From contig NZ_BAFN01000001.1 of assembly GCF_000949635.1 (NCBI RefSeq), positions 62,001 to 126,000 of the forward strand: 64,000 bases of DNA, in the 5' to 3' direction. Source of the DNA: Candidatus Brocadia sinica JPN1 (GTDB taxonomy: Bacteria; Planctomycetota; Brocadiia; Brocadiales; Brocadiaceae). A model generated the notes under the pieces. It was not told the origin of the DNA. It saw only the letters and a list, made by a program, of their open reading frames with translations, and ran no database searches. Positions 1 through 64,000 of this stretch are shown piece by piece (the stretch's first letter is position 1; each line of letters opens with the position of its first letter). The translations under genes and the position numbers were made by a program.

Positions 1-189
1 AAGTTTGCGTCTTGTTTGGCTTTGTATTTTTTTTTGAAATATGCTTTTTAGGAATTTCATATGGCTTAAATGCCACGGCATGTATGTAGGTTTATTTATA
101 ATCAATCCCATTTCACACTCCCTCAAGAATCTTACTACGGCAAACTTATTATGAACTTGAATACCTTCTTTGGTATTTACTATAATCTT

Positions 190-1764
190 CTATTCTACTT
201 TCAATTTAAAAATATTCGATTTAAATTTTTTTGTTATGGCGTCAAGGACAAATCTATCTTCTTCTCGAAAGCCTTTGATTATAAAACCTACAACAAATAT
301 GATACAAACAACAAGACCATTTGAGACAAGTTTTATTAAAGTTGCATGATTTAACAAATAATTATTAATTAGCAAATACTCTTCGACCAAAAAATATTTA
401 TCAAGAGTATAAAGTATAATAATCCCAATTGTTCCACACGCAATTCCCGGCATATAACTCATGTTATATGGTTGAATTTTATATATAAAATAAACCTCCC
501 ATAACCGTGAAAAATTAACAGTGCCAATTGAAATACCTGTGGCAATTGCGGCACCCAAACATCCGTATTTTGGGATAAGAAAATAGTTTAAAGCTACATT
601 TACAACAACCATCACCATATTGTTTATCATATCTGTCTTTTGTTTTCCGGTCATCGTCAGAGTAAATGCGACACCGCCTGTCGCACAATTAATAAATTGT
701 GCAATAGCTATTATTCTCAAGACAGGAATACCCTCTTTGATATAATCGCGGCCGAAGATCGTTAGTATCTCCCCAGCAGAAAAAATAAGAATTAAAGTAA
801 AAGGCAATGTTAAAAGAAAAACCCAACGAGTCGTGGTCTTGAAAATCTTCCCCAGACGGCCCATCTGTCCTCGATGATACATATCCGCAATGGCTGGGGC
901 ATAGATAGAATTGAAGGCTGTTAAAATTAGGGTAAGAAATATGGGAACCTGGGATGCAGCACGGTAGACACCAACTTCTCTGGGTGTCTTCATGTAGCCC
1001 AGCATAAGAGTATTCGTCCATAAGATAAGAAATGCCAAAAAACCATTGAACAAAAGTGGAGTAGAGTAACTTAAAAGTTTTCTGATTTCGTAAACAGGTT
1101 TAATATCTCTCTTTTTTATTATCGGGAATTGTCTGGTAATAAAGAAAAATCCCGCAAGAACTGCTGTCACATATGAGAGAGTGAAGGCAAAGACAATTCC
1201 AGAAACAGCATAACCCAGTTTAATAAAAAGAATTACAAAAACAATATTTGCTGACGGCTGAATAATATCTTTTATATATACAGAAAACCTTGCTGTATGA
1301 AAACCTTGCGAAGCCATTGCAATGATCGTCATGGAAGACATAAATGGAACAGCCAAGGCAAAATTTTTTATTACATTCGTTAATGCTGGCTTATAGAATA
1401 TGGATTCTGCTATAGTGCCTGCAAAAAAATAAATCAAACCCCCAATCAGTATTCCATTAGAAAAAGAGATTAGAGGAGCACTGATTAAAATACCCTTTAA
1501 TTTTCCAACGTCATCCTTTCGGTAGATGGAAACAAACCTCATTGTCCCCATATGTAGACCCAAACGGGCAATGAGTTCCGCAATTCTTGTGACGGTTAGT
1601 CCAAGGGTAAACAAACCAAAAACTTCTGTACTAAAAAAGCGGGCAATAATAACTTGTAATGCAAAAAAAAGGCATCTTCCCGTCACGCTTCCAATAAAGC
1701 TAATCCCGGCCCCTTTGGCAACCTTTTTCACATCCTTCGCGGAATCATCGGATACGTTTTGCAT
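190..1764 (-). CDS. wzx: Wzx-type polysaccharide flippase
   Basis: Seen: 524 residues, nearly all hydrophobic, giving about 12-14 predicted membrane segments, with a glycine-rich start (KGAGISFIGSVTGRCLFFALQ) typical of the MOP/MATE-like O-antigen flippase family. Known: these proteins flip undecaprenyl-linked oligosaccharide repeat units across the cytoplasmic membrane. Context: last visible gene of the minus-strand exopolysaccharide operon; its ATG overlaps the fcl stop by one base (TAATG), so the two are translationally coupled. A polymerase and glycosyltransferases would be expected beyond the left edge. The exact substrate cannot be told from sequence; fucose-containing units are inferred from the neighbours. 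Confidence 0.85.
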   Translation of the reverse strand: MQNVSDDSAKDVKKVAKGAGISFIGSVTGRCLFFALQVIIARFFSTEVFGLFTLGLTVTRIAELIARLGLHMGTMRFVSIYRKDDVGKLKGILISAPLISFSNGILIGGLIYFFAGTIAESIFYKPALTNVIKNFALAVPFMSSMTIIAMASQGFHTARFSVYIKDIIQPSANIVFVILFIKLGYAVSGIVFAFTLSYVTAVLAGFFFITRQFPIIKKRDIKPVYEIRKLLSYSTPLLFNGFLAFLILWTNTLMLGYMKTPREVGVYRAASQVPIFLTLILTAFNSIYAPAIADMYHRGQMGRLGKIFKTTTRWVFLLTLPFTLILIFSAGEILTIFGRDYIKEGIPVLRIIAIAQFINCATGGVAFTLTMTGKQKTDMINNMVMVVVNVALNYFLIPKYGCLGAAIATGISIGTVNFSRLWEVYFIYKIQPYNMSYMPGIACGTIGIIILYTLDKYFLVEEYLLINNYLLNHATLIKLVSNGLVVCIIFVVGFIIKGFREEDRFVLDAITKKFKSNIFKLKVE

Positions 1765-2960
1765 TACTTTGTCAAAAAACGTTTGTTAAAAAATGTTTTT
1801 AAGTCACAAGATTTGCTAATAGCGCTACCCTTTTTACTATTTTTTAGAACATAGTTATTATATACCACCTTTAGTCCATCAGTAAAGTCAATTTTTGCTT
1901 CCCAACCGAGTCTATTTATCTTTTCAACGCACAGAAGCTTCCTTGGCGTTCCATCGGGCTTCGAAGTATCCCAGTGTATTTCTCCCTTAAATCCTACAAT
2001 TTCCTTAATAATTTCCGCAAGTTCTTTGATCTTCAGTTCTTTGCCTGTGCCAATATTTATAAACTCACCGATATCCGGCGCATTATAGTTCCGCATTAAA
2101 AATATGCAGGCGTCAGCCAAATCATTCGCATGGAGAAATTCACGGGAAGGAGCGCCGCTTCCCCAAACCTCAACAAGAGTTGTGAAATGTGAGTTTCTGG
2201 TTTCATGTTTCATGTTTATTGGATAATTGCTTTTGATTCCAAATTTGGAAAGGAGATTGACGATCTCCTCATCTTTTACATGGTTCTCATTATGATCATG
2301 TATCGGATATTTTTTTAAATCTTTTCTCACAGAGACAAAATCACCGTTTTGTAAACACTTTCCCAGGTGCATTTTTCTTATTAAAGCAGGCAACACGTGG
2401 GACGTCTCCAAATCAAAATTGTCATCAAGACCATAAAGATTAGCAGGCATCACGGAGATAAAGTTTGTCCCGTATTGTTCATTATAATATCTACAAAGTT
2501 TTATTGCAGATATCTTCGCTATCGCATACGGCTCATTGGTAGGTTCAAGACTCCCGGTAAGCAAATGATCTTCCTTCAACGGTTGAGGGGCAAATTTCGG
2601 GTATATACACGATGAACCGAGATTCAATAATTTTTTAACATCATATGCATAGCTTGCATGAATTACATTTGCAGCTATCATAGTGTTCTGATATATAAAT
2701 TCTGCCTTGTACGTATTGTTAGCCAATATTCCACCGACCTTAGCTGCGGCCAAAAAAACAAATTCTGGCTTTTCTCCTTCAAAAAACGCCTCTACCTCAG
2801 ACTGCCTTGTTAAGTCCAACTCCTTATGCGTTCTTACGATGATATTTGTATAACCCAAATCCTGAAGTTTACGGACAATGGCAGAACCCGCCAGACCTTT
2901 ATGACCGGCCACATAGATTTTAGAACTTTGGTTCATGGCTATTGGATTATTTATTGTCAT
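1764..2960 (-). CDS. fcl: GDP-L-fucose synthase (epimerase/reductase)
   Basis: Converts GDP-4-keto-6-deoxy-mannose to GDP-L-fucose with NADPH. Seen: extended SDR enzyme with a nucleotide motif near residues 18-25 (GHKGLAG), the GSSCIYP active-site serine at about 116-122, and the YAIAK catalytic Tyr/Lys at about 145-149. At 398 residues it is longer than the usual ~320 because of an insert at about 200-264 (KDLKKYPI to KFGIKSNYP) before the conserved VWGSG and REFLHANDLADA. An insert of this type occurs in the longer subfamily found, for example, in Bacteroidetes. A second ATG eight codons in could be the true start; neither has a clear SD. Follows gmd, the preceding pathway step. Confidence 0.93.
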   Translation of the reverse strand: MTINNPIAMNQSSKIYVAGHKGLAGSAIVRKLQDLGYTNIIVRTHKELDLTRQSEVEAFFEGEKPEFVFLAAAKVGGILANNTYKAEFIYQNTMIAANVIHASYAYDVKKLLNLGSSCIYPKFAPQPLKEDHLLTGSLEPTNEPYAIAKISAIKLCRYYNEQYGTNFISVMPANLYGLDDNFDLETSHVLPALIRKMHLGKCLQNGDFVSVRKDLKKYPIHDHNENHVKDEEIVNLLSKFGIKSNYPINMKHETRNSHFTTLVEVWGSGAPSREFLHANDLADACIFLMRNYNAPDIGEFINIGTGKELKIKELAEIIKEIVGFKGEIHWDTSKPDGTPRKLLCVEKINRLGWEAKIDFTDGLKVVYNNYVLKNSKKGSAISKSCDLKTFFNKRFLTK

Positions 2961-3022
2961 GAGTTATTTATCGTTATTCTAATGATCGTAAATCACCATA
3001 AATAATCACAGATACAGAACAA

Positions 3023-4177
3023 CTAACATCCTTCTCTTATCTTCTCATAAAATGAAAAATCATGATTGGTGTAATCGAATCCTTTTTTCTTTGAAATTGC
3101 TATTCCTTCTCCACCGGGTTTAAGCCCTGCAAGCTGCATATCATAATCAACCATGATTTTTATAAGCTCATCAAAAGTAGTTCTTGGCTGCCATGCCAAC
3201 CTCCGTTTTGCTTTTGCTATGTCTGACTCGAGATGTTCAACTTCTGTAGGTCGGAAATATTTCGGGTCTACTTCAATCAAGGGAACACCGGATTTTAAAT
3301 TGTCTTTCCATCTCTTATCTACACTTTTGACAAACCCTTTCTCCTGAACCCCCTTCTCTTTCCATTCTATTTCTATACCTGCATATTTCAATGCCCTTTC
3401 CGCAAATGCTCTTACCGAATAACTTTCTCCTGTACCTATCACATAATCATCCGGTTCATCCTGCTGAACCATAAGCCACATCGCCTCTATATACTCAGGA
3501 GCGAACCCCCAGTCCCTTTTAGCATTCAGATTTCCCAGAAAAATTGTCTTTTGCTTTCCGGCAAGGATATTGGCTATCGCTCTTGTAATTTTTCTTGTCA
3601 CAAACGTTTCTCCTCTCCGGGGACTTTCATGATTAAAAAGTATTCCATTGCAGGCAAAAAGTCCGTATCCTTCTCTATAGTTAACAGTCATCCAGTAGGC
3701 ATAAAGTTTTGCTATAGCATATGGACTCCTGGGATAGAACAACGTTTTTTCATTTTGAGGCGGTGAAGATGCTCCAAACATTTCCGAAGAGGATGCCTGA
3801 TAGAACTTGACTTTAACGCCACTCCTTCTTATGGCCTCCAAAATGCGTGTCGTTCCTAAACCAGTTATGTTTCCGGTAAATTCTGGCATATCAAAAGAAA
3901 CCCTGACGTGCGATTGAGCGCCCAGATGATATATCTCATCTGGTTTTATATTCCATATGATTTCGGCTATAAGAGCAGGATCTGAAAGGTCTCCGTAGTG
4001 AAGAAGAAGTTTTGCCTTTGGTGTATGTGGATCGATATAGATATGGTCTATTCGGTGAGTATTAAACGTCGATGCCCTTCGTATGATTCCATGGACCTCA
4101 TACTCTTTGGAAAGCAAGAATTCAGCTAAGTATGAACCATCCTGCCCTGTAATCCCGGTTATTAAAGCCTTTTTCAT
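3023..4177 (-). CDS. gmd: GDP-mannose 4,6-dehydratase
   Basis: Makes GDP-4-keto-6-deoxy-D-mannose from GDP-mannose, the first committed step to GDP-fucose. Seen: extended SDR protein of 384 residues with the N-terminal NADP motif [12 protein letters not shown], the SSEMFG active-site segment at about 130-135, [10 protein letters not shown] with the catalytic Tyr/Lys, and the [16 protein letters not shown] signature that is diagnostic for this enzyme. The length is slightly above the usual ~345-375. It lies between manC, which supplies GDP-mannose, and fcl, which uses the product, all on the minus strand. Confidence 0.96.
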
Positions 4178-4269
4178 AATCTTTCTTATTAAAGATTTTA
4201 TTCTAGCGCTGATTCAAATCGATAATGATTTCTTTTGCATGTAACGCGTATTACATCGCTATTAATAAT

Positions 4270-5703
4270 TTAACCAGCGCTATTTACCAGTGGTATTCTC
4301 CCATAGATGTCTTCACATCTCACGATATCATCTTCACCCATATATTCTCCATTTTGAACTTCGATTATTTCCACTGGCACTTTACCTGGGTTTTCAAGCC
4401 TGTGCAAAGTTGATTTCGGAACATAAGCAGATTCATTCTCGTGGATAAACATTTCTCTGTCGCCTATAGTGACCCTTGCGCTTCCTTTTACCACTACCCA
4501 ATGTTCAGACCGATGGTAATGCATCTGGAGACTTAGTTTCTCATTTGGATTTATCACTATCCGTTTTATTTTATACCGAGAACCTTTCTCAAGAATCGTA
4601 TAACTTCCCCAGGGCCTGTAAGTAGTAACATGTTCCTCTGCTTCTGTCCGTGCATCTTCTTTCAGTTTATTTACAATATCTTTTACTTTTTGTGCTTCTC
4701 CCTTTTTTGCAATCAATATGGCATCATCCGTTTCAACAATCAGACAATTTTCCAGCCCTATGGTTGCTATGTGCCTTTTATTGCCAAGGATAAGGGTCCC
4801 CCTGGTGTCTATTGCCAGGACATCACCCTTTTTCACATTGCCGTTTTCATCCTTATCCAGAACATCATAGAGAGAATCCCATGAGCCTACATCATTCCAG
4901 TACAAAGCGAAAGGAAGCGCCACCACCTTGTCTGATTTTTCCATAACTGCATAATCTAAGGAGATGTTTGGCATCCGACTGAAGCCCAGCAGCATTTCTT
5001 CAAAACTCAAATCAATCATTCCTCTAATATCAGGCGCATAACTATTCAACTCTTCAATTATCGTTTCAATACTAAATGCAAACATCCCGGAATTCCAGAA
5101 ATAGTCCCCGGCATTTATGTACCACTTTGCCGTCTCAATATCAGGTTTTTCTGTGAATTTTTCTACTTTAAAAAAATTCTTACCGCTCTCCGTTGAGCGC
5201 TGACTGCTGAATTTTATGTATCCATAGCTAGTTTCGGGTTTATCCGGTTTCACTCCAAAGGTTACTATATAGCCCTTTCGGGCTATTTCTTCGGCAAACT
5301 TGATATACTCCGGAAATTTATCCACCGGTCTTATTATATGGTCCGAAGGAGATAAAAACACAATCTCATCTTTTTTGCAGCCAAGCTTTTCCATGCAGTA
5401 TTTAATACCAAGCGCTATTGCAGGCGCTGTATTTCTGCTTGCAGGTTCAAGAATTATATGAGAATTTGACGCCTGACGATTGATTGCAGGCAAAGAATTT
5501 AAATCTGATAAAACATGGAATTTGTAATCATTATTTGTTAATACTATTATATCTTCTTTGGAAAGCGCCTTTAAGAGTCTCTCCGCCGTTTGTTGCAGAA
5601 AAGATTTGTCGCCATTCAATCTTAAAAATTGCTTCGGGTAGTTCTTTCTTGATAGCGGCCAGAGCCTTTCTCCACTGCCCCCCGCAAGAATTAGCGCCTT
5701 CAC
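4270..5703 (-). CDS. manC: Mannose-1-phosphate guanylyltransferase / mannose-6-phosphate isomerase
   Basis: Bifunctional type II PMI/GMP enzyme: forms GDP-mannose and carries a C-terminal cupin isomerase domain. Seen: N-terminal nucleotidyltransferase signature LILAGGSGERLWPLSR with KNYPKQF, the FVEKFTEKP-like FKVEKFTEKPD sugar-binding segment, and a C-terminal cupin (about 355-470) with RPWGSYTILE and QMHYHRSEHW metal ligands. The 477-residue length is normal. Start: a GTG, with GGAGG about ten bases upstream. Located 93 bp downstream of the wzc-like gene and upstream of gmd. Confidence 0.95.
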   Translation of the reverse strand: MKALILAGGSGERLWPLSRKNYPKQFLRLNGDKSFLQQTAERLLKALSKEDIIVLTNNDYKFHVLSDLNSLPAINRQASNSHIILEPASRNTAPAIALGIKYCMEKLGCKKDEIVFLSPSDHIIRPVDKFPEYIKFAEEIARKGYIVTFGVKPDKPETSYGYIKFSSQRSTESGKNFFKVEKFTEKPDIETAKWYINAGDYFWNSGMFAFSIETIIEELNSYAPDIRGMIDLSFEEMLLGFSRMPNISLDYAVMEKSDKVVALPFALYWNDVGSWDSLYDVLDKDENGNVKKGDVLAIDTRGTLILGNKRHIATIGLENCLIVETDDAILIAKKGEAQKVKDIVNKLKEDARTEAEEHVTTYRPWGSYTILEKGSRYKIKRIVINPNEKLSLQMHYHRSEHWVVVKGSARVTIGDREMFIHENESAYVPKSTLHRLENPGKVPVEIIEVQNGEYMGEDDIVRCEDIYGRIPLVNSAG

Positions 5704-5796
5704 TTGAATGGTCCTCCAAGACGTTTAATCAAAAACCCCATGCCAATATCTCAGTGAAAAAAATGCCACTGTAACCTTGGCTAAGAAAATCATAGC

Positions 5797-7416
5797 TTAT
5801 AGTCGCTCGTAAATAACTTTAGGAATTGCATAGGTGCGATTATTCATGATTACGCCAACCAGATTTGCTTTTTTCTGTTTCAAAGGTGTTAATAATCGTT
5901 GCAGGACATGGCGGCTGGTTTTTCCTTCATTCACAACAAGGGCAATTCCATCTAAATATGGACAAAGGACGCAGGCATCTTTAAAGCTCCTTAGGTTTGC
6001 ATAATCAATAAAAACCAGCTCATACTTCTCTTTGGCAGCCTTGATTACATTGGCCATACGGGTAGAATCTAAAAGGGGTGTCGAATTAAGGGACGTATCA
6101 CCCGCCGGTAACACTGCTAAATTAGGACTTATATCCTGAACCGCTTTTTCTAATGAGATTTTACCTTCGAGTACATTCGCAAGACCCTTCTCATCAGAGA
6201 TATTAAAGATCTTGTGGATTACCGGGGCTCGTAAATTGGCATCAATAACTACCACTTTATGACCTGCCTTGTTCGACAAAAAATTGGCGAGATTGGCTAT
6301 AATTGTGGTAGACCTGTCTGAAGGTGAGCATGCAGTTATCAAGATTGACTTTAAACCTTTATCTTTCATTAAAAGATATATTTGGTCTGAGAGATTCTGA
6401 TAGAAGGGATTCATTCTCTTCGAATCTGTATTCAAAGCTTGATTTTTAAACCCTTTTTTTGGGATGGAGCCTAAAAGAGGTAAATTAAGAAATGTTTCCA
6501 CGTCTTGGGGTGATTTAAATGTATGGTCAACATATTCAAACCCAAAAGCAAGTATAATTCCTAAAAACGGGCTCATTAAAAAGGCAATAAACAAGGTGAC
6601 GATTTTACCGGTTCCATCTGGCTCAAGGGGTGGCTGCGCCTGCTCAATAATCTTAACACTTGCAGGACCAATGGCCTCTGTGGTAGAGAGTGTCTTTCCG
6701 GTAAGACTTCCGGACATCTTATCAATTGCATTTTTCAATTGTATCACGATTGGATGCATTTCTCCGTATTGCAATTGAAGCTCTGCCATTTGCTGCTCAA
6801 GGTCGTAAATAACATATGACCGGCTTACCACATTGGCAATTGTAGCAGATGCTTCAGGGCTAAAGTCATATGCATCGATTGTAAATAAATTGGTGTCTCT
6901 TATTGGATTAACTGCTATGCTCCCTTTGAGTCCTTCTACTGCCATTCTAATGGCATATGTCTGTTCATCTTCGGGAGGCACGCTATCAGGATTCGGCGCC
7001 GTAAGTCCGGTTTCGGTATCCACGGCAAACTTTTCCATCCATTGCGATATCCAAAGCTTTAAATCTATCAAATACGCTCTCAGCGTGGAACAGTAATTCT
7101 TCTCGTAATCAGATGGACGTTCATAAAGTTTAAGCGCCCTTACAACACGCTCAATTACAGGGTTTGAATTAACAATCTCAGCCTGAGTAAGAGATATTCC
7201 AATTTGTTGATAACTATTCAATTCCTTATAGTAAGGAGACTCAAACTGTTTTTCTCCTGAAATGAGCATCTTAACCTGGGCATGATAAACCGGCGTTTTA
7301 AGTTCCAGCCCGATGACAACGCTTATCATTATGACCACAAATGTAATGATAATTACGGCCTTGTGTCTGAAAATAACGGTTAAATAATCTCGTAAAGTAC
7401 TTCCAGAAAAATTCAA
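5797..7416 (-). CDS. Wzc-like polysaccharide co-polymerase with degenerate kinase domain
   Basis: Inner-membrane chain-length regulator of Wzx/Wzy-type export. Seen: 539 residues; Wzz domain with TM1 at about 20-38, periplasmic region, TM2 at about 271-292, then a BY-kinase-like ATPase domain from about 340. The Walker A site is not intact: around 363-370 it reads ACSPSDRSTT instead of GEGKST, so the invariant Lys is Arg. Walker A-prime (VVVIDANLRAP, about 388-398) is present. The C-terminus (YAIPKVIYERL) lacks a Tyr-rich tail. Known: both the P-loop Lys and the Tyr cluster are needed for BY-kinase activity, so it is inferred to be an inactive, structural form. Start is TTG with GGGAGG eight bases upstream. 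Confidence 0.88.
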   Translation of the reverse strand: MNFSGSTLRDYLTVIFRHKAVIIITFVVIMISVVIGLELKTPVYHAQVKMLISGEKQFESPYYKELNSYQQIGISLTQAEIVNSNPVIERVVRALKLYERPSDYEKNYCSTLRAYLIDLKLWISQWMEKFAVDTETGLTAPNPDSVPPEDEQTYAIRMAVEGLKGSIAVNPIRDTNLFTIDAYDFSPEASATIANVVSRSYVIYDLEQQMAELQLQYGEMHPIVIQLKNAIDKMSGSLTGKTLSTTEAIGPASVKIIEQAQPPLEPDGTGKIVTLFIAFLMSPFLGIILAFGFEYVDHTFKSPQDVETFLNLPLLGSIPKKGFKNQALNTDSKRMNPFYQNLSDQIYLLMKDKGLKSILITACSPSDRSTTIIANLANFLSNKAGHKVVVIDANLRAPVIHKIFNISDEKGLANVLEGKISLEKAVQDISPNLAVLPAGDTSLNSTPLLDSTRMANVIKAAKEKYELVFIDYANLRSFKDACVLCPYLDGIALVVNEGKTSRHVLQRLLTPLKQKKANLVGVIMNNRTYAIPKVIYERL

Positions 7417-7430
7417 GTTATGATCCTCCC

Positions 7431-8276
7431 TTAAAGAATGCCTTCTAATATTATGACTATATCCTCCGGCTCTAAACGAATATCTTTACCAACTTGTCCA
7501 CTCACGGCGCCTTTCATATCAACTTTTATGTTTGTGTATTCCGCTTTACCCGGAACTGTTCGGAGAATTTTGACTCTGTCAAGAGAACCGTATTTTGCAA
7601 AGCCGCCAGCAAGGGATATTGCCTTAAGAACTGTTGTACCCTCTTCAAGTGTAAATTTACCAGGTTTCAAAACTTCACCATATACAAAGAAACTTCTGCT
7701 GCGTTCAACAATTACTATATCCTCGGGTTCAATGGCCATATCGCCGTTCATGCCGCTTTCTTGAGTACCTCTGAGATCTATATTGATTTCTTTATATTCT
7801 TTTTTATTTCTCTGCCTGCGTCTGACTTTTACATCGCCATAAAATCCTTCGGGAGTGATGCCTCCCGCCGCAGAGATAGCTTTCAATACTGTCATATTGT
7901 CTTCGAGTATATATTTCCCTGAATTTTTAATCTCTCCAAATACAAAAAATTTCATGCTTTTAGAAGTTGACGGGGTTACAGACACAACAGGATATTTTAT
8001 GTAACCGCTGGCAAGTCTTTTTGCTATTTCTTTTTCAATCTCCGACAAACTCATTCCTTTAACATAAATGGTTCCGATGTACGGGAACGATATTGAACCA
8101 TCTGCTGTTACTTTTGCTACCGTTTTAAGGTCATCGTGTCCAAGTACATTTATATTAAGCACATCATCAGCGCTAATAGTATACTCTTGTTCCTTAGGTT
8201 CATCTGCACAACATAAAGTGGATGTAATAAAGGCAATTAATAATATCACGAAAACTACCATAGTATTTTTTATCAT
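7431..8276 (-). CDS. Wza-family polysaccharide export protein with SLBB domains
   Basis: Outer-membrane/periplasmic export channel subunit. Seen: signal peptide (VVFVILLIAFITSTLCC), Poly_export domain beginning YTISADDVLNINVLGHDDL with SFPYIGTIYVKGMSL, then two SLBB-type repeats, each starting with FFVFGE or FFVYGE and containing VLKAIS.AGG. It lacks the long C-terminal helix of E. coli Wza and is shorter (281 vs ~379 residues), like many minimal Wza proteins. The ATG at 8276 is chosen because AGGTGAT lies just upstream; GTG/ATG codons at 8285 and 8282 are alternatives. First gene of the polysaccharide operon; 14 bp from the wzc-like gene. Confidence 0.9.
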   Translation of the reverse strand: MIKNTMVVFVILLIAFITSTLCCADEPKEQEYTISADDVLNINVLGHDDLKTVAKVTADGSISFPYIGTIYVKGMSLSEIEKEIAKRLASGYIKYPVVSVTPSTSKSMKFFVFGEIKNSGKYILEDNMTVLKAISAAGGITPEGFYGDVKVRRRQRNKKEYKEINIDLRGTQESGMNGDMAIEPEDIVIVERSRSFFVYGEVLKPGKFTLEEGTTVLKAISLAGGFAKYGSLDRVKILRTVPGKAEYTNIKVDMKGAVSGQVGKDIRLEPEDIVIILEGIL

Positions 8277-8285
8277 TTCCATCAC

Positions 8286-9020
8286 CTGTTTTGATCCAAA
8301 AATTTAAAAAAGTGTAAATTACATTCTTTGTGTTGTTGAATATAGAAACACATTTGATTATCGACAACATTTGATAATTCTTTACCTTTAAATTTTAGCA
8401 GATTTTTAAGGAATACTTTGGAAAAGCTATTAAAACCGCCTGACAATCTATCGTCACTCCTATAAAACAACCTTAGTATCAACAAACTGTTCTTGGAAAA
8501 AGGCTGTCATAATAAAAAACTATTTATTCCATTCACCACCTTTCTCTGGTAAAAATACCTCTATGAAAAGGCCTGCCTGTAAAGATTTTATCCTTTGATT
8601 CTCTTTTTGGTAAGAATTTTGTCTGCCAGACTTGCATGGCTAGGTGTGACGAGTCTGATCTTGCTTGAAGACGCTCGCATTTATGCCGATTTATGGTAAA
8701 CAATTTAATTACAGTATGACCCACTCTTGCACTAAATTAATTGCTCAGGTATAATTTTATAAATATTGCCAGACAAAAACAAGTATTTTCTCCTGGATAC
8801 CATAAATTCACGAATTTTGAAGATCCAACAGAACGAGGAAATCATTGCAAAAACTGACTAAATATGCTACAAAATCGACTTACTCCTGAGACCCCCTCGG
8901 TTGGTGAGTTTCGTACATCAATCATCTTATACCAAATCAGGCCTTAGCTTAAAATCTTAATTTGGACAAGAGTATTATTAAATAGAATCAAAATTTATTG
9001 ACAGTATTAGGGAAGTTCTC
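8286..9020. other. Intergenic region between divergent wza and hypF
   Basis: About 735 bp without a convincing gene. Short open frames on the minus strand (8282-8485 and 8533-8724) have no family resemblance and no good ribosome-binding site. The stretch is AT-rich, especially 8500-8530 and 8690-8780, and must hold the promoters of the two divergent operons, but no clear -35/-10 pair was found. Confidence 0.6.
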
Positions 9021-11348
9021 ATGCTGAAAAGAATGCAAATCTCTGCCAGGGGTCTTGTTCAGGGGGTGGGGTTCCGCCCTTTTATCTATAATCTTGCCAC
9101 AAAATTTTCCTTAGCTGGTTTTGTACAAAATGACACGAACGGAGTTTTCATAGATGTCGAAGGTCGTAATGAATCTATAAAAGAATTTCTTGACCACCTT
9201 ATTAAATCACCCCCTCCCCACGTTATTATTGAAGACATCCGCTATAGGTCATTTCCTCCCAGAGGTTACAAGGAATTTGTCATCGAAGAAAGCGCTATTA
9301 AAGAAGGCGATACTACGATAGTTTCTGCCGATATTTCGATCTGCCAGGATTGTTTCAATGAAATACATAACCCAACAGACAGGCGTTATCGTTACCCCTT
9401 TATTAACTGCACCAATTGCGGCCCTCGTTTTACTATTATAAAAGATACTCCTTATGACAGGGCCAATACAACAATGTCAAGTTTTCCTATGTGCCCGGAT
9501 TGCAGCAAGGAATATTATGATCCCCAAAATAGAAGGTTCCATGCCCAGCCCAACGCCTGCCCTGTTTGTGGTCCTCAGCTAACACTATATAGCAGCGAAG
9601 GCTTAAAAGTTCATACACGCGATCCCCTTTCCACCGTTTGCAATCTTCTGAAAGGGGGAAAGATCGTTGCTGTAAAAGGGGTTGGGGGATACCATCTTGC
9701 CTGTGATGCAATGAATAGCACGACCGTCTCTCTGCTGAGGAAAAGAAAGAACAGGGATGATAAACCACTTGCCGTAATGATGGAAAACATCGGGACTATA
9801 AGGCAGTTTTGCCACGTGAATGGCAAGGAAGAAGCTCTCTTATTATCGGCACAAAAACCTATCGTGTTGCTGAGAAAAACGAGTCGTTGTACCCTTTCCC
9901 CGGAAGTTGCCCCGGAGCATAAATATCTTGGTGTAATGTTGCCTTATACCCCCCTTCACTATCTGCTCCTGAAAGAATCAGGACTCTCTCTCGTGATGAC
10001 GAGTGGCAACATGAGCGATGAGCCAATTGTTTATAATGATTCAAACGCCTTCGCAAGGCTCAAAGGCATTGCAGACTATTTCCTCACACATGATCGTGAA
10101 ATCTTTATAAGATGTGACGATTCGGTTGTAAGGGTAAACGAGGACAAAGAAACGATCATCCGCAGGTCGAGAGGCTATGCACCATTTCCACTAAGACTGC
10201 AATACACTTTTACAAGACCTACCCTTGCCTGCGGGGCATTTCTTAAGAATACCTTTTGCCTGGCGCGCAGGAATCATGCTTTTTTGAGTCATCATATAGG
10301 AGACCTCGAAAATACGGAAACCTTAAACTCTTTTGAGTTAAGTATCGAACATTACAAAGAGCTTTTTTCCATAGAGCCTGAGATAGTCGCATACGACCTT
10401 CATCCGGAATACCTTTCCACTAAATACGCCCTTACTCAGAACGACAAGATTTTAAAGATAGGAATTCAACACCACCATGCCCATATTGTAAGCTGTATGG
10501 CTGAGAATGGAATTAATAACAAAGTAATCGGCGTGGCATTTGATGGATTAGGGTATGGGGATGATGGTAATTTCTGGGGAGGAGAGTTTCTTGTTGCAGA
10601 CTTTTCAGGCTATGACCGGGCAGGCCATCTCGATTATGTACCCATGCCTGGGGGAGAACAGGCAATCAAAGAACCGTGGCGTATGGCTGTTTCATATCTC
10701 TATCAGATTTATGGTGACAATATTCCTTTGATCCCTCACACAAGTCCCCTCTTGTCGGCAGAAAAAACAGATGGGGAATTAAACCGAGCAAAAATAGAAA
10801 TACTCTTAAAAATGTTATTACACCGTATTAATTCACCGTTAACATCAAGCATGGGAAGGCTATTTGATGGTGTGGCTTCAATACTTGGTTTGCACCACTC
10901 CGTTAGCTACGAGGGTCAGGCTGCAATAAAACTCGAATTAATCGCGGACGAATATGAAACTGGAAGCTACCCGTTTGATATTGATGTCATTGCAGGGGCA
11001 CGCTGTAACATGCCCTTACATATCGTTCATTGGGGGCAAATTATTAAACATATAGTAAATGATCTGAAATCTAAGACTGCAAATTCGGTAATTTCTGCAA
11101 AATTTCACAATACCATAGCAAATATGACACTTCAGGTATGCACAATACTCCGTAACAGTTTGGGTTTAAACGACGTTGTTCTGTCGGGTGGAGTATTCCA
11201 AAACAATTTTCTTTCCAGCCGGCTTATCCGGAAACTCAGTTCAAACGATTTCAAGGTGTATTTTCCTCAAAAAATTCCATGCAACGATGGAGGTATCTCA
11301 TTAGGACAGGCAGTTATTGCCAGCGAAAGATGTAGAATATGTGCTTAG
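9021..11348 (+). CDS. hypF: Carbamoyltransferase HypF, [NiFe]-hydrogenase maturation
   Basis: Uses carbamoyl phosphate and ATP to carbamoylate the C-terminal Cys of HypE, the source of the cyanide ligands of [NiFe] hydrogenase. Seen in order: acylphosphatase domain (GLVQGVGFRPF, about 11-21), two zinc-finger motifs (CQDC...CTNCGPRFT and CPDC...CPVCGP, about 109-190), YrdC-like domain (GGYHLACDA, KPLAVM), then the Kae1-like domain with HHHAHIVSCM, AFDGLGYGDDG and SGGVFQN. 775 residues is full length. It overlaps hypC by 10 bp. No hydrogenase structural gene is in the window, so the target lies elsewhere. Confidence 0.97.
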   Translation: MLKRMQISARGLVQGVGFRPFIYNLATKFSLAGFVQNDTNGVFIDVEGRNESIKEFLDHLIKSPPPHVIIEDIRYRSFPPRGYKEFVIEESAIKEGDTTIVSADISICQDCFNEIHNPTDRRYRYPFINCTNCGPRFTIIKDTPYDRANTTMSSFPMCPDCSKEYYDPQNRRFHAQPNACPVCGPQLTLYSSEGLKVHTRDPLSTVCNLLKGGKIVAVKGVGGYHLACDAMNSTTVSLLRKRKNRDDKPLAVMMENIGTIRQFCHVNGKEEALLLSAQKPIVLLRKTSRCTLSPEVAPEHKYLGVMLPYTPLHYLLLKESGLSLVMTSGNMSDEPIVYNDSNAFARLKGIADYFLTHDREIFIRCDDSVVRVNEDKETIIRRSRGYAPFPLRLQYTFTRPTLACGAFLKNTFCLARRNHAFLSHHIGDLENTETLNSFELSIEHYKELFSIEPEIVAYDLHPEYLSTKYALTQNDKILKIGIQHHHAHIVSCMAENGINNKVIGVAFDGLGYGDDGNFWGGEFLVADFSGYDRAGHLDYVPMPGGEQAIKEPWRMAVSYLYQIYGDNIPLIPHTSPLLSAEKTDGELNRAKIEILLKMLLHRINSPLTSSMGRLFDGVASILGLHHSVSYEGQAAIKLELIADEYETGSYPFDIDVIAGARCNMPLHIVHWGQIIKHIVNDLKSKTANSVISAKFHNTIANMTLQVCTILRNSLGLNDVVLSGGVFQNNFLSSRLIRKLSSNDFKVYFPQKIPCNDGGISLGQAVIASERCRICA

Positions 11349-11554
11349 CCGTTCCCATGAAACTTATTAAAAATAATGGCATCACCGGTGTGGCCGAACT
11401 TGGCAGTCTGCAGAAGGAGATCGGGCTTCAGCTTTTAGAAGATGTAAAGGTTGGTGATTATGTGATCGTCCATGCAGGTTATGCCATTCAAAAATTAGAT
11501 GAAAAAGAGGCGGCTGTGACAATCGCATTGCTTGAAAGTTTTTTGCAAGAATGA
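11339..11554 (+). CDS. hypC: HypC/HybG hydrogenase maturation chaperone
   Basis: Small scaffold that, with HypD, carries the Fe(CN)2CO unit and delivers it to the large subunit. Seen: 71 residues beginning MCLAVPMKL, where Cys2 is the essential ligand, followed by the typical VGDYVIVHAGYAIQKLDEKEA block. The start lies inside the last codons of hypF, so the two are translationally coupled. hypD, normally the next gene in such operons, is 23 kb away, after the integrated element. Confidence 0.97.
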   Translation: MCLAVPMKLIKNNGITGVAELGSLQKEIGLQLLEDVKVGDYVIVHAGYAIQKLDEKEAAVTIALLESFLQE

Positions 11555-11779
11555 TTTTTTTACAGAGATTGCCGCATGTTCAAATGCCTTAGCAACCTGT
11601 ATTGCCATATTTTTGTATAAAGCAGGAAAATAGTTTGCATTTTCAGACGGGTTCATATAATATTCAAAACTTTAAAAATAATATAAGGTATCTGTTTTGA
11701 AGCATAGTTGTGATAGTCAAAGATTTTAGAGTTTTGGAAGTTTTTATTTGACGCATTGATACTTATAAAAGGAGATGAC

Positions 11780-12391
11780 ATGACAGTACAAAAAGCTACC
11801 AATATCAAATGGCATCATGGCAAGATTACCAAAGACGACAGATTCAAACTCATGAAACAAAAAGGGGTAACCATATGGCTTACAGGCCTGTCAGGTTCGG
11901 GAAAGTCAACCATTGCCGTTGAGCTTGAGCATGCCCTCCTTGAAAATAAACATCTGGCGTACATACTCGATGGTGACAATATTCGTCACGGTCTCAATAA
12001 AAATCTTGGTTTCTCACCCGAAGACCGTACGGAAAATATTCGGCGCATTGGCGAGGTGGCCAAGCTGTTTACGGATGCAAATATGATAACCATAACGGCC
12101 TTTATATCGCCATACAGACAGGACAGGGACAATGTCAGGAAACTCCTGAAAGATGGGGAATTTGTAGAGATTTATGTAAAATGCCCCCTTGAGGTCTGTG
12201 AACAGCGTGATACAAAAGGGCTTTACAAAAAGGCACGCGCAGGCGAAGTCAAGGAATTTACCGGCATATCAGCGCCGTATGAAGAGCCCTTGAATCCTGA
12301 GTTGATGATCGACACCTCAAAGATGACCGTTGAAGAATCAACGCGGACAGTATTAAATTATCTTGAGGGAAAGGGGTATGTGAAGTTTTGA
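11780..12391 (+). CDS. cysC: Adenylylsulfate kinase
   Basis: Phosphorylates APS to PAPS with ATP. Seen: P-loop GLSGSGKST at about 37-45, LDGDNIRHGLN, DRTENIRRIGEVAKLF, the ISPYRQDRD segment and KGLYKKARAGEVKEFTGI, all canonical for CysC. 203 residues, normal length. Start: the ATG at 11780 with AAAAGGAG six bases upstream is preferred over an in-frame TTG at 11756. It stands alone, with no cysD/cysN nearby, so it may serve sulfate activation for a sulfated product (the exopolysaccharide is one possibility) rather than assimilation; that link is only inferred. Confidence 0.95.
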   Translation: MTVQKATNIKWHHGKITKDDRFKLMKQKGVTIWLTGLSGSGKSTIAVELEHALLENKHLAYILDGDNIRHGLNKNLGFSPEDRTENIRRIGEVAKLFTDANMITITAFISPYRQDRDNVRKLLKDGEFVEIYVKCPLEVCEQRDTKGLYKKARAGEVKEFTGISAPYEEPLNPELMIDTSKMTVEESTRTVLNYLEGKGYVKF

Positions 12392-12494
12392 GGAATGTGG
12401 CTGGATGTAATACAGGTAGGTTGGGTTCACTTCTTTAACCAACAATTCAAATATCCCTGTCACGCGCAATCGTAGCCAATTGACCATCCCTACT

Positions 12495-12515
12495 CCCCTC
12501 CTTCGCAAGGAGGGG
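12495..12515. repeat. Perfect short palindrome downstream of cysC
   Basis: CCCCTCCTT and AAGGAGGGG are separated by three bases, a 9-bp perfect stem. No T-run follows directly on either strand, so it is not a classical terminator. It looks like a dispersed palindromic intergenic repeat. A genome search for the 21-bp unit would settle that. Confidence 0.55.
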
Positions 12516-12560
12516 ACAAAGGGAAGGCGAAAAACTTATATTTTTAAAAAGAAGGAAAAA

Positions 12561-12827
12561 CTAGAAATCTTTTATGATGCTGAACCAGACGTGCTTATCA
12601 AATTCTTCTGAGCCATTTAAGGGTAATTCATACCCTGCTAGCACATAAAGTTCCCGGCAAAGATCCCATCGAAGTCCAGGCAGGAGATCGACGAAATATT
12701 GTTCTTCCTCATCCAATCCAAACCCCTTATGCCCGTTTAATTCAATAAAAGGTGTAATGCCATGCAAAACAGGATTTTTGTGTGTGGTAAAAGTTTTTGA
12801 TACCGCAGCGCCGTAAAGAAAATCCAT
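12561..12827 (-). pseudogene. C-terminal remnant of an outer-membrane beta-barrel protein
   Basis: An 88-residue open frame resembling only the last strands of a periplasm-facing beta-barrel: alternating hydrophobic strands (PGLRWDLCRELYVLAGYELPL) and a terminal Phe (FSIIKDF), the usual outer-membrane assembly signal. There is no signal peptide, and an in-frame TAA lies just upstream of the ATG, so the N-terminal part is missing. It follows the efflux operon on the same strand. The parent family cannot be named safely; it resembles the barrel proteins often annotated as phenol-degradation MetA-pathway transporters. Confidence 0.5.
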
Positions 12828-12916
12828 TCCAGAAATTTATTACGGCTCGCAATCGGCCAGTTCTTTTTATCCAAAGATAGCATTCTTGAGATAGTGTAGT
12901 TAGTATTTCACATAAT

Positions 12917-14347
12917 TTATTTCCACCCCCCACCCAACGCCTGGTAAATATTAACCATTGCGAACATTTGCTGTGCTTTTGTTTCGATCAATTCCATTTT
13001 CGCTTCCAACGCATCACGTTGGGTCATTAACACTTCCAGATAATCGGCCCTGGCTGATTTGAACAGTTTATTTGCAATAGTAATCGACTGGGTAAGCGCC
13101 TGCACCTGTTTTTCCTTCCGGTCATAAGTTTTTCCCAGGTTACTGACCTTTGACAGTTTATTGACAACCTCAATGTAAGCGTTCAGAACGGTACGTTCGT
13201 AATTGTAAACAGCTTGTATCTGCTTTGCGTTTGCATTGTAGTAGGCTGACTTTATTGCTCTTCTGTTGATCAGGGGTACCGACAATTCTCCGGCCAGGTT
13301 ATACAGCATGGATTCTGGCGTTCTTATTAAAAACTTCGGATCAAATGCCTCATAACCTACGCCTGCAATAATATCTAAAGAAGGGTAAAACCTGGCTCTT
13401 GCCACCTTCACATCCAGCTTTGCTGCTGCCAGCTCCAGTTCGGCTTGTTTAATGTCAGGACGGTTGGTCAATAATTGCGATGGGAGACCGGTATGCATTG
13501 TGTCAGGCACCAAACCATTATAGCCCTGAGAGTTTCGCTGAATAGGCTGAGGGAATCTACCCACCAGAAAGTTGATCCTGTTCTCTGTTTCCGTGATCTT
13601 TTGTTCAATATTGTACTGATAACTTTGGTTTTTGAGCACCTCTGCCTCAAACTTACGCACTGCCAGTTCGGTGGCTTTAGCTGCTTGTTTCTGTAGTTTT
13701 ACGATTCCTAGGGCATTTTTTTGTATTTCAATGTACTTTTTTACCGTTGCCAGCAGGTTATCGAGCGCCATCAGTTCGTAATAAGAACTGGCTATTTCGG
13801 CAATCAGCTTAGTTACCATGAAATTTTTCCCTTCAATTGTGGACAGATACCTCAATGCTGCTGCTTTTTTAGCATTTCGCAGCTTTTTCCATATATCCAC
13901 TTCCCATGAAACATTGGCGGATATCAGATAATCCGGCAGTGGTTCAGGGAATTCCTTGCCAGGTTTAATGTCAAGGTTTTTTTCAACAGCCCCATCCCTG
14001 GTAAACTCGCCCACCTTTTCAGCCCCGGCTCCCACCTTAAGATTTACAAAAGGCAGATATTCTCCTTTTTTGGCTTGTACTTCATTTTCGGCAATGACAA
14101 TTTCCTGCAAAGTGATATTCAGTTCCTGGTTGTTTTGCAGTGCGGTATCAACCAGGGCTATAAGATTGGTATCGGTGAAAAATTTCATCCAACTAATCTG
14201 TGCCGTATTGGTTGTATCCTGTGCATTATTATAACTTTCCGGAACGTTGTTATTTGCTGTTTTCTGTAACAACGCAGGCGCACAGCCTTCGAATACCAGC
14301 GAAATACAGAATATCCTTAGATAGCTTAATATGTTATTTCTTTTCAT
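12917..14347 (-). CDS. RND efflux outer-membrane factor (TolC/OprM, NodT family)
   Basis: Outer-membrane channel of a tripartite pump. Seen: 476 residues with a lipoprotein signal (LVFEGC, Cys22), then two OEP repeats of long helices (about 60-260 and 280-470), including NFMVTKLIAEIASSYYEL and LLTNRPDIKQAELELAAAKLDVKVARARFYPSLD, the hallmark of this family. Last gene of the three-gene efflux operon, 93 bp after the pump gene. Acylation of Cys22 would anchor the periplasmic end in the outer membrane, as in OprM. Confidence 0.93.
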   Translation of the reverse strand: MKRNNILSYLRIFCISLVFEGCAPALLQKTANNNVPESYNNAQDTTNTAQISWMKFFTDTNLIALVDTALQNNQELNITLQEIVIAENEVQAKKGEYLPFVNLKVGAGAEKVGEFTRDGAVEKNLDIKPGKEFPEPLPDYLISANVSWEVDIWKKLRNAKKAAALRYLSTIEGKNFMVTKLIAEIASSYYELMALDNLLATVKKYIEIQKNALGIVKLQKQAAKATELAVRKFEAEVLKNQSYQYNIEQKITETENRINFLVGRFPQPIQRNSQGYNGLVPDTMHTGLPSQLLTNRPDIKQAELELAAAKLDVKVARARFYPSLDIIAGVGYEAFDPKFLIRTPESMLYNLAGELSVPLINRRAIKSAYYNANAKQIQAVYNYERTVLNAYIEVVNKLSKVSNLGKTYDRKEKQVQALTQSITIANKLFKSARADYLEVLMTQRDALEAKMELIETKAQQMFAMVNIYQALGGGWK

Positions 14348-14440
14348 TGTATTTAATTTCTTCGATTACTCCCTTTTTTCTCCCCTTAACAATTTTTTAA
14401 TTAGTTCGTTGTCCTTCCTTAGGTTTTTTGAGATCATGTT

Positions 14441-17400
14441 TTAACTTTCTCTTGTATGTACATATTCTTCGGACAGGGGTTCGTCATATTCATCCCTTAT
14501 GAGTTGCTGGCCTTCTATGAGTTTACCGAACAGGTAATACAATCCGGGAATAATGATTACCCCGAAAATGGTTCCAATGAGCATACCCCCAAGAGAGGAT
14601 GAACCTATGGTACGATTACCAATGGCACCAGGACCGGTGGAGATAACCAGGGGTACCAGTCCCGCACAAAAGGCAAAGGAAGTCATCAGGATCGGCCGGA
14701 AACGCACCCTGGCGCCTTCTATGGCGGCATCAAGTATGGTCGCTCCCTGCCGATGGTTCTGAACGGCAAATTCCACGATCAGCACAGCATTCTTAGCCAG
14801 CAAGCCGACCAACATGATCATTCCCACCTGGGCATAAACGTCGTTGGCCAATCCCATGAGCTTGAGCAGTAAAAACGAACCAAATACTCCGATTGGCAGG
14901 GAAAGGATTACTGCTAAAGGCAAGACGAAGCTCTCGTACTGTGCAGCAAGCACCAAATAGATAAAAATGAGCACGATAATAAAGATATAAACCGCTTCAT
15001 TTCCCCGTGCGGCTTCATCAAACGAAAGGCCTTCCCAGGCGGTGTCATACCCCGTGGGCAAAGTTTCCTCAGCTACCTTCCGTATTACTTGTATGGCATC
15101 GCCAGTGGTGTACCCCCGTGCGGGAAATCCCCTGATGGCTGCCGAATTGTATAAGTTGTAACGGGTAATTTCATTGGGGCCCTGTGTTTTTTTAATCTTC
15201 ATAAATGCTGAATAAGGCACCATCTCACCATGTTCACTTTTTACATACAGGTTCTTAATATCCGATGGGAACCTCCGGCTTTCCGGAACTGACTGTGTGT
15301 AAACTTTGAAAAAACGGCCAAATCGAATAAACCCTTGCTCATAAGTACTCCCTATCAAAATGTTGAGGTTTTCCATTGCTTTTCCGATAGACACTCCTTT
15401 TTGCATAGCAATTTTGTTATCTATCTCCAACTCATATTGAGGATAATTGGCCGCATAAAAGGTAAATAAGCCGGACAGCTCTTTTCGCTTGCGCAAGGCG
15501 TCCATGAATTCGTTATTTATTTTTTCAAATTCATGGTAATCCGTAGAATTGGTTTTATCGAGCAAGCGCAGGGAAAAACCGCCAGAAGAACCAAATCCCG
15601 GCACAGGAGGTGGTTCAAAAAACTCTATGATGGCTCCAAGATCCTTCGTTTTTTCTTCCAATTCCTCTATGATCTCACGAACCGATTGTTTACGCTCCGA
15701 CCAGTCCTTCAGGTTGATAAGGCAAGTCCCCGCATTAGAGCCTCGTCCTTCTGTCATGATCTCATAACCGGCCAATGAAACAACCGATTCAACACCATCA
15801 ATTTCTTCACAAATTTTTTGCAGTTCCTGGGCTACCTGATTGGTTAATTCCAGAGTGGATCCCGGAGGGGTTTGTATAATGGCATAGATTGTCCCCTGGT
15901 CTTCACCGGGAACAAACCCTGCCGGAACAACTTTATTTTCCAGGAATATCCCTATACCAAATGCCAGCAATATCACGAAAGTGACCAATCTTCTGCTTAC
16001 TATTAATTTTAGCAATCCGACATATCTTCCTGTCAGCTTTTCAAACCACCTGTTAAAATAGCCGAGCAACCACTTGATCGGTGATTTCTTTCTCGGTTTG
16101 CCGTGCGTATTCTTCAATATGATGGCACACAGCACCGGTGTAAGCGTAAGTGCAACAATACCCGAAATAACAATGGAAGTGGCCATCGTAATGGAGAACT
16201 GCCGGTAGAATACACCTACCGGGCCAGACATGAATGCAACAGGGATAAATACCGCCGTCATCACCAGTGTAATGGCAATAATGGCGCCACTGATTTCACC
16301 CATCACTTGTTTGGTGGCATTGTATGGCGACAGGTTTCCTCCTTCCATTTTGGCATGTACGGCCTCTACCACCACAATGGCATTGTCCACTACAATACCA
16401 ATGGCCAGCACAAGGGCAAATAAGGTGACCAGGTTGATGGAAAGTCCGAAAAGCTGCATGAAAAAGAAGGCGCCGATCAGGGATACCGGAACGGCCAGTG
16501 TTGGAATTAACGTGGAGCGCCAATCGCCAAGAAAGATAAATACGACTAAAGCTACCAATATAAATGCGTCTCGTAAAGTATGCATCACTTGTTCAATAGA
16601 GGCGCCCAAAAATTGCGATACATCATAACTGATCTTATAATCCATTCCCGGTGGGAACTCCGCTTTTAATTTTTCCAGTTTGGCCTTTACCTGCTTAATT
16701 ACATCATTGGCATTACTGCCGACTGTTTGTTTTAAAACAATGGATGCCGCAGGATGACCGTCAAGATTGGAATAGATGTCAAAAAATTCGCTTCCCAGCT
16801 CTACCTTGGCTATATCCTTCAGGTAGAGTATTTCGCCTTTTTCATTGGCACGAATGATAATATTCTCATATTGTTCCGGCTTATTATACCTTTCCTGGTA
16901 TGTCAGCACATATTCCACCGATTGTGCATGTATTCCTGAACTTTGCCCTAATCTTCCAGGCCTGCCTATGATGCTTTGCTCCGCCATTGCCTCCATCACT
17001 TCTTCTGCCGAGATGTTATATGCCCGCATCCGATCGGGTTTCAACCAGATGCGCATGGCATATTTTCGGCTCCCCAGTATTTGCGCCATCGCTATACCGT
17101 TAATTCGCTGTATTTCCGGTATCATTTTGGTATAGGCGTAATTGTAAAGGAATTTTTCATCGGTATTTTTATCTTTACTGTATAGGTTCACATACATCAG
17201 CATGCTGGGTTGTATCGGTGTGATGATAACTCCTTCCATTTGAACCAGCAGGGGAAGATTGGGCATCACCTGATCCACCCTTGTTTTCACTCTTATAACC
17301 GCTTCATTAGGATCAGTACCGGGTTCAAATATTACCCGTATGGTAGCCTCTCCGGCACTGGTAGCGTCAGATGCTATGTACCTCATGCCCTGAACACCGT

Positions 17401-17608
17401 TGATAGCTGTTTCCAACGGAATAAGGGTGGACTTAACCAACACATCGGCATTGGAGCCCGGATAAGCGATAAAAATATTTACCGTTGTGGGGGCAATTTC
17501 CGGAAACTGCGATATAGGTAGCTGTGTTATGGCCAGTCCACCCATGAAAACAATGACGAGCGATATGACAACTGAGAAGATGGGCCTATGAAGAATTTTT
17601 CTGAACAT
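14441..17608 (-). CDS. RND multidrug efflux pump, HAE1 family (AcrB-like)
   Basis: Proton-driven inner-membrane pump. Seen: 1055 residues, 12 predicted membrane segments with two large periplasmic loops. The N-terminus (LHRPIFSVVISLVIVFMGGLA, ISQFPEIAPTTV) and the TM4 proton-relay motif VLAIGIVVDNAIVVVEAV with paired acidic residues are present, as are the GMRYIASDATSAG and PGEDQGTIYAII segments. The length and motifs say HAE1 (drug/organic) rather than HME (metal). 26 bp from the fusion-protein gene. Substrate unknown. Confidence 0.95.
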   Translation of the reverse strand: MFRKILHRPIFSVVISLVIVFMGGLAITQLPISQFPEIAPTTVNIFIAYPGSNADVLVKSTLIPLETAINGVQGMRYIASDATSAGEATIRVIFEPGTDPNEAVIRVKTRVDQVMPNLPLLVQMEGVIITPIQPSMLMYVNLYSKDKNTDEKFLYNYAYTKMIPEIQRINGIAMAQILGSRKYAMRIWLKPDRMRAYNISAEEVMEAMAEQSIIGRPGRLGQSSGIHAQSVEYVLTYQERYNKPEQYENIIIRANEKGEILYLKDIAKVELGSEFFDIYSNLDGHPAASIVLKQTVGSNANDVIKQVKAKLEKLKAEFPPGMDYKISYDVSQFLGASIEQVMHTLRDAFILVALVVFIFLGDWRSTLIPTLAVPVSLIGAFFFMQLFGLSINLVTLFALVLAIGIVVDNAIVVVEAVHAKMEGGNLSPYNATKQVMGEISGAIIAITLVMTAVFIPVAFMSGPVGVFYRQFSITMATSIVISGIVALTLTPVLCAIILKNTHGKPRKKSPIKWLLGYFNRWFEKLTGRYVGLLKLIVSRRLVTFVILLAFGIGIFLENKVVPAGFVPGEDQGTIYAIIQTPPGSTLELTNQVAQELQKICEEIDGVESVVSLAGYEIMTEGRGSNAGTCLINLKDWSERKQSVREIIEELEEKTKDLGAIIEFFEPPPVPGFGSSGGFSLRLLDKTNSTDYHEFEKINNEFMDALRKRKELSGLFTFYAANYPQYELEIDNKIAMQKGVSIGKAMENLNILIGSTYEQGFIRFGRFFKVYTQSVPESRRFPSDIKNLYVKSEHGEMVPYSAFMKIKKTQGPNEITRYNLYNSAAIRGFPARGYTTGDAIQVIRKVAEETLPTGYDTAWEGLSFDEAARGNEAVYIFIIVLIFIYLVLAAQYESFVLPLAVILSLPIGVFGSFLLLKLMGLANDVYAQVGMIMLVGLLAKNAVLIVEFAVQNHRQGATILDAAIEGARVRFRPILMTSFAFCAGLVPLVISTGPGAIGNRTIGSSSLGGMLIGTIFGVIIIPGLYYLFGKLIEGQQLIRDEYDEPLSEEYVHTRES

Positions 17609-17634
17609 ATTTCTTGCCTTTCTTAATACTTACA

Positions 17635-18738
17635 TTATTCTGCATATAATTCCAGATGTGACATTACCGAATCGGGATCCAGAAATTCATAGGTTATTTC
17701 ATCCTTATCTCTTACTTTGCGCAAGCCTTCTAAAAGTATCTTGTCGTTTTCAGTCAAACCTTCTTTTACTACAAATAGGTGTGGCATTTCCTCTCCTACG
17801 ATAATTTGCCTTGTTCTTACTACATTGTTTTCATCTATCACAAAAACATATTTCTTGTCCATGATCTCAAAAGTGGCTTTCTGCGGGATCAGCAGTGCAT
17901 TTATGAGCGGTTCGGTCATTAGGATATTACCTGTTTCTCCATGCCTTAACAGCCGTTCCGGATTGTGGAATGTTGCCCTGAAAGCAATATTGCCTGTTTC
18001 GTTGTTAAAATCGGCTTCAATGGTGGTAACTACTCCGGGGTATTCAAAAATCTGATTATTTGCCATTTGTAACTTTACTTGTATCGGGCTGTCGTTTTTT
18101 ATCCTTGTTTTGTAATCTAAATATTCCGCTTCCGGCACGTTGAAATACGCCCACATTTCACTGTTGTCTGACAAGGTGGTAAGCAGTTCGCCTTCTTCCA
18201 AAAGACTTCCAAGCCTTACCTGGAAGCGACCCATCAAACCATCAAAGGGGGCTCTGATCTCCGTAAACATTAAGTGTGCCCGAGCCAATTCCTGTTCAGC
18301 CTTTGCTTTATCGAATCTGGCCTTAGCCATTGCCAATTCATTAGGAGATACTACATTGTCGTCCGCAAGCGACTTTGTATTTAAGTATTCAATTTCTGCC
18401 GCCTTTGCTTCGGCCTGTGCTTTCTTCAATTCGGCATGGTATATGATGGGCATGATCTGGAACATAAGCTGCCCTTTCTTTACCAACTGCCCTTCATCCA
18501 CAAAAATCTTCTTTAAGTAGCCTCTTTCGAGTGCTCTTAGTTCAATATGTTGTATGGCATGGATTTGACATACGTACTCCCTGGTGATGGAAGTGCCTTT
18601 TCTCGCCGGGCTGGTAACCTGAAATTTGACTTCCTCTTTTTTATGTTCTCCGTGTACTGTTTCATCACAGCCTGTATGGCATAACAAAGCAATCAGGCTT
18701 ACGAGTATGAGCATTCTTGTCATCAATATTTCGGACAT
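17635..18738 (-). CDS. RND efflux membrane fusion protein (AcrA-like lipoprotein)
   Basis: Periplasmic adaptor joining pump and channel. Seen: 367 residues, lipoprotein signal (SLIALLCHTGC), biotin-lipoyl-like half (ALERGYLKKIFVDEGQLVKKGQLMFQI), helical hairpin (AELKKAQAEAKAAEIEYL, and ARFDKAKAEQELARAHL), second lipoyl half (IRAPFDGLMGRFQVRLGSLLEEGELL), then the beta-barrel and proximal domains. First gene of the operon; no SD is obvious before ATG 18738 and another ATG lies five codons in. No TetR or MarR regulator is adjacent. Confidence 0.93.
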   Translation of the reverse strand: MSEILMTRMLILVSLIALLCHTGCDETVHGEHKKEEVKFQVTSPARKGTSITREYVCQIHAIQHIELRALERGYLKKIFVDEGQLVKKGQLMFQIMPIIYHAELKKAQAEAKAAEIEYLNTKSLADDNVVSPNELAMAKARFDKAKAEQELARAHLMFTEIRAPFDGLMGRFQVRLGSLLEEGELLTTLSDNSEMWAYFNVPEAEYLDYKTRIKNDSPIQVKLQMANNQIFEYPGVVTTIEADFNNETGNIAFRATFHNPERLLRHGETGNILMTEPLINALLIPQKATFEIMDKKYVFVIDENNVVRTRQIIVGEEMPHLFVVKEGLTENDKILLEGLRKVRDKDEITYEFLDPDSVMSHLELYAE

Positions 18739-18939
18739 TTTAAATGTTTATTATTAAAAAATTAGAAAATTAAAACGGGTATATTCCCTGCTGAGTTGGT
18801 AAGCAAAAATGGCAGACAGAGCCTCAGCCTGAAAACCTGCTTACATCACCGATGCGTCCATACACTAATGAAGCGCTTTAAGCAGCAACGTAAATTAATT
18901 AAACAAGCCAGGCAGCAAAGGCTCCCTATTCAGAAAGGA

Positions 18940-19332
18940 TCAAAGGAGGAATACTTCAAAAAGAAGGTAAAAGGGAGGATGGTAAAGGTGGCAAGTCGAT
19001 AAAGGGACAGACCGTAACGGCGACGCATTTACATGATTTGTTAATTGCACCCCGTTGGAATAATATCCCCGAAGAATCTCTAGTTCCTTTTTAGCAGCTT
19101 CTTCCGGATTCCGTTCTTCTCCCGGAAAAGGTGTGAAATGGAGGTTCAGAGGATCACTGTAATCACCAACAATGATACAGGAAAAACCATCCTGATGTGA
19201 ATCAATCGAAGTCTCAACTTGTTGATGATTTGACTGAGTATTAAAGGTAAAAGGCTCTCCAAATCCGAAAGAGCAGAGGATGCTACTTATAAAAATTAAT
19301 GAAAGAATTAATTTTGAGAATCGTTTAACCAT
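18940..19332 (-). CDS. Small exported protein of unknown function
   Basis: Seen: 130 residues with a clear signal peptide (FSKLILSLIFISSILCSFGFGE) and a short hydrophilic, acidic body. The last 25 residues (SPLRSVPLSTCHLYHPPFYLLFEVFLL) look like read-through of non-coding DNA, so the true 3-prime end may be decayed. It lies 200 bp upstream of the efflux operon on the same strand and could share its transcript. No family recognised. Confidence 0.45.
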   Translation of the reverse strand: MVKRFSKLILSLIFISSILCSFGFGEPFTFNTQSNHQQVETSIDSHQDGFSCIIVGDYSDPLNLHFTPFPGEERNPEEAAKKELEILRGYYSNGVQLTNHVNASPLRSVPLSTCHLYHPPFYLLFEVFLL

Positions 19333-19438
19333 AAATAAGCAATAGTGCCTTTTACCAAAAGTTCAAATATAATTATTTATTTAAATATAGTAAAATATTC
19401 CCATAATTCAACTATTTTTTTGAAAATTATGCTCGGTA

Positions 19439-19615
19439 ATGAAACTGATGATTTTCATCTCACCGCTACATTTTGAAGAGTACAGGTATCGCTGTTCAGT
19501 ATGTAACAAAGAACTGTTGGTGAATGAAGCAATAGTGGATGCAGGAATTGGAATGGAGAAATTTAACAATGTATTAAACCTGTTGTTTAAGGCATTGTCA
19601 ACAGTCCAGACCTAA
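19439..19615 (+). CDS. Possible 58-residue protein with a CxxC pair
   Basis: An ATG-initiated frame of 58 codons with a CSVC pair (residues 19-22) and a helical C-terminal half. No SD is visible and the product resembles a fragment of a larger protein. It is the only candidate gene in the 19333-19797 gap, which otherwise is AT-rich and shows nothing recognisable. Confidence 0.25.
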   Translation: MKLMIFISPLHFEEYRYRCSVCNKELLVNEAIVDAGIGMEKFNNVLNLLFKALSTVQT

Positions 19616-19797
19616 ATATTTTTTCAAATCTTCCGATAATTAATGAAGCTTAAACCTATATTGAATACTTTAGACAGCTATTGAATATTCTAGAACGCAT
19701 GAGAATACTTGAGAATATCTTAACATGTATAATTAATGTCGTTAAATTAAACAAGATTTTTCTTGTAGCAAAAACTCCAGAAAAAAAGGAGAAATGT

Positions 19798-20478
19798 ATG
19801 TGGTTGACAATAGGAAAAAAGGTGAATAGCAGTTTTGTAGTAATAACCCTGATAGTAACGATTATTGGTGGCTTGGTTTTGCATTGGATAACGGACTCTA
19901 AAGCAACTAACCAGACAATGTTAAAGATAATAACACCATCCATGATCGGAGTTGAAACTCTTTGTGGATTAGCCCTTAGCACAGTACGGGGTTCTATTTC
20001 CTCTGGAAATGAAAGATATATTCAAGACCTTGAGAATAGAAACAATGCTGCACATCTTTATTTTAATCTAAACCTTGCATCCTTATGCAAATCGATAGAT
20101 GAAAAGGCAGATGAACTATTGACTATCCTTGAAGGTATGCCATCTTCAGAGATGGCAAAAGATGCTCAGTTGGCTACGGCACATTTCAGGGCAGGAATAG
20201 CACATTCTGGTTTTGCAATATCGGAATTTCTGAAAATGCCAGATGAAGCATATGTAAAGGAGTATGAAGCTGCAGTCGTTTTGCGTAAGAAGGGATTAGC
20301 CGACTTGCAGGTATGCTCAAAATGGTTAACCGGCAGTGCTCAGGAAGTGATTGACAACCTACGAGACGAGGATGAACAACTTATAAACCATGCGAAAAGG
20401 GTGTTTGAGATACAGAGGGGAAATGATTATCAATTTAACCCAAGATATCTGAAGGAAAAATTCGTATATAATCCTTAA
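19798..20478 (+). CDS. Single-span sensor-like membrane protein, truncated chemoreceptor type
   Basis: Seen: one N-terminal membrane helix (TIGKKVNSSFVVITLIVTIIGGLVLHW) resembling the start of methyl-accepting chemotaxis proteins, then about 190 mainly helical residues. There is no HAMP and no cytoplasmic signalling domain. The start is set at ATG 19798 because AAGGAGA lies five bases upstream; an in-frame ATG at 19681 would add an unlikely leader. Either a stand-alone four-helix sensory protein or the periplasmic stump of a receptor. No chemotaxis genes are nearby. Confidence 0.6.
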   Translation: MWLTIGKKVNSSFVVITLIVTIIGGLVLHWITDSKATNQTMLKIITPSMIGVETLCGLALSTVRGSISSGNERYIQDLENRNNAAHLYFNLNLASLCKSIDEKADELLTILEGMPSSEMAKDAQLATAHFRAGIAHSGFAISEFLKMPDEAYVKEYEAAVVLRKKGLADLQVCSKWLTGSAQEVIDNLRDEDEQLINHAKRVFEIQRGNDYQFNPRYLKEKFVYNP

Positions 20479-20587
20479 AACACAAAAAGGATACAATCAT
20501 TTTCATGATTCCTGAAAGATTCTTATCTACGTTCATTTTTTCGTAACCGATTCCTTCTTTAATGTGATGTTTTTCAACCAATCTTCC

Positions 20588-21673
20588 TTACTCCCCTTCA
20601 GATTTACATACAAAAGCGATTAGGCGTTCCACAAGCAAGTAAACCAGTCCGGAGAAGGCGGTCAGCCAGGCCGATAGCGCTATGTATACAAAGCAGCGTG
20701 GAATCACGTGCAGAAATTCAAGATCCATCGCCCGGGCCATCTGAAATGTGCAAGCGGTATACATGCCCAGAGGAAAGATCGCTCCCCAATATAAGGGGTC
20801 GTACCGCAACGGAAATCGTTTGTAGACATACCTCCAGGCGGCCAGAATAAAAAGCATGGGGATCCACCACGTCCCGGTCGCCCAAAAAAACACCGTAAAA
20901 CCCTTCAGAAAGGGGAGCAGTGACCGAAGGAATGGAGCGTCAGGAGCGTTGATAATCAACAGAGAACCGGCAAGTGTGGAGATGGCCATCGCACCCATGT
21001 TGATCCAGTAAGGTGGCGTCAGGTCACCGGGAGAAAACCTGAAGAACGTGTAACGGTAGAAAATGAGGGAAATCATCCAGATGTAGAGCATGCCGCCCCA
21101 CAACCACATGGACAGGGCAAAGAAATTTACCTCACGCTTATACGGTTGTTCCCAGTGTGATGCTATGAGGGCGCTCAGGACAGCGATCGACTGGGTGGAA
21201 ACGACAGCAAGCAGCCACGCACCGGTAATGCCCTCATCCAGAAGCGGCTTATTTTCCTTAATGGTAAGTGCAGTAAAAATGGTGTAGGTCAGAGCTATCC
21301 AGAGGACGATTCCCAGAATCCATAAAAATATTGCTATGCGGTAGTTTCCTGAGATCAACACGAACTGGCTGCCGAGAACGCAGGATCCGGCAATGGACGT
21401 GAAGAAACCAGGCCCACGTTTATGGTCGACCATATCGCTGAAGAACTGTCTCCTGAACCAAATGACTCGCAACACATTCAAGAACCATAAGATCAAATAA
21501 ACGATGATATTCAGCCAGAACAGGGCAAAAGCGACAAATCGCATTCCTAACAAGTGGGCTGCGATGGAAATAATACCCGTGGCCATAACCATTGCAAAAT
21601 AGGCCGGGGACAAATCCTTTACACTCTCTTTCAGGCCATTCCTGAGAAGTGAATAAGTGTCAACAAGAACCAT
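20588..21673 (-). CDS. TDT-family transporter (TehA/SLAC1/Mae1-like)
   Basis: Ten-helix anion or dicarboxylate channel family. Seen: 361 residues with LSPAYFAMVMATGIISIAAHLLG at about 21-43 (family signature), GPGFFTSIAGSCVLGSQFVL and regular hydrophobic segments to the end. The substrate is not predictable (malate, sulfite, tellurite or nitrate are known for relatives). Odd: the first residues, MVLVDTYSLL, do not look like a TDT start but do resemble the beginning of a VapC toxin (MxLVDTSVxI), and the ATG sits exactly where VapC should begin, one base after the vapB stop. The gene may therefore be a natural junction between vapC and the transporter. Confidence 0.82.
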   Translation of the reverse strand: MVLVDTYSLLRNGLKESVKDLSPAYFAMVMATGIISIAAHLLGMRFVAFALFWLNIIVYLILWFLNVLRVIWFRRQFFSDMVDHKRGPGFFTSIAGSCVLGSQFVLISGNYRIAIFLWILGIVLWIALTYTIFTALTIKENKPLLDEGITGAWLLAVVSTQSIAVLSALIASHWEQPYKREVNFFALSMWLWGGMLYIWMISLIFYRYTFFRFSPGDLTPPYWINMGAMAISTLAGSLLIINAPDAPFLRSLLPFLKGFTVFFWATGTWWIPMLFILAAWRYVYKRFPLRYDPLYWGAIFPLGMYTACTFQMARAMDLEFLHVIPRCFVYIALSAWLTAFSGLVYLLVERLIAFVCKSEGE

Positions 21674-21674
21674 C

Positions 21675-21872
21675 TTATGTGCCTGCCGCTCTTCTGCGGG
21701 GTATTATCTCTAATTTCTTTTCAGTTCCCCCCAGTTTCGCAAGTCTCCTGGCACTTTCTCTCGCGATAAGTGCTTCGAGGCCGAGCCTGACCAGAGACGT
21801 CTTTTCCTTAATACCGGTCAACTTCGTTGCCTTATCAAGCAATTCATCTTCTATGTTTATTGTTGTTCTCAT
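21675..21872 (-). CDS. VapB-type antitoxin without a toxin gene
   Basis: Seen: 65 residues starting MRTTINIEDELLDKATKLTG, the ribbon-helix-helix domain of DUF2191/VapB antitoxins, with a basic C-terminus. The start at 21872 is fixed by AGGAGGT six bases upstream; a longer frame to 21977 is unlikely. Known: VapB neutralises the PIN-domain RNase VapC encoded immediately downstream. Here the next gene is the TDT transporter; no PIN domain is present. Either an orphan antitoxin or the survivor of a deletion. Confidence 0.8.
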   Translation of the reverse strand: MRTTINIEDELLDKATKLTGIKEKTSLVRLGLEALIARESARRLAKLGGTEKKLEIIPRRRAAGT

Positions 21873-22128
21873 GAACTTACCTCCTGTTAAATATGCATTA
21901 TTGTATGTATTAGCATGCATTGAAAAGATATCATTGTCAAGAAATATCTGGTACGCATATGGGGTTAGAGTTATCATAACAGTTCAACCCACCGCAGAGA
22001 CGCAAAAGACGCAAAGAAAAACTTTAACCAGTAATTATGTTAATAGGGCAAAAAACAGCGTCATTACTACTGCACTGAATACACCAATCAATTAATTTAC
22101 CTCATTACCCGTATTTCCCAGCGGTAAG

Positions 22129-22347
22129 TTATTCTCCACTTTCCTGCAATACCTGGTGGGTTCCACCGCATTTGTTGCAACGAAAAGCGCCTGGTTCAAT
22201 CTCTCCGTGCTCATACATGGTTGCCAACTCCATTGCATGTTCTTCCGTGTTGGCATACGCAACGAGGGTGTCCAGTTCGGTGTAAATCTTGTAACAATTG
22301 AATGGATGTACCTCACCGTCTACAATTGCATATAAATTTTTGCTCAT
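22129..22347 (-). CDS. Small conserved-type protein with a zinc-ribbon-like C-terminus
   Basis: Seen: 72 residues, MSKNLYAIVDGEVHPFN at the start and one CNKCGG pair near the C-terminus. The ATG at 22347 has a GGAAAGGGGGA SD just upstream. No membrane segment or signal peptide. Function unknown. It is the last host gene before the integrated element; the 290 bp between it and the element boundary should hold the original hypD upstream region. Confidence 0.6.
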   Translation of the reverse strand: MSKNLYAIVDGEVHPFNCYKIYTELDTLVAYANTEEHAMELATMYEHGEIEPGAFRCNKCGGTHQVLQESGE

Positions 22348-22636
22348 ATTTTCCCCCTTTCCTGAAGTATTTTTTTTAAACTTAACACCAGAGTACACTG
22401 AGAAATCTCTGAAAATCAACAAGTTACAAGTTTTATAGCCTCATTCCGCTGTATCTATTATTTCCTGGCTCAGTATACACGATCTAATCTTCTGATATTA
22501 ACCCACGCAATAAAACTATACAAAAATACGCCAAAACAAACAATATGAAATTGCCTTGAATCGGCTGAGATTAAAAGTAAAATCAAGAAATATTGGTTCT
22601 TCGGGAAATAGCGTTGAAACAAGGTATGAATAACAC

Positions 22637-22660
22637 CTTTTGATATTTTCTATGAAATAC
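22637..22660 (+). repeat. attL: Left attachment site (attL) of the integrated element
   Basis: A 24-bp sequence (begins CTTTTGATATTTTC, ends ATGAAATAC) that recurs perfectly at 34482-34505. It lies 43 bp from the 3-prime end of the integrase gene, as expected for the end of an integrase-bearing element. Its last nine bases are the first three codons of hypD. Sequence diverges at once outside the 24 bp on both sides. Confidence 0.9.
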
Positions 22661-22702
22661 CCGGATATTCCACAACACATTGATAAGTAAGGACTTATAA
22701 AA

Positions 22703-23905
22703 TTACGCAGTTTTATAAATCGTACGTAGCTCGTACTCTTTCAAGCTTAGAACATGTTTGGTGAATTTTTCAACAGCTTCTTTCTTGTCGTCCAGGTCTC
22801 TATGGACATAGGTCATAGTAGTATTTAAATTTGTATGGCCGAGCATTTTTGATGCGATAGAAACGTCTTGAACAACCTCGGTGATTAAAGTTGCGTTGGT
22901 ATGACGCAATAAATGGAAGGAGGCACCAGATAGCCCCATCTTCTTAAACACCCTTATAAAATGATTACTGCACTCGCCAGCAATTTTATGATTCACTTCC
23001 CCATCGTAAAATAAGTGCTCCTTTGCATCGCCTGCCGATTCCTTATACTTCTTTAATTCTCCCACCAGATAACTTGACAACGGCAAGGCGACAACCCTCC
23101 CTGTCTTCTGTGCAATGGTCGTAAGCGTTGCATTCTGGAAGTCTATATTTGACCACTTTAAAGCCATGACATCCATGAGCCGAAGTCCTGTAAACATCCC
23201 TATAAGAATCGCCATGCGCTCCCGTCCCATAGGCAATACAGATTCATCAAGGATTCGCTTGATTTCTTCATTGGTCAATATCCTCTTGCGGGTCTCATCC
23301 ACCTTTAACCGCTTAACCCCCTGCATAGGATTACTGTTTACCACCCGCTCTTGTACAGCCATATCAAGAATAAGCCTTAAGACAGAACAATACTGATTCA
23401 CGGTAGAAGCCTTTGCCCCATCTTTTTGCACAATATCCGTGCAGAATCGTTGTATCAGGACAGCATTAAGTTTAGATACCTCGAAGCCTCCAAGATGTTT
23501 TGCAATGGCATTCACCGCCGTTTGACGGTTCACAAAAGTGTTTTCTGGCACACTCCCCTTGATATACTCTAAATACTTTCTGGAATAGGCTTCCACCGTG
23601 ACTTTAGGCATTTTCTGCAAGATAGGAAGGTCGAATAACCCCCTTTGAACATTTCTTACTATCTCTTGGTATGCCTCTTTTGCTTCCGTCTTCGTGAATC
23701 CGGGTTTTACAATGCTTCGCCAAGTTCCGTGCTGATCCCTAAACTCTATTGACCATCCCCCGCATGGACTTGGCACGTCCTCTGGACAGTATTTTCCGCG
23801 CTTGCCGTTACAACTAACACCACCCTGAATAACCTTGCCATATCTATCCCCTTCCACCCGCTTGCCCTTGCATGCTGAATGATATTTTTTCCACCTTACC
23901 GCCAT
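22703..23905 (-). CDS. int: Tyrosine recombinase / phage integrase
   Basis: Catalyses site-specific insertion and excision of the element. Seen: 400 residues; Cys-rich N-terminal region (residues ~10-50), SAM-like core-binding domain at about 105-185, and catalytic domain with the first Arg in GMFTGLRLMDV, HLLRHTNAT (His/Arg box) and the final MLGHTNLNTTMTYVHRD with the nucleophilic Tyr. Complete. It starts with ATG 35 bp after a terminator-like hairpin, so it is probably a separate transcription unit, and ends 43 bp from attL. Confidence 0.95.
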   Translation of the reverse strand: MAVRWKKYHSACKGKRVEGDRYGKVIQGGVSCNGKRGKYCPEDVPSPCGGWSIEFRDQHGTWRSIVKPGFTKTEAKEAYQEIVRNVQRGLFDLPILQKMPKVTVEAYSRKYLEYIKGSVPENTFVNRQTAVNAIAKHLGGFEVSKLNAVLIQRFCTDIVQKDGAKASTVNQYCSVLRLILDMAVQERVVNSNPMQGVKRLKVDETRKRILTNEEIKRILDESVLPMGRERMAILIGMFTGLRLMDVMALKWSNIDFQNATLTTIAQKTGRVVALPLSSYLVGELKKYKESAGDAKEHLFYDGEVNHKIAGECSNHFIRVFKKMGLSGASFHLLRHTNATLITEVVQDVSIASKMLGHTNLNTTMTYVHRDLDDKKEAVEKFTKHVLSLKEYELRTIYKTA

Positions 23906-23918
23906 TATTCCACCGTCC

Positions 23919-23980
23919 TTTCATGGAATAAAAAAAGAAGGCAGTTAACCAAGTGTAGGACGGTACACCTGGCCACTGCC
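23919..23980 (-). terminator. Hairpin with U-run before int; copy 1 of a repeated RNA structure
   Basis: On the minus strand the 41 bases 23980-23940 form a stem (GGCAGT/ACTGCC, then CCAGGTGTA/TACACTTGG) with the six-base loop CCGTCC, followed by CTTCTTTTTTTATT. As an intrinsic terminator it would end the zinc-ribbon transcript before int. The upper stem and loop match the hairpin at 24287-24333 with compensatory changes, so it may also have a specific function. Confidence 0.75.
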
Positions 23981-24056
23981 TTTGATTGCCTGAGTCTCCC
24001 CAAGCAAATATTGTTTTGCGTTTCCGTCCAAACGCCATCGTATCTAAAGTTAACTT

Positions 24057-24263
24057 CTAAGCTGCTTCGCTTGCTTCCAACTGCCTGGCTTTCTTCTCGC
24101 TCTCATTCATCTCGACAATAGCTTCATTTATCACCGCTCGCGGTATTGCTGCCCCACCGTTGCAGCCGTTGGGACATTTACCTGTGGCTATCCCATCAGA
24201 CAAAACATAGAGTTCTAACTTCCCATTACAAATTGTGCAAAATACTTCAAACGTGCTATCCAT
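24057..24263 (-). CDS. Small zinc-ribbon protein of the element
   Basis: Seen: 68 residues with CTIC (residues 9-12) and CPNGC (about 30-34), a four-Cys zinc-ribbon pattern, then a charged helical tail (NEAIVEMNESEKKARQLEASE). Start fixed at ATG 24263 by AAAAAAGGAGG upstream. It is preceded by its own promoter (24399-24427) and a structured leader. Function unknown; size and position suggest a regulator or DNA-binding accessory of the element. Confidence 0.65.
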   Translation of the reverse strand: MDSTFEVFCTICNGKLELYVLSDGIATGKCPNGCNGGAAIPRAVINEAIVEMNESEKKARQLEASEAA

Positions 24264-24286
24264 ACAGCCTCCTTTTTTCAACATAA

Positions 24287-24333
24287 AGGGCAACAAAGCT
24301 AAGTGCAAGGCAGTGCACCTAACTTGTTGCCCT
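24287..24333 (-). ncRNA. Structured leader hairpin; copy 2 of a repeated RNA structure
   Basis: On the minus strand 24333-24287 folds into one long hairpin: AGGGCAACAA pairs with TTGTTGCCCT, then GTTAGGTGCA pairs with TGCACTTAGC, with loop CTGCCT. No U-run follows; the SD AAAAAAGGAGG of the zinc-ribbon gene begins about a dozen bases later. It therefore sits in the 5-prime leader of that gene. Compared with the hairpin at 23940-23980, the 22-base core differs only by transitions, two of them compensatory pair changes; both are preceded by GGCAAT and a second GGCA. Confidence 0.6.
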
Positions 24334-24398
24334 CTATTGCCCGATTTTTTCAGGCATATATCTTTAGCGTCTGCCTACGCCGTTATCAATGGACATAT

Positions 24399-24427
24399 GT
24401 ATTACCGTACTCTTAAACCATTGTCAA
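24399..24427 (-). promoter_or_regulatory. Candidate sigma-70 promoter for the zinc-ribbon gene and its leader
   Basis: Minus strand: TTGACA (24427-24422), a 17-base spacer, TAATAC (24404-24399). This is near-consensus. Transcription would start around 24392, giving a leader of about 130 bases that includes a small GCGT/ACGC hairpin and the long hairpin at 24333-24287. It lies 120 bp beyond the methylase stop. Confidence 0.6.
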
Positions 24428-24548
24428 GTACTACCTGTAGCATGCTAAATATAGCAAGGCAACCCCGTCCAGATCATCCAGCATACCGCCCTGATTACTT
24501 CGGAACCTATCAGCCAGATAAGGTAATCCGTATATGGATACAACCTCA

Positions 24549-25382
24549 TTAGTTTGCCTCCAAAAAGTTTGCTGTTCTTGCAGGTTCAAAATTCGTGTAC
24601 AATACCTCAACGGTTCTTGGCTTTGATTCCCCTGTTGATTTATGGCTGCCCTTGAAGCTTGAATACTCATGCCGATGCCAGCCCCGGTACAATTCATCGT
24701 ATAGGCCGTTCTGATAATGTGAGATCATGGCCTTACCCTTTATGCCGTGAAGTAGCTCTGCAAGGGTACGGTGGTCTTCCGATGCAAAGGAATCCTTGCC
24801 GTAATAATGTTCTGCATTCAGATAGGGAGGATCGCAATAAAACAGGGTGTCTTCTGAATCATACCGTTTGATACATTCGCCATAAGGCAAATTTTCAATG
24901 GTAACGTTCCGCAACCTCCTGGCTATGTCCTCAAAGATATCAATGGCCGTCCTGAATGATTGCGCCGGGTTCCGTCCGGTGGTAGAAGGTAGAGCAAACC
25001 CGCCCCGCCTCATATCAGCCCCATAGGTAGAACGATTCAGGTAATACCACTGTGTAGAAGCTTCCACAGGATCGCCAGGGATATTCCCTTTCTTCCAGTT
25101 TGTTCTTATCTCCTGCCATAGACTTCTGGAATAAGGCATAAGATTTAAGAAGTTAATCAACATTTGGCATTTCCCCGGTTCCTGAATGACCTTGAAAAAA
25201 TTCACCAGGTGATTATCAATATCGCTGAGGACTTCCACCTGGGAAGGTCTCTTGGCAAAGAGAAGATGCCCAGCTCCTGCAAAGGGTTCGACATAACAAA
25301 CATGCTCAGGAACCTTCTCGGATAACCAGCCAACAAGAAAACTTTTACCGCCTATGCGATTAACAGGTGATTTTAATTTCAT
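24549..25382 (-). CDS. D12-class DNA adenine N6-methyltransferase
   Basis: Methylates adenine in DNA. Seen: 277 residues; N-terminal SPVNRIGGKSFLVGWL, SAM-binding motif I YVEPFAGAGHLLFA at about 30-43, catalytic motif IV DPPYLNAEHYYG at about 184-195. Complete and typical for Dam-like phage methylases. No restriction endonuclease is adjacent, so it is probably an orphan methylase protecting or regulating the element. The target is not predictable by eye. Confidence 0.92.
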   Translation of the reverse strand: MKLKSPVNRIGGKSFLVGWLSEKVPEHVCYVEPFAGAGHLLFAKRPSQVEVLSDIDNHLVNFFKVIQEPGKCQMLINFLNLMPYSRSLWQEIRTNWKKGNIPGDPVEASTQWYYLNRSTYGADMRRGGFALPSTTGRNPAQSFRTAIDIFEDIARRLRNVTIENLPYGECIKRYDSEDTLFYCDPPYLNAEHYYGKDSFASEDHRTLAELLHGIKGKAMISHYQNGLYDELYRGWHRHEYSSFKGSHKSTGESKPRTVEVLYTNFEPARTANFLEAN

Positions 25383-25427
25383 ATAGTTTTACATCTCCTT
25401 AATTGCTGTTCTAAGAATCCACCAAAA

Positions 25428-26288
25428 TTAGAAACTATTGGCGACAGAACCCACCCCCTGTCCAGCCGTGCTACCAATCATAAGCCCTGGTGGTCCACCA
25501 AGCATGAAACCACCAACAGCACCACCGATAGTCAACGCTACGCCCATTATGGTTCCTAACGGCGATGGCTTGTAGTTCGGCGTAGAAACCGTCCGTTCTG
25601 CACCAACAAGCGACCTAACGGCATTACCAAGTATCTCCAAATTACGCACTTCGTTGATCCTTGCGTCAAACCACTTGCGATATTCTGCATCAAGCGACCC
25701 CTGCTCATACTCCCTTGCGTACAAACCAGCCGTGCGCAATAATTCCGCATCGGCTACAGATTGATAGCCAAGTTCAATAGCATGCGATAAGACTCTGTCC
25801 TGCCTTGAGCGTTCATTGTGGTAATTAAGAAAAGACAGCTTGGTCTCTTCGCTATCGTAGAATATCTGTGTATTTACCAAGTCAAGCACTAAGTGTTCCT
25901 TATCATCCCCCATTAAGTACGGTGAATCACCATCAATATACGATTTGATGTTATTGTCATAAGTAGACTTGGCGCTATCGATTACATTGCTAACAGCCTT
26001 GCGAAAATCGGCATCATTACCTTCTAGAAAACTGCCATACAAAACGTTTTTAGTGTAATCGATCCCCACGGCTACAAGCGGGTCTCCGCCTCTCCCACGT
26101 TCAGCGAGCGCATTTATTGCGTCAATTTCGTCCTGTGTCTGCTTTGCGTAAATACTCCCCGTGTATTCTGTGTCTTTGTTCTCATTGTAGAGTTTTTTCG
26201 CCCGATCTAAATATATCGCGGCGCTGTTGTCTGCCCACGACGGCAGATTGCGAATTACTGTAGTTGACGACCCGCTTCCTTTATTCAT
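25428..26288 (-). CDS. Virion-like protein B (paralogue of the next gene)
   Basis: Seen: 286 residues. N-terminus LPSWADNSAAIYLDRAKKLY followed by EYTGSIYAKQT, a pattern found in podovirus tail or internal virion proteins (W..YL.RA...Y.G..A). Middle part mostly helical with LYAREYEQGSLDAEYRKW and GNAVRSLVG, then a Gly-rich hydrophobic C-terminus (GVALTIGGAVGGFMLGG) as in membrane-active ejection proteins. It shares GNAVRSLVG and the overall plan with 26303-27286; the two are 14 bp apart. The virion role is inferred; no database match could be run. Confidence 0.6.
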   Translation of the reverse strand: MNKGSGSSTTVIRNLPSWADNSAAIYLDRAKKLYNENKDTEYTGSIYAKQTQDEIDAINALAERGRGGDPLVAVGIDYTKNVLYGSFLEGNDADFRKAVSNVIDSAKSTYDNNIKSYIDGDSPYLMGDDKEHLVLDLVNTQIFYDSEETKLSFLNYHNERSRQDRVLSHAIELGYQSVADAELLRTAGLYAREYEQGSLDAEYRKWFDARINEVRNLEILGNAVRSLVGAERTVSTPNYKPSPLGTIMGVALTIGGAVGGFMLGGPPGLMIGSTAGQGVGSVANSF

Positions 26289-26302
26289 ACATCCTCGCTA
26301 TG

Positions 26303-27286
26303 TTATTGGGTTAAACTCGGCATTTGCCAGCCAAATATTTGCGCGCCTAATTGCGCCTGAGCGGATACTTCTGGACTTGTCAAACCTGTATCTAATTTGG
26401 GAGCCTGCCAACCAGCAATACTTTTACCAACATCAATATTATTCATACCGCTGTAATCTTGCTTCGACAGCGACATAGTATTGTTTTTGGTCTTACCGAA
26501 GTATTGCGCCGCTAGTCCAGCGCCTGCCAATGCTACTCCAGCGAATTGCGCAAAACCGCCTGGCCTATAAAACGGCCTGGTCTCAGAACTATACGACCCA
26601 ACTAAAGACCTCACGGCGTTACCGTGTATATCAAGCTTTGTTGCCTCATCGCCTTGCTCACTAACCCAAAGCCTATACTTGTCCTCCCTCTTGCCCTGCT
26701 TCCACTCCCTGTCGTAAAGAGCGCCATTGCGAATCAATTCTATGTCTCTTACGCTTTCGTGCCCATAAGGAATAACGTAGCCAAGTAGTCCAATCCTTCT
26801 GTTTTGTTCTGTCTCGTAATCGTCATAGAAAAGGTTTTCGCTTATCTGTAACAACCTCATAATTGTATTTTCGGTCGCCTTAGCCTTCCTTATTGCATGG
26901 CCACTACTACCCCAACACATCAACCGCAAAGCCTCATCGTCTATCGCCGGTATAATATCTTCCTTGAATTCCTTTATGATCAATTCAGCCTGCCTTGCAT
27001 ACTGTGCCTGTATCTTTGTGTTGATGTTAAGCGTTTTACCGCTCAGTATATCGTTTAAGAGTTCTTTGGCCTTCTCTACTATCGGCGAATGGTTTTTGCC
27101 TCTGTCAATAATAGCCTGTATGCCATCTGTTTCGTCAAAGTTTTGTTCGGCGTAGGTGTCGCCATCGTATCTGGTGCTATATACCTTTGTGCTTAGATTG
27201 GCCATGTTTTGCGCTTTTGCCAGATAGAGTTCGGCGTAACTTCTAGCCCAATCCGGCATGTTTTGAGATTCTACAGTACTACCCAT
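26303..27286 (-). CDS. Virion-like protein A (paralogue of the preceding gene)
   Basis: Seen: 327 residues. MPDWARSYAELYLAKAQNMA near the start, RYDGDTYAEQ, DIELIRNGALYDREWKQGKREDKY in the middle, GNAVRSLVG, then GGFAQFAGVALAGAGLAAQYFG and a hydrophilic tail containing GWQAPKL and GWQMPSL near-repeats. Clearly related in plan to 25428-26288. The start codon overlaps the stop of the HTH gene by one base (TAATG). Probably a tail-tip, ejection or capsid-decoration protein; a dedicated satellite function is possible. Confidence 0.6.
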   Translation of the reverse strand: MGSTVESQNMPDWARSYAELYLAKAQNMANLSTKVYSTRYDGDTYAEQNFDETDGIQAIIDRGKNHSPIVEKAKELLNDILSGKTLNINTKIQAQYARQAELIIKEFKEDIIPAIDDEALRLMCWGSSGHAIRKAKATENTIMRLLQISENLFYDDYETEQNRRIGLLGYVIPYGHESVRDIELIRNGALYDREWKQGKREDKYRLWVSEQGDEATKLDIHGNAVRSLVGSYSSETRPFYRPGGFAQFAGVALAGAGLAAQYFGKTKNNTMSLSKQDYSGMNNIDVGKSIAGWQAPKLDTGLTSPEVSAQAQLGAQIFGWQMPSLTQ

Positions 27287-27471
27287 TATTCAACCCTCCT
27301 CCCGTCAATAAACTCTAAAAGATTATCTACAGTGAACCTTACCCCGCGCTTACCTGTACCTATACAAGAAATCCGCCCTTCTTTTATCGCATTCCAAAGG
27401 GTGTCCTCCCGCATGTTGAAAAATCTGGCTGCGTCATCAAGCGTGAAAAAGCTTGCCTTATTCCTTATCAT
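27286..27471 (-). CDS. AlpA/Xis-like helix-turn-helix protein 1
   Basis: Seen: 61 residues, a single winged HTH of the excisionase/HTH-17 type (FFTLDDAARFFNMREDTLWNAIKEG, then RGVRFTVDNLLEFI). The ATG at 27471 overlaps the upstream HTH gene stop by ATGA. Known: AlpA proteins in satellites activate int or act as excisionase. Two such genes in tandem are unusual; one may be Xis and the other a regulator. Confidence 0.8.
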   Translation of the reverse strand: MIRNKASFFTLDDAARFFNMREDTLWNAIKEGRISCIGTGKRGVRFTVDNLLEFIDGRRVE

Positions 27472-27701
27472 TTGATGTCCTCCCGCCCGAACCAATTGAA
27501 TTTTGGAGTTACGGTATTTTCTCTGAGGTACACCTCAACCTGCTCCAGGCTAAACCTAATTTGGTTGCCGACCTTAATAAAGGGTATTCGTTTTTGACTT
27601 GTCCATTGGTACAGTGTGCTTTCTTTGACTTTTAACAACTGCGAAAGGTCTGTTATATCCAACAGACAATTGCGTACCTCTACAGTTTTAAACTCCACCA
27701 T
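27468..27701 (-). CDS. AlpA/Xis-like helix-turn-helix protein 2
   Basis: Seen: 77 residues; HTH-17 motif LLDITDLSQLLKVKESTLYQWTSQKRIPFIKVGNQIRFSLEQVEVYL spans residues ~12-58 (canonical turn plus wing). ATGA overlap with the next HTH gene, so the two are co-translated. Lies 67 bp downstream of the ERCC4 nuclease gene. Likely excisionase or transcription activator of the element. Confidence 0.82.
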   Translation of the reverse strand: MVEFKTVEVRNCLLDITDLSQLLKVKESTLYQWTSQKRIPFIKVGNQIRFSLEQVEVYLRENTVTPKFNWFGREDIK

Positions 27702-27768
27702 TCGTTATCTCCATGCGGTCTAATGGGTAAAAAAAAATTAAATAGTTTTCTTCCTTTTAATCTTCTTC

Positions 27769-28212
27769 CTAATGGTCGTGCTGTTTGCGCAAAAAGTGGT
27801 ATAGAATACCTTCTACCATTAAAGCTGCGATTGCCCTATCACATGCAAAGAGAACATGCAGGCCATGCTTTGCGCTAAGTGCTTGCAGTGAACCAACAAC
27901 CGACTCAACTGAAATAGCATTGCGCCAAACACCACGATAGATGTCTGCAAGAGAAGCCTCTACAACTAGCCCGGCATATTCAAAATCCCGCATCCGTTGA
28001 ACCTCACTCATAAACCGCTTGCGCTCAGCACTCAATGATTGCAGGAGGTCTGGAAGGCTCTTACGTTCGATCGTCACTTTGTCTTCGAAATGCTCTAAAC
28101 TGTAATCCCCGGTCTCAAGCTTTGCGATCTTTACTCCTGCATTGTGGAAGACCAGCGGTTTCTTTTCCCTGGTATCCTGGATAATAGTTAAGTCACTACG
28201 CTTAATCGCCAT
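27769..28212 (-). CDS. ERCC4/XPF-family structure-specific nuclease
   Basis: Seen: 147 residues forming a lone ERCC4 domain: DTREKKPLVF (about 13-22), GDYSLE, VTIERKSLPDLLQSL with the catalytic ERK triad at about 49-51, ERKRF and YAGLVVEA. Known: this domain in XPF, Mus81 and some phage proteins cuts branched DNA. No HhH or helicase domain is attached. In this element it could resolve replication or packaging junctions in place of RusA. Overlaps the upstream gene by 11 bp. Confidence 0.88.
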   Translation of the reverse strand: MAIKRSDLTIIQDTREKKPLVFHNAGVKIAKLETGDYSLEHFEDKVTIERKSLPDLLQSLSAERKRFMSEVQRMRDFEYAGLVVEASLADIYRGVWRNAISVESVVGSLQALSAKHGLHVLFACDRAIAALMVEGILYHFLRKQHDH

Positions 28213-28540
28213 AACTCATCATCTCCGATGCCTGCTTTTCATACCTGCGGAAATGGTCAACCATGGTTTCTTGGCTATCGTAAAACCGCCAGTCGGCCAT
28301 CCCCCCGATACTGACCAATCGCATATCAAAAGGCTGACTCTCTAGCCAATCAAAGGTCTCTATAAGGTAAAGCTCATTCGACACCTGAGCTATAACCCGA
28401 CCTTGCCAACACAACTTACCACCTTCAAGTGAAATGAAATACTTATCAACTAACACCGATTTACATATCCCCACAACAATCACCTGCACCCTTTCTTTGT
28501 AGTCTAATACCTTGATCTCTTTGCTCGCTACTCCCCACAC
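28202..28540 (-). CDS. Unknown element protein, about 112 residues
   Basis: Mixed alpha/beta, no Cys pairs, signal peptide or membrane segment (VQVIVVGICKSVLVDKYFISLEGG; RYEKQASEMMSYG near the end). The start is a GTG at 28540 overlapping the upstream gene by 13 bp; other starts are possible. Co-transcribed with the nuclease gene, whose start it overlaps, which suggests a functional pairing. Family not recognised. Confidence 0.6.
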   Translation of the reverse strand: MWGVASKEIKVLDYKERVQVIVVGICKSVLVDKYFISLEGGKLCWQGRVIAQVSNELYLIETFDWLESQPFDMRLVSIGGMADWRFYDSQETMVDHFRRYEKQASEMMSYGD

Positions 28541-28872
28541 ACCTTTTTTATCAGAAACTCACGGATAGCATCACGTTTAAGTGCCGCCTCTATCCCGTTA
28601 GCAACGTTGGTTATATCTGGCATACGCTTTCTTATCCAGTCGATAGGGCAGTACACATTACCGCCGGCGATAATCACCCGGTTCCCTTCCAGCGCACACT
28701 GCTTCATAACGTCTGGATGATTAGCGTCCAGCATGTCCAGGGAAACATAAATTCTCATGTCGCCAGGGATACCAATGCCCATGCCATCTCTATAAGAGTT
28801 GATGTCCACCTCCCCGAATTTGACTTCATGTGCCTTGACCCTCTTGGTTGTCCGTATGATCTTAGGTTCCAT
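28528..28872 (-). CDS. Unknown element protein, about 114 residues
   Basis: Soluble alpha/beta protein, basic N-terminus (IIRTTKRVKAHEVKFGE) and GNRVIIAGGNVYCPIDWI in the second half. ATG 28872 preferred because GGAGGAGGGAAG lies directly upstream. Part of the tightly packed early-gene block between primase and nuclease. Family not recognised. Confidence 0.6.
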   Translation of the reverse strand: MEPKIIRTTKRVKAHEVKFGEVDINSYRDGMGIGIPGDMRIYVSLDMLDANHPDVMKQCALEGNRVIIAGGNVYCPIDWIRKRMPDITNVANGIEAALKRDAIREFLIKKVCGE

Positions 28873-28892
28873 CTTCCCTCCTCCTCTCATTG

Positions 28893-29246
28893 CTAGTTGT
28901 AAGTCGATTTATACCTTTGGATTAAGTCGCATCTGCCGAGTTCTCTGAGGGTTACGCATACAGATTGCCCGCCAGGCTTCCAATAATGAAACCGCCTGTC
29001 GCTATTGAAAGGTATGACCAACACCCCACTTTCTGTCACAAATGGTTGCCGCTGCATGGGTTCCGTGTTCTCGCCCATGATTGCCATACGCTCGGCCAAT
29101 TCGTAACCTGCTGTTACCGGCTCAATCTTTCCTTGTTGGATAAATATTTGGGCTGCCTTTTCAGGTAGTTTTACAATGCTCCCAACAGGGAATGTCTTAA
29201 TAGTCCCCTGCACTTTAACCATAAGACTTTGAATGACCTTATACAT
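28893..29246 (-). CDS. Unknown element protein, about 117 residues
   Basis: Seen: MYKVIQSLMVKVQGTIKTFP then VGSIVKLPEKAAQIFIQQGKIEPV, a small beta-rich module reminiscent of head-tail or adaptor-like phage proteins that begin with a binding loop, followed by a region with HYWKPGG. The start at 29246 is favoured by GAGGAGG seven bases upstream and overlaps the primase stop. No firm family assignment. Confidence 0.55.
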   Translation of the reverse strand: MYKVIQSLMVKVQGTIKTFPVGSIVKLPEKAAQIFIQQGKIEPVTAGYELAERMAIMGENTEPMQRQPFVTESGVLVIPFNSDRRFHYWKPGGQSVCVTLRELGRCDLIQRYKSTYN

Positions 29247-31722
29247 TGGCAACCTCCTCCGCAAATTCGACCTCGAAAACCTCAGAGTTTTTGATGTCTA
29301 AATTTTCAACATTGCCCATAGGAATTTCGTTTTTCGGTGTCGGTTTTGGACGATTTTCTATTTGGCAAACACCCTCATTTTTTTGCATGCTGGAAACATA
29401 CTTTTTTTCTATTTGGCTATGTGGCAAACCACATGTGGAAACATCGCCACATTCAGTAAATACGCGGGTTTCCATGTTTCCGGCATGTATTAGTTCATGT
29501 GGCAGCATTCCTTCTATTTGGCATGTTTCCCCCCCTATAGGGGGAAACATTGCCAAGTAGGAATTAGCAGAACCAGGATGCAGCTTAAAGAATTGCTTAC
29601 GTTTCGACCCTTGATACCCTGGGTCGTCCTTTAAGGTACTATCCAGAATCAATTCTTTTCCCAATGCATTTTTCAATGCTGACCTCAATTGTTTCTCCGG
29701 CACGCCTAAAGCTTTTTGTATTTCTTCAAAATCCTTAACGCCGGTTCCTATAAATTGAGTTATACTTTCAATAAGACCCTTGCCCTCACCAAGAACACCT
29801 GAAACATAAGAAATCTTTAGAGTATCTGAATTAAAAAGCAATCGAATCGGAGCGAAGGATGCCAAACGCATTTTCCCCGGATGCAGAGTCAATATTTTCC
29901 CATCATCCATCATTTCTCCCTCCTCTAACACAAACTGGCAATCGACAGCCCCAACAATATCACCCGACCCCCTGGATCGTTCCCTTTTGTCCCCATCCCT
30001 GCTTTTCCGCTCATGGTGGATTATCAAAACCGTAGCATCGGTTTGTTTAATAATCTCACGAAACGCTTGCATGACTTTTGCCATTTCATCCGCGTCGTTT
30101 TCTTTGGCGTTGTGCAGTCGGATTAGAGCGTCAAAGATAACTAAAACATATTCCTCCTTGTTGATAAGGTCAATCAATGCTTTAAGATGTTTAGGATTGT
30201 CTAACTTCACGCCTTGATAATGGATGAAGTGAATTGGCGTATCTTTATCGACGCCCATTTTCTCAATACGGCTGCGGTGAATACTGCCGGGGTTTTCTTC
30301 GTCAATTACCAGTACCTTCCCCCTTTTTAGTGCAGGGAAACGCCCCCAGAGTTTATTCCCATTTGAAACTGCCTCTGCGATCGAAAAAGAAACAACACTT
30401 TTCCCAACACCCGGCAAGGAGGTAAGTAAATTGACCGTGTTTTGATATATAAGAGTCTCTACTAAATATTTCGGACGCTCGCACTGAAGCATGTCTTGGA
30501 TATTTGAGATTTTAAAAAAAAGAGCATTGCTGCCAGATTTCATTAAATCAATACCGGCATCCTTTGCCCTATGAATGATTGTTCCAAAGGTAAATGCACC
30601 CTTATTTGTCCGAAGGCAATTATCGTATTTCTCATCACAGTCCGCCTTGTCGTATTTTGACGAAGCCCCACTTAGCATGTGGAAATACTCACGGCCAGCT
30701 TCGCCAAAGGTATTTGCGATAGCAAAGCCTACGTTCAACCAGGAATCGTAGTCGTCAATGCCAGCCAGGGGTTTGCCAGTGGCAATGATTGCCTGCATAA
30801 TTCGATGATCGTCGTCTCTCGCATGAGGGATGCAGGGGGGTTGTTCTTGCTCCGGCACAGTCTCAGGAACGATGAACGTCTCTGAGTTCTCATTTATATA
30901 TATGTCTGGATCATACGAAACAAACCTTAGCCTGGAAACATCCTTGCAGCTTTTATCGACAACCAAGCCGTAAGTCTTTTTGTAGTAAGCTTCTAGATGT
31001 TGAAAGCTCTCTGCATGATGGTTTTTGTCAATCTTTACCCCAACGGCAAGGCCTTTTCCCCTGCACGAAGCGAAGAGAAACGCCGTAAGTTTGTCTTTAG
31101 TCAGTCTTTGCCGTATCCTGTCCCCCTGCTCAGATAATGCAGGATTGTCCTTATAGTCAATGTCCAAGAGAATAAAGCCGCTATGCACAGCCAACCCCTC
31201 GGCAGACCTCTTCGTAAAGAGTCCGGAGGCCGTGAAACAAGGGAGGCTACTCTTGCATTCCTTCTGCTCCGACTCGTCTTGTGTGCCCCGCAACTTCTCA
31301 ATTGCTGGAATCCACTTTCCGCCGTTCCCAGCTTTAATCCCTTCTAAAATCTTTGCAAGCGTAACTGGTTGTCCTGTAACGTCTTGCACATTTTTATAGC
31401 AATTTACTTCTGTTGTTTTGCATGTAAGCGCCCCCCTGATAGCAGTTCTCAGCCTTGCAGTCCCCACACTCTGGTCTAGCAGCCATTTCAGATAAGGCGC
31501 ATCTTTCTGAGCAACCTCTGAAATAGCTTTCCCTTTGTACTTGCCGAAACGAAGAATAGGCGCGGTATGTGGAAGAAACTTAATAAAGTTTTTGCAAGAA
31601 GGACACGACACCTTTTTATGGTATCCTTTGTTTGGTAGTGAAACTATCTCAATAATGAGATTTTCTGGCTTGTGTATCACGCCGCATTTTTTACAAATTT
31701 CCGTTGATTTTTCTTGTAACAT
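29239..31722 (-). CDS. Primase-helicase replication protein of the element
   Basis: Seen, 827 residues in order: zinc ribbon (CKKCG...CPSC, about 10-42); an ExoX-C-like module (LRFGKYKGKAISEVAQKDAPYLKWLL, about 57-82); a VirE_N/primase-polymerase-like region (about 130-270, HSGFILLDIDYKDNPA, GKGLAVGVKI); a PriCT-2 helical module (DDYDSWLNVGFAIANTFG); a RecA-like AAA ATPase with Walker A SLPGVGKSVVSFSI and Walker B VLVIFDAL; and a winged-helix tail. Known: such proteins prime and unwind DNA for autonomous replication of satellites and plasmids. It is the largest gene of the element, preceded by a terminator-type hairpin. Confidence 0.85.
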   Translation of the reverse strand: MLQEKSTEICKKCGVIHKPENLIIEIVSLPNKGYHKKVSCPSCKNFIKFLPHTAPILRFGKYKGKAISEVAQKDAPYLKWLLDQSVGTARLRTAIRGALTCKTTEVNCYKNVQDVTGQPVTLAKILEGIKAGNGGKWIPAIEKLRGTQDESEQKECKSSLPCFTASGLFTKRSAEGLAVHSGFILLDIDYKDNPALSEQGDRIRQRLTKDKLTAFLFASCRGKGLAVGVKIDKNHHAESFQHLEAYYKKTYGLVVDKSCKDVSRLRFVSYDPDIYINENSETFIVPETVPEQEQPPCIPHARDDDHRIMQAIIATGKPLAGIDDYDSWLNVGFAIANTFGEAGREYFHMLSGASSKYDKADCDEKYDNCLRTNKGAFTFGTIIHRAKDAGIDLMKSGSNALFFKISNIQDMLQCERPKYLVETLIYQNTVNLLTSLPGVGKSVVSFSIAEAVSNGNKLWGRFPALKRGKVLVIDEENPGSIHRSRIEKMGVDKDTPIHFIHYQGVKLDNPKHLKALIDLINKEEYVLVIFDALIRLHNAKENDADEMAKVMQAFREIIKQTDATVLIIHHERKSRDGDKRERSRGSGDIVGAVDCQFVLEEGEMMDDGKILTLHPGKMRLASFAPIRLLFNSDTLKISYVSGVLGEGKGLIESITQFIGTGVKDFEEIQKALGVPEKQLRSALKNALGKELILDSTLKDDPGYQGSKRKQFFKLHPGSANSYLAMFPPIGGETCQIEGMLPHELIHAGNMETRVFTECGDVSTCGLPHSQIEKKYVSSMQKNEGVCQIENRPKPTPKNEIPMGNVENLDIKNSEVFEVEFAEEVANV

Positions 31723-31760
31723 AAGCTAAAATTACTCCTCAAAAAAGTTAAGCTGTGCCA

Positions 31761-31799
31761 ATAAAAAGACCTCCGTCCTGTTTCCCCAGGGTGGAGGTC
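31761..31799 (-). terminator. Intrinsic terminator upstream of the primase gene
   Basis: Minus strand: GACCTCC and GGAGGTC (31799-31793 and 31774-31768) enclose an inner CCTG/CAGG stem with loop GGGAAA, followed by TTTTTAT. It lies between the HTH-protein gene (stop 31855) and the primase start (31722), so it would terminate or attenuate transcription entering the replication block. Confidence 0.75.
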
Positions 31800-31854
31800 A
31801 AACTTTTTACGCCAACCTAATTAGATTTTGTCTTTACAATTCCTCCTAAAAAAG

Positions 31855-32580
31855 TTATTTGCCCTCGAATAGCCTTTCCAGTACACTAACCCAATAAACA
31901 CCCCGTTTACGCTCATCGTCTGAGATTGCTGGCCTCATAAGAATCGCTTTTATTTCCCGTAAAATCACTGAATTGGCTTTGTCTTTTAGACTTGCTAAGT
32001 CATACTGTGCCCTGGCATGTCTTTGTGCCTCGTCTGGCGGAATACCATCTGCTACTAATGAATAGTATGTTACGACATAGTCAACATCGAATAAGGTCGC
32101 CATCAGTGGAATGTCGTTTTTCTCAATGGCTTCCTGCAAAACTTTGTCGAATTCTTTACGGATTTCTGAACGCAACCTGTGGCCGTAATTCCCCGCATCA
32201 CGAAACTCGTCATAACTAACGGTCGGCATCCTAGTTGTTGCTATTTCATCAATCGGCTTTGCGAAGAATTCCGCATCTAATCGCTGTTTCTCCTGGCACT
32301 TAGCCCTAACCGTGCGCATAAAAACGTCTGTAAATTCGATGTGGAGTTTATCAACTAACTCCTTAAATTCCTGCTCCCAGCGCCACTTGTAAAGCAACCC
32401 ACAAGAAACTTTCAGGTCGGACGCAATGGTTGTTTGCTGGAAGTTAGTTAATTGCAACAAAGCTGCGTTGTATTTAACCTTTGGGAAACCGATCCTATCT
32501 CCCCGTGGTGTTCCAGCCCTTTGCGGTTCGGCGTATCTGCCAAGTTTTCCCTTTACAAACTCCTGTAGTATTGTGTTCAT
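31855..32580 (-). CDS. HTH-containing element protein of unknown role
   Basis: Seen: 241 residues, soluble. A HTH-like segment TTIASDLKVSCGLLYKWRWEQEFKEL lies at about 58-83 after a basic N-terminus; the remainder is helical and charged, with LVADGIPPDEAQRHARAQYDLA. The start is set at ATG 32580 after GGGGGGAT; 13 further codons upstream are possible. It may be a terminase small subunit or a regulator; its place next to the long non-coding region favours a DNA-binding control protein. Confidence 0.5.
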   Translation of the reverse strand: MNTILQEFVKGKLGRYAEPQRAGTPRGDRIGFPKVKYNAALLQLTNFQQTTIASDLKVSCGLLYKWRWEQEFKELVDKLHIEFTDVFMRTVRAKCQEKQRLDAEFFAKPIDEIATTRMPTVSYDEFRDAGNYGHRLRSEIRKEFDKVLQEAIEKNDIPLMATLFDVDYVVTYYSLVADGIPPDEAQRHARAQYDLASLKDKANSVILREIKAILMRPAISDDERKRGVYWVSVLERLFEGK

Positions 32581-32710
32581 ACATCCCCCCCAGAATACAG
32601 TAAGACCATTCAAACTCACCTTACCTATATAGGTAAAAAAAAAGGAGTTTTGATTTTAAACTCCCCCATCACAAAATATAATGTCATGTACTCGTAAAAA
32701 AAATATACGC

Positions 32711-32895
32711 AAAAAAATAAAATATATTAATAAATGGCATAAATATTGCTAACTATATATCTAGCATAGGCGCACTCCCATCGGCTTCCTATTGCGCAAA
32801 ACACTATCCCCTCTATATATATATTACTAACCTCAATTCCAAAAAAAAGACACAAAAAATAAAATATATTAATAAATGGCATAAATATTACTAAG
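32711..32895. repeat. Pair of ~40-bp AT-rich direct repeats
   Basis: The units at 32711-32752 and 32853-32895 share the run AAAAAATAAAATATATTAAT, then AAATGGCATAAATATT, and differ mainly near the 3-prime end (GCTAACT vs ACTAAGC). Spacing between the units is about 142 bp. Such AT-rich direct repeats in a non-coding stretch next to replication genes are typical of iteron or DNA-unwinding regions, but binding is inferred only. Confidence 0.75.
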
Positions 32896-33248
32896 CATAT
32901 CTCAAGATAATGTATTCAGTCTGATGTAAAAACAGTGTCCGTTCACAAAATATAATATCATCCTAGTTTTCGTGTTTTCAGTGAACCAAACGCAACACAT
33001 TAAAAAATAAATCACAAGATATGAAATCGTCAATACTTAAAAGAACAACGATTTTGGGTGGTATCCTACAAGGAGGGTAAATTTTTTTTTAAAGCCTGCA
33101 TCATGAGGCATTTTTAAAAAATATGTGCGCTACCAGAAACAGACTTGATAGATTCTCTCGGCACATGCCCCTCGATAGGGGGTGGGGGGTTCGAAGGGGT
33201 GTCCGCCTGGCAGATCGTCCCGATCCAATGGCCATTGATACCATCGAA

Positions 33249-33350
33249 ACCACCTGAAACCACCTCAATACCACCTCTTTTTTTTGAGGTGGTCACCCCT
33301 AATCCCTTGATTTTACTGGGAGAATACCACCTATACCACCTGTACCACCT
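33249..33350. repeat. ACCACCT repeat cluster with a hairpin
   Basis: ACCACCT occurs at 33249, 33259, 33270, 33326, 33335 and 33344; the last three are spaced exactly nine bases apart. The copy at 33270 pairs with GAGGTGGT at 33286-33293 across a T8 loop, forming an 8-bp hairpin. Regular short spacing suggests a protein-binding array. It is not a CRISPR: the units are seven bases and no unique spacers exist. Confidence 0.7.
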
Positions 33351-33823
33351 ATTTTGGAGTATTTCCTATACACACTTTTTACATGGGTTAGTCTTTCGTC
33401 TAGTGTATAAAATTTAAACATCAAATAAAAAACTCCTCCCCCAATCCCTTTGAGATTTCATATAACGTTGGCAGCATTTCCACTTAGAAGGAAAGCATTA
33501 GTGGATGTAGTGGCGTTAGTGACATTGGTTTTCAGAATACCAAAACACCCAATGGGGAATTGTTGCTTGTCATTCGATGCGATCCACGCCCTTTTATTGA
33601 AGGTAGTGGGGAAAGATTCTTCGCTTTTCATCCAGGTGGTTTATGTCTTATACGCCGTAATTGTAGTAACTATTTGCATACAAAGGAGTTGCCACACTTT
33701 GCAACATAACCAACATTATCAGACGTACTTTCCTAAGCCATTAATATGTAAGATGTTATAGACTTTCCCCACTTCCAACATGTCGTCAACTGCCAAATCT
33801 GCCCATCAAAGTATGCTGAAAAC

Positions 33824-34294
33824 CTACCCCTCTTGCTGCGTAAATTCGACATTTACAACTTGCTCTGTAGAATCTTCCCCACTTCCCAAGTCTTTGTATG
33901 CAGAAAGATCAACCAATTCAGTCTCGGCATTCACATTGATGTTTAAATTCCTATTGATTACAGGAGATTCCCGGCGCTGCATTTCCCGGTAAAGTTCCTG
34001 GGCTTCCTTCAAACATATCTCCTCTTTCTTGGATAGCTTCTGCTTCTCTTTGTCTTTAAGCACCTGTACCGCCGTCTGTAAAGTCAGCTTTGCCACGTTG
34101 TGCCCCATTTTCAACATGTCGGGAGCAACCAAATCATAGGATTTAACCCGCTTTTCCAATGCATAAGGCGCTTTGGAACCAGGTTTTCCCTCGTATCCAG
34201 CTAGTCTATAGGCTTCTGAGATCGATTTCCCCGCCGCCCGAAGCGTGGTATATGCTTCCTGTTTGAGTCTTAACTTCCGATTATTTTCTTCCAT
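33824..34294 (-). CDS. Terminase small-subunit-like DNA-binding protein
   Basis: Seen: 156 residues. The N-terminal HTH (YTTLRAAGKSISEAYRLAGYEG, about 15-36) followed by YALEKRVKSY resembles the DNA-recognition domain of TerS-like proteins; a helical middle (LQTAVQVLKDKEKQKLSKKEEICLKEAQELYREMQ) suits oligomerisation. SD CGGAGGT upstream of the ATG. Known: satellites often encode a TerS that redirects a helper's packaging. No TerL is present. A simple regulator cannot be excluded. Confidence 0.55.
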   Translation of the reverse strand: MEENNRKLRLKQEAYTTLRAAGKSISEAYRLAGYEGKPGSKAPYALEKRVKSYDLVAPDMLKMGHNVAKLTLQTAVQVLKDKEKQKLSKKEEICLKEAQELYREMQRRESPVINRNLNINVNAETELVDLSAYKDLGSGEDSTEQVVNVEFTQQEG

Positions 34295-34405
34295 AGATTT
34301 ATACCTCCGAATTGATAATTGTTAAAATCTCCCTTCGTGTCTATTCCGTACTTGCCCACACAAACCGACCCAAACACTACTATGTAAAGCAATGATGAAA
34401 ATGTC

Positions 34406-34433
34406 TTGAATGACTTGAAAATACTGGTAGAAT
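34406..34433 (+). promoter_or_regulatory. Candidate outward promoter of the element reading into hypD
   Basis: TTGAAT (34406-34411), 16-base spacer, TAGAAT (34428-34433) on the plus strand, 64 bp upstream of the hypD ATG. It is inside the element, so after integration it could replace the original hypD promoter, which lies left of 22637. Moderate match to consensus only. Confidence 0.4.
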
Positions 34434-34481
34434 CAAAGCCTATTCAAACACGTCAAACCAGATAAAGAAATAAGCAAAAGG

Positions 34482-34505
34482 CTTTTGATATTTTCTATGA
34501 AATAC
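34482..34505 (+). repeat. attR: Right attachment site (attR), overlapping the hypD start
   Basis: Perfect 24-bp copy of 22637-22660. The ATGAAATAC at its 3-prime end is codons 1-3 of hypD, so integration leaves the coding sequence intact while exchanging everything upstream of it. Confidence 0.9.
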
Positions 34506-35642
34506 ATCGATGAGTTTCGTAACGGAACTATTGCAGCTGGCATATCCAAAAAAATTGCTTCTCTTGTGGAAGGACACGACAGAATTACCATCATGGAGGT
34601 ATGTGGCAGTCATACCATGTCGATATACCGGTATGGACTAAAAAATCTGCTTCCGCCAAATCTGAGATTACTCTCCGGGCCCGGGTGTCCCGTATGTGTT
34701 ACCTCTACAAGTTATATAGACACTGCCATAGCAATGGTACAGAAAACCGATTCATGTTTGGTTTCTGAAAAGGAAGTAATAATAACTACATTTGGTGACA
34801 TGATGAAGGTACCCGGGTCTTCATCGAGTCTTGAAAAAGAACGGGCTAAAGGGGCATCTGTTGCAGTGGTTTATTCGACCCTCGATGCCTTGCGTCTGGC
34901 GGAGAAGCATCCGGATAAACAAATCGTATTCCTGGCCATAGGCTTTGAGACCACCGCGCCAACCATTGCAGCATCGGTTATTGAAGCAGAGAGGAGAGGT
35001 CTGAAAAACTATTTTCTCCTTACAGCACATAAGGTAATGCCACCAGTTATGAAGGCGCTTCTCAAAGACAAAGAATTGAATCTCGATGGATTTCTGTGCC
35101 CGGCGCACGTAAGCGCCATTATCGGATCAAGATCATATGAGTTTATCGCACGAGACTTTCATATTTCTTGTGTTATCGCTGGTTTTGAACCACTCGATAT
35201 CTTGCAAGGTATTTATATGCTTCTTGAGCAAATTGTAAGGAAGGATGCAAGCGTCAGAATTCAATACTCACGGGTGGCAAGGGAGGAAGGAAATCCAACA
35301 GCCCTTTTTCTGTTAGACAGGGTTTTTGAGCCATGTGATGATGAATGGCGCGGACTTGGGCTTATTCCGAAAAGTGGTCTTAAGCTGAGAAACCGTTATG
35401 CATGGTTTGATGCCCTCACGGTATTTCGGATTTCGGATTTCGGATTTCGGATTAATTCAGAAATCCGAAATCCGAAATCCGCATTCAATGGTTGTATCTG
35501 CGGTGATATCCTGAGGGGTATAAAAATACCATCTGAATGCAAACTTTTCAAGAAGGTTTGTAATCCTGAGCATCCTGTAGGTGCATGTATGGTTTCAAAT
35601 GAGGGAACATGTGCCGCATGGTACAAATATGGTGAAACGTGA
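34497..35642 (+). CDS. hypD: HypD, hydrogenase Fe(CN)2CO assembly protein
   Basis: Fe-S scaffold that with HypC builds the Fe(CN)2CO moiety. Seen: MEVCGSHTMSIYRYGL, SGPGCPVCVTS, GFETTAPTIAA, CPAHVSAIIGS, GFEPLDILQGIYML, GCICGDILRGIK and the C-terminal CNPEHPVGACMVSNEGTCAAWYKYG; all key Cys are present. 381 residues. Odd: between FDA and NGCICGD lies an in-frame insert, about 20 residues (VFRISDFGFRINSEIRNPKS), encoded by a DNA palindrome at 35424-35481. Start ATG 34497 aligns with family starts but has no good SD; the attachment site overlaps codons 1-3. Separated from hypF/hypC by the element and other genes. Confidence 0.95.
   Translation: MKYIDEFRNGTIAAGISKKIASLVEGHDRITIMEVCGSHTMSIYRYGLKNLLPPNLRLLSGPGCPVCVTSTSYIDTAIAMVQKTDSCLVSEKEVIITTFGDMMKVPGSSSSLEKERAKGASVAVVYSTLDALRLAEKHPDKQIVFLAIGFETTAPTIAASVIEAERRGLKNYFLLTAHKVMPPVMKALLKDKELNLDGFLCPAHVSAIIGSRSYEFIARDFHISCVIAGFEPLDILQGIYMLLEQIVRKDASVRIQYSRVAREEGNPTALFLLDRVFEPCDDEWRGLGLIPKSGLKLRNRYAWFDALTVFRISDFGFRINSEIRNPKSAFNGCICGDILRGIKIPSECKLFKKVCNPEHPVGACMVSNEGTCAAWYKYGET
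35424..35481. repeat. Palindromic TTTCGGA repeat inserted in hypD
   Basis: Four tandem TTTCGGA units (35424-35451), a short AT-rich centre, then the inverted TCCGAAA units (35464-35481). The arms form a near-perfect hairpin. The repeat length keeps the hypD frame open, adding about 20 residues in a loop between conserved blocks. TTTCGGA/TCCGAAA palindromes of this kind are usually intergenic dispersed repeats. Confidence 0.85.
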
Positions 35643-35818
35643 CCCGAACAAGGCAGATACCACAGCGTTGTCTTTTTGAGCTTCACATGACTCCCAAAGA
35701 TTAAAAATTAAAATAAGATACATTTATTTTGATATTTGATTTTTCATATTTTATTTATTGGTCGCACTTCCTAACATTTGAAACTCTATGAATAGACTTT
35801 CTCTACAAGAAATTGTAT

Positions 35819-36832
35819 ATGACAAATAATACAAAGATAACACTTGCACATGGCAGCGGTGGGAAATTAACTCATGAGCTTGTCAGTCAACTCTTTTTAC
35901 CCAATTTCAATAACGTCGCCCTTTCTCAGTTAAGTGATTCCGCACTTTTACCATTAAATGGCATGAAATTGGCTTTCACGACAGACTCTTATGTCGTTAA
36001 GCCGCTATTTTTCCCCGGCGGGGACATTGGGAAACTTGCGGTCAGCGGCACTATTAATGACCTGGCCGTTGCGGGGGCAAGACCGATGTTTCTCTCGGCA
36101 GGGTTTATTATCGAAGAAGGTCTTGAGATGTCACTGCTTGAAAAGGTCGTACGTTCTATGAAGGAAACAGCAGCAGGAGCCTGTGTTGATATCGTGACGG
36201 GTGATACAAAAGTTGTCGAAAAAGGCAGCGCTGATAAACTCTATATTAATACCTGCGGGATAGGGATTGTTGATGACAGGACAAATCTTTCCCCATCATC
36301 TATTGAAGCAGGCGATAAGATAATCGTGAGCGGTACGATCGGAGACCACGGATTGGCAGTGCTTTCCGAGAGAGAATCCCTGGGTTTTAATCCATTGATC
36401 CAAAGCGATTGCGCCCCCCTATCCGGCATGATTGGCAAGCTAATCGCTTCAGGTGCAAATATAAAATTCATGAGAGATCCTACACGGGGAGGTCTTGCAA
36501 CCACGCTGAATGAAATAGTAAATCCACAGAAATACGGTATCGTAATCGAAGAACAAAGCATTCCCATGAACGATGGCGTAAGGGCGTTATGTGAGATACT
36601 GGGTTACGACCCCCTCTATATTGCCAATGAAGGAAAGGTAGTGGTTGTCGCCTCAGCAGACGATGCTGTTAAGATACGTGATATACTCAGGGAAGACGAT
36701 CTGGGTAAAGATGCCGAAATTATTGGAAACGTCGTTGAAGATGCACGTGGTAAGGTGTGCCTGAAAACAGTGATTGGCGGAACGAGGATTGTTGATATGC
36801 TTATGGGTGATCAGCTGCCGAGAATCTGTTGA
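35819..36832 (+). CDS. hypE: HypE, hydrogenase cyanide-ligand synthesis protein
   Basis: Dehydrates the thiocarboxamide on its C-terminal Cys with ATP to thiocyanate, the CN donor to HypC-HypD. Seen: LAHGSGGKLTHELVSQLF at the start, FTTDSYVVKPLFFPGGDIG, the ATP-binding GDTKVVEKG, MRDPTRGGLATTLNEI and the terminal Pro-Arg-Ile-Cys, all diagnostic. 337 residues from ATG 35819; an in-frame TTG six bases earlier is less likely. 176 bp after hypD. Confidence 0.97.
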   Translation: MTNNTKITLAHGSGGKLTHELVSQLFLPNFNNVALSQLSDSALLPLNGMKLAFTTDSYVVKPLFFPGGDIGKLAVSGTINDLAVAGARPMFLSAGFIIEEGLEMSLLEKVVRSMKETAAGACVDIVTGDTKVVEKGSADKLYINTCGIGIVDDRTNLSPSSIEAGDKIIVSGTIGDHGLAVLSERESLGFNPLIQSDCAPLSGMIGKLIASGANIKFMRDPTRGGLATTLNEIVNPQKYGIVIEEQSIPMNDGVRALCEILGYDPLYIANEGKVVVVASADDAVKIRDILREDDLGKDAEIIGNVVEDARGKVCLKTVIGGTRIVDMLMGDQLPRIC

Positions 36833-36952
36833 TTATGGGAAGAAAAACTCCCGGCACAGCGGAACCGCAATCAAAAAAATTACTCAGTGATGAATAACAA
36901 AGCTGGAATTTCCCAATAAAGATGTTTTTACGAAGAATTTTTTTAAAATAGA

Positions 36953-39358
36953 TCACCTTTGAACCTCGTTTTTAAATCGCAGATAAATTTCGCTGGTTCT
37001 TTCATCAACAGTGACGTGAAAATTTTTAGAAAGGCGCCTTTTTTGTCTAACCACGGATGCCTTCAAAAAAGAAGGACACAGAACAGATGTAAACACAATT
37101 ACCATAATAATCGAGGAAAATACAACGTCGTCCAGTATCCCCATATCCCTGCCTATCCCGGAAAGTATTAAGGTACCCTCCAGCTTCATCGCCATCCCTA
37201 TGCCTATGATTATGCGGTTTGTACCTCTCTCAATCGGGCAAACAGAACAAAACATTTTTCCAATAATGGCGGCGCCTGTTATAGCAATACCGAGGAGGAC
37301 TGCATTCAGATTCAAAAAGCTTTCCAGTTCTACCTGTGCCCCCACCCTGACAAAGAGTATTGGCACAAGGATCGTGTAATACGGTCGTATTATTCGTTCA
37401 ACTGCACCATATTCCCTGTCAGGAGAATCTTTTAACTTTACATTCCGAAGCAACAAACCTGCAACAAAGGCCCCTATTACCGTATGAAGCCCTATTGACC
37501 CTGACATAAAGGCTAACAAAAGGGCGGAAATTACCACAATTGGTATATTTAAACCCTCTGTTGCTTTTTTTGTTAAAAAATTCCCGAATCCCTCACCATA
37601 CCGCAGAATGATTACCAAAATAATGGCAAGAAATGAAATTGCTATACCAATGGTAACCAATATGTGTGGTACAGAAGTCCCGCCCCGAACAACAAACCCA
37701 CTGATCAGGCCAAAGGTCAAAATTACGATAATTTCGGTAATAACGGCTGCGCCGGTTAAAATCCTGCCCTCCGGGGTATTTATTATCTTTAGCTCACTCA
37801 GAACCGCCATTAATAATCCCATACCGGTATTACAAAGAACAATGGCAACAAGAAGTTTTGTGCCAGTTGAGGCATCCGGAAGCAGAAAATGGCCAACCAT
37901 AAGTCCAAGCCATGCGGGCACAATAATACCGCCAAGGGCTACCAGAAAGGAAGAAACACCCACCCTTAATAACGCCCTGATGTCAGTATGAAGACCGGCT
38001 GTGAAAAGAAGTAGCAACGTTCCGAAATATGATACCATCTTCAAGAACGGCATCGTCCTGAGAAAATGAAAAAAATCCCATCCGGTAAAGGTGAAGACGT
38101 TACCCAAGAGCATCCCTATGATCAGAATTCCAACTACGGCAGGAAGTCGCAACATCCTGGCGATCCATTCTGCTATCTTGGCAGCAATAAGAGTAATAGC
38201 AACGGCAAGGATCACACCATGCGTTGGATCGTGATGCCATATGTCCCAGGTTGGTTTTGAATCTTCTGCCTCTTTTTCTGTCTCTGCTGGAGGTTCGGGT
38301 AAGGATATTTCTTTTTCAGGTTCTTTTGCCTCTTCAATCAATGCGTCTGAACCCCCTTTCGTTGCAGGATAAGAAGATTCTTCCGCAGAAGTGAAAGTCG
38401 ATCTGCTCTCATCTGTTGTCAGGTGAGATTTATCTTCCACCGCAAGCGTCTGAGTTCCTTCAGCCTCTGTCGGTGGGGATTCTCTTCCAGCAATAGTTCT
38501 ACTCTGAAGTTCAGGTGTGGCCATTGCCATTGCCATTGGTGTGCTTACTTCTGGAGTTTCTTGCAGGGTCTCTGAAAAAGAGATATCCGGCTGGTGACCC
38601 TCGCTACTCAGATATTTTTCCAGATAACCCTTTTTATCCACAAGGACAGGAAATAAGAATTCTTTCCCGGTCAAAGGCGGGCGGGATTTGTTATCCTCCA
38701 GGCGCCTGTGAGTCACGCTTTCATCAACTGCAGGAAATTGTTGTTCAGCAGTAAGCGTGGTCGCAGAACCCGGCATCGTTGGTATTGAACGGACATCTGT
38801 TTTTAGATTGTCAGCAGATGTTTCCTTCTCTGTGACCTTTGAAGGGGAACCTTCAACAACCAGAGTGCCCTCATGGATACCTTTTTCCTCCACAACGGAC
38901 GGAGGAGAAGGAGATTCCTGCCCTGTAACAGCCTGGTGAGATGCATTATTCACGGCCGGGGTTTGTGTGCCTTTCTCCTCTCCAACGATGGATTGTTCTC
39001 CGGTAACAGACGTCGTGACATCTCCGGTTGAAGAAACAGCCGGGCGGTTATCATTTTCCCCGGCAGTTGAAGGTGTCTCTTTCTCCACGACAATTTTCTG
39101 ATGCTCCCTATCCGGAGATTTCTCCGGGAGACCTTCTTTCTTTGCAATCTCCAAATATCTCATTATGTATTTCTTTGGAGAAAGTATTTCCTCAATAGTG
39201 AATGCCCCTGTTTCCTTTTTAATAACAATAGGAAATGGTTCGGAAACTTGAGAAAATGACGAAATTTCTTCTTCTAATGGGGGTGATCCAATTGCGACCG
39301 GGCAACAAAAGGAAATGAAGATGATTACGAAGGCCAGGCTAAAATTGAAAGTACTCAT
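36953..39358 (-). CDS. CPA2 cation/proton antiporter with long extracytoplasmic N-terminal extension
   Basis: Seen: 801 residues. Signal-like helix (FVIIFISFCCPVAIGS) followed by ~350 residues of Ser/Thr/Pro/Glu-rich low-complexity sequence with imperfect repeats (KGTQTPAVNNASH vs EGTQTLAVEDKSH), then a 12-13-segment Na+/H+ exchanger domain (about 380-770) with LPAVVGILIIGMLLGN, GLHTVIGAFVAGLLLRN and a short soluble tail. No TrkA-N domain. Known: CPA2 members exchange Na+ or K+ for H+. The extension is unusual and would lie outside the membrane. Third downstream gene after nxrA; 207 bp from the next antiporter. Confidence 0.85.
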   Translation of the reverse strand: MSTFNFSLAFVIIFISFCCPVAIGSPPLEEEISSFSQVSEPFPIVIKKETGAFTIEEILSPKKYIMRYLEIAKKEGLPEKSPDREHQKIVVEKETPSTAGENDNRPAVSSTGDVTTSVTGEQSIVGEEKGTQTPAVNNASHQAVTGQESPSPPSVVEEKGIHEGTLVVEGSPSKVTEKETSADNLKTDVRSIPTMPGSATTLTAEQQFPAVDESVTHRRLEDNKSRPPLTGKEFLFPVLVDKKGYLEKYLSSEGHQPDISFSETLQETPEVSTPMAMAMATPELQSRTIAGRESPPTEAEGTQTLAVEDKSHLTTDESRSTFTSAEESSYPATKGGSDALIEEAKEPEKEISLPEPPAETEKEAEDSKPTWDIWHHDPTHGVILAVAITLIAAKIAEWIARMLRLPAVVGILIIGMLLGNVFTFTGWDFFHFLRTMPFLKMVSYFGTLLLLFTAGLHTDIRALLRVGVSSFLVALGGIIVPAWLGLMVGHFLLPDASTGTKLLVAIVLCNTGMGLLMAVLSELKIINTPEGRILTGAAVITEIIVILTFGLISGFVVRGGTSVPHILVTIGIAISFLAIILVIILRYGEGFGNFLTKKATEGLNIPIVVISALLLAFMSGSIGLHTVIGAFVAGLLLRNVKLKDSPDREYGAVERIIRPYYTILVPILFVRVGAQVELESFLNLNAVLLGIAITGAAIIGKMFCSVCPIERGTNRIIIGIGMAMKLEGTLILSGIGRDMGILDDVVFSSIIMVIVFTSVLCPSFLKASVVRQKRRLSKNFHVTVDERTSEIYLRFKNEVQR

Positions 39359-39565
39359 AATATATTAAAATTGAATGTTTTTAAAATGAAATTATTATGA
39401 ATTAACCGCTATTGTACACTCGACAAACCCTTTCACACTATTCACAGATTTATTTGTGATACTTTGCGAGACTATCTTTAGTCAAATCATTTCAAACTCG
39501 AAAAATGCTTGTGCATTATTTCTCTCTTTATCTCTGGCTTTATTTATGGAAAACAAGTATGACCC

Positions 39566-40753
39566 TTAATTGGTTCCTGATTCCGGGATTTTTTCCCATA
39601 CCTTTTTTCTTTCAAGAAACCACTTTATAAACCATTCCGATTCTTTTATCATAATGCTGCCAAGAATTGCGCTGAGCAATACATAGACACCAGTAAGAGA
39701 TTTCAGCGGGTAAGCATGGGAATTCATAGTAATAGCCCCTGCCAGGATAATGGAAAACTCTCCTCTTGGAACAAGACTAAATCCAAGCCTTAACCCAGCC
39801 CTTTTGTTCAAGTCGTATTTTTTCCCAATGAAATACCCACAAATAATCTTACTAAAAGAAGAGATAATAAATATGATTATTCCCATAGGGACAAGGCTTC
39901 CTAAATGCTTATAATCGATCGACATTCCGAATGCGACAAAGAAAATTGCCGTAGAGAATTGCTGGAAGGGCTTAATTGCTTCTGAAATCCTGTGCCTTTG
40001 TTTTGTTTCCGACAATAAAAGTCCGGCAAGAAATGCACCAATTGCCTCAGAAAGTCCTATCCTGGATGCAGCGCCTGCTGAAAGTACGATAATTGAAAGG
40101 ATCAATATGACAAATAATTCTGTGTGTTCAATATCAATGATCTTCTCGATGAATTTCTTCGAAGTTCTGGCAAGTATGATAAAAAACAGAAAAAATGCTG
40201 AGGTTTTCAGCATAACGAAGCAAGCGCCCTTTGCATCCATGGAACCGTAATTAACAATACCGATAATAAACGCAAGAAACACGGCAATAAACATATCCTC
40301 GAAAATAAGGACGTTAAGAATATATTCGGTTTCCGGATTTGCCGAACGTCTCAAATCAATGATAGACTTGGCCACAATTACTGAACTGGTCACGTAAATA
40401 ATCCCAGCAAGCAAAATTGATTGCAGTAAACCATATCCTAAAAACCAGCCTAAAACCAATCCTACCGGGAAGTTAAACAAAAGGTCATACATGCCTGTAT
40501 TGAATAATTTCCTTTTGTTATTAAGCAAACTCCCGACGGAGAATTCAAGGCCGAACATGAACAACATAAAGATAATACCAAGTTTGGCGATAAATTCTGT
40601 GATAATCGTAACAGGGAAAAAGTTTTGAAGGATAATGCCGACTACAATAAAAATGGCAACAAGGGATTGGTTAATTTTAGCGCCTAAAAAGCCTGCCAAA
40701 AACAAGGCGATGAGGGAAATGCCTAGTGATAATACGCTTTCATTGACAATCAT
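39566..40753 (-). CDS. CPA2 cation/proton antiporter (Kef-type membrane domain)
   Basis: Seen: 395 residues, about 12-13 membrane segments, with INQSLVAIFIVVGIILQNFFP, IFMLFMFGLEFSVGSLL, SSVIVAKSIIDLR, LSEAIGAFLAGLLLSET and GFSLVPRGEFSIILA, typical of the Na_H_Exchanger domain. No regulatory TrkA domains. Located 14 bp after the CARDB-like gene, so in one transcript with it. Together with the 801-residue antiporter it gives the nxrA cluster two ion/proton exchangers. Confidence 0.9.
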   Translation of the reverse strand: MIVNESVLSLGISLIALFLAGFLGAKINQSLVAIFIVVGIILQNFFPVTIITEFIAKLGIIFMLFMFGLEFSVGSLLNNKRKLFNTGMYDLLFNFPVGLVLGWFLGYGLLQSILLAGIIYVTSSVIVAKSIIDLRRSANPETEYILNVLIFEDMFIAVFLAFIIGIVNYGSMDAKGACFVMLKTSAFFLFFIILARTSKKFIEKIIDIEHTELFVILILSIIVLSAGAASRIGLSEAIGAFLAGLLLSETKQRHRISEAIKPFQQFSTAIFFVAFGMSIDYKHLGSLVPMGIIIFIISSFSKIICGYFIGKKYDLNKRAGLRLGFSLVPRGEFSIILAGAITMNSHAYPLKSLTGVYVLLSAILGSIMIKESEWFIKWFLERKKVWEKIPESGTN

Positions 40754-40767
40754 TTTCCATTATTGTC

Positions 40768-41208
40768 TTAAGGAACCATAAAAATATTTACTTGCCGTAT
40801 ATTATCGTCGACATACGTCTCACCGGGTACCTTCTCTAATTCTGCCCGTATCGTATAGGTATCTTCTTTTAGTCCGCTGGTATCCCAGCTGTAAACGATT
40901 TTTTTTGAAGACAGACCATCCAGTGTTTCAGCTTCCCGCCCTATGAGTTGATTTGATGTAGGACAATCCACTGTCAATATAGTCGTCACTTTTGTTGTCC
41001 TCTCGTTGCCAATAACAACTTCAATATTGATTCGTTTCCCGATAGTTTCCAGCAAAGGGATATCCATAGATACAATCATTACCCCATGTACTATTGGTTC
41101 GTATTTTTTCTTCTCGTCAGCCAGACTATTCGGCACTCCGCAGAATATGAAATATCCAAAGATATGAATCAAACAGAACTTCCAGCCATTTATTTTGTAT
41201 CTCTTCAT
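40768..41208 (-). CDS. Exported CARDB/Ig-like small protein
   Basis: Seen: 146 residues from ATG 41208 (SD AAGGAAGG upstream) with a signal peptide (FCLIHIFGYFIFCGVPNSLA) and a single Ig-like fold: VMIVSMDIPLLETIGKRINIEVVIGN, YSWDTSGLKEDTYTIRAELEKVPGET, DDNIRQVNIFMV, the CARDB pattern. Known: CARDB-type proteins occur in anammox nxr clusters, which supports the context. Probably a structural or assembly partner outside the cytoplasm (anammoxosome lumen is inferred). Between nxrA and the antiporter. Confidence 0.75.
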   Translation of the reverse strand: MKRYKINGWKFCLIHIFGYFIFCGVPNSLADEKKKYEPIVHGVMIVSMDIPLLETIGKRINIEVVIGNERTTKVTTILTVDCPTSNQLIGREAETLDGLSSKKIVYSWDTSGLKEDTYTIRAELEKVPGETYVDDNIRQVNIFMVP

Positions 41209-41292
41209 ACCGGCCTTCCTTCCTTTTAACGAATACTTCATAAACAAATCCACCAAATTTTAAAAGGCAAATCGGCTCTCCAACAGTATTCA

Positions 41293-41330
41293 GTGAGCTA
41301 ACAGGTATGAGTATCCACCTGTTAGCTCAC
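41293..41330. promoter_or_regulatory. Perfect 14-bp hairpin between nxrA and its downstream gene
   Basis: GTGAGCTAACAGGT (41293-41306) and its exact complement (41317-41330) with a ten-base loop. In the direction of nxrA transcription no T-run follows, so it is not an obvious terminator there; on the plus strand TTTTG follows. Placed right after nxrA, it could protect or process the mRNA 3-prime end or partly reduce read-through. Confidence 0.65.
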
Positions 41331-41350
41331 TTTTGACGTATCGAAAGAGC

Positions 41351-44300
41351 TTATTCCTTCTCTATTTTTATTAATTCGCCATTCAGGTACCTCCTCATGA
41401 AATCGTTCTCGTTCCCTGGTGTATAACCCGTCTTTGCAGGTTCCCATAACCCTTTACCACCCATACCACCATCCTCAGCTTTGGTAATCTTTACCAGCGT
41501 CTCCTTCGGAGTAGTATTAATACCGTGGTTATCAGCCTCATACCCAAAAACGAACTTCATGCTTGTCTTTGATTTGTGGAATAAGCTATCCAGCTGATGC
41601 ATTGGCATTGACCAGTCCCGCGTGATACTCTGCTGGGAACCATAACGGAAACTGGATTGATATCCTGTACCAGCCGATAGTGCCCTGCCATCTGGTCTTG
41701 ACTCATGAGCCTTTACACTTCTTTCCGTTGAAATCCATGCAGAATGTTTCATCATTGTTACTCCATAGGGGTAAGCTGGATTATACTTACACCGTAACAT
41801 GAGCCTGGCCACCTTATAAAATGGATCATTTGGTTTCCAGCCTTCGTATGGCCTGTCGGCAGGGTTTGCATCAACATAGACATAATCACCATCATTGATA
41901 CCCAAATCCTTAGCCGCTTGTGGATTTATATGGATCTGATGCTCACCCACACCGGGCATTCTCTTATCCATCCTATAGGGATCGCCAAAGTTGTTATTCC
42001 AGATAAAGTTCCAGTCTGTTACCGCCCATTGTGAATGCACCGTATGCCTTGATTTTGGCGTCACGCAATAAAATTTATAGCCTTTTTCCCACAGGAAATT
42101 CTTCGTCAGCTTTACTTCTCCCCATGACTTCTTGATATTCCTGACAGTCCTTTCATCCCAGTGTTCTGCGCCCTCAGGGATTCCATAATCATCCGGACGG
42201 ATATAAGGATTCGTGCTGGCGATAACGTTGGGCAGATACGGAGTAGCCTCAGGTCCTTCACGATGGACAATGAAATTCTCACCATACTCAATGATCTCAG
42301 GTTCATCATTGTAAGCCTGTAACCTTCCCGTTGGAGTATAGAATGGCAGACTCTCGTGTACCTGTTCCCAGAATGGATGCCTTGGGTAAGTCCTATAGAG
42401 CAACAGGGCAACGCCCGGTTCCCCATATTTTCCATTCACAATATCCTCAAAAGTATAACCTTTTAAGGTCGTACTCCCATCCAGCAATCTCTGGATATAC
42501 ACTTCGGGCCTGCCTTCCAAGGCGAACTTCCAGTAATCCCTGAACCTCAAATCCCTGAGCAATTCTCCCAACTTCGCTGCCATGCCCGCAAGAATCATCA
42601 CATCGTCTTTTGAATCATTAACAGGCCTTATGCCGCCCTTCCATATCTGAACAAATGGATTAGAACATGAGCTTGTAATCTCATGTGTTTCAAACTCCAC
42701 CCAGGAGTTTGCCGGAAATGCAAAGTCTGCATACTCGATAGAGCCCGTCATTTCAATATCCGTGGACATAATTTGTTCGATATTGGGATTCACATTCTTC
42801 AGCATTTGATACACATGCTTAGCATTGTTGACCAGGTTTACGTTGGTAAACCACATAATCTTTGTCGGTGTCGGCATGTGTGTTTTACCCGTAAAGCATT
42901 TGCGGCCATACTTGGGTGTGTTAACAATCAGCGGCCTGTCATTATGATTCCAGTATGCCACCTCTTCGTCATACGCACGGCCCTTTACCTTCAGATCCGT
43001 TGCAGGTGCGTATGGGTCAAGATTTGGATTAAACACATCCTCGGAAACCCATCCATAGAAGCCGGGGCCACTCCACTTGGAGCCTTGAAAATTGCCGGCC
43101 TTATAGTTACCAGACCAGGTATGGGAACCAGAACCTTTATAGCCTACATTGCCTGTTAACATAAGAGGCAAATACGTCGACCTATTAAATAACGTTGCAT
43201 GGAACCAGTGGTTGATACCTTCACCGTAATGAATTGCCACCGGTTTTATGGTCGCAATATCATGCGCCAGCCTTTCAATTAGCTCTCTCGGTGAATTGGT
43301 TATTTCAACAACAGTGTCGATATCATAATCTTTGAGATGTATTTTATACATCTCAAAGAGTGGCATGACTTCAATCACTTTTCCACCCACCGTTTTTACT
43401 TCAAATGTGCCATCAAGAACTGGGTCGATACCTTTAGCCACCAGTTTGTCACCAACATCGTCCCTCGTAATCGGTTTTGGACCATTCGTCTTTGCATCCC
43501 ATACAACAAAATCACCAATCATTTCTCTTTGATCATCATGCAACCCGTGAATCTTATAACTTGGACCATGAGAAATATCTTCCGGTTTATAATCCGGGAA
43601 GATATCCTTGGCCTGCAATCTTTTCAGGGTATCTGCCCTGACAAGCAAAGGGAAATCGGTAAACTTCTTCACATAATCTGCATCATACAGCTTCTCGTCC
43701 ATCAATATTTTAGTTAAACCCAAGAAAAGCGCTGTGTCGGTATTACACCTGATCGGTATCCAGTAATCCGCTTTCTGAGATGATGGGCTGTATTCTGGTG
43801 TGATGACAACCAGTTTCCCACCTCTTTCCATTACCTCCGTAAGCCAATGGGCCTCTGGCATCTTATTTTCAATGAGATTCTTCCCCGTTTGGATGACCAA
43901 CTTTGAAAACCGTATGTCATTCATATCAACATCTGATGTCTGTAATCCGTGAACAAATGGATGGCCAGGGGCCTGATCTCCATGCCAGGTATAGTTCGAC
44001 CAGTTCCTCCCACCCAATGCCTTATCCGGCCCTACTCCCCTATTGTGACTGTCAACTAAGGCAAGGGTATTGTTAAACCGGTACATCCCGTACTTCCCTA
44101 TGACACCCAAAAGACCCATTCCGCCACGACCCTTGAAGGTACGCGTGCCTGCGCCCTTCATGGCATCTACCATCTCTTTCGGATATCCCTGCCCTATCAA
44201 TTTTTTTGCACCTTCTTCACCGCTGTATTTCCTGGTAATATGGATAATCCCCTTTGCGGCATATGTCCAGGCATCATCCCAGGACGCCTTTAAAAGTTCA

Positions 44301-44800
44301 TCCTGTCCCCTGGCATCAAACATATATTTTGTTTTATTTTCCGGTGTCAATTCCGGAAACCCGTCATCTGCCCACTGTTTCCAACCTTTTCTGATAAGCG
44401 GATACCTTAACCGGTAAGGCCCGTACACCCTGCGATGGAAGGTATATCCTTTGAGACACATCCTGGGATTCCAGTTCCTCGTGGCCTTGTTTCCATACAG
44501 ATCTGAATAATTCTGGTGATCATAGTTTTGCTCGACCCTCATGATCACTTCGTTCCTTACAAATGCTCTCACCCTGCAGGCGTGGGTATCGTTCGGCGAA
44601 CACGTATAGGTAAATGTGCGGTCGTACCTGTATTGATCCCGGTACACGCTTTCCCATGCTCGGTCAGGATAGACATCTAACGGATTTCCCACCTCAACAG
44701 CAGGTTTTAACAGCCTGAACGCCATTGCTTTACTGGTAAGGGTAAAGGTCGCTCCCGTTGCGCCTGCCACCTGTAGGAAAGTTCTTCTTGTCAGTTTCAT
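41351..44800 (-). CDS. nxrA: Nitrite oxidoreductase catalytic subunit NxrA (molybdopterin)
   Basis: Oxidises nitrite to nitrate (or the reverse) at a bis-MGD molybdenum site. Seen: 1149 residues, Tat leader RRTFLQVAGATGATF at 5-19; FS0 ligand region Cys67-x3-Asp71-x3-Cys75-x39-Cys115, matching the NarG His-x3-Cys-x3-Cys spacing with other ligands; SDVDMNDIRFSKLVIQTGKNL around the expected Mo-Asp; and a C-terminal MoCo-binding domain (HTVHSQWAVTDWNF, GINDGDYVYVDANPADRPYEG). Length and motifs match anammox NxrA. Start ATG 44800 is set by AAAGGAG upstream, excluding 18 extra codons. No nxrB or nxrC lies in the window. Confidence 0.93.
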   Translation of the reverse strand: MKLTRRTFLQVAGATGATFTLTSKAMAFRLLKPAVEVGNPLDVYPDRAWESVYRDQYRYDRTFTYTCSPNDTHACRVRAFVRNEVIMRVEQNYDHQNYSDLYGNKATRNWNPRMCLKGYTFHRRVYGPYRLRYPLIRKGWKQWADDGFPELTPENKTKYMFDARGQDELLKASWDDAWTYAAKGIIHITRKYSGEEGAKKLIGQGYPKEMVDAMKGAGTRTFKGRGGMGLLGVIGKYGMYRFNNTLALVDSHNRGVGPDKALGGRNWSNYTWHGDQAPGHPFVHGLQTSDVDMNDIRFSKLVIQTGKNLIENKMPEAHWLTEVMERGGKLVVITPEYSPSSQKADYWIPIRCNTDTALFLGLTKILMDEKLYDADYVKKFTDFPLLVRADTLKRLQAKDIFPDYKPEDISHGPSYKIHGLHDDQREMIGDFVVWDAKTNGPKPITRDDVGDKLVAKGIDPVLDGTFEVKTVGGKVIEVMPLFEMYKIHLKDYDIDTVVEITNSPRELIERLAHDIATIKPVAIHYGEGINHWFHATLFNRSTYLPLMLTGNVGYKGSGSHTWSGNYKAGNFQGSKWSGPGFYGWVSEDVFNPNLDPYAPATDLKVKGRAYDEEVAYWNHNDRPLIVNTPKYGRKCFTGKTHMPTPTKIMWFTNVNLVNNAKHVYQMLKNVNPNIEQIMSTDIEMTGSIEYADFAFPANSWVEFETHEITSSCSNPFVQIWKGGIRPVNDSKDDVMILAGMAAKLGELLRDLRFRDYWKFALEGRPEVYIQRLLDGSTTLKGYTFEDIVNGKYGEPGVALLLYRTYPRHPFWEQVHESLPFYTPTGRLQAYNDEPEIIEYGENFIVHREGPEATPYLPNVIASTNPYIRPDDYGIPEGAEHWDERTVRNIKKSWGEVKLTKNFLWEKGYKFYCVTPKSRHTVHSQWAVTDWNFIWNNNFGDPYRMDKRMPGVGEHQIHINPQAAKDLGINDGDYVYVDANPADRPYEGWKPNDPFYKVARLMLRCKYNPAYPYGVTMMKHSAWISTERSVKAHESRPDGRALSAGTGYQSSFRYGSQQSITRDWSMPMHQLDSLFHKSKTSMKFVFGYEADNHGINTTPKETLVKITKAEDGGMGGKGLWEPAKTGYTPGNENDFMRRYLNGELIKIEKE

Positions 44801-44891
44801 ATTTCCTACTCCTTTCATAAAAATTTGTGGTACTATTAAACATCTCTTGTTCATTCTTTACAAATAAGGTCATAATATATACATGCATTTA

Positions 44892-44919
44892 AGTATACAA
44901 TCGGATACTTACATGTCAA
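44892..44919 (-). promoter_or_regulatory. Strong sigma-70 type promoter for nxrA
   Basis: Minus strand: TTGACA (44919-44914), 16-base spacer, TATACT (44897-44892). This is consensus at -35 and nearly so at -10. Transcription would begin about 85 bp upstream of the nxrA ATG, in agreement with a highly expressed gene. The rest of 44801-45149 shows no gene. Confidence 0.65.
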
Positions 44920-45149
44920 TGATAATTATACGATTGTTCGTAACAGCTTCATTTTGGCACTAGTCCACCGCAAAGGTGCAAAGTGCACAAAGGTATTTTT
45001 TGGGATATATGCCGAAATCTTTCGATACAATCAAAAAGACCAAATGGTCTTTGACCTATCGGCGCTTTTTTCTATAATAAGGCGAGTATAAAATAGTTTA
45101 ATGAAACCAAGCATCCATATCTTATTGCTAAGGAGATGATCTGGAAATC

Positions 45150-45515
45150 ATGAGAGAACCCATTCGCGTTATCAACACAATATTGTACTGCCATCGCTGG
45201 CAAGAAACGGTTTCCTTTTATCGGGACATCTTAGGCTTTTCGGTAACGTTTGAGAACAATTGGTTTGTGGAGTTTGCAGTAACCTCTAACGCCCGTTTGA
45301 GCGTGGCGAATGAACAACGGGCAACCGTTAAAAGCGCCAGGGGACAAGGTTTGACGCTGGCATTTCAGGTAGACAAGGCCGATGCGACATGGCAGTCTTT
45401 GAAGGCCAGGGGTGTAAACGTGGGCAAGATTGCTGACCATCCATGGGGCGGGAGGGCCTTTTTCCTGTTTGATCCTGAAGGGAATCGCCTGGAGGTATGG
45501 TCAGTTGAAAACTGA
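45150..45515 (+). CDS. Glyoxalase/VOC superfamily protein
   Basis: Seen: 121 residues with the paired beta-alpha-beta-beta-beta modules of the VOC fold: ILYCHRWQETVSFYRDILGFSV, WFVEFAV, LTLAFQVDKADATWQSLKARGV and RAFFLFDPEGNRLEVWS with the usual C-terminal Glu metal ligand. Could be a dioxygenase, glyoxalase or resistance protein; a specific reaction cannot be given. Convergent with the next gene. Confidence 0.85.
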   Translation: MREPIRVINTILYCHRWQETVSFYRDILGFSVTFENNWFVEFAVTSNARLSVANEQRATVKSARGQGLTLAFQVDKADATWQSLKARGVNVGKIADHPWGGRAFFLFDPEGNRLEVWSVEN

Positions 45516-45547
45516 AGAACAAAACGTGAGATTCATAAATAATGCAT

Positions 45548-46522
45548 TCATTTGAGATTCCCTGGTTCCGCACGGAATGATGGCGCACTGAGCTTTGGAA
45601 CTGAGGATGGAATGGAAGGTAACGCTATAGTGTTGGCATCTAAATGGAATATTTCGCGGAGACCCGATTCCGTCTTATCATCAAAAATGATAGAAACAAC
45701 TGAATAAATCATGATAAGTGGTGTTAAAACATCCAGAAAAGGAGCACCAATATGCAGGTCGTAGTTGGTAATCAATCCCAGCATATTCGTTGCAAAAAGA
45801 TTTCTTACAAGAAAAAATACATAGAGCACTAAGGCGAGAGACCTGTTTGTAGATAGGTATTTGCAATAAACATTGGCGAAAATAAGCGGAGAACCTATTT
45901 TAATCACATCGTTTAAAATATTCAAAACACGGGATAAAGGAGTGATGTTTTCAATAAAAACCACTTCCAATCCCGGAGACAAAAAATATCTAGAGAGAAA
46001 ATACAAACTAAAACCTATGGCAGTTAAAGAAAAGAGGTTCTTTGATGAGTGAATATGATTTTTCAGGCGTTTGACAGCCACGAAATATTGACTACTCAAC
46101 TCCTGTAAATTATGAAGACCTGTAACTCCATTTTTTACACGGTTTGACGCGATGAACAGATAAGCAGCGGCAAAGACTAAAGTCATAACCACATCTCCGC
46201 ACATGTCGGGTATACTCGGAGCGTGTATATCGTACCTATGAGCAGGATTCCCTGGCTGCAGAATATTAAAAAAGATAAGGGCATTTATGATATTTCCTAT
46301 GATAAACCTCAGATTAATACCTACGAAGGTTAGGAATGCACCTATTCTTAAATATCTGAGCGCAGAATTGATCGTTGTATGAGTTGTATAATGAGTATTG
46401 GCACTTCGTAAATCAGATTCCTCAACTTCACTCGGAAGACTGTCACTCCATGACTCAGGGGAAGAGAGACTTAAGGTTTTTACATAGGAATTCCTGAGCT
46501 TCAAACTAAGCGCCGATCCCAC
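45548..46522 (-). CDS. Six-segment membrane protein of unknown family (paralogue 1)
   Basis: Seen: 324 residues, ~50-residue polar N-terminus, then about six hydrophobic segments. Conserved blocks: RIGAFLTFVGINLRFIIGNII, PSIPDMCGDVVMTLVFAAAYLF, VRNLFATNMLGLITNYDLHIGAPFLD and LIMIYSVVS. The same blocks in the same order occur in 62086-62865. A polar C-terminal tail is added here. It overlaps the TetR gene by 17 bp, so the two are one operon and TetR may control it. Function unknown. Confidence 0.7.
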   Translation of the reverse strand: MGSALSLKLRNSYVKTLSLSSPESWSDSLPSEVEESDLRSANTHYTTHTTINSALRYLRIGAFLTFVGINLRFIIGNIINALIFFNILQPGNPAHRYDIHAPSIPDMCGDVVMTLVFAAAYLFIASNRVKNGVTGLHNLQELSSQYFVAVKRLKNHIHSSKNLFSLTAIGFSLYFLSRYFLSPGLEVVFIENITPLSRVLNILNDVIKIGSPLIFANVYCKYLSTNRSLALVLYVFFLVRNLFATNMLGLITNYDLHIGAPFLDVLTPLIMIYSVVSIIFDDKTESGLREIFHLDANTIALPSIPSSVPKLSAPSFRAEPGNLK

Positions 46523-47096
46523 TGCAATAAATATTCCACAGATGGGCGTGGATTTTTTGAGGTATAAAGTTGAAATTCTTATAAGACCACACAGTTACCG
46601 TTGACTGGATGAGACCAAGAAAGGCAATAGCAGCTATTTTGGGATTAATAGTATCTTTTACCAGCCCTGACTTTATGGCGCCTGAAAGCATCTTTTCTAT
46701 CTTTCGCAGATACTTTTGAATAAGCTGGGAAATTTTTCTCCGTATAACCATATCGCTGAACTGCATAGCCCCCATGATAACAATGAAGGATGTCTCACGA
46801 CGTTCCTTAGCATACGTAAGGTGTGCCAGCAGCACCTTCTTTAGATTTTGAATAGGATCGTAGCTTATCATTGCCCTGTCCAGCTTGCTCATGAGGGTTT
46901 CCTCAATGTTATCGATCAACAAATTCAATATATCTCTCTTGTTTTTAAAATGACGATATATTGCCGTTTTGGTGGTGCCTATCCGGCCTGCTATTTCGCT
47001 TATCGTGACGTATTCAATGCCCTTTGAATAAATAATGCGCCGAATGACATCGATAATCTGCTGTCTTCTGATTTTTGTGTGTTTTCTGATTTGCAT
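46506..47096 (-). CDS. TetR/AcrR-family transcriptional regulator
   Basis: Seen: 196 residues; N-terminal HTH IRRIIYSKGIEYVTISEIAGRIGTTKTAIYRHFKNK (about 16-51) with KRDILNLLI after it, and a helical ligand domain. Divergent from otsA with 155 bp between; a near-perfect 20-bp palindrome lies in that gap. It probably represses its own operon and perhaps otsA; the inducer is unknown. Confidence 0.9.
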   Translation of the reverse strand: MQIRKHTKIRRQQIIDVIRRIIYSKGIEYVTISEIAGRIGTTKTAIYRHFKNKRDILNLLIDNIEETLMSKLDRAMISYDPIQNLKKVLLAHLTYAKERRETSFIVIMGAMQFSDMVIRRKISQLIQKYLRKIEKMLSGAIKSGLVKDTINPKIAAIAFLGLIQSTVTVWSYKNFNFIPQKIHAHLWNIYCSGIGA

Positions 47097-47184
47097 TGTA
47101 TTTCCTTCTCTATTAACTTATAAACACAAGACAATTTACTTGCACAAATTATAAATCTTAGATTATAATAAGGCAATAATTATT

Positions 47185-47204
47185 ATGTTTACGATAGTTA
47201 ACAT
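47185..47204. promoter_or_regulatory. Candidate TetR operator
   Basis: ATGTT-T-AC-G-AT-A-GT-T-AACAT: a 20-bp imperfect palindrome with 16 of 20 positions symmetric, in the tetR-otsA divergent gap, 47 bp before the otsA ATG. Length and half-site form suit a TetR-type dimer. Binding is inferred. Confidence 0.45.
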
Positions 47205-47251
47205 TTTATAAAAGAAGCTAAATGTAAACCAAATAAATAGCATAATAAAGT

Positions 47252-48724
47252 ATGATTTACTCAAAAGAGACACTAAAAGAACTTATATCGGCAAAACTCA
47301 AGGATTATAAGCTTATTATTGTATCCAACCGTGAGCCATATAGTCATAATTATGTGGGCGAGGAAATTAAATGCATTATCCCGGCTAGCGGGATGGTCAC
47401 GGCGCTGGATCCCATTATTCGGGCCGAAGGAGGGACATGGATTGCTTATGGCAGTGGTGACGCCGATAAGGAGGTAGTAGATAGCAAAGATCGTATTGCC
47501 GTTCCGCCTGACAACCCACAGTATACCCTTCGGAGAGTCTGGCTTACCCATGAGGAGGAAGAGAGGTTTTATTACGGCTTTTCCAATGAGGCGCTGTGGC
47601 CGCTTTGCCATATCGTGTACGTCAAGCCCAAATTTAATGAAGCAGATTGGCTGGCATACAAATCGGTGAATCAGAAATTTGCCAATGTTATTTTGGAAGA
47701 GGTTGGAAATGGCAAGGCATTCGTTTTTATTCAAGACTATCATTTTACCTTACTCCCCAAGATGCTAAAAGAAAGCAGGCCGGATTTGCTTGTAGCACAG
47801 TTCTGGCATATTCCCTGGCCAAACCGGGAGGCATTCCGTATATGCCCGTGGGGTCAGGAAATTCTGGAGGGACTCCTGGGAAATGATCTTCTGGGATTCC
47901 ATGTCCAGTACCATTGCAACAATTTCCTCGATACTGTAGACCGGAATCTGGAGTCAAGGATAGATTATGGAAAGTTTACTGCCACGAAAGAAGGAAAGAC
48001 GACCCATGTCCGGCCATTTCCCATTAGTATTGATTTTGATGATCTCAACTTGCAATCTCAGGGGAAAGACGTTGAAAATGAAATGGCGCGAATCAAGAGA
48101 GAACTTGGTTTAAAAGGACAAATTATCGGTGTGGGATTAGACCGGGTGGATTACACCAAGGGCATTCCTGAAAGATTTAAGGCCATTGACAGATTCCTTG
48201 AAAAACACCCTGAATATAGAAATAAGTTTACCTTCATACAGGCAGGCACCATAAGCCGGATCCACATTGAGGACTATCGGGATTACAACGATACGATATA
48301 TGACCTCATGAACGAGATTAATCATAAATACCATAGTGGAAGGTGGACGCCCATACGATTATTAAAATCACACTTTAATCGGATAAGTATACAGGCCCTC
48401 TACCGTTTATCGGACATCTGTATCGTTAGCTCATTACACGATGGCATGAATCTGGTTGCCAAGGAGTTTATTGCCACCCGTTTCGACGAGTCTGGCGTAT
48501 TGCTCCTCAGCCGGTTTACCGGCGCAGCCGAAGAACTCACGGGCAGTATTCAAATCAATCCTTACGCTATCGACACTTTTGCCGGGGCGATAAAGACCGC
48601 CATCGAAATGCCTCCCGACGAAAAGAAAAAAAGGATGCAACGACTCAGGGAGCATCTGCTGGAACACAATATATACAACTGGGGACAGAGTATAGTGAAT
48701 GAACTCATCAAATTACATCAATGA
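47252..48724 (+). CDS. otsA: Trehalose-6-phosphate synthase (GT20)
   Basis: Forms trehalose-6-phosphate from UDP- or ADP-glucose and glucose-6-phosphate. Seen: 490 residues; [54 protein letters not shown]-type [19 protein letters not shown] and [10 protein letters not shown], the GT20 signature set. A glucosylglycerol-phosphate synthase is a close alternative, but the adjacent phosphatase and treT support trehalose. Its stop overlaps the otsB start (ATGA). Confidence 0.92.
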
Positions 48725-49566
48725 AATACGCATTCGACCATATTCAGACTATTAACGAACTTCTCCGGACACAGAAGAAAATAATCCTATTGACGGATTT
48801 TGACGGCACCTTAACGCCTATTCGTGAACATCCGGACCTTGCCATGCTCTCGGAAGAAGTGCGTCAGATTTTATTGAAATTTTCTCAGAACAGAACATTC
48901 TTTCTTGGCATAATAACGGGGCGTTCACTCCGGCAGATAAAAAAACTGGTTAATATTCCAGGGATTTTATATGCAGCCAATCATGGAATAGAGCTGGAGG
49001 GACCGGGCGTACGGTTTAGCAGTTCAGAGGCAAAAAAGGCACGCTGTAATCTCTGGCACATGTATATGCGGCTCTTTAAATCTTTAAGACATATTGAAGG
49101 GGTATACCTGGAAGACAAAGGCTATACCATTAGTTTGCATTACCGGTTGGTCAAAAAGGCAAGTGACGTGGAATTCGTAAGGAAGACCCTTGACAGTATT
49201 ACAAAACCTTACGTAGAGAGAAATATACTGTCCCTGAGTACGGGAAAGATGGTTTATGAGATACGTCCGCCGGTAAAGTGGAATAAAGCCACTACGATTC
49301 AATGGTTATTGACCAATTATTTTCCCTTAGAATTCAACGGGGATGCACTTCTTGTTTATCTTGGCGATGATCAGGCAGATATAGAAGTATTTACTGCTTT
49401 AAGCGGGAAAAGGCTGATGATCTTTGTAGGAACACCATTGGATACATTCTCGGCTGATTACTTTGTCAACTCACCCGAAGAGGTAAAGGTTTTTTTAGAA
49501 CTTCTTTATAATCAAAAAAGCGAGGACAACAATGGGCACCTTACAGAAGGCAAAAGAGCCATTTAG
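48721..49566 (+). CDS. otsB: Trehalose-6-phosphate phosphatase
   Basis: Removes phosphate from trehalose-6-phosphate. Seen: 281 residues, HAD motif I LLTDFDGTLTPIREHP (nucleophile Asp at about 22), motif II IITGRSL, NHGIELEGPG and motif IV YLGDDQADIEVF, all typical of OtsB. Translationally coupled to otsA; the 3-prime end overlaps the DUF5752 gene by 35 bp. Confidence 0.94.
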   Translation: MKYAFDHIQTINELLRTQKKIILLTDFDGTLTPIREHPDLAMLSEEVRQILLKFSQNRTFFLGIITGRSLRQIKKLVNIPGILYAANHGIELEGPGVRFSSSEAKKARCNLWHMYMRLFKSLRHIEGVYLEDKGYTISLHYRLVKKASDVEFVRKTLDSITKPYVERNILSLSTGKMVYEIRPPVKWNKATTIQWLLTNYFPLEFNGDALLVYLGDDQADIEVFTALSGKRLMIFVGTPLDTFSADYFVNSPEEVKVFLELLYNQKSEDNNGHLTEGKRAI

Positions 49567-50248
49567 ATTCTATACGCAGACACATATACCAGAACTCACC
49601 GGGCTAAAGGCAAGCAATCTGCAGGAGTTGTTAGACCTCATAAAAACGGTTCCAGGGTCGGTTATCTATCATCATACCCACAGTTTTCTTCAGCAACACC
49701 AATATTTGTCACCGGAACCTCCAAATGATTTTGCCTATTGGATTAATGGTGTTTTGGGTGACGAGGTGCTCGGCGAAGATCTGTTTAGTATTGATACGAT
49801 CCAATACACAACCATCCGTGAACTTCGTAACGAAATCATTCGCACCATTGAAAACTACATAGCAAAACATCCTAAATCGCTTCAAAGATTTGCAACATCA
49901 GGGGAAGCGTTCCATTTTGTAAAATCGATTAGCTTTGTCTTTCAAACACCCTATACAGCCTCAGACCTCAAGGAATTTCAAGCAGTATTGCAAAGGATTA
50001 CCCTTGATTCTATTTACTTTCACATGTTTGAGGCCAGACTTCGTATTGGAGTGGGTACGAATGATTTTTCTCACTGGCTTGAACATAGTCTGTCAGAGAG
50101 CAAACTGGCAAATAAAATTGCATCGCTGGATCCATATACCCATACCATGGAAAACCTGAGATTTGCTCTGGTAAAATTAACAGAAAAAAGGATTGTTGAA
50201 CTCTCTTTAGAGGAATTTCCTGCCAGGGTGACACTTCAAAATCCCTAA
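49532..50248 (+). CDS. DUF5752 family protein
   Basis: Seen: 238 residues, no signal or membrane helix. FRFYTQTHIPELTGLKASNL at the start, VIYHHTHSFLQQHQYLSPEPPNDFAYWI and FYMHMFEARLR-like YFHMFEARLRIG blocks mark DUF5752. Known: this family occurs beside trehalose/glycosyltransferase genes and has no assigned reaction. Lies between otsB and treT with overlap on one side and 14 bp on the other, so it likely assists or regulates trehalose synthesis. Confidence 0.8.
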   Translation: MGTLQKAKEPFRFYTQTHIPELTGLKASNLQELLDLIKTVPGSVIYHHTHSFLQQHQYLSPEPPNDFAYWINGVLGDEVLGEDLFSIDTIQYTTIRELRNEIIRTIENYIAKHPKSLQRFATSGEAFHFVKSISFVFQTPYTASDLKEFQAVLQRITLDSIYFHMFEARLRIGVGTNDFSHWLEHSLSESKLANKIASLDPYTHTMENLRFALVKLTEKRIVELSLEEFPARVTLQNP

Positions 50249-50262
50249 ATTTTCGTGAAATA

Positions 50263-51486
50263 ATGGCAAAGATCACTGAATATGAATCCATCGTTGGCCC
50301 CCACACCATTGAAGAATTGAAATTATTGGCAGGCAAACTTCAGGGGAAACTCATCCAGAACATCAATTCAACTGCTGTTGGTGGCGGTGTAGCAGAGATT
50401 CTTAATCGCATGGTGCCTCTATTGCAAGAATTAGGGGTAGACACCCGATGGGACTTTATCAAGGGTGGAGAGGATTTTTTCAACGTCACCAAAAAATTCC
50501 ATAATGCCCTGCACGGTAAATCCGAAGAGATCACTCCGCAGATGTTTGAAATCTTCATGGAGACAAGCCAGCGGAATATTGACGAGGTGAAGACTATTGG
50601 AAACGTTGTGTTCATCCATGACCCGCAGCCTATCACCCTGGTTAAGAAAAAGACTTCCATTCCTGACAGCAAATGGATTTGGCGGTGCCATATAGACGTA
50701 TCAGCGCCCGATAAGCAGGTATGGAACTTTTTGGCGCCATTTATCCATCAATATGATGCTGCTGTCTTTTCTTCTCCAAATTTTTCACAACTCTTACCTA
50801 TCAGACAATTTCTGATAACACCTTCCATCGACCCTTTAAGTGATAAAAATAAGGATTTGCCGCAGGAGACAATCGACAAAGTCTTAGAAAAATATCATAT
50901 ACCTGCAGACACTCCCATTATTACTCAAATTTCACGGTTCGACTATTTAAAGGACCCTATCGGCGTTATTGAGGCGTATCGTTTGGTAAAAAAACGTATT
51001 GACTGTCAACTCATTATTGCCGGCGGTACGGCCACAGACGACCCGGAATCGACCAAGGTCTTTGCAGAGACAAAGGAAGTTGCTGGCAATGACGCTGACA
51101 TACACATCCTCCCTATCCCTTCCGGCAGCGACATTGAGATCAATGCGCTCCAGAGGGCATCTGACGTTATTATTCAAAAATCACTTCGTGAAGGATTTGG
51201 ACTTACCGTAACAGAGGCATTATGGAAGGCAAAACCAGTTGTCGCATCCGGCACAGGGGGTATTCCGTTACAGGTCAAACACAAATATAGCGGCCTCTTA
51301 TGTCATAGTGTTGCCGGCGCAGCATTCGCCATTAAACAGTTATTAAACAGTCCTGAATATGCCAAAAGACTTGGTAAGAACGGCCATGAGCACATTAAGC
51401 AGAACTTCCTTCTTACCCGTCACTTAAAAGACTACATGCTCTTATTTCTGTGCATGTACCATCCCGAAGATATTGTTTACTTATAA
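50263..51486 (+). CDS. treT: Trehalose synthase TreT (GT4, nucleotide-glucose + glucose)
   Basis: Seen: 407 residues, GT-B fold. INSTAVGGGVAEILNRMVPLL near residues 27-47 (glucose-site loop), FIHDPQPITLV, WRCHIDVSAPD, ITQISRFDYLKDPIGVIEAY, and EGFGLTVTEALWKAKPVVASGTGG, the GT4 donor site. Matches trehalose glycosyl-transferring synthases. With otsA/otsB this gives two routes to trehalose in one operon. TreT is reversible, so it may work in trehalose breakdown. Confidence 0.9.
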   Translation: MAKITEYESIVGPHTIEELKLLAGKLQGKLIQNINSTAVGGGVAEILNRMVPLLQELGVDTRWDFIKGGEDFFNVTKKFHNALHGKSEEITPQMFEIFMETSQRNIDEVKTIGNVVFIHDPQPITLVKKKTSIPDSKWIWRCHIDVSAPDKQVWNFLAPFIHQYDAAVFSSPNFSQLLPIRQFLITPSIDPLSDKNKDLPQETIDKVLEKYHIPADTPIITQISRFDYLKDPIGVIEAYRLVKKRIDCQLIIAGGTATDDPESTKVFAETKEVAGNDADIHILPIPSGSDIEINALQRASDVIIQKSLREGFGLTVTEALWKAKPVVASGTGGIPLQVKHKYSGLLCHSVAGAAFAIKQLLNSPEYAKRLGKNGHEHIKQNFLLTRHLKDYMLLFLCMYHPEDIVYL

Positions 51487-51680
51487 AAAAGATTCATCGT
51501 TTCTCTGCCCAAATATTCATGCTTATTTTTTCTCAAGACGTTTTGGACTGGATTTTGAAAAATTACATGGTATATTTTACATTTATAGAGATCGGGCAAG
51601 ATAAACTTTTTAAAAGTAAAAAAACATTTTATTGCATTCAAAAAGATAAAATAACTTATTAACATAAACAAATAAGACAT

Positions 51681-51787
51681 TACGATAAAGGTAAACCCTG
51701 AGCAATCAGGGGGCGCAAAGTAAAGGGTCTTGCTAGCCGTTTAAGCGGTTTAAACAGTTTACGCCGCTTATGAGACAGCCTTACTGC
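51681..51787 (+). ncRNA. Cyclic-di-GMP-I (GEMM-I) riboswitch, copy 1
   Basis: Seen: AAAGGTAAACC, a CCCTGAGCAATCAGGG hairpin, GGCGCAAAG, then AAAGGGTCT, a long variable hairpin, ATGAGACAGCC and TTACTGCC, in the order of the GEMM-I consensus (GGCAAACC / GACGCAAAG / GGGTCT / AGATAGCC). Two consensus positions are changed (C to T in GGTAAACC; A to G in GGCGCAAAG). A terminator follows, so it would regulate the chelatase-like gene at 51919 by transcription termination. Copy 2 is at 58041. Confidence 0.85.
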
Positions 51788-51829
51788 CGAAGATGTTTAA
51801 GTGTATATCTTTGCAGTAAGGCTTTTTTA
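51778..51829 (+). terminator. Expression-platform terminator of riboswitch copy 1
   Basis: GCCTTACTGC (51778-51787) pairs with GCAGTAAGGC (51813-51822), followed by TTTTTT. The 5-prime arm is also the 3-prime closing strand of the aptamer, so ligand binding and termination exclude each other: binding should favour read-through. Confidence 0.85.
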
Positions 51830-51918
51830 TTTTCATTTGAGACGATTATCGTGAAACAAAGGGTTTCCAACGCCGTTAAGAAAATAAAGAAAATTTGAGT
51901 TTGAGCAGGAGAGAGGTG

Positions 51919-53013
51919 ATGGGAAAACTTGTTTTCTGGTGCAGAATTTTTTTAAGCATTCTGGTCGTAGGTTTTTTCCACGCTTCAAGAATTTACGGAC
52001 GAGAGCTTCTGAAAAAGAAGATGGTGGCAAGTACAGAGGTTACCATAGGGCAAGGAGCAAGGGGGGTTTTCCAGAGAGAGGAATTGGGAGGATTGAAAGA
52101 ATGTCCATTGGGAAGAAATGAAAAATTAGAAGAAAAGGGAATTGCCATACAATCTGTAAATCAGTCCAAGAACATAGGTGTGCTTGTCCTTGCACACGGA
52201 GTACATCGCATGCACGGAGAACAGGTGCATGAAGAGCGCAATTCGGAGGCACTTCCCTTGTGGAATGCTTCTGTTCTGGAAGTGGTAAAGCCACTCACTG
52301 ATAAATATCCGCTGGAAGTTGCCTTTGGTATGGCTGATCCGGATACCATAAAGGAAGCTGTTCATAGCTTAGAAGAAAAGGGCGTTTCTGAAGTGATCGT
52401 GGTGCCACTCTTCATCTCCTCTCACAGCCCAATCATAGGTAATTCCCGTTACATCCTGGGTATTCAGGAGAAATTGCCCGAAACTACCACTGTTAAATCC
52501 TTACCAAGGATAGAAAGCAGGATAAAATTTCGCATGTCAGGCGCTCTGGATGATAGCATGCTCGTTGCGGAAATTCTTTTCGAAAGGGCTATGGAGCTTA
52601 GCGCTAATCCGCCTAATGAAACGGTTATTCTGGTCGGGCACGGGCCTAATGATGAAAAAGAAAATAGACTCTGGCTGGCTGACATGGAAAAGCTAGCCTA
52701 CTATGTTCGCGAGAAAGGCAACTTTAAGAAAGTTAAGGTTGCGACATGGAGGAGTGATGCCCCGGAGGAGATCAAAGAGAGGGCTATTCATGAGCTGAGA
52801 ACAATGGTAGAGATGAGCGGCAAAGACGGGAAGGTCATTGCAATCCCACACTTACTCGCCACGGGTGGTGTAGAAAGTGAAATTGTGGCCGCTTTGAAAG
52901 GACTTCCCTATATCTTCAATGGCAAAACCCTATTACCCCATAGCAACATAACGAGGTGGGTAGAAATGCAGGTAGAAGAACAAATGAAAGAATCCACGGG
53001 GAGACAGCGATGA
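51919..53013 (+). CDS. Exported CbiX/SirB-type chelatase-like protein
   Basis: Seen: 364 residues; N-terminal signal helix (LVFWCRIFLSILVVGFFHASRIYG), ~75-residue linker, then two CbiX-like halves: IGVLVLAHGVHRMHG with the putative catalytic His, VVPLFISSHSPIIG (second His), and VILVGHGPND, VIAIPHLLATGG in the second half. ATG 51919 follows AGGAGAGAGG. Known: cytoplasmic relatives insert Co or Fe into sirohydrochlorin or coproporphyrin. Secretion is unusual; a role in haem or metal handling outside the cytoplasm is inferred. Directly downstream of a c-di-GMP riboswitch. Confidence 0.75.
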   Translation: MGKLVFWCRIFLSILVVGFFHASRIYGRELLKKKMVASTEVTIGQGARGVFQREELGGLKECPLGRNEKLEEKGIAIQSVNQSKNIGVLVLAHGVHRMHGEQVHEERNSEALPLWNASVLEVVKPLTDKYPLEVAFGMADPDTIKEAVHSLEEKGVSEVIVVPLFISSHSPIIGNSRYILGIQEKLPETTTVKSLPRIESRIKFRMSGALDDSMLVAEILFERAMELSANPPNETVILVGHGPNDEKENRLWLADMEKLAYYVREKGNFKKVKVATWRSDAPEEIKERAIHELRTMVEMSGKDGKVIAIPHLLATGGVESEIVAALKGLPYIFNGKTLLPHSNITRWVEMQVEEQMKESTGRQR

Positions 53014-53165
53014 AAGAAAACCATTGTGATGAATTAAAATCCATTGATTATCCCATTCATTACCTTCGGTAAAGCAGGAGGTCAATTTTTCATCTAAGAA
53101 ATATGGCTTTGCAATTAGTTGAGCTTAAACTTTAGATAACTTACCATACAGAGAAAGAGGGGAAT

Positions 53166-54227
53166 ATGAAATTAAACAATTTGTTAATACTCGCGTTATT
53201 AATAAGTTTTCTTTTTGTAGGATGTGAAAGAGTAAAAAAGGTGATCGAGAAAAAAGAGATACCTAAGATTACCGTGCAAGAAGATTTGAATGCCGAAAAA
53301 ATGGCTAGCGATCTCTGGAGGAAAATACAAGGGGAAAAATATTGGGTCAACTGGAAGATGTGGCCAGGCAAGGAAGCGTTATATACAGGAGGCAGAGAAC
53401 CTCATGGGGCATTATTAACTACTTACATAAATGAACCCGCCTTAAAGACATTTATAGATAAAAGGGAACAGATGCAGCCCGGAGCGATAATTATTAAAGA
53501 AAATTATATGCCTGACAAAACCCTTGTTTCTATCACGGTAATGCACAAAATAGAGGGTTTTAATCCTAAGGTAAACGACTGGTTCTGGGCTAAATTTGAA
53601 CCAGACGGCACGATCACTACTGCTGAAAAATATGGTCAGACTCTGATCCTGGCAGGTAAAGTTGCAACGTGTATTGAATGCCATAGTGAACAGAGCGCCA
53701 ATGACTATATTTTTACAAGCCATTTGAGGGAAGGAGTGTCAGAAGCTGTAAAAGTGGAAATGGAAATACCCGACATCGAAAAAATGGCTCATGAACTCTG
53801 GAATAAAATGCAGAGTGAAAATTACCACGTAAACTGGAAGATGTGGCCAGGCAAGGAGGCATGTTATGAAGGAAAGGAGCCACATGGCGCTTTCTTAACT
53901 ACCTATGTAAATACTGCCGCCCACGAGGTAATTATGCAAAAAAAGGAAAAGATGCCTCCCGGAGCGATAATTATTAAAGAAAACTACATGCCTGATAAAA
54001 ACATCGCCTCAATAACCGTGATGCATAAGATAGAAGGTTTTGCTCCTGATGCTTTTGACTGGTTTTGGGTTAAATTTGCCCCAAACGGCAAAGTCATGAC
54101 TGAAGAAAAAGATGGCAAGACCATAACGTTGGCCGGTAAAGTTGCTGGCTGCATAGAATGTCACGGGAAACAAACAAGTAACGACTATATTTTTACAAGT
54201 CCTTTGAAGTTAGAGCATATGTATTAA
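53166..54227 (+). CDS. Dihaem lipoprotein with two tandem cytochrome P460-type domains
   Basis: Seen: 353 residues. Lipoprotein signal (LLISFLFVGC, Cys20). Two repeats (about 40-190 and 205-350), each with NWKMWPGKEA, PHGA.LTTY, PGAIIIKENYMPDK, DWFW.KF.P and a CIECH haem motif (Cys169-His173; Cys329-His333), then NDYIFTS. This is the cytochrome P460/cytochrome c-prime-beta family plan. Known: P460 haems oxidise hydroxylamine, with a Lys cross-link; conserved Lys in IIIKENY is a candidate but unproven. Envelope-anchored redox protein relevant to N-oxide chemistry. Confidence 0.82.
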   Translation: MKLNNLLILALLISFLFVGCERVKKVIEKKEIPKITVQEDLNAEKMASDLWRKIQGEKYWVNWKMWPGKEALYTGGREPHGALLTTYINEPALKTFIDKREQMQPGAIIIKENYMPDKTLVSITVMHKIEGFNPKVNDWFWAKFEPDGTITTAEKYGQTLILAGKVATCIECHSEQSANDYIFTSHLREGVSEAVKVEMEIPDIEKMAHELWNKMQSENYHVNWKMWPGKEACYEGKEPHGAFLTTYVNTAAHEVIMQKKEKMPPGAIIIKENYMPDKNIASITVMHKIEGFAPDAFDWFWVKFAPNGKVMTEEKDGKTITLAGKVAGCIECHGKQTSNDYIFTSPLKLEHMY

Positions 54228-54254
54228 TCCCATATCCACTAGAAAGGTAAAAGT

Positions 54255-54689
54255 ATGAAAAGAGTAGGATTTGCTAGCGCAATAGTTTTTTCTTTCTTTT
54301 TTGCCACTGCTTGTAATCAGAAAAAAACTGACACAGAGGTATCGTCAGAGGATATCAAACGTCAAACAGGGGAAGCCCTTGAAACAACCAAGAATTATCT
54401 CATACAGAAAAGAGAAGAGTATCAGACGCAACTGGAAGATAAACTACATGAACTCGAGAATAAGATAAAAGAGCTTGAAGCAAAGGCAGCGAATGCAGGA
54501 GAGGAAACCAAGGCCAAGTGCCATGAGATGATTGAAACGTTGCAACAGAAGCAAAAAGATGCAAGAAACAAATTGGAGAGACTCAAGTCTTCAAGTGCAG
54601 ATGCATGGGAAAATCTAAAGTCTGGAACAGAAAATGCTCTGGAGGACTTGAAGAAAGCATACAGCGAGGCGATCTCTCGTTTTAAATAA
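54255..54689 (+). CDS. Coiled-coil lipoprotein
   Basis: Seen: 144 residues; lipobox FFATAC (Cys20), then an almost wholly helical, Lys/Glu-rich coiled coil (QTQLEDKLHELENKIKELEAKA to LEDLKKAYSEAIS), apolipoprotein-like. SD AGAAAGG upstream. 27 bp after the P460 gene, so probably in the same transcript. Likely structural or membrane-stabilising; no enzyme motif. Confidence 0.75.
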   Translation: MKRVGFASAIVFSFFFATACNQKKTDTEVSSEDIKRQTGEALETTKNYLIQKREEYQTQLEDKLHELENKIKELEAKAANAGEETKAKCHEMIETLQQKQKDARNKLERLKSSSADAWENLKSGTENALEDLKKAYSEAISRFK

Positions 54690-54714
54690 TTTTCGTCTCA
54701 AAGGGGAGACAACT

Positions 54715-54954
54715 TTGTTTTTCACGATTTGGATTATCAGCGGCATTATCGCCGGCTGGCTCACTGGACTGGTGGTAAAAGGACGAGGCTACGGACTCAT
54801 TGGCTTCTTGGTTATTGGGGCATTGGGTGGTATAATTGGAGGCTGGATATTCAGAATGTTTTGGCTACTATCGTCCAATTGGATTGGAAATATCTTTGCG
54901 GCTTTAATTGGAGGAGTAATACTAATCGCGATTGTTCGCACCATACGTCGATGA
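54715..54954 (+). CDS. GlsB/YeaQ/YmgE-family membrane protein 1
   Basis: Seen: 79 residues, three hydrophobic segments, WIISGIIAGWLTGLVVKGRGYGL and LGGIIGGWIFR, the transglycosylase-associated (GlsB/YeaQ) signature. The start is a TTG with AAAGGGGAG upstream; no ATG is available before the first helix. Known: general stress proteins of the inner membrane, mechanism unclear. A near copy follows at 55007. Confidence 0.88.
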   Translation: MFFTIWIISGIIAGWLTGLVVKGRGYGLIGFLVIGALGGIIGGWIFRMFWLLSSNWIGNIFAALIGGVILIAIVRTIRR

Positions 54955-55006
54955 AGAAAATATGGTGATCACCCGGAAACCAAACTGATAAAAAAGGAGG
55001 GATACG

Positions 55007-55249
55007 ATGTATCTCGCAATCTGGATTATGAGTGGCATTCTTGCCGGCTGGCTTACAGGACTGGTGGTAAAAGGGAGAGGCTATGGCCTTGCTGGTGACT
55101 TGATTATTGGACTATTGGGTGGCATCGTTGGAGGCTGGTTGTTCGGTTTGTTCGGTCTCTATGCTACCAGTTTGATCGGGAATATTATTGTGGCGGTGAT
55201 TGGAGGCATTGTAGTAGTTGCAGTTGTTCGTATCCTACGCCGGGCATAG
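55007..55249 (+). CDS. GlsB/YeaQ/YmgE-family membrane protein 2
   Basis: Seen: 80 residues, same plan as the preceding gene (WIMSGILAGWLTGLVVKGRGYGLAG, GLLGGIVGGWLFG), ending in basic residues (RILRRA). SD AAAAGGAGGG. The pair arose by tandem duplication; the identical GWLTGLVVKGRGYG block in both shows it. Confidence 0.9.
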   Translation: MYLAIWIMSGILAGWLTGLVVKGRGYGLAGDLIIGLLGGIVGGWLFGLFGLYATSLIGNIIVAVIGGIVVVAVVRILRRA

Positions 55250-55352
55250 GCAAGTATTTCTCCCTCCATGAAGCTTTACCATTTACTACACTTTATAAGA
55301 CTTCTTTCCTTTGTTATATAAATCCTTCATACGGTTTATAAATAAGCATTCG

Positions 55353-55535
55353 TCATAATGGCGGATGATCATGAGGGAGTCCCAAGAGACCAAATACAAG
55401 ACAAATAATAAAGACAACGACAAATATAAAGAAAAGAAACTTCGCAATGGTTGCAGTTGCAACAGCAATTCCGGTAAAACCAAACAGTGCCGCTACAATC
55501 GAAACGATAAAGAATACTATAGCCCAATATAGCAT
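55353..55535 (-). CDS. DUF1328 (YtjA-like) small membrane protein
   Basis: Seen: 60 residues, two hydrophobic helices: MLYWAIVFFIVSIVAALFGF and TGIAVATATIAKFLFFIFVV, the DUF1328 pattern, with a short polar end. Known: often co-occurs with stress membrane proteins such as the GlsB/YeaQ genes seen just upstream on the other strand. Function unknown. Confidence 0.88.
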   Translation of the reverse strand: MLYWAIVFFIVSIVAALFGFTGIAVATATIAKFLFFIFVVVFIICLVFGLLGLPHDHPPL

Positions 55536-55571
55536 TTGTAACTCCTTCCAAAAAAGTAAATGTCTTGGCTT

Positions 55572-55790
55572 TTATGATGCATTATTACATTCGATTTTGT
55601 CTAGCAGTTCCTTTATCTTGTTCTTCAATTCACTCAGATCAGAAGACTTGATAATATATGCATCGGCTGACCACATCAGGAAATTATCTGTATAGCCGCC
55701 ATAAGCAGTGTTAATAATAATCGGAATATTCTTATGTTCACTCAAGATTCTACCCATCAAGTCAATACCGTCCAGCTTCCCCGACCCTGT
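55572..55790 (-). pseudogene. Response-regulator receiver domain fragment
   Basis: Seen: readable frame KLDGIDLMGRILSEHKNIP, then IIINTAYGGYTDNFLMWSADAYIIKSSDLSELKNKIKELL, which is the second half of a REC domain (T and K switch residues present, helix 5 intact). The phospho-acceptor Asp and first half are missing and an in-frame TAA lies upstream near 55800. It probably belonged to the sigma-54 regulator system next door, which lacks a receiver domain. Confidence 0.7.
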
Positions 55791-55837
55791 CCGCTTTAAA
55801 CTTTACCGCAGTATGGGGATGGGGGATTGCCTAAAAG

Positions 55838-56144
55838 TTACCTTTTATTTTCATCTGTTTTCCCTTTAAATGAAGCATGAAACGATTTGATCTTTTTGAG
55901 CTGTTTCTTGTTAATTCCATAGATTTTTTGAAAATTGGTCGTCTCGTGTTTTGTTAACCAATTTCTTGAAATCAAAAAATCAATAGCATGTTGAACCTCA
56001 TCTCTTTGCACAATATAACCTTTGGGAAACCACCATCCGAGTATAACCTTCCAGGGTATCTTTCGCATTCCGATGTCTGATGAGATAGTCAAGAAGGGAC
56101 ATTAACACCTCATGATCATTACAGTTTAAGTTTTTTTTCTCCAT
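55838..56144 (-). pseudogene. Small unknown gene, probably frameshifted
   Basis: From ATG 56144 (SD GGAAGAGG) the frame reads MEKKNLNCNDHEVLMSLLDYLI to KDTLEG and then diverges; the next frame supplies VILGWWFPKGYIVQRDEVQHAIDF and NWLTKHETTNFQKIYGINKKQLKKIKSF to the stop at 55838. Joined, they make one plausible ~100-residue soluble protein, so one base has been gained or lost near 56040. Alternatively two overlapping small genes. Family not recognised. Confidence 0.4.
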
Positions 56145-56191
56145 GACGAACGCCTCTTCCTTCCTGTCTATAGCAAACACTGAAAGAAAGT

Positions 56192-56262
56192 TGTCATTGC
56201 GGGAACAATAGCCCAAAGCAATCTCTCTGGCGGGATTGCTTCGCTGTCGCTCGCAATGACTA
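56192..56262. repeat. Dispersed palindromic repeat (CATTGCG type)
   Basis: GTCATTGCG at the left and CGCAATGAC at the right, with AAGCAATC/GGATTGCTT in the middle: an inverted repeat of about 70 bp. This CATTGCGAGC...GCAATC family is common as an intergenic repeat in many bacterial genomes and is probably neither gene nor promoter here. Confidence 0.65.
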
Positions 56263-56482
56263 TTACCCATCAACCTGCTTAAGACGTTTACTAATAACAT
56301 TGCCCAAAACCGCAACAAAGATGCCAAAAAACTATTTCTCTCTACCCTTCATTTTTCAGGTCTTCTGCCGGTCCGTTGAAGGCAGATGCGGGTTTCTGAC
56401 CGCACAACACTCCCCGGTTAATATTCTTCTATTGCCTTGAAAATCAAAGAGATGCAGACAAAATCAATATGCGGCATGAAAA

Positions 56483-56500
56483 TGCGGCGCAACTGCCGCA
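56483..56500. promoter_or_regulatory. TGCGGC-N6-GCCGCA palindrome
   Basis: An 18-bp sequence with perfect 6-bp arms, preceded 13 bases earlier by another TGCGGCA half-site (56470). It has the look of a dimer-binding site, for example an enhancer of a sigma-54 activator, and sits downstream of the broken sigma-54 regulator gene. No -24/-12 promoter was found nearby. Confidence 0.3.
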
Positions 56501-56514
56501 TTGAATAAAAAAAA

Positions 56515-56645
56515 TATTTAGTCAACTGAAGTGATTCCAAAGAGATTCTGAAACAAGTTCAGAATGACAAATGAAGAGACACTGCATGCTGAATTTATTT
56601 CAGCATCTCGTCCTCAGTCTTCTGAAAACTTCAGTTGGCTAAATA
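56515..56645. repeat. MITE-like nested palindromic element
   Basis: 17-bp terminal inverted repeats (56515-56531 and 56629-56645, one mismatch) enclose two hairpins of identical design: ATTCTGAA-5 nt-TTCAGAAT (56545-56565) and ATGCTGAA-5 nt-TTCAGCAT (56586-56606). No coding capacity. It lies next to the 3-prime end of the sigma-54 regulator pseudogene. Confidence 0.65.
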
Positions 56646-56656
56646 GTTACAAAATA

Positions 56657-57705
56657 TTACTCGTATTTGATCCGGAAGGCACGTGCATCCAGGTTATATT
56701 TCCGGAGAAGCCTCTGAAGAGTCCTCCGGTCTTTTCCCGCGGCCTTTGCGGCGTGAGTTATGTTTCCTTTGTGGGCAATAAGGAGATTCGTCAGATATGA
56801 CCGTTCGAACTGACCAATGGCTTGTATCTTGACCTTTTGTAAAGAATGATCTGTTACCGGAAAATCGGATGCACTGATGAATGGACTGCAAGCCTCCTTC
56901 TTGTCTTCCCGCAAAGAACTGTCTTCCAATAACGCTCCCCCCACATGGCGAAAAATGGTCGATATCCTCAGGTTCGAGCACAGAAGAGGCGCACAAAACT
57001 GCGGCACGCTGTATTACCCCTTCCAGCTCACGCACATTCCCCGACCAGGGATAGTGAATCAACTTTTGCATTGCATCTCCTGAGAGATGCAGTAAACCCC
57101 GACGATTCTGCTTTGCGTAACGGGTGAGGAAGTGAGCTGCAAGAAGAGGAATATCGCTAACCCGTTCACGAAGAGGGGGAAGTGTGACTGAAAGAACATT
57201 CAAACGATAATAAAGATCCTCACGAAAGCGTTTCGTCTCCACAAGATACCAGAGATTGCTATTGGTTGCGGCAATGACCCGGACATCTGCGCCCCTGCTT
57301 TTTGAAGAACCGAGATGCCGATACTCCTTGTCCTGCAGGAACCGAAGGAGTTTGATCTGTGCGGAACTGCTAAGGGTATCTACCTCATCGAGGAAAAGGG
57401 CTCCCCCCTCTGCTTCCGCTATGAGTCCTTTTTCAGCAGTAGAGGCATCGGTAAAGGCCCCCTTTGCATGCCCGAAAAGCTCATTTTCAATGAGGTGGTC
57501 CGGCAGGGCTCCACAATTAACCGGAATAAACGGCTTCCCATGCCTGTGGCTATTATAGTGGATTGCCCGGGCAATAAGTTCTTTCCCGGTTCCCGTCTCC
57601 CCGTAAATCATGACTGTCGCATCTGACCACGCAAGTGATGGAATTTTCTCAATCACGCGAAGGAACGGTTTCGATTGCCCAACCAGGTGTTCCTAGTTGG
57701 ACATT
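56657..57705 (-). pseudogene. Sigma-54 activator (AAA+ and Fis HTH), twice interrupted
   Basis: Seen: AAA+ core with Walker A YGETGTGKELIARA, GAFTDA loop (FGHAKGAFTDAS), GGALFLDEV Walker B, and FREDLYYRLNV; then in another frame the Fis-type HTH LTNLLIAHKGNITHAAKAAGKDRRTLQRLLRKY. The shift lies at a run of six G (56942-56937 on the minus strand); five G would restore one frame. Upstream, ATG 57705 is followed after three codons by an in-frame TAG (57696-57694) before EHLVGQSKPFLRV. A GTG at 57656 could restart. No receiver domain is fused. The reads over the G-run should be checked for sequencing error. Confidence 0.8.
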
Positions 57706-57766
57706 TTTTTTACCACTTCAGCCCTGAGAAACATACTTGGCTCATTATGAGGAGGAAGCAAAAATC

Positions 57767-57850
57767 ATGAAAAAACGCGCTTGTTGTTGTAATGATTATT
57801 ACTACGATAAATTGAGTACCAAAACTACAGAGAGATATTTTTGCATATGA
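57767..57850 (+). CDS. Possible 27-residue Cys-cluster peptide
   Basis: ATG preceded by GAGGAGG (11 bases spacing), product MKKRACCCNDYYYDKLSTKT to FCI. Three adjacent Cys followed by Tyr-rich residues could bind metal. Too short for statistical support; listed because of the strong SD and because it is the only coding signal in 57706-58040. Confidence 0.25.
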   Translation: MKKRACCCNDYYYDKLSTKTTERYFCI

Positions 57851-58040
57851 TTGACTTTCCATCTGTTATGTTTTTTTTTAAAGTGAACCAAAAAATATTC
57901 TAGCCTTTTTAATTGACAATATGGAAAAATATGCCATTTTTAAAATACAAGAGTCGAAAATAATAAATTATTTGACAGTGTAACAATCCATAACGACAAA
58001 TATAGATTAAGTACTTCAATAACAATATAAATAAACAAGA

Positions 58041-58142
58041 CATTACGATAAAGGCAAACCCTGAGCGATCGGGGGACGCAAAGGAAAGGGTCTTGCTAGC
58101 GGTTTAAACCGTTTAAACCGCTTATGAGACAGCCTTACTGCC
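58041..58142 (+). ncRNA. Cyclic-di-GMP-I (GEMM-I) riboswitch, copy 2
   Basis: Seen: AAAGGCAAACC, CCCTGAGCGATCGGGG, GACGCAAAGG, AAAGGGTCT, variable hairpin built of GGTTTAAACC repeats, ATGAGACAGCC and TTACTGCC. All consensus GEMM-I blocks are intact here. The whole region is nearly identical to copy 1 at 51681, including flanking ATAAACAA.AAGACATTACGAT, so one arose by duplication. It precedes the 59-residue exported protein at 58358. Confidence 0.88.
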
Positions 58143-58190
58143 GAAGATGTTTTTCAGTGAATATCTTTGCAGTAAGGCTTTTTTATTTTT
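58132..58190 (+). terminator. Expression-platform terminator of riboswitch copy 2
   Basis: GCCTTACTGC (58132-58141) pairs with GCAGTAAGGC (58169-58178), followed by TTTTTTATTTTT. Same arrangement as in copy 1: the terminator 5-prime arm overlaps the aptamer end. Confidence 0.85.
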
Positions 58191-58357
58191 TAAGGATAGT
58201 TGCCAAAATAAAGTAGTGAATTTTTTTAAGTTGTCTATTCAAGATTTATTCTTATCAGAAATTTTCATATTACGAATTCTGTATCAAGCCCCACAACTTT
58301 ACCGGAAATGTTCCCGGGAGTTCGGGTTGAACTTCTTTATATGAGGAGGAGAATAAA

Positions 58358-58537
58358 ATGTTAAAGAAGTTTGGTTATAGTCTTGTTGTTGCTGGTGTAT
58401 TGATGTGTGGTGTTGGTGTCGTAAATACCATACTAGTTGGCTCTGCGATAGCCGCTGAGGAAAAGAAGTGCGATAAGTGCGGACACCTGCCATCTGTACC
58501 GGAGAAAGATTGCAAGTGCGAATGCCATTCGAAATAA
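58358..58537 (+). CDS. Small exported Cys-rich protein
   Basis: Seen: 59 residues. SD GAGGAGGAG upstream of ATG 58358. Signal peptide to about residue 33 (VAGVLMCGVGVV to VGSAIAAEE), leaving a mature peptide of about 26 residues with five Cys: CDKCG and CKCECH. It could bind a metal or a haem (CX3CH is an atypical haem motif), or be redox-active. It is the only gene between riboswitch 2 and a strong terminator, so it is a monocistronic c-di-GMP-controlled unit. Confidence 0.75.
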   Translation: MLKKFGYSLVVAGVLMCGVGVVNTILVGSAIAAEEKKCDKCGHLPSVPEKDCKCECHSK

Positions 58538-58590
58538 AATCAATAATACCGCAGGTAAAGGTACCAGCATAGTTGGTCCTGGAAGACAGC

Positions 58591-58619
58591 AAAAAGGCAA
58601 CTCTGTGAGTTGCCTTTTT
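58591..58619 (+). terminator. Intrinsic terminator after the Cys-rich peptide gene
   Basis: AAAAAGGCAACTC and GAGTTGCCTTTTT form a stem of up to 13 bp with a TGT loop and a T5 run; symmetric A/T tracts make it bidirectional. It closes the riboswitch 2 transcription unit. Confidence 0.88.
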
Positions 58620-58809
58620 GCTTTTAAGACTAAAAACCTTCTGAAAGAAGCAAAAAGCCCAATAGTCCTAGGGATACCGACATCAATTAAAGGAATAGCA
58701 ATGGATATTCAAAGAGTTTTATTATAGACTGAAGATAAAGAAATGAAGTAAGAAGGCAATAATTGCGGCTGCCAGAAGATTTCTGACTATACTATAAAGG
58801 AAAAACATT

Positions 58810-59271
58810 ATGAAACATATTGTTGTCACAACCGATTTTTCTGCAGAGGCTGAATCAGCATTTGATTATGCAAAAGAGATTGCCCAACTCATTGGAAAAG
58901 ATAAGTGCAAAATTACCCTTTTAAAAGTAATAGATGAAGTGGCGCCGGCAAATGTTACCTTTGCGTTTGGGTTATCAATTGTTGATATGTTAGAGATGCT
59001 ACACAGACAAACTTCAGAGAAAATGAGAGAAATAGCAGAAAAACATTTTGCTGATTTCCCTGTAGAAATCTCGGTGATTAAACCCACCAAACCTGTGTAT
59101 GCAGAAATAACTGAATTCGCTAAAACTAATAATGTTGATCTGATTGTAATATCGACACATGGGCGAACTGGGGTAAAACACTTATTGTTAGGAAGCGTGG
59201 CAGAACAGGTAGTACGCCAATCTCCATGCCCTGTCACGGTCGTTCCGATAAAATCTTCCAATAAAAATTAA
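58810..59271 (+). CDS. Universal stress protein, UspA family
   Basis: Seen: 153 residues; MKHIVVTTDFSAEAESAFDYAKEIA at the start, DLIVISTHGRTGVKHLLLGSVAEQVVRQSPCPVTVV at the end, with the G-2x-G-9x-G(S/T) ATP-binding pattern. Cytoplasmic nucleotide-binding stress protein. SD AAAGGA. Stands alone, convergent with the EamA gene. Confidence 0.93.
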   Translation: MKHIVVTTDFSAEAESAFDYAKEIAQLIGKDKCKITLLKVIDEVAPANVTFAFGLSIVDMLEMLHRQTSEKMREIAEKHFADFPVEISVIKPTKPVYAEITEFAKTNNVDLIVISTHGRTGVKHLLLGSVAEQVVRQSPCPVTVVPIKSSNKN

Positions 59272-59306
59272 AATGAAGTGATTTATCTCAGGAAGCAATA
59301 CTCCCG

Positions 59307-59726
59307 CTAAAATCTCAGGAGCAAAATTCCTGCTACAATAAGTAGCATACCTAAAACCTTGCATAGCGTAATAGCCTCACCCAGGAAAACCCAGCCCAAA
59401 ATGAATGTAAATAAAGGATAGCAACTTGTGATAGGAATAATCCTTGATATCTCACCCAGCTTAAGTGCTTTGTAAAATACCAATTGCCCAACAAATCCTG
59501 TTAAAATGCCCGAAAGGAACAGAAAGAAGATAGACTTTGTCTCCATTTTCTCCATAGATACTAAACTCGGAGTAAAAGAGATAACGATTATTGCCCCTAC
59601 GATGACCGCTGAACAACGGATCAGGTATGCGGCTGTTGGTTCAACTGATGAGAGTCCTATCTTTTCTAAAAAGGGAGCAAATCCAGCAATAAAAGCAGCA
59701 AGCAAGGCAAACAAAAATGATTCCAT
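59307..59726 (-). CDS. EamA/DMT-family transporter, single domain
   Basis: Seen: 139 residues, five hydrophobic segments: LFALLAAFIAGFAPFLEKIGL, RCSAVIVGAIIVIS, FLFLSGILTGFVGQLVFYKAL, ITSCYPLFTFILGWVFLGE and LGMLLIVAGILLLRF. One EamA unit instead of the usual two, so it would act as a dimer, as known for this small subfamily. Substrate unknown. Confidence 0.88.
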   Translation of the reverse strand: MESFLFALLAAFIAGFAPFLEKIGLSSVEPTAAYLIRCSAVIVGAIIVISFTPSLVSMEKMETKSIFFLFLSGILTGFVGQLVFYKALKLGEISRIIPITSCYPLFTFILGWVFLGEAITLCKVLGMLLIVAGILLLRF

Positions 59727-59946
59727 AGTGCTTTACCGACAAATTCTGTTTTTGCTAGAATAAATTACAATGCAAACCCTTATGCAGGAAAAAAATCTGA
59801 AATTATGTTTTGAATTATTTGAGTAAATGAATCGCAGGAGGTATTTAAAAGAAACGTCTTGTAGAATCTAAGGCCATATGATTATAATAAAAAAAGAGGG
59901 AAAATTCTCTAAAATTATCTTTAAACACTGTATTGCAATTTAACGA

Positions 59947-60762
59947 ATGGTTAAGAAACTCACCTTTTATCTTTTTTTCATCTTTATCATATGCTGGAGT
60001 ATGGGACCTTTTTTTTGGATCTTCCTAACATCAGTTAAACTCCCTGTCCAGGTTATGCAATTGCCACCCGTATTCCCGGTTACTTACACTATTGGCGCAT
60101 ACAAAAATGTCCTTTTGGGAAGCAATTTTCCTTATTATCTGTTCAATAGTTTTATGGTCTCACTATCGACCGTATTGATCACAATACCCTTCTCACTCCT
60201 TGCTGCATATGGAGTGTCACGATTCTCATTCAGAGGGAAAACTTTTATCTTATTTATGATTATCGTTCTGTTCACCCTTCCTACCATAAGCCTTGTTGCT
60301 GCCCTCTATAAACTCTTTTATACCCTTGGCTGGATCAATCTGCCCATTTCGCTTATCTGCACTTACAGTGCTCATAATTTTCCTCTGGCTTTTTTCCTCA
60401 TGGTAAAATATCTGGACAAAATCCCATTCGAGATGGACAGCGCCGCACTAATAGATGGCTGTACCCATTTCCAGGCCTTTCGATATATCATCACACCCAT
60501 GTCGCTACCGGGCATTCTCTCAGCAGCGGTTCTTGTTTTCATCTTTTGCTGGAATGAATTCCTTTTCGCCCTCACCTTTACCCCGGATGAATCGACACGG
60601 ATGGCATCGGTAGGGATTGCCCTATTTGAGGGTACCTATGAGGTCCCCTGGGGAGATATTGCCGCTGCCTCTGTCGTGGTAACACTTCCGCTCCTTATCT
60701 TTTTAATGATCTTCCAGAAATATATTATACGTGGATTAACTAGCGGTGCCGTGAAAGAATGA
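59947..60762 (+). CDS. Sugar ABC transporter permease (MalG family)
   Basis: Seen: 271 residues, six membrane segments, and the EAA loop MDSAALIDGCTHFQAFRYIITPMSLPGI at about 159-186. Matches the MalG/CUT1 permease group. Its stop overlaps the ATPase start (ATGA). No MalF-type partner lies upstream; it may be beyond the right edge. Confidence 0.9.
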   Translation: MVKKLTFYLFFIFIICWSMGPFFWIFLTSVKLPVQVMQLPPVFPVTYTIGAYKNVLLGSNFPYYLFNSFMVSLSTVLITIPFSLLAAYGVSRFSFRGKTFILFMIIVLFTLPTISLVAALYKLFYTLGWINLPISLICTYSAHNFPLAFFLMVKYLDKIPFEMDSAALIDGCTHFQAFRYIITPMSLPGILSAAVLVFIFCWNEFLFALTFTPDESTRMASVGIALFEGTYEVPWGDIAAASVVVTLPLLIFLMIFQKYIIRGLTSGAVKE

Positions 60763-61835
60763 GAATAAGATTACAAGACCTTACGAAACGATACAGACAT
60801 ACCATCGCCGTTAACAATTTAAACTTAGATATACAGAGCGGCGAATTTCTGGTTGTGCTGGGATCCAGCGGCAGTGGAAAATCTACCACATTAAATATGA
60901 TAGCAGGTCTGGAAACACCTGCTTCGGGATACATTTTCTTTAATGAACATATTGTTAATCAAATCCCTCCGGGGAAAAGAGATGTTGCCCTGGTCTTCCA
61001 GAATTACGCCTTATATCCCCACATGAAGGTCTACGACAATATTGCCTTTCCCCTGAGAATACGAAAGGAAAAGGAAATGCAACAGAAGATTATCAGAACG
61101 GCAAAGATGTTAGAGTTAAATGTCTTATTGCAAAAGTATCCGAAAGAACTTTCCGGAGGAGAGAAACAACGGGTAGCGTTGGCAAGGGCGCTTGTGCGGA
61201 ACCCACAGGTCTTTCTGATGGATGAACCGCTGAGCAATCTTGATGCGCGACTTCGGCTTTCAGCTCGGGGAGAGTTAAAGAAACTTCAAAGGAATCGCAA
61301 TATAACAACTGTCTATGTCACCCACGACCAGATCGAAGCGCTTACCCTGGGGGATCGCATAGCCATCATGGACAAAGGGAGGTTACAACAGATTGGCACA
61401 CCGGATGAAATATATCAGAAACCCCAAAACACCTTCGTTGCCAGCTTTGTAGGAACCCCACCGATGAACATGGCTCAAATAAACAAGCTCAGCACACATT
61501 CCTTTACCCTTGGAGAAATCCTCATTGAGTACCCAACCTTTTTCCCAAACAAAAACAATCTCATCCTCGGCATACGCCCTGAAAAGTTAATCGTTGTGCA
61601 AGCAGATCTCTCTTCTGAGAAAGAAACAAACATACCTTTTACCATACCCTGCACAGTAGAACACACAGAATACCTTGGTCACGAATCAATAATTCATGTT
61701 AAAATTACCCAGGATATAACCTGGTATGTAAAAACTTTTGTTGAAGGAATAAAAATAAGTGATCGGGTAAACTTACAATTCTCCCCTGATACTATTCACT
61801 GGTTTGATCCGATAACGAAAACAAGGATAGAATAG
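60759..61835 (+). CDS. Sugar ABC transporter ATPase (MalK/UgpC family)
   Basis: Seen: 358 residues; Walker A GSSGSGKST at about 36-44, Q-loop FQNYALYPH, signature LSGGEKQRVALARAL, Walker B VFLMDEPLSNLD, switch His THDQIEAL, and a C-terminal OB/TOBE domain (LGIRPEKLIV, EYLGHESIIHV) as in MalK/UgpC. Drives CUT1-type sugar import with the overlapping permease. Given the trehalose operon in the window a disaccharide is possible but unproven. Confidence 0.94.
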   Translation: MRIRLQDLTKRYRHTIAVNNLNLDIQSGEFLVVLGSSGSGKSTTLNMIAGLETPASGYIFFNEHIVNQIPPGKRDVALVFQNYALYPHMKVYDNIAFPLRIRKEKEMQQKIIRTAKMLELNVLLQKYPKELSGGEKQRVALARALVRNPQVFLMDEPLSNLDARLRLSARGELKKLQRNRNITTVYVTHDQIEALTLGDRIAIMDKGRLQQIGTPDEIYQKPQNTFVASFVGTPPMNMAQINKLSTHSFTLGEILIEYPTFFPNKNNLILGIRPEKLIVVQADLSSEKETNIPFTIPCTVEHTEYLGHESIIHVKITQDITWYVKTFVEGIKISDRVNLQFSPDTIHWFDPITKTRIE

Positions 61836-62085
61836 TATTTTGGTTACTTTATCCCTGAGTTAAGGATTGAAGAAGCTGTGCGTACCGGTGAGCCGATCCC
61901 TTGCCGTCAAGTTCACTTCATAATAATAAAGGAGGATACTCTAACACCTGGAGATCAAAGAAATACGACAACCATAGCCGTAAATGAACGGGGAAGGGGT
62001 GTTGTTGCCGAGGCGGGAAAGGGAGCTACCCCCCCCCCAGCCAGACTGCAGAAAAAGCAAGAGATCTCTTATCAGTGAAAAAACT
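61836..62085. other. Intergenic region with no recognised gene
   Basis: A 66-codon open frame on the plus strand (61878-62078) has biased, low-complexity composition and a run of nine C near 62031. It resembles decayed mobile DNA but no family can be assigned. Confidence 0.4.
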
Positions 62086-62865
62086 TTAACTACTTACATG
62101 GTCATGCTGTAATATTCTGTGCCTTACAACAAAAAAGCTTACTATAGAATAAATAAGGATAACAGGTAATAAAATGTCTATCATAGGCGCAATCATTTCT
62201 AAGTCATACTCATGGACAAAACCCAGCATATTGGTTAAGAAAAGAGTTCGTATAAAAAAGAACATATAAAGTATGGCCTTCATGTGCTTGTGCACATCAA
62301 GATATTTACAATAGGCATAGACAAAAGCCAGAGCAGCTGCGAGTTTCACTATATTATTTAATACAATAAGGACAAATGTCACCCCACCTGCCTCAGATTC
62401 TTCCGCAGAAAACACCTCCAATCCTATTGTTAATAGATACTTCGAGAAAAAATACAACCCAAAGCCAAACATAGCCACATAAAATATGTTCCTTGTCCAC
62501 AAAATGTAGTCTCTTATCCTCTGAATGGATTCCCGCGACTTATAGTTTACTTCACTGCAACTATACATCATGCCCCTTAAAATATTTTTCATACTCAACG
62601 ATGTCATAAACAGGTATGCTGTTACAAAGAGGACAATCGTTACCACATCACCGCACATATCGGGAAAACTTGGTGTATGAAATTCATAATGATGGAAATG
62701 AGTGCCAGAATGACTACCAGGTTGTATAAAATCATAAAGTTCGAGAGGTTTAATAATATCTCCCACAATAAATCTGGAAATAATGCCTGAAAAAGTAAGG
62801 AAGGCTCCTATTCTGATATTTTTTAATTTATTTTTTTCCTGATCATTGAAATTGACAGCAAGCAT
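62086..62865 (-). CDS. Six-segment membrane protein of unknown family (paralogue 2)
   Basis: Seen: 259 residues with about six hydrophobic segments and the same blocks as 45548-46522: RIGAFLTFSGIISRFIVGDII, PSFPDMCGDVVTIVLFVTAYLF, IRTLFLTNMLGFVHEYDLEMIAP and VILIYSIVS. A His-rich stretch (GTHFHHYEFH) precedes the PDMCGDVV motif. SD AAGGAGGTGG upstream of the ATG. Lies between parts of an ABC sugar transporter. Function unknown. Confidence 0.75.
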   Translation of the reverse strand: MLAVNFNDQEKNKLKNIRIGAFLTFSGIISRFIVGDIIKPLELYDFIQPGSHSGTHFHHYEFHTPSFPDMCGDVVTIVLFVTAYLFMTSLSMKNILRGMMYSCSEVNYKSRESIQRIRDYILWTRNIFYVAMFGFGLYFFSKYLLTIGLEVFSAEESEAGGVTFVLIVLNNIVKLAAALAFVYAYCKYLDVHKHMKAILYMFFFIRTLFLTNMLGFVHEYDLEMIAPMIDILLPVILIYSIVSFFVVRHRILQHDHVSS

Positions 62866-63288
62866 CTATACCACCTCCTTTTTGTCATAGCTAACGCAAA
62901 GAATACCTGGTATTTCTTAAAAATTGAGAACCGAAAAATATTGAAACCCTATCTCTATTTGCACAAAACAATACTTTGTATATTCCCGATTCTCGTAATT
63001 TTCTGTCATTACCATTTCAAGTTCACAAATACTAAATAATTTCATATTCCATTCAAAAATATTAATTATATTAAATTATTTATTGTTGATGTATTTTACC
63101 TTTTAAAATTACAAATTGTCAACAATAAAAATTGTAGAATCGTTTCTTTCTCTTATCTCAAGGATATTAACAACACTATTTATAAAATTAATTCATAAAC
63201 GGCCTTTTTTCTGGTTATAATAATCTCTGAGGCATCCCGATGCTCCAGGTGATCTGCACTATTACAACAAAAGGCATGGGATATTTAT
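62866..63288. other. Intergenic region between divergent genes
   Basis: About 420 bp, very AT-rich (62980-63200), no gene seen. It must hold the promoters for the minus-strand membrane protein and the plus-strand binding-protein gene. Confidence 0.6.
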
Positions 63289-64000
63289 ATGGGCGTGAGA
63301 TTACAGAATATAATCTTTCTATCTATGTATACCTTGCTTGGGCTATGGGTTATTTATTCTTTTTTCAGGCCGGGAAAAACAGCTGAGGTCGTTTTCAGTA
63401 TTGGAGCAGGCGTTAACGAAATCAGACTGGTAAAGAATCTTCTGGAGAAATTCGAGGTAAAAAATCCTACCATAAAAGTTAAATTAAATGTCCTCCCTGC
63501 GCCGACGGATCAACAGCACCATTACTATCTTACCACGCTGGGAGCAAAAACCAGCGATATTGATGTGGTGAGAATTGATACGATCTGGATTGCCGAATTT
63601 GCATCAGCGGGCTGGTTAGAACCCCTGGATTCTTACATTAACATTGATCACCGCAAATCTTTCATTCCGGTAACCGGGAAAACCAACGTCTTTCGCAGCA
63701 AACTGTATGCTATTCCCTGGAACGCAAACATTGGCCTCTTATACTATAGAAAAGACCTTTTGGAAAAATACAACCTGAATCCTCCGAAGACGTGGGAAGA
63801 ACTTATTGACTCATGTACAAAAATCTCTGCAAATGAGGCCGTTTTTGGTTATCTCTGGCAGGGAAAGCAATATGAAGGACTGGTCTGTAATTTCATCGAA
63901 TTTATCGGCAGTAACAATGGAGGAATACTCGACGAAAATGGAAGATTGACTGTGAATTCTGTACAAAATAAAATAGCTTTGGACCTTATGCACGATTTCA
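63289..64000 (+). CDS. ABC transporter extracellular solute-binding protein, family 1 (partial)
   Basis: Open to the right edge, 237 codons visible. Seen: N-terminal hydrophobic helix (IIFLSMYTLLGLWVIYSFF), then FSIGAGVNEIRLVKNLLEKFE, DVVRIDTIWIAEFASAGWLEPLDSYI, KLYAIPWNANIGLLYYRKDLLEKYNLNPPKTWEELI, the SBP_bac_1 pattern for sugars. Probably partner of the MalG/MalK genes, with the missing MalF expected just beyond the window. SD AAAGG is distant (14 bases). Confidence 0.9.
   Translation, partial: MGVRLQNIIFLSMYTLLGLWVIYSFFRPGKTAEVVFSIGAGVNEIRLVKNLLEKFEVKNPTIKVKLNVLPAPTDQQHHYYLTTLGAKTSDIDVVRIDTIWIAEFASAGWLEPLDSYINIDHRKSFIPVTGKTNVFRSKLYAIPWNANIGLLYYRKDLLEKYNLNPPKTWEELIDSCTKISANEAVFGYLWQGKQYEGLVCNFIEFIGSNNGGILDENGRLTVNSVQNKIALDLMHDF

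Follow-up and report, generated by a model that had tools for sequence, protein, structure and literature searches.

What kind of mobile element interrupts the region upstream of hypD in the anammox planctomycete Candidatus Brocadia sinica, and does it depend on a phage? The element occupies about 11.85 kb (22637–34505) of the window, the whole 64,000-nucleotide stretch analysed here, which corresponds to positions 62001–126000 of the main contig; the genome totals 4.08 Mb in three contigs. Anammox bacteria are important in the nitrogen cycle and hard to grow in pure culture. The hosts of most described phage satellites are Gammaproteobacteria, Firmicutes or members of a few marine and soil groups (PMC10803314, PMC11389934), and no report of a satellite in Planctomycetota or Planctomycetes was found in the literature searched in full text, the coverage of which is incomplete. 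An earlier note, made from the sequence alone, had read the element as a PICI-type satellite. We consider it probable that it is an integrated, helper-dependent phage satellite belonging to a separate lineage of satellites in anammox bacteria, whose mechanism, including a delivery step by two proteins named Ej1 and Ej2, we infer from its genes.

Borders and gene content of the element

The element is bounded by perfect 24-bp direct repeats, attL (22637..22660, core CTTTTGATATTTTCTATGAAATAC) and attR (34482..34505). This exact pair is the sole long-range direct repeat found between 21500 and 36000, where an exact 24-mer pair is expected by chance with a probability below 1e-5 by a simple estimate. 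Insertion has taken place at the 5′ end of the host gene hypD (34497..35642, plus strand; PF01924, 2.1e-145), which lies outside the element. The hypD frame is kept on integration because the final nine bases of attR are its codons 1–3, and the native upstream region is cut off from the gene. In two genomes of the same genus (L077 and L078) the site is empty, the left flank with its SLAC1 transporter region adjoining hypD with nothing between. The sharp borders claimed in the earlier note are therefore exact, and the element is a genuine site-specific insertion.

All predicted genes of the element lie on the minus strand. Reading from attR, they begin with the element-terminal gene g156 (33824..34294), followed after about 1.2 kb of non-coding DNA by a gene for a 254-aa HTH protein (31855..32619), a primase-helicase (29239..31722; AAA_25, 1.1e-26; BT4734-like N-terminal domain, 2.4e-17; PriCT_2, 6.4e-16), g123 (123 aa, 28893..29264), g120 (120 aa, 28528..28890, without family match), g112 (112 aa, 28202..28540) and an ERCC4-domain nuclease (27769..28212; PF02732, 1e-10). 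The order continues towards attL with HTH2 (27468..27701; PF12728, 3e-13), an HTH_17 protein of the AlpA/excisionase type, a second HTH_17 protein, HTH1 (27286..27495; PF12728, 1.2e-8), Ej2 (26303..27286), Ej1 (25428..26288), a D12-class N6-adenine DNA methyltransferase (24549..25382; PF02086, 2.4e-28), an 83-aa protein without family match (24057..24308) and a tyrosine integrase (22703..23905; PF00589, 1e-23). The integrase, methylase, AlpA-like HTH pair, nuclease and primase-helicase that the earlier note had named were thus all borne out by profile matches. So was the absence that it reported, since profile searches matched no element gene to TerL, portal, capsid or lysis families; the same kind of search gave no match to relaxase or conjugation families. 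When the element genes were searched for defence cargo, the methylase matches alone were noteworthy.

The non-coding stretch holds a putative replication origin (32633..33480), which is AT-rich and contains direct repeats and an iteron-like ACCACCT array with six direct copies within 33249–33350 and one inverted copy. Counted on both strands, ACCACCT occurs eight times; in 2,000 shuffles the most frequent 7-mer averaged 3.5 copies and never exceeded 6. The AT-rich repeats and the array together make up a candidate origin, judged from the sequence pattern. A terminator-like hairpin (31768..31799, plus strand) between the genes of the 254-aa HTH protein and the primase matches the consensus, the total count of such hairpins being near chance; promoter and terminator scans as a whole were at chance level, and Rfam gave no match in the element.

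Two homologs of a podovirus ejection protein

The pair of virion-like proteins suspected in the earlier note proved real. Ej1 matched the 'DNA ejection protein' profile phrog_4287 at E=2.6e-10 (Ej2 alone, 0.013), and Ej1 and Ej2 are paralogs with 34% identity, both homologous to the phrog_4287 family over most of their length. The same profile was matched by 25 of 27 aligned Ej family members. Ej1 also matches a virion-cluster gene of phage MW202462, located two genes past the end of the terminase-portal-capsid-stabilisation genes. A profile scan of IMG/VR, with E-values relative to the candidate stretches, returned 93 Ej relatives, of which 80 were kept and 79 were scorable; the homolog lay on the same strand as, and downstream of, the stabilisation gene in all 79 loci, with a median of 876 bp between matches. 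A capsid gene was recognised in 53 of the IMG/VR loci and a portal gene in 28, many contigs ending early. The profile match and the virion-cluster context of the homologs place the pair in the phrog_4287 family, and by sequence homology the two are paralogous copies of a DNA-ejection protein of podoviruses. Unlike phrog_4287 members in podoviruses, they form a diverged paralog pair without any other virion gene.

The phage homologs are all at most 27% identical, and in the tree Ej1 and Ej2 form a clade of their own (support 100/99) on long branches, as would fit an ancient duplication in a lineage not yet sampled, with long-branch effects possible. Beyond the window element, Ej matches among 392 Planctomycetota genomes were confined to two genomes from distant families. 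A fold model of Ej1 (pLDDT 65) gave no significant PDB match, its top BFVD matches being uncultured Caudovirales proteins.

No Ej gene was found in the sibling elements described below, and no description of satellite-encoded ejection proteins was found in the full-text literature searched, itself incompletely covered. We suggest, tentatively, that helper particles receive internal ejection (pilot) proteins encoded by the satellite itself, altering how, or into which cells, the DNA goes. It is possible, at the same modest level of confidence, that the step hijacked by Ej1 and Ej2 is genome delivery and neither packaging nor capsid size, in a satellite family not previously known from anammox bacteria or Planctomycetota. 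If true, satellite ejection proteins would represent a new hijacking step, and a podovirus-like helper is predicted. We regard as rather unlikely the alternative that the element is a satellite as proposed in which Ej1 and Ej2 are passive podovirus-derived cargo without a role in particles. The presence of the pair in a single family element, which could be a chance capture, and its long branches in the tree speak for such cargo, whereas the state of the genes suggests selection: two diverged copies, both full length and in frame, with conserved family residues, tight operon spacing and good ribosome-binding sequences, stand in an operon with the HTH genes. The HTH1 stop overlaps the Ej2 start (TAATG), which suggests that Ej1 and Ej2 are translated together with the regulator genes.

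A family of elements in anammox genomes

The family numbers at least 11 repeat-bounded elements of 8.3–11.8 kb in six anammox-family genomes, the proposed satellite among them. Ten siblings carry flanking direct repeats of 16–126 bp and span 8.3–11.3 kb, at sites adjoining pyruvate kinase, spermidine synthase, TatC, homoserine dehydrogenase and other host genes; the spermidine synthase neighbourhood recurs in three species. Gene maps revealed a common order of Int, Dam, HTH_17, ERCC4 and/or g123, and primase. The D12 methylase is a core gene, with homologs in nearly all siblings; HTH2 also has sibling homologs, and the primase is of swapped types among family elements (BT4734/PriCT_2/AAA_25, Prim-Pol/PriCT_1/AAA_25 or D5_N/DUF5906). 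Of the 392 genomes searched in the phylum, 13 have the hallmark protein g123, which recurs across siblings, and 12 of the 13 are from the anammox family. Ca. Brocadia, Ca. Jettenia ecosi and Ca. Kuenenia hertensis are among its named matches, in agreement with the anammox planctomycete host proposed in the earlier note. The C-terminal domain of g123 is also encoded 3′ of primase genes in phages and other mobile elements. When the Ca. Brocadia sinica genome itself was searched at the DNA level, partial relatives turned up at several loci, comprising three further elements (L010, L012 and L013) and remnants or pieces (L009, L011 and L014), some with IS elements. The closest relative of the window element, L060, has the same set, including homologs of g112 and the 254-aa HTH protein, without Ej.

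In this sample of one genome per species, with many MAG contigs cut, the family is spread over anammox genera and present in several copies in one genome, and it is apparently a family of small satellite-like elements not reported before. A multi-genus family with several copies in one genome implies an active, little-known phage world around anammox bacteria. The earlier note had proposed a search for the element at other sites and for empty sites, and had named degraded portal, capsid or TerL genes in relatives, or a gene set not recurring as a unit, as outcomes against a satellite. The set does recur as a unit at many sites and empty sites exist; TerL, portal and capsid genes, intact or decayed, were recognised neither in the window element nor among the genes labelled in the sibling maps, part of the sibling ORFs having been profile-scanned.

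Two siblings encode small terminase subunits with no TerL beside them, a Terminase_4-type protein in L010 (phrog_83, 4.5e-31; PF05119, 1.1e-16) and a member of a different family in L012 (phrog_57, 1.1e-30; DUF1441). Terminase_4 was not found elsewhere in the 33 family genomes, many siblings have no recognisable TerS, and no relatives of the sibling TerS proteins were found in IMG/VR. In both elements the TerS gene lies between the HTH gene and ERCC4; the comparable stretch of the window element holds HTH1, Ej2 and Ej1. The 'TerS-like' protein of the earlier note is the 254-aa HTH protein, and this label survives in part: every PHROG match is a terminase small subunit, but the matches are weak and restricted to the HTH of about 40 residues (phrog_7344, E=4.6e-5, residues 54–92). 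The protein had no phage or IMG/VR relatives and no PDB match, and its fold model (pLDDT 42) was uninformative and discarded. The N-terminus of g156 is faintly similar to the Pam5 TerS (E=0.35); g156 was not found beside a TerL and occurs with family elements or as solo remnants. The 254-aa HTH protein and, faintly, g156 are thus unproven candidates for a TerS, and no cos or pac site was identified in the window element.

The recurring gene set and the orphan TerS genes of the siblings therefore favour helper-dependent satellites over prophage remnants. We think it improbable that the element is a non-phage integrative element, either a genomic island or a mobilizable element, with phage-like replication genes: by themselves, an integrase, a methylase and a primase are not specific to phages, and no helper phage was found in the genomes searched, but no relaxase or conjugation family was matched, two siblings have true terminase small subunits, and the window element has virion proteins. 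Also improbable is a decayed temperate podovirus, stripped of most virion genes but retaining its early genes and two ejection genes. Ej homologs do otherwise sit in podovirus virion clusters, and the element has a weakly TerS-like HTH protein. Against this, the reduced set recurs at different sites in at least 10 other repeat-bounded elements with no recognised TerL, portal or capsid, L060 lacks Ej yet retains nearly everything else, and the perfect att repeats, the empty sites and the intact frames are in keeping with a functional element.

The genome that carries the element yielded no TerL by PF03354 or phrog_2 and no portal by phrog_1216. With no TerL of the tested families in the host genome, the proposed satellite would rely on something else, hypothetically a podovirus helper. 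TerL-bearing contigs of relatives (G378, G308, G395 and G153) contained no Ej by HMM and no match to the sibling TerS proteins. In the proposed cycle, a helper phage would infect or be induced, upon which the HTH/AlpA-type protein would rise and drive excision by Int. The primase-helicase would copy the excised circle from the iteron region, and the satellite DNA would enter helper particles, with either a small terminase encoded by the satellite or a shared packaging site directing this step. Ej1 and Ej2 would then be incorporated alongside, or in place of, the internal ejection proteins of a podovirus-like helper particle, allowing delivery of the satellite DNA. Protection of the DNA from restriction is a possible role of the D12 methylase; the ERCC4 nuclease may function in replication, in recombination or on helper DNA.

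Likeness to known satellites

Set against the features listed for PICIs (PMC6092414), the element has an integrase with a specific attachment site, two PF12728 regulators of the HTH_17/AlpA type, and its own primase-helicase with a putative iteron origin predicted from the repeats, all within about 10 kb; orphan TerS genes occur in some family members, and TerL, portal, capsid and lysis genes are lacking. Judged from these genes, the element seems to function in the manner of a PICI. It differs in carrying virion ejection proteins, in a family core of D12 methylase, ERCC4 nuclease and g123 with a BT4734/PriCT_2/AAA_25 primase, and in a host in Planctomycetota. PICIs have no structural genes; strict membership fails because two virion-protein genes, the ejection-protein homologs, are present, and with its different core the element is therefore not filed as a PICI. 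Of the PICI-type reading in the earlier note, the satellite-like element stands, through its recurrence, the empty sites and the orphan TerS of siblings, and PICI membership does not, given the virion proteins and an own TerS that is unproven. Most likely, we infer, the element belongs to a PICI-like but separate satellite family, whose member in the window would contribute ejection proteins of its own to helper particles.

Like cf-PICIs, it is a satellite-type element that encodes some virion proteins; unlike them, it encodes ejection proteins only, with no capsid, portal or TerL match, whereas cf-PICIs encode capsids of their own. PICMIs, the minimalist islands of Vibrio, are defined with PF12728 among the accepted AlpA models (PMC10803314). 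The element resembles these in its integrase, HTH/alpA gene, primase, small size and lack of recognised capsid remodelling genes, but it is longer, differs in the primase of this member and in att site, has other core genes, and carries the Ej pair in addition.

Remnants and integration sites of the element family

At about 2.506-2.511 Mb of the window's own genome (L009, 7364-11840) lies a remnant of a sister element, interrupted by an IS, whose integrase and element-terminal protein g156 (33824..34294, minus strand, in the window) are 96% and 79% identical to those of the window element, respectively, and whose end sequence is unlike the hypD site. Other g156 copies are solo or decayed with most of the element missing (L195-L200 and L215), one genome carrying such a copy at the host locus that L009 also occupies; these copies resemble footprints left by old insertions. 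The same spermidine synthase gene is adjoined by elements or remnants in three species (L012, L062 and L211) and is an integration hotspot.

Genes of related elements and loci

The C-terminal domain of g123, the family hallmark protein (28893..29264, minus strand), is an undescribed replication-linked domain, which often comes after primase-helicase genes (L168-L176 and L230-L247) in Verrucomicrobiota, in other genomes and in IMG/VR contigs. In the sibling element L010, a 300-aa protein (8813-9715) matched phrog_6247 'DNA topoisomerase' (3.7e-60) and had no Pfam match. The large terminase subunit TerL and a portal are encoded on the 40-kb contig 224 (L259, L218 and L260) of G378, a same-genus MAG with 4% contamination; homologs of the element's DNA-ejection proteins were not found on this contig, which is possibly an anammox phage or a contaminant.

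Sequences flanking the element

Immediately left of the element is a VapB-type antitoxin gene (21675-21977). Within hypD (34497..35642, plus strand), close to its 3′ end, a palindromic repeat (TTTCGGATTTCGGATT..., 35423-35486) is an in-frame insertion encoding the peptide FRISDFGFRINSEIRNPKSAF and is reminiscent of Rickettsia palindromic elements; dozens of further copies occur across genomes of the genus.
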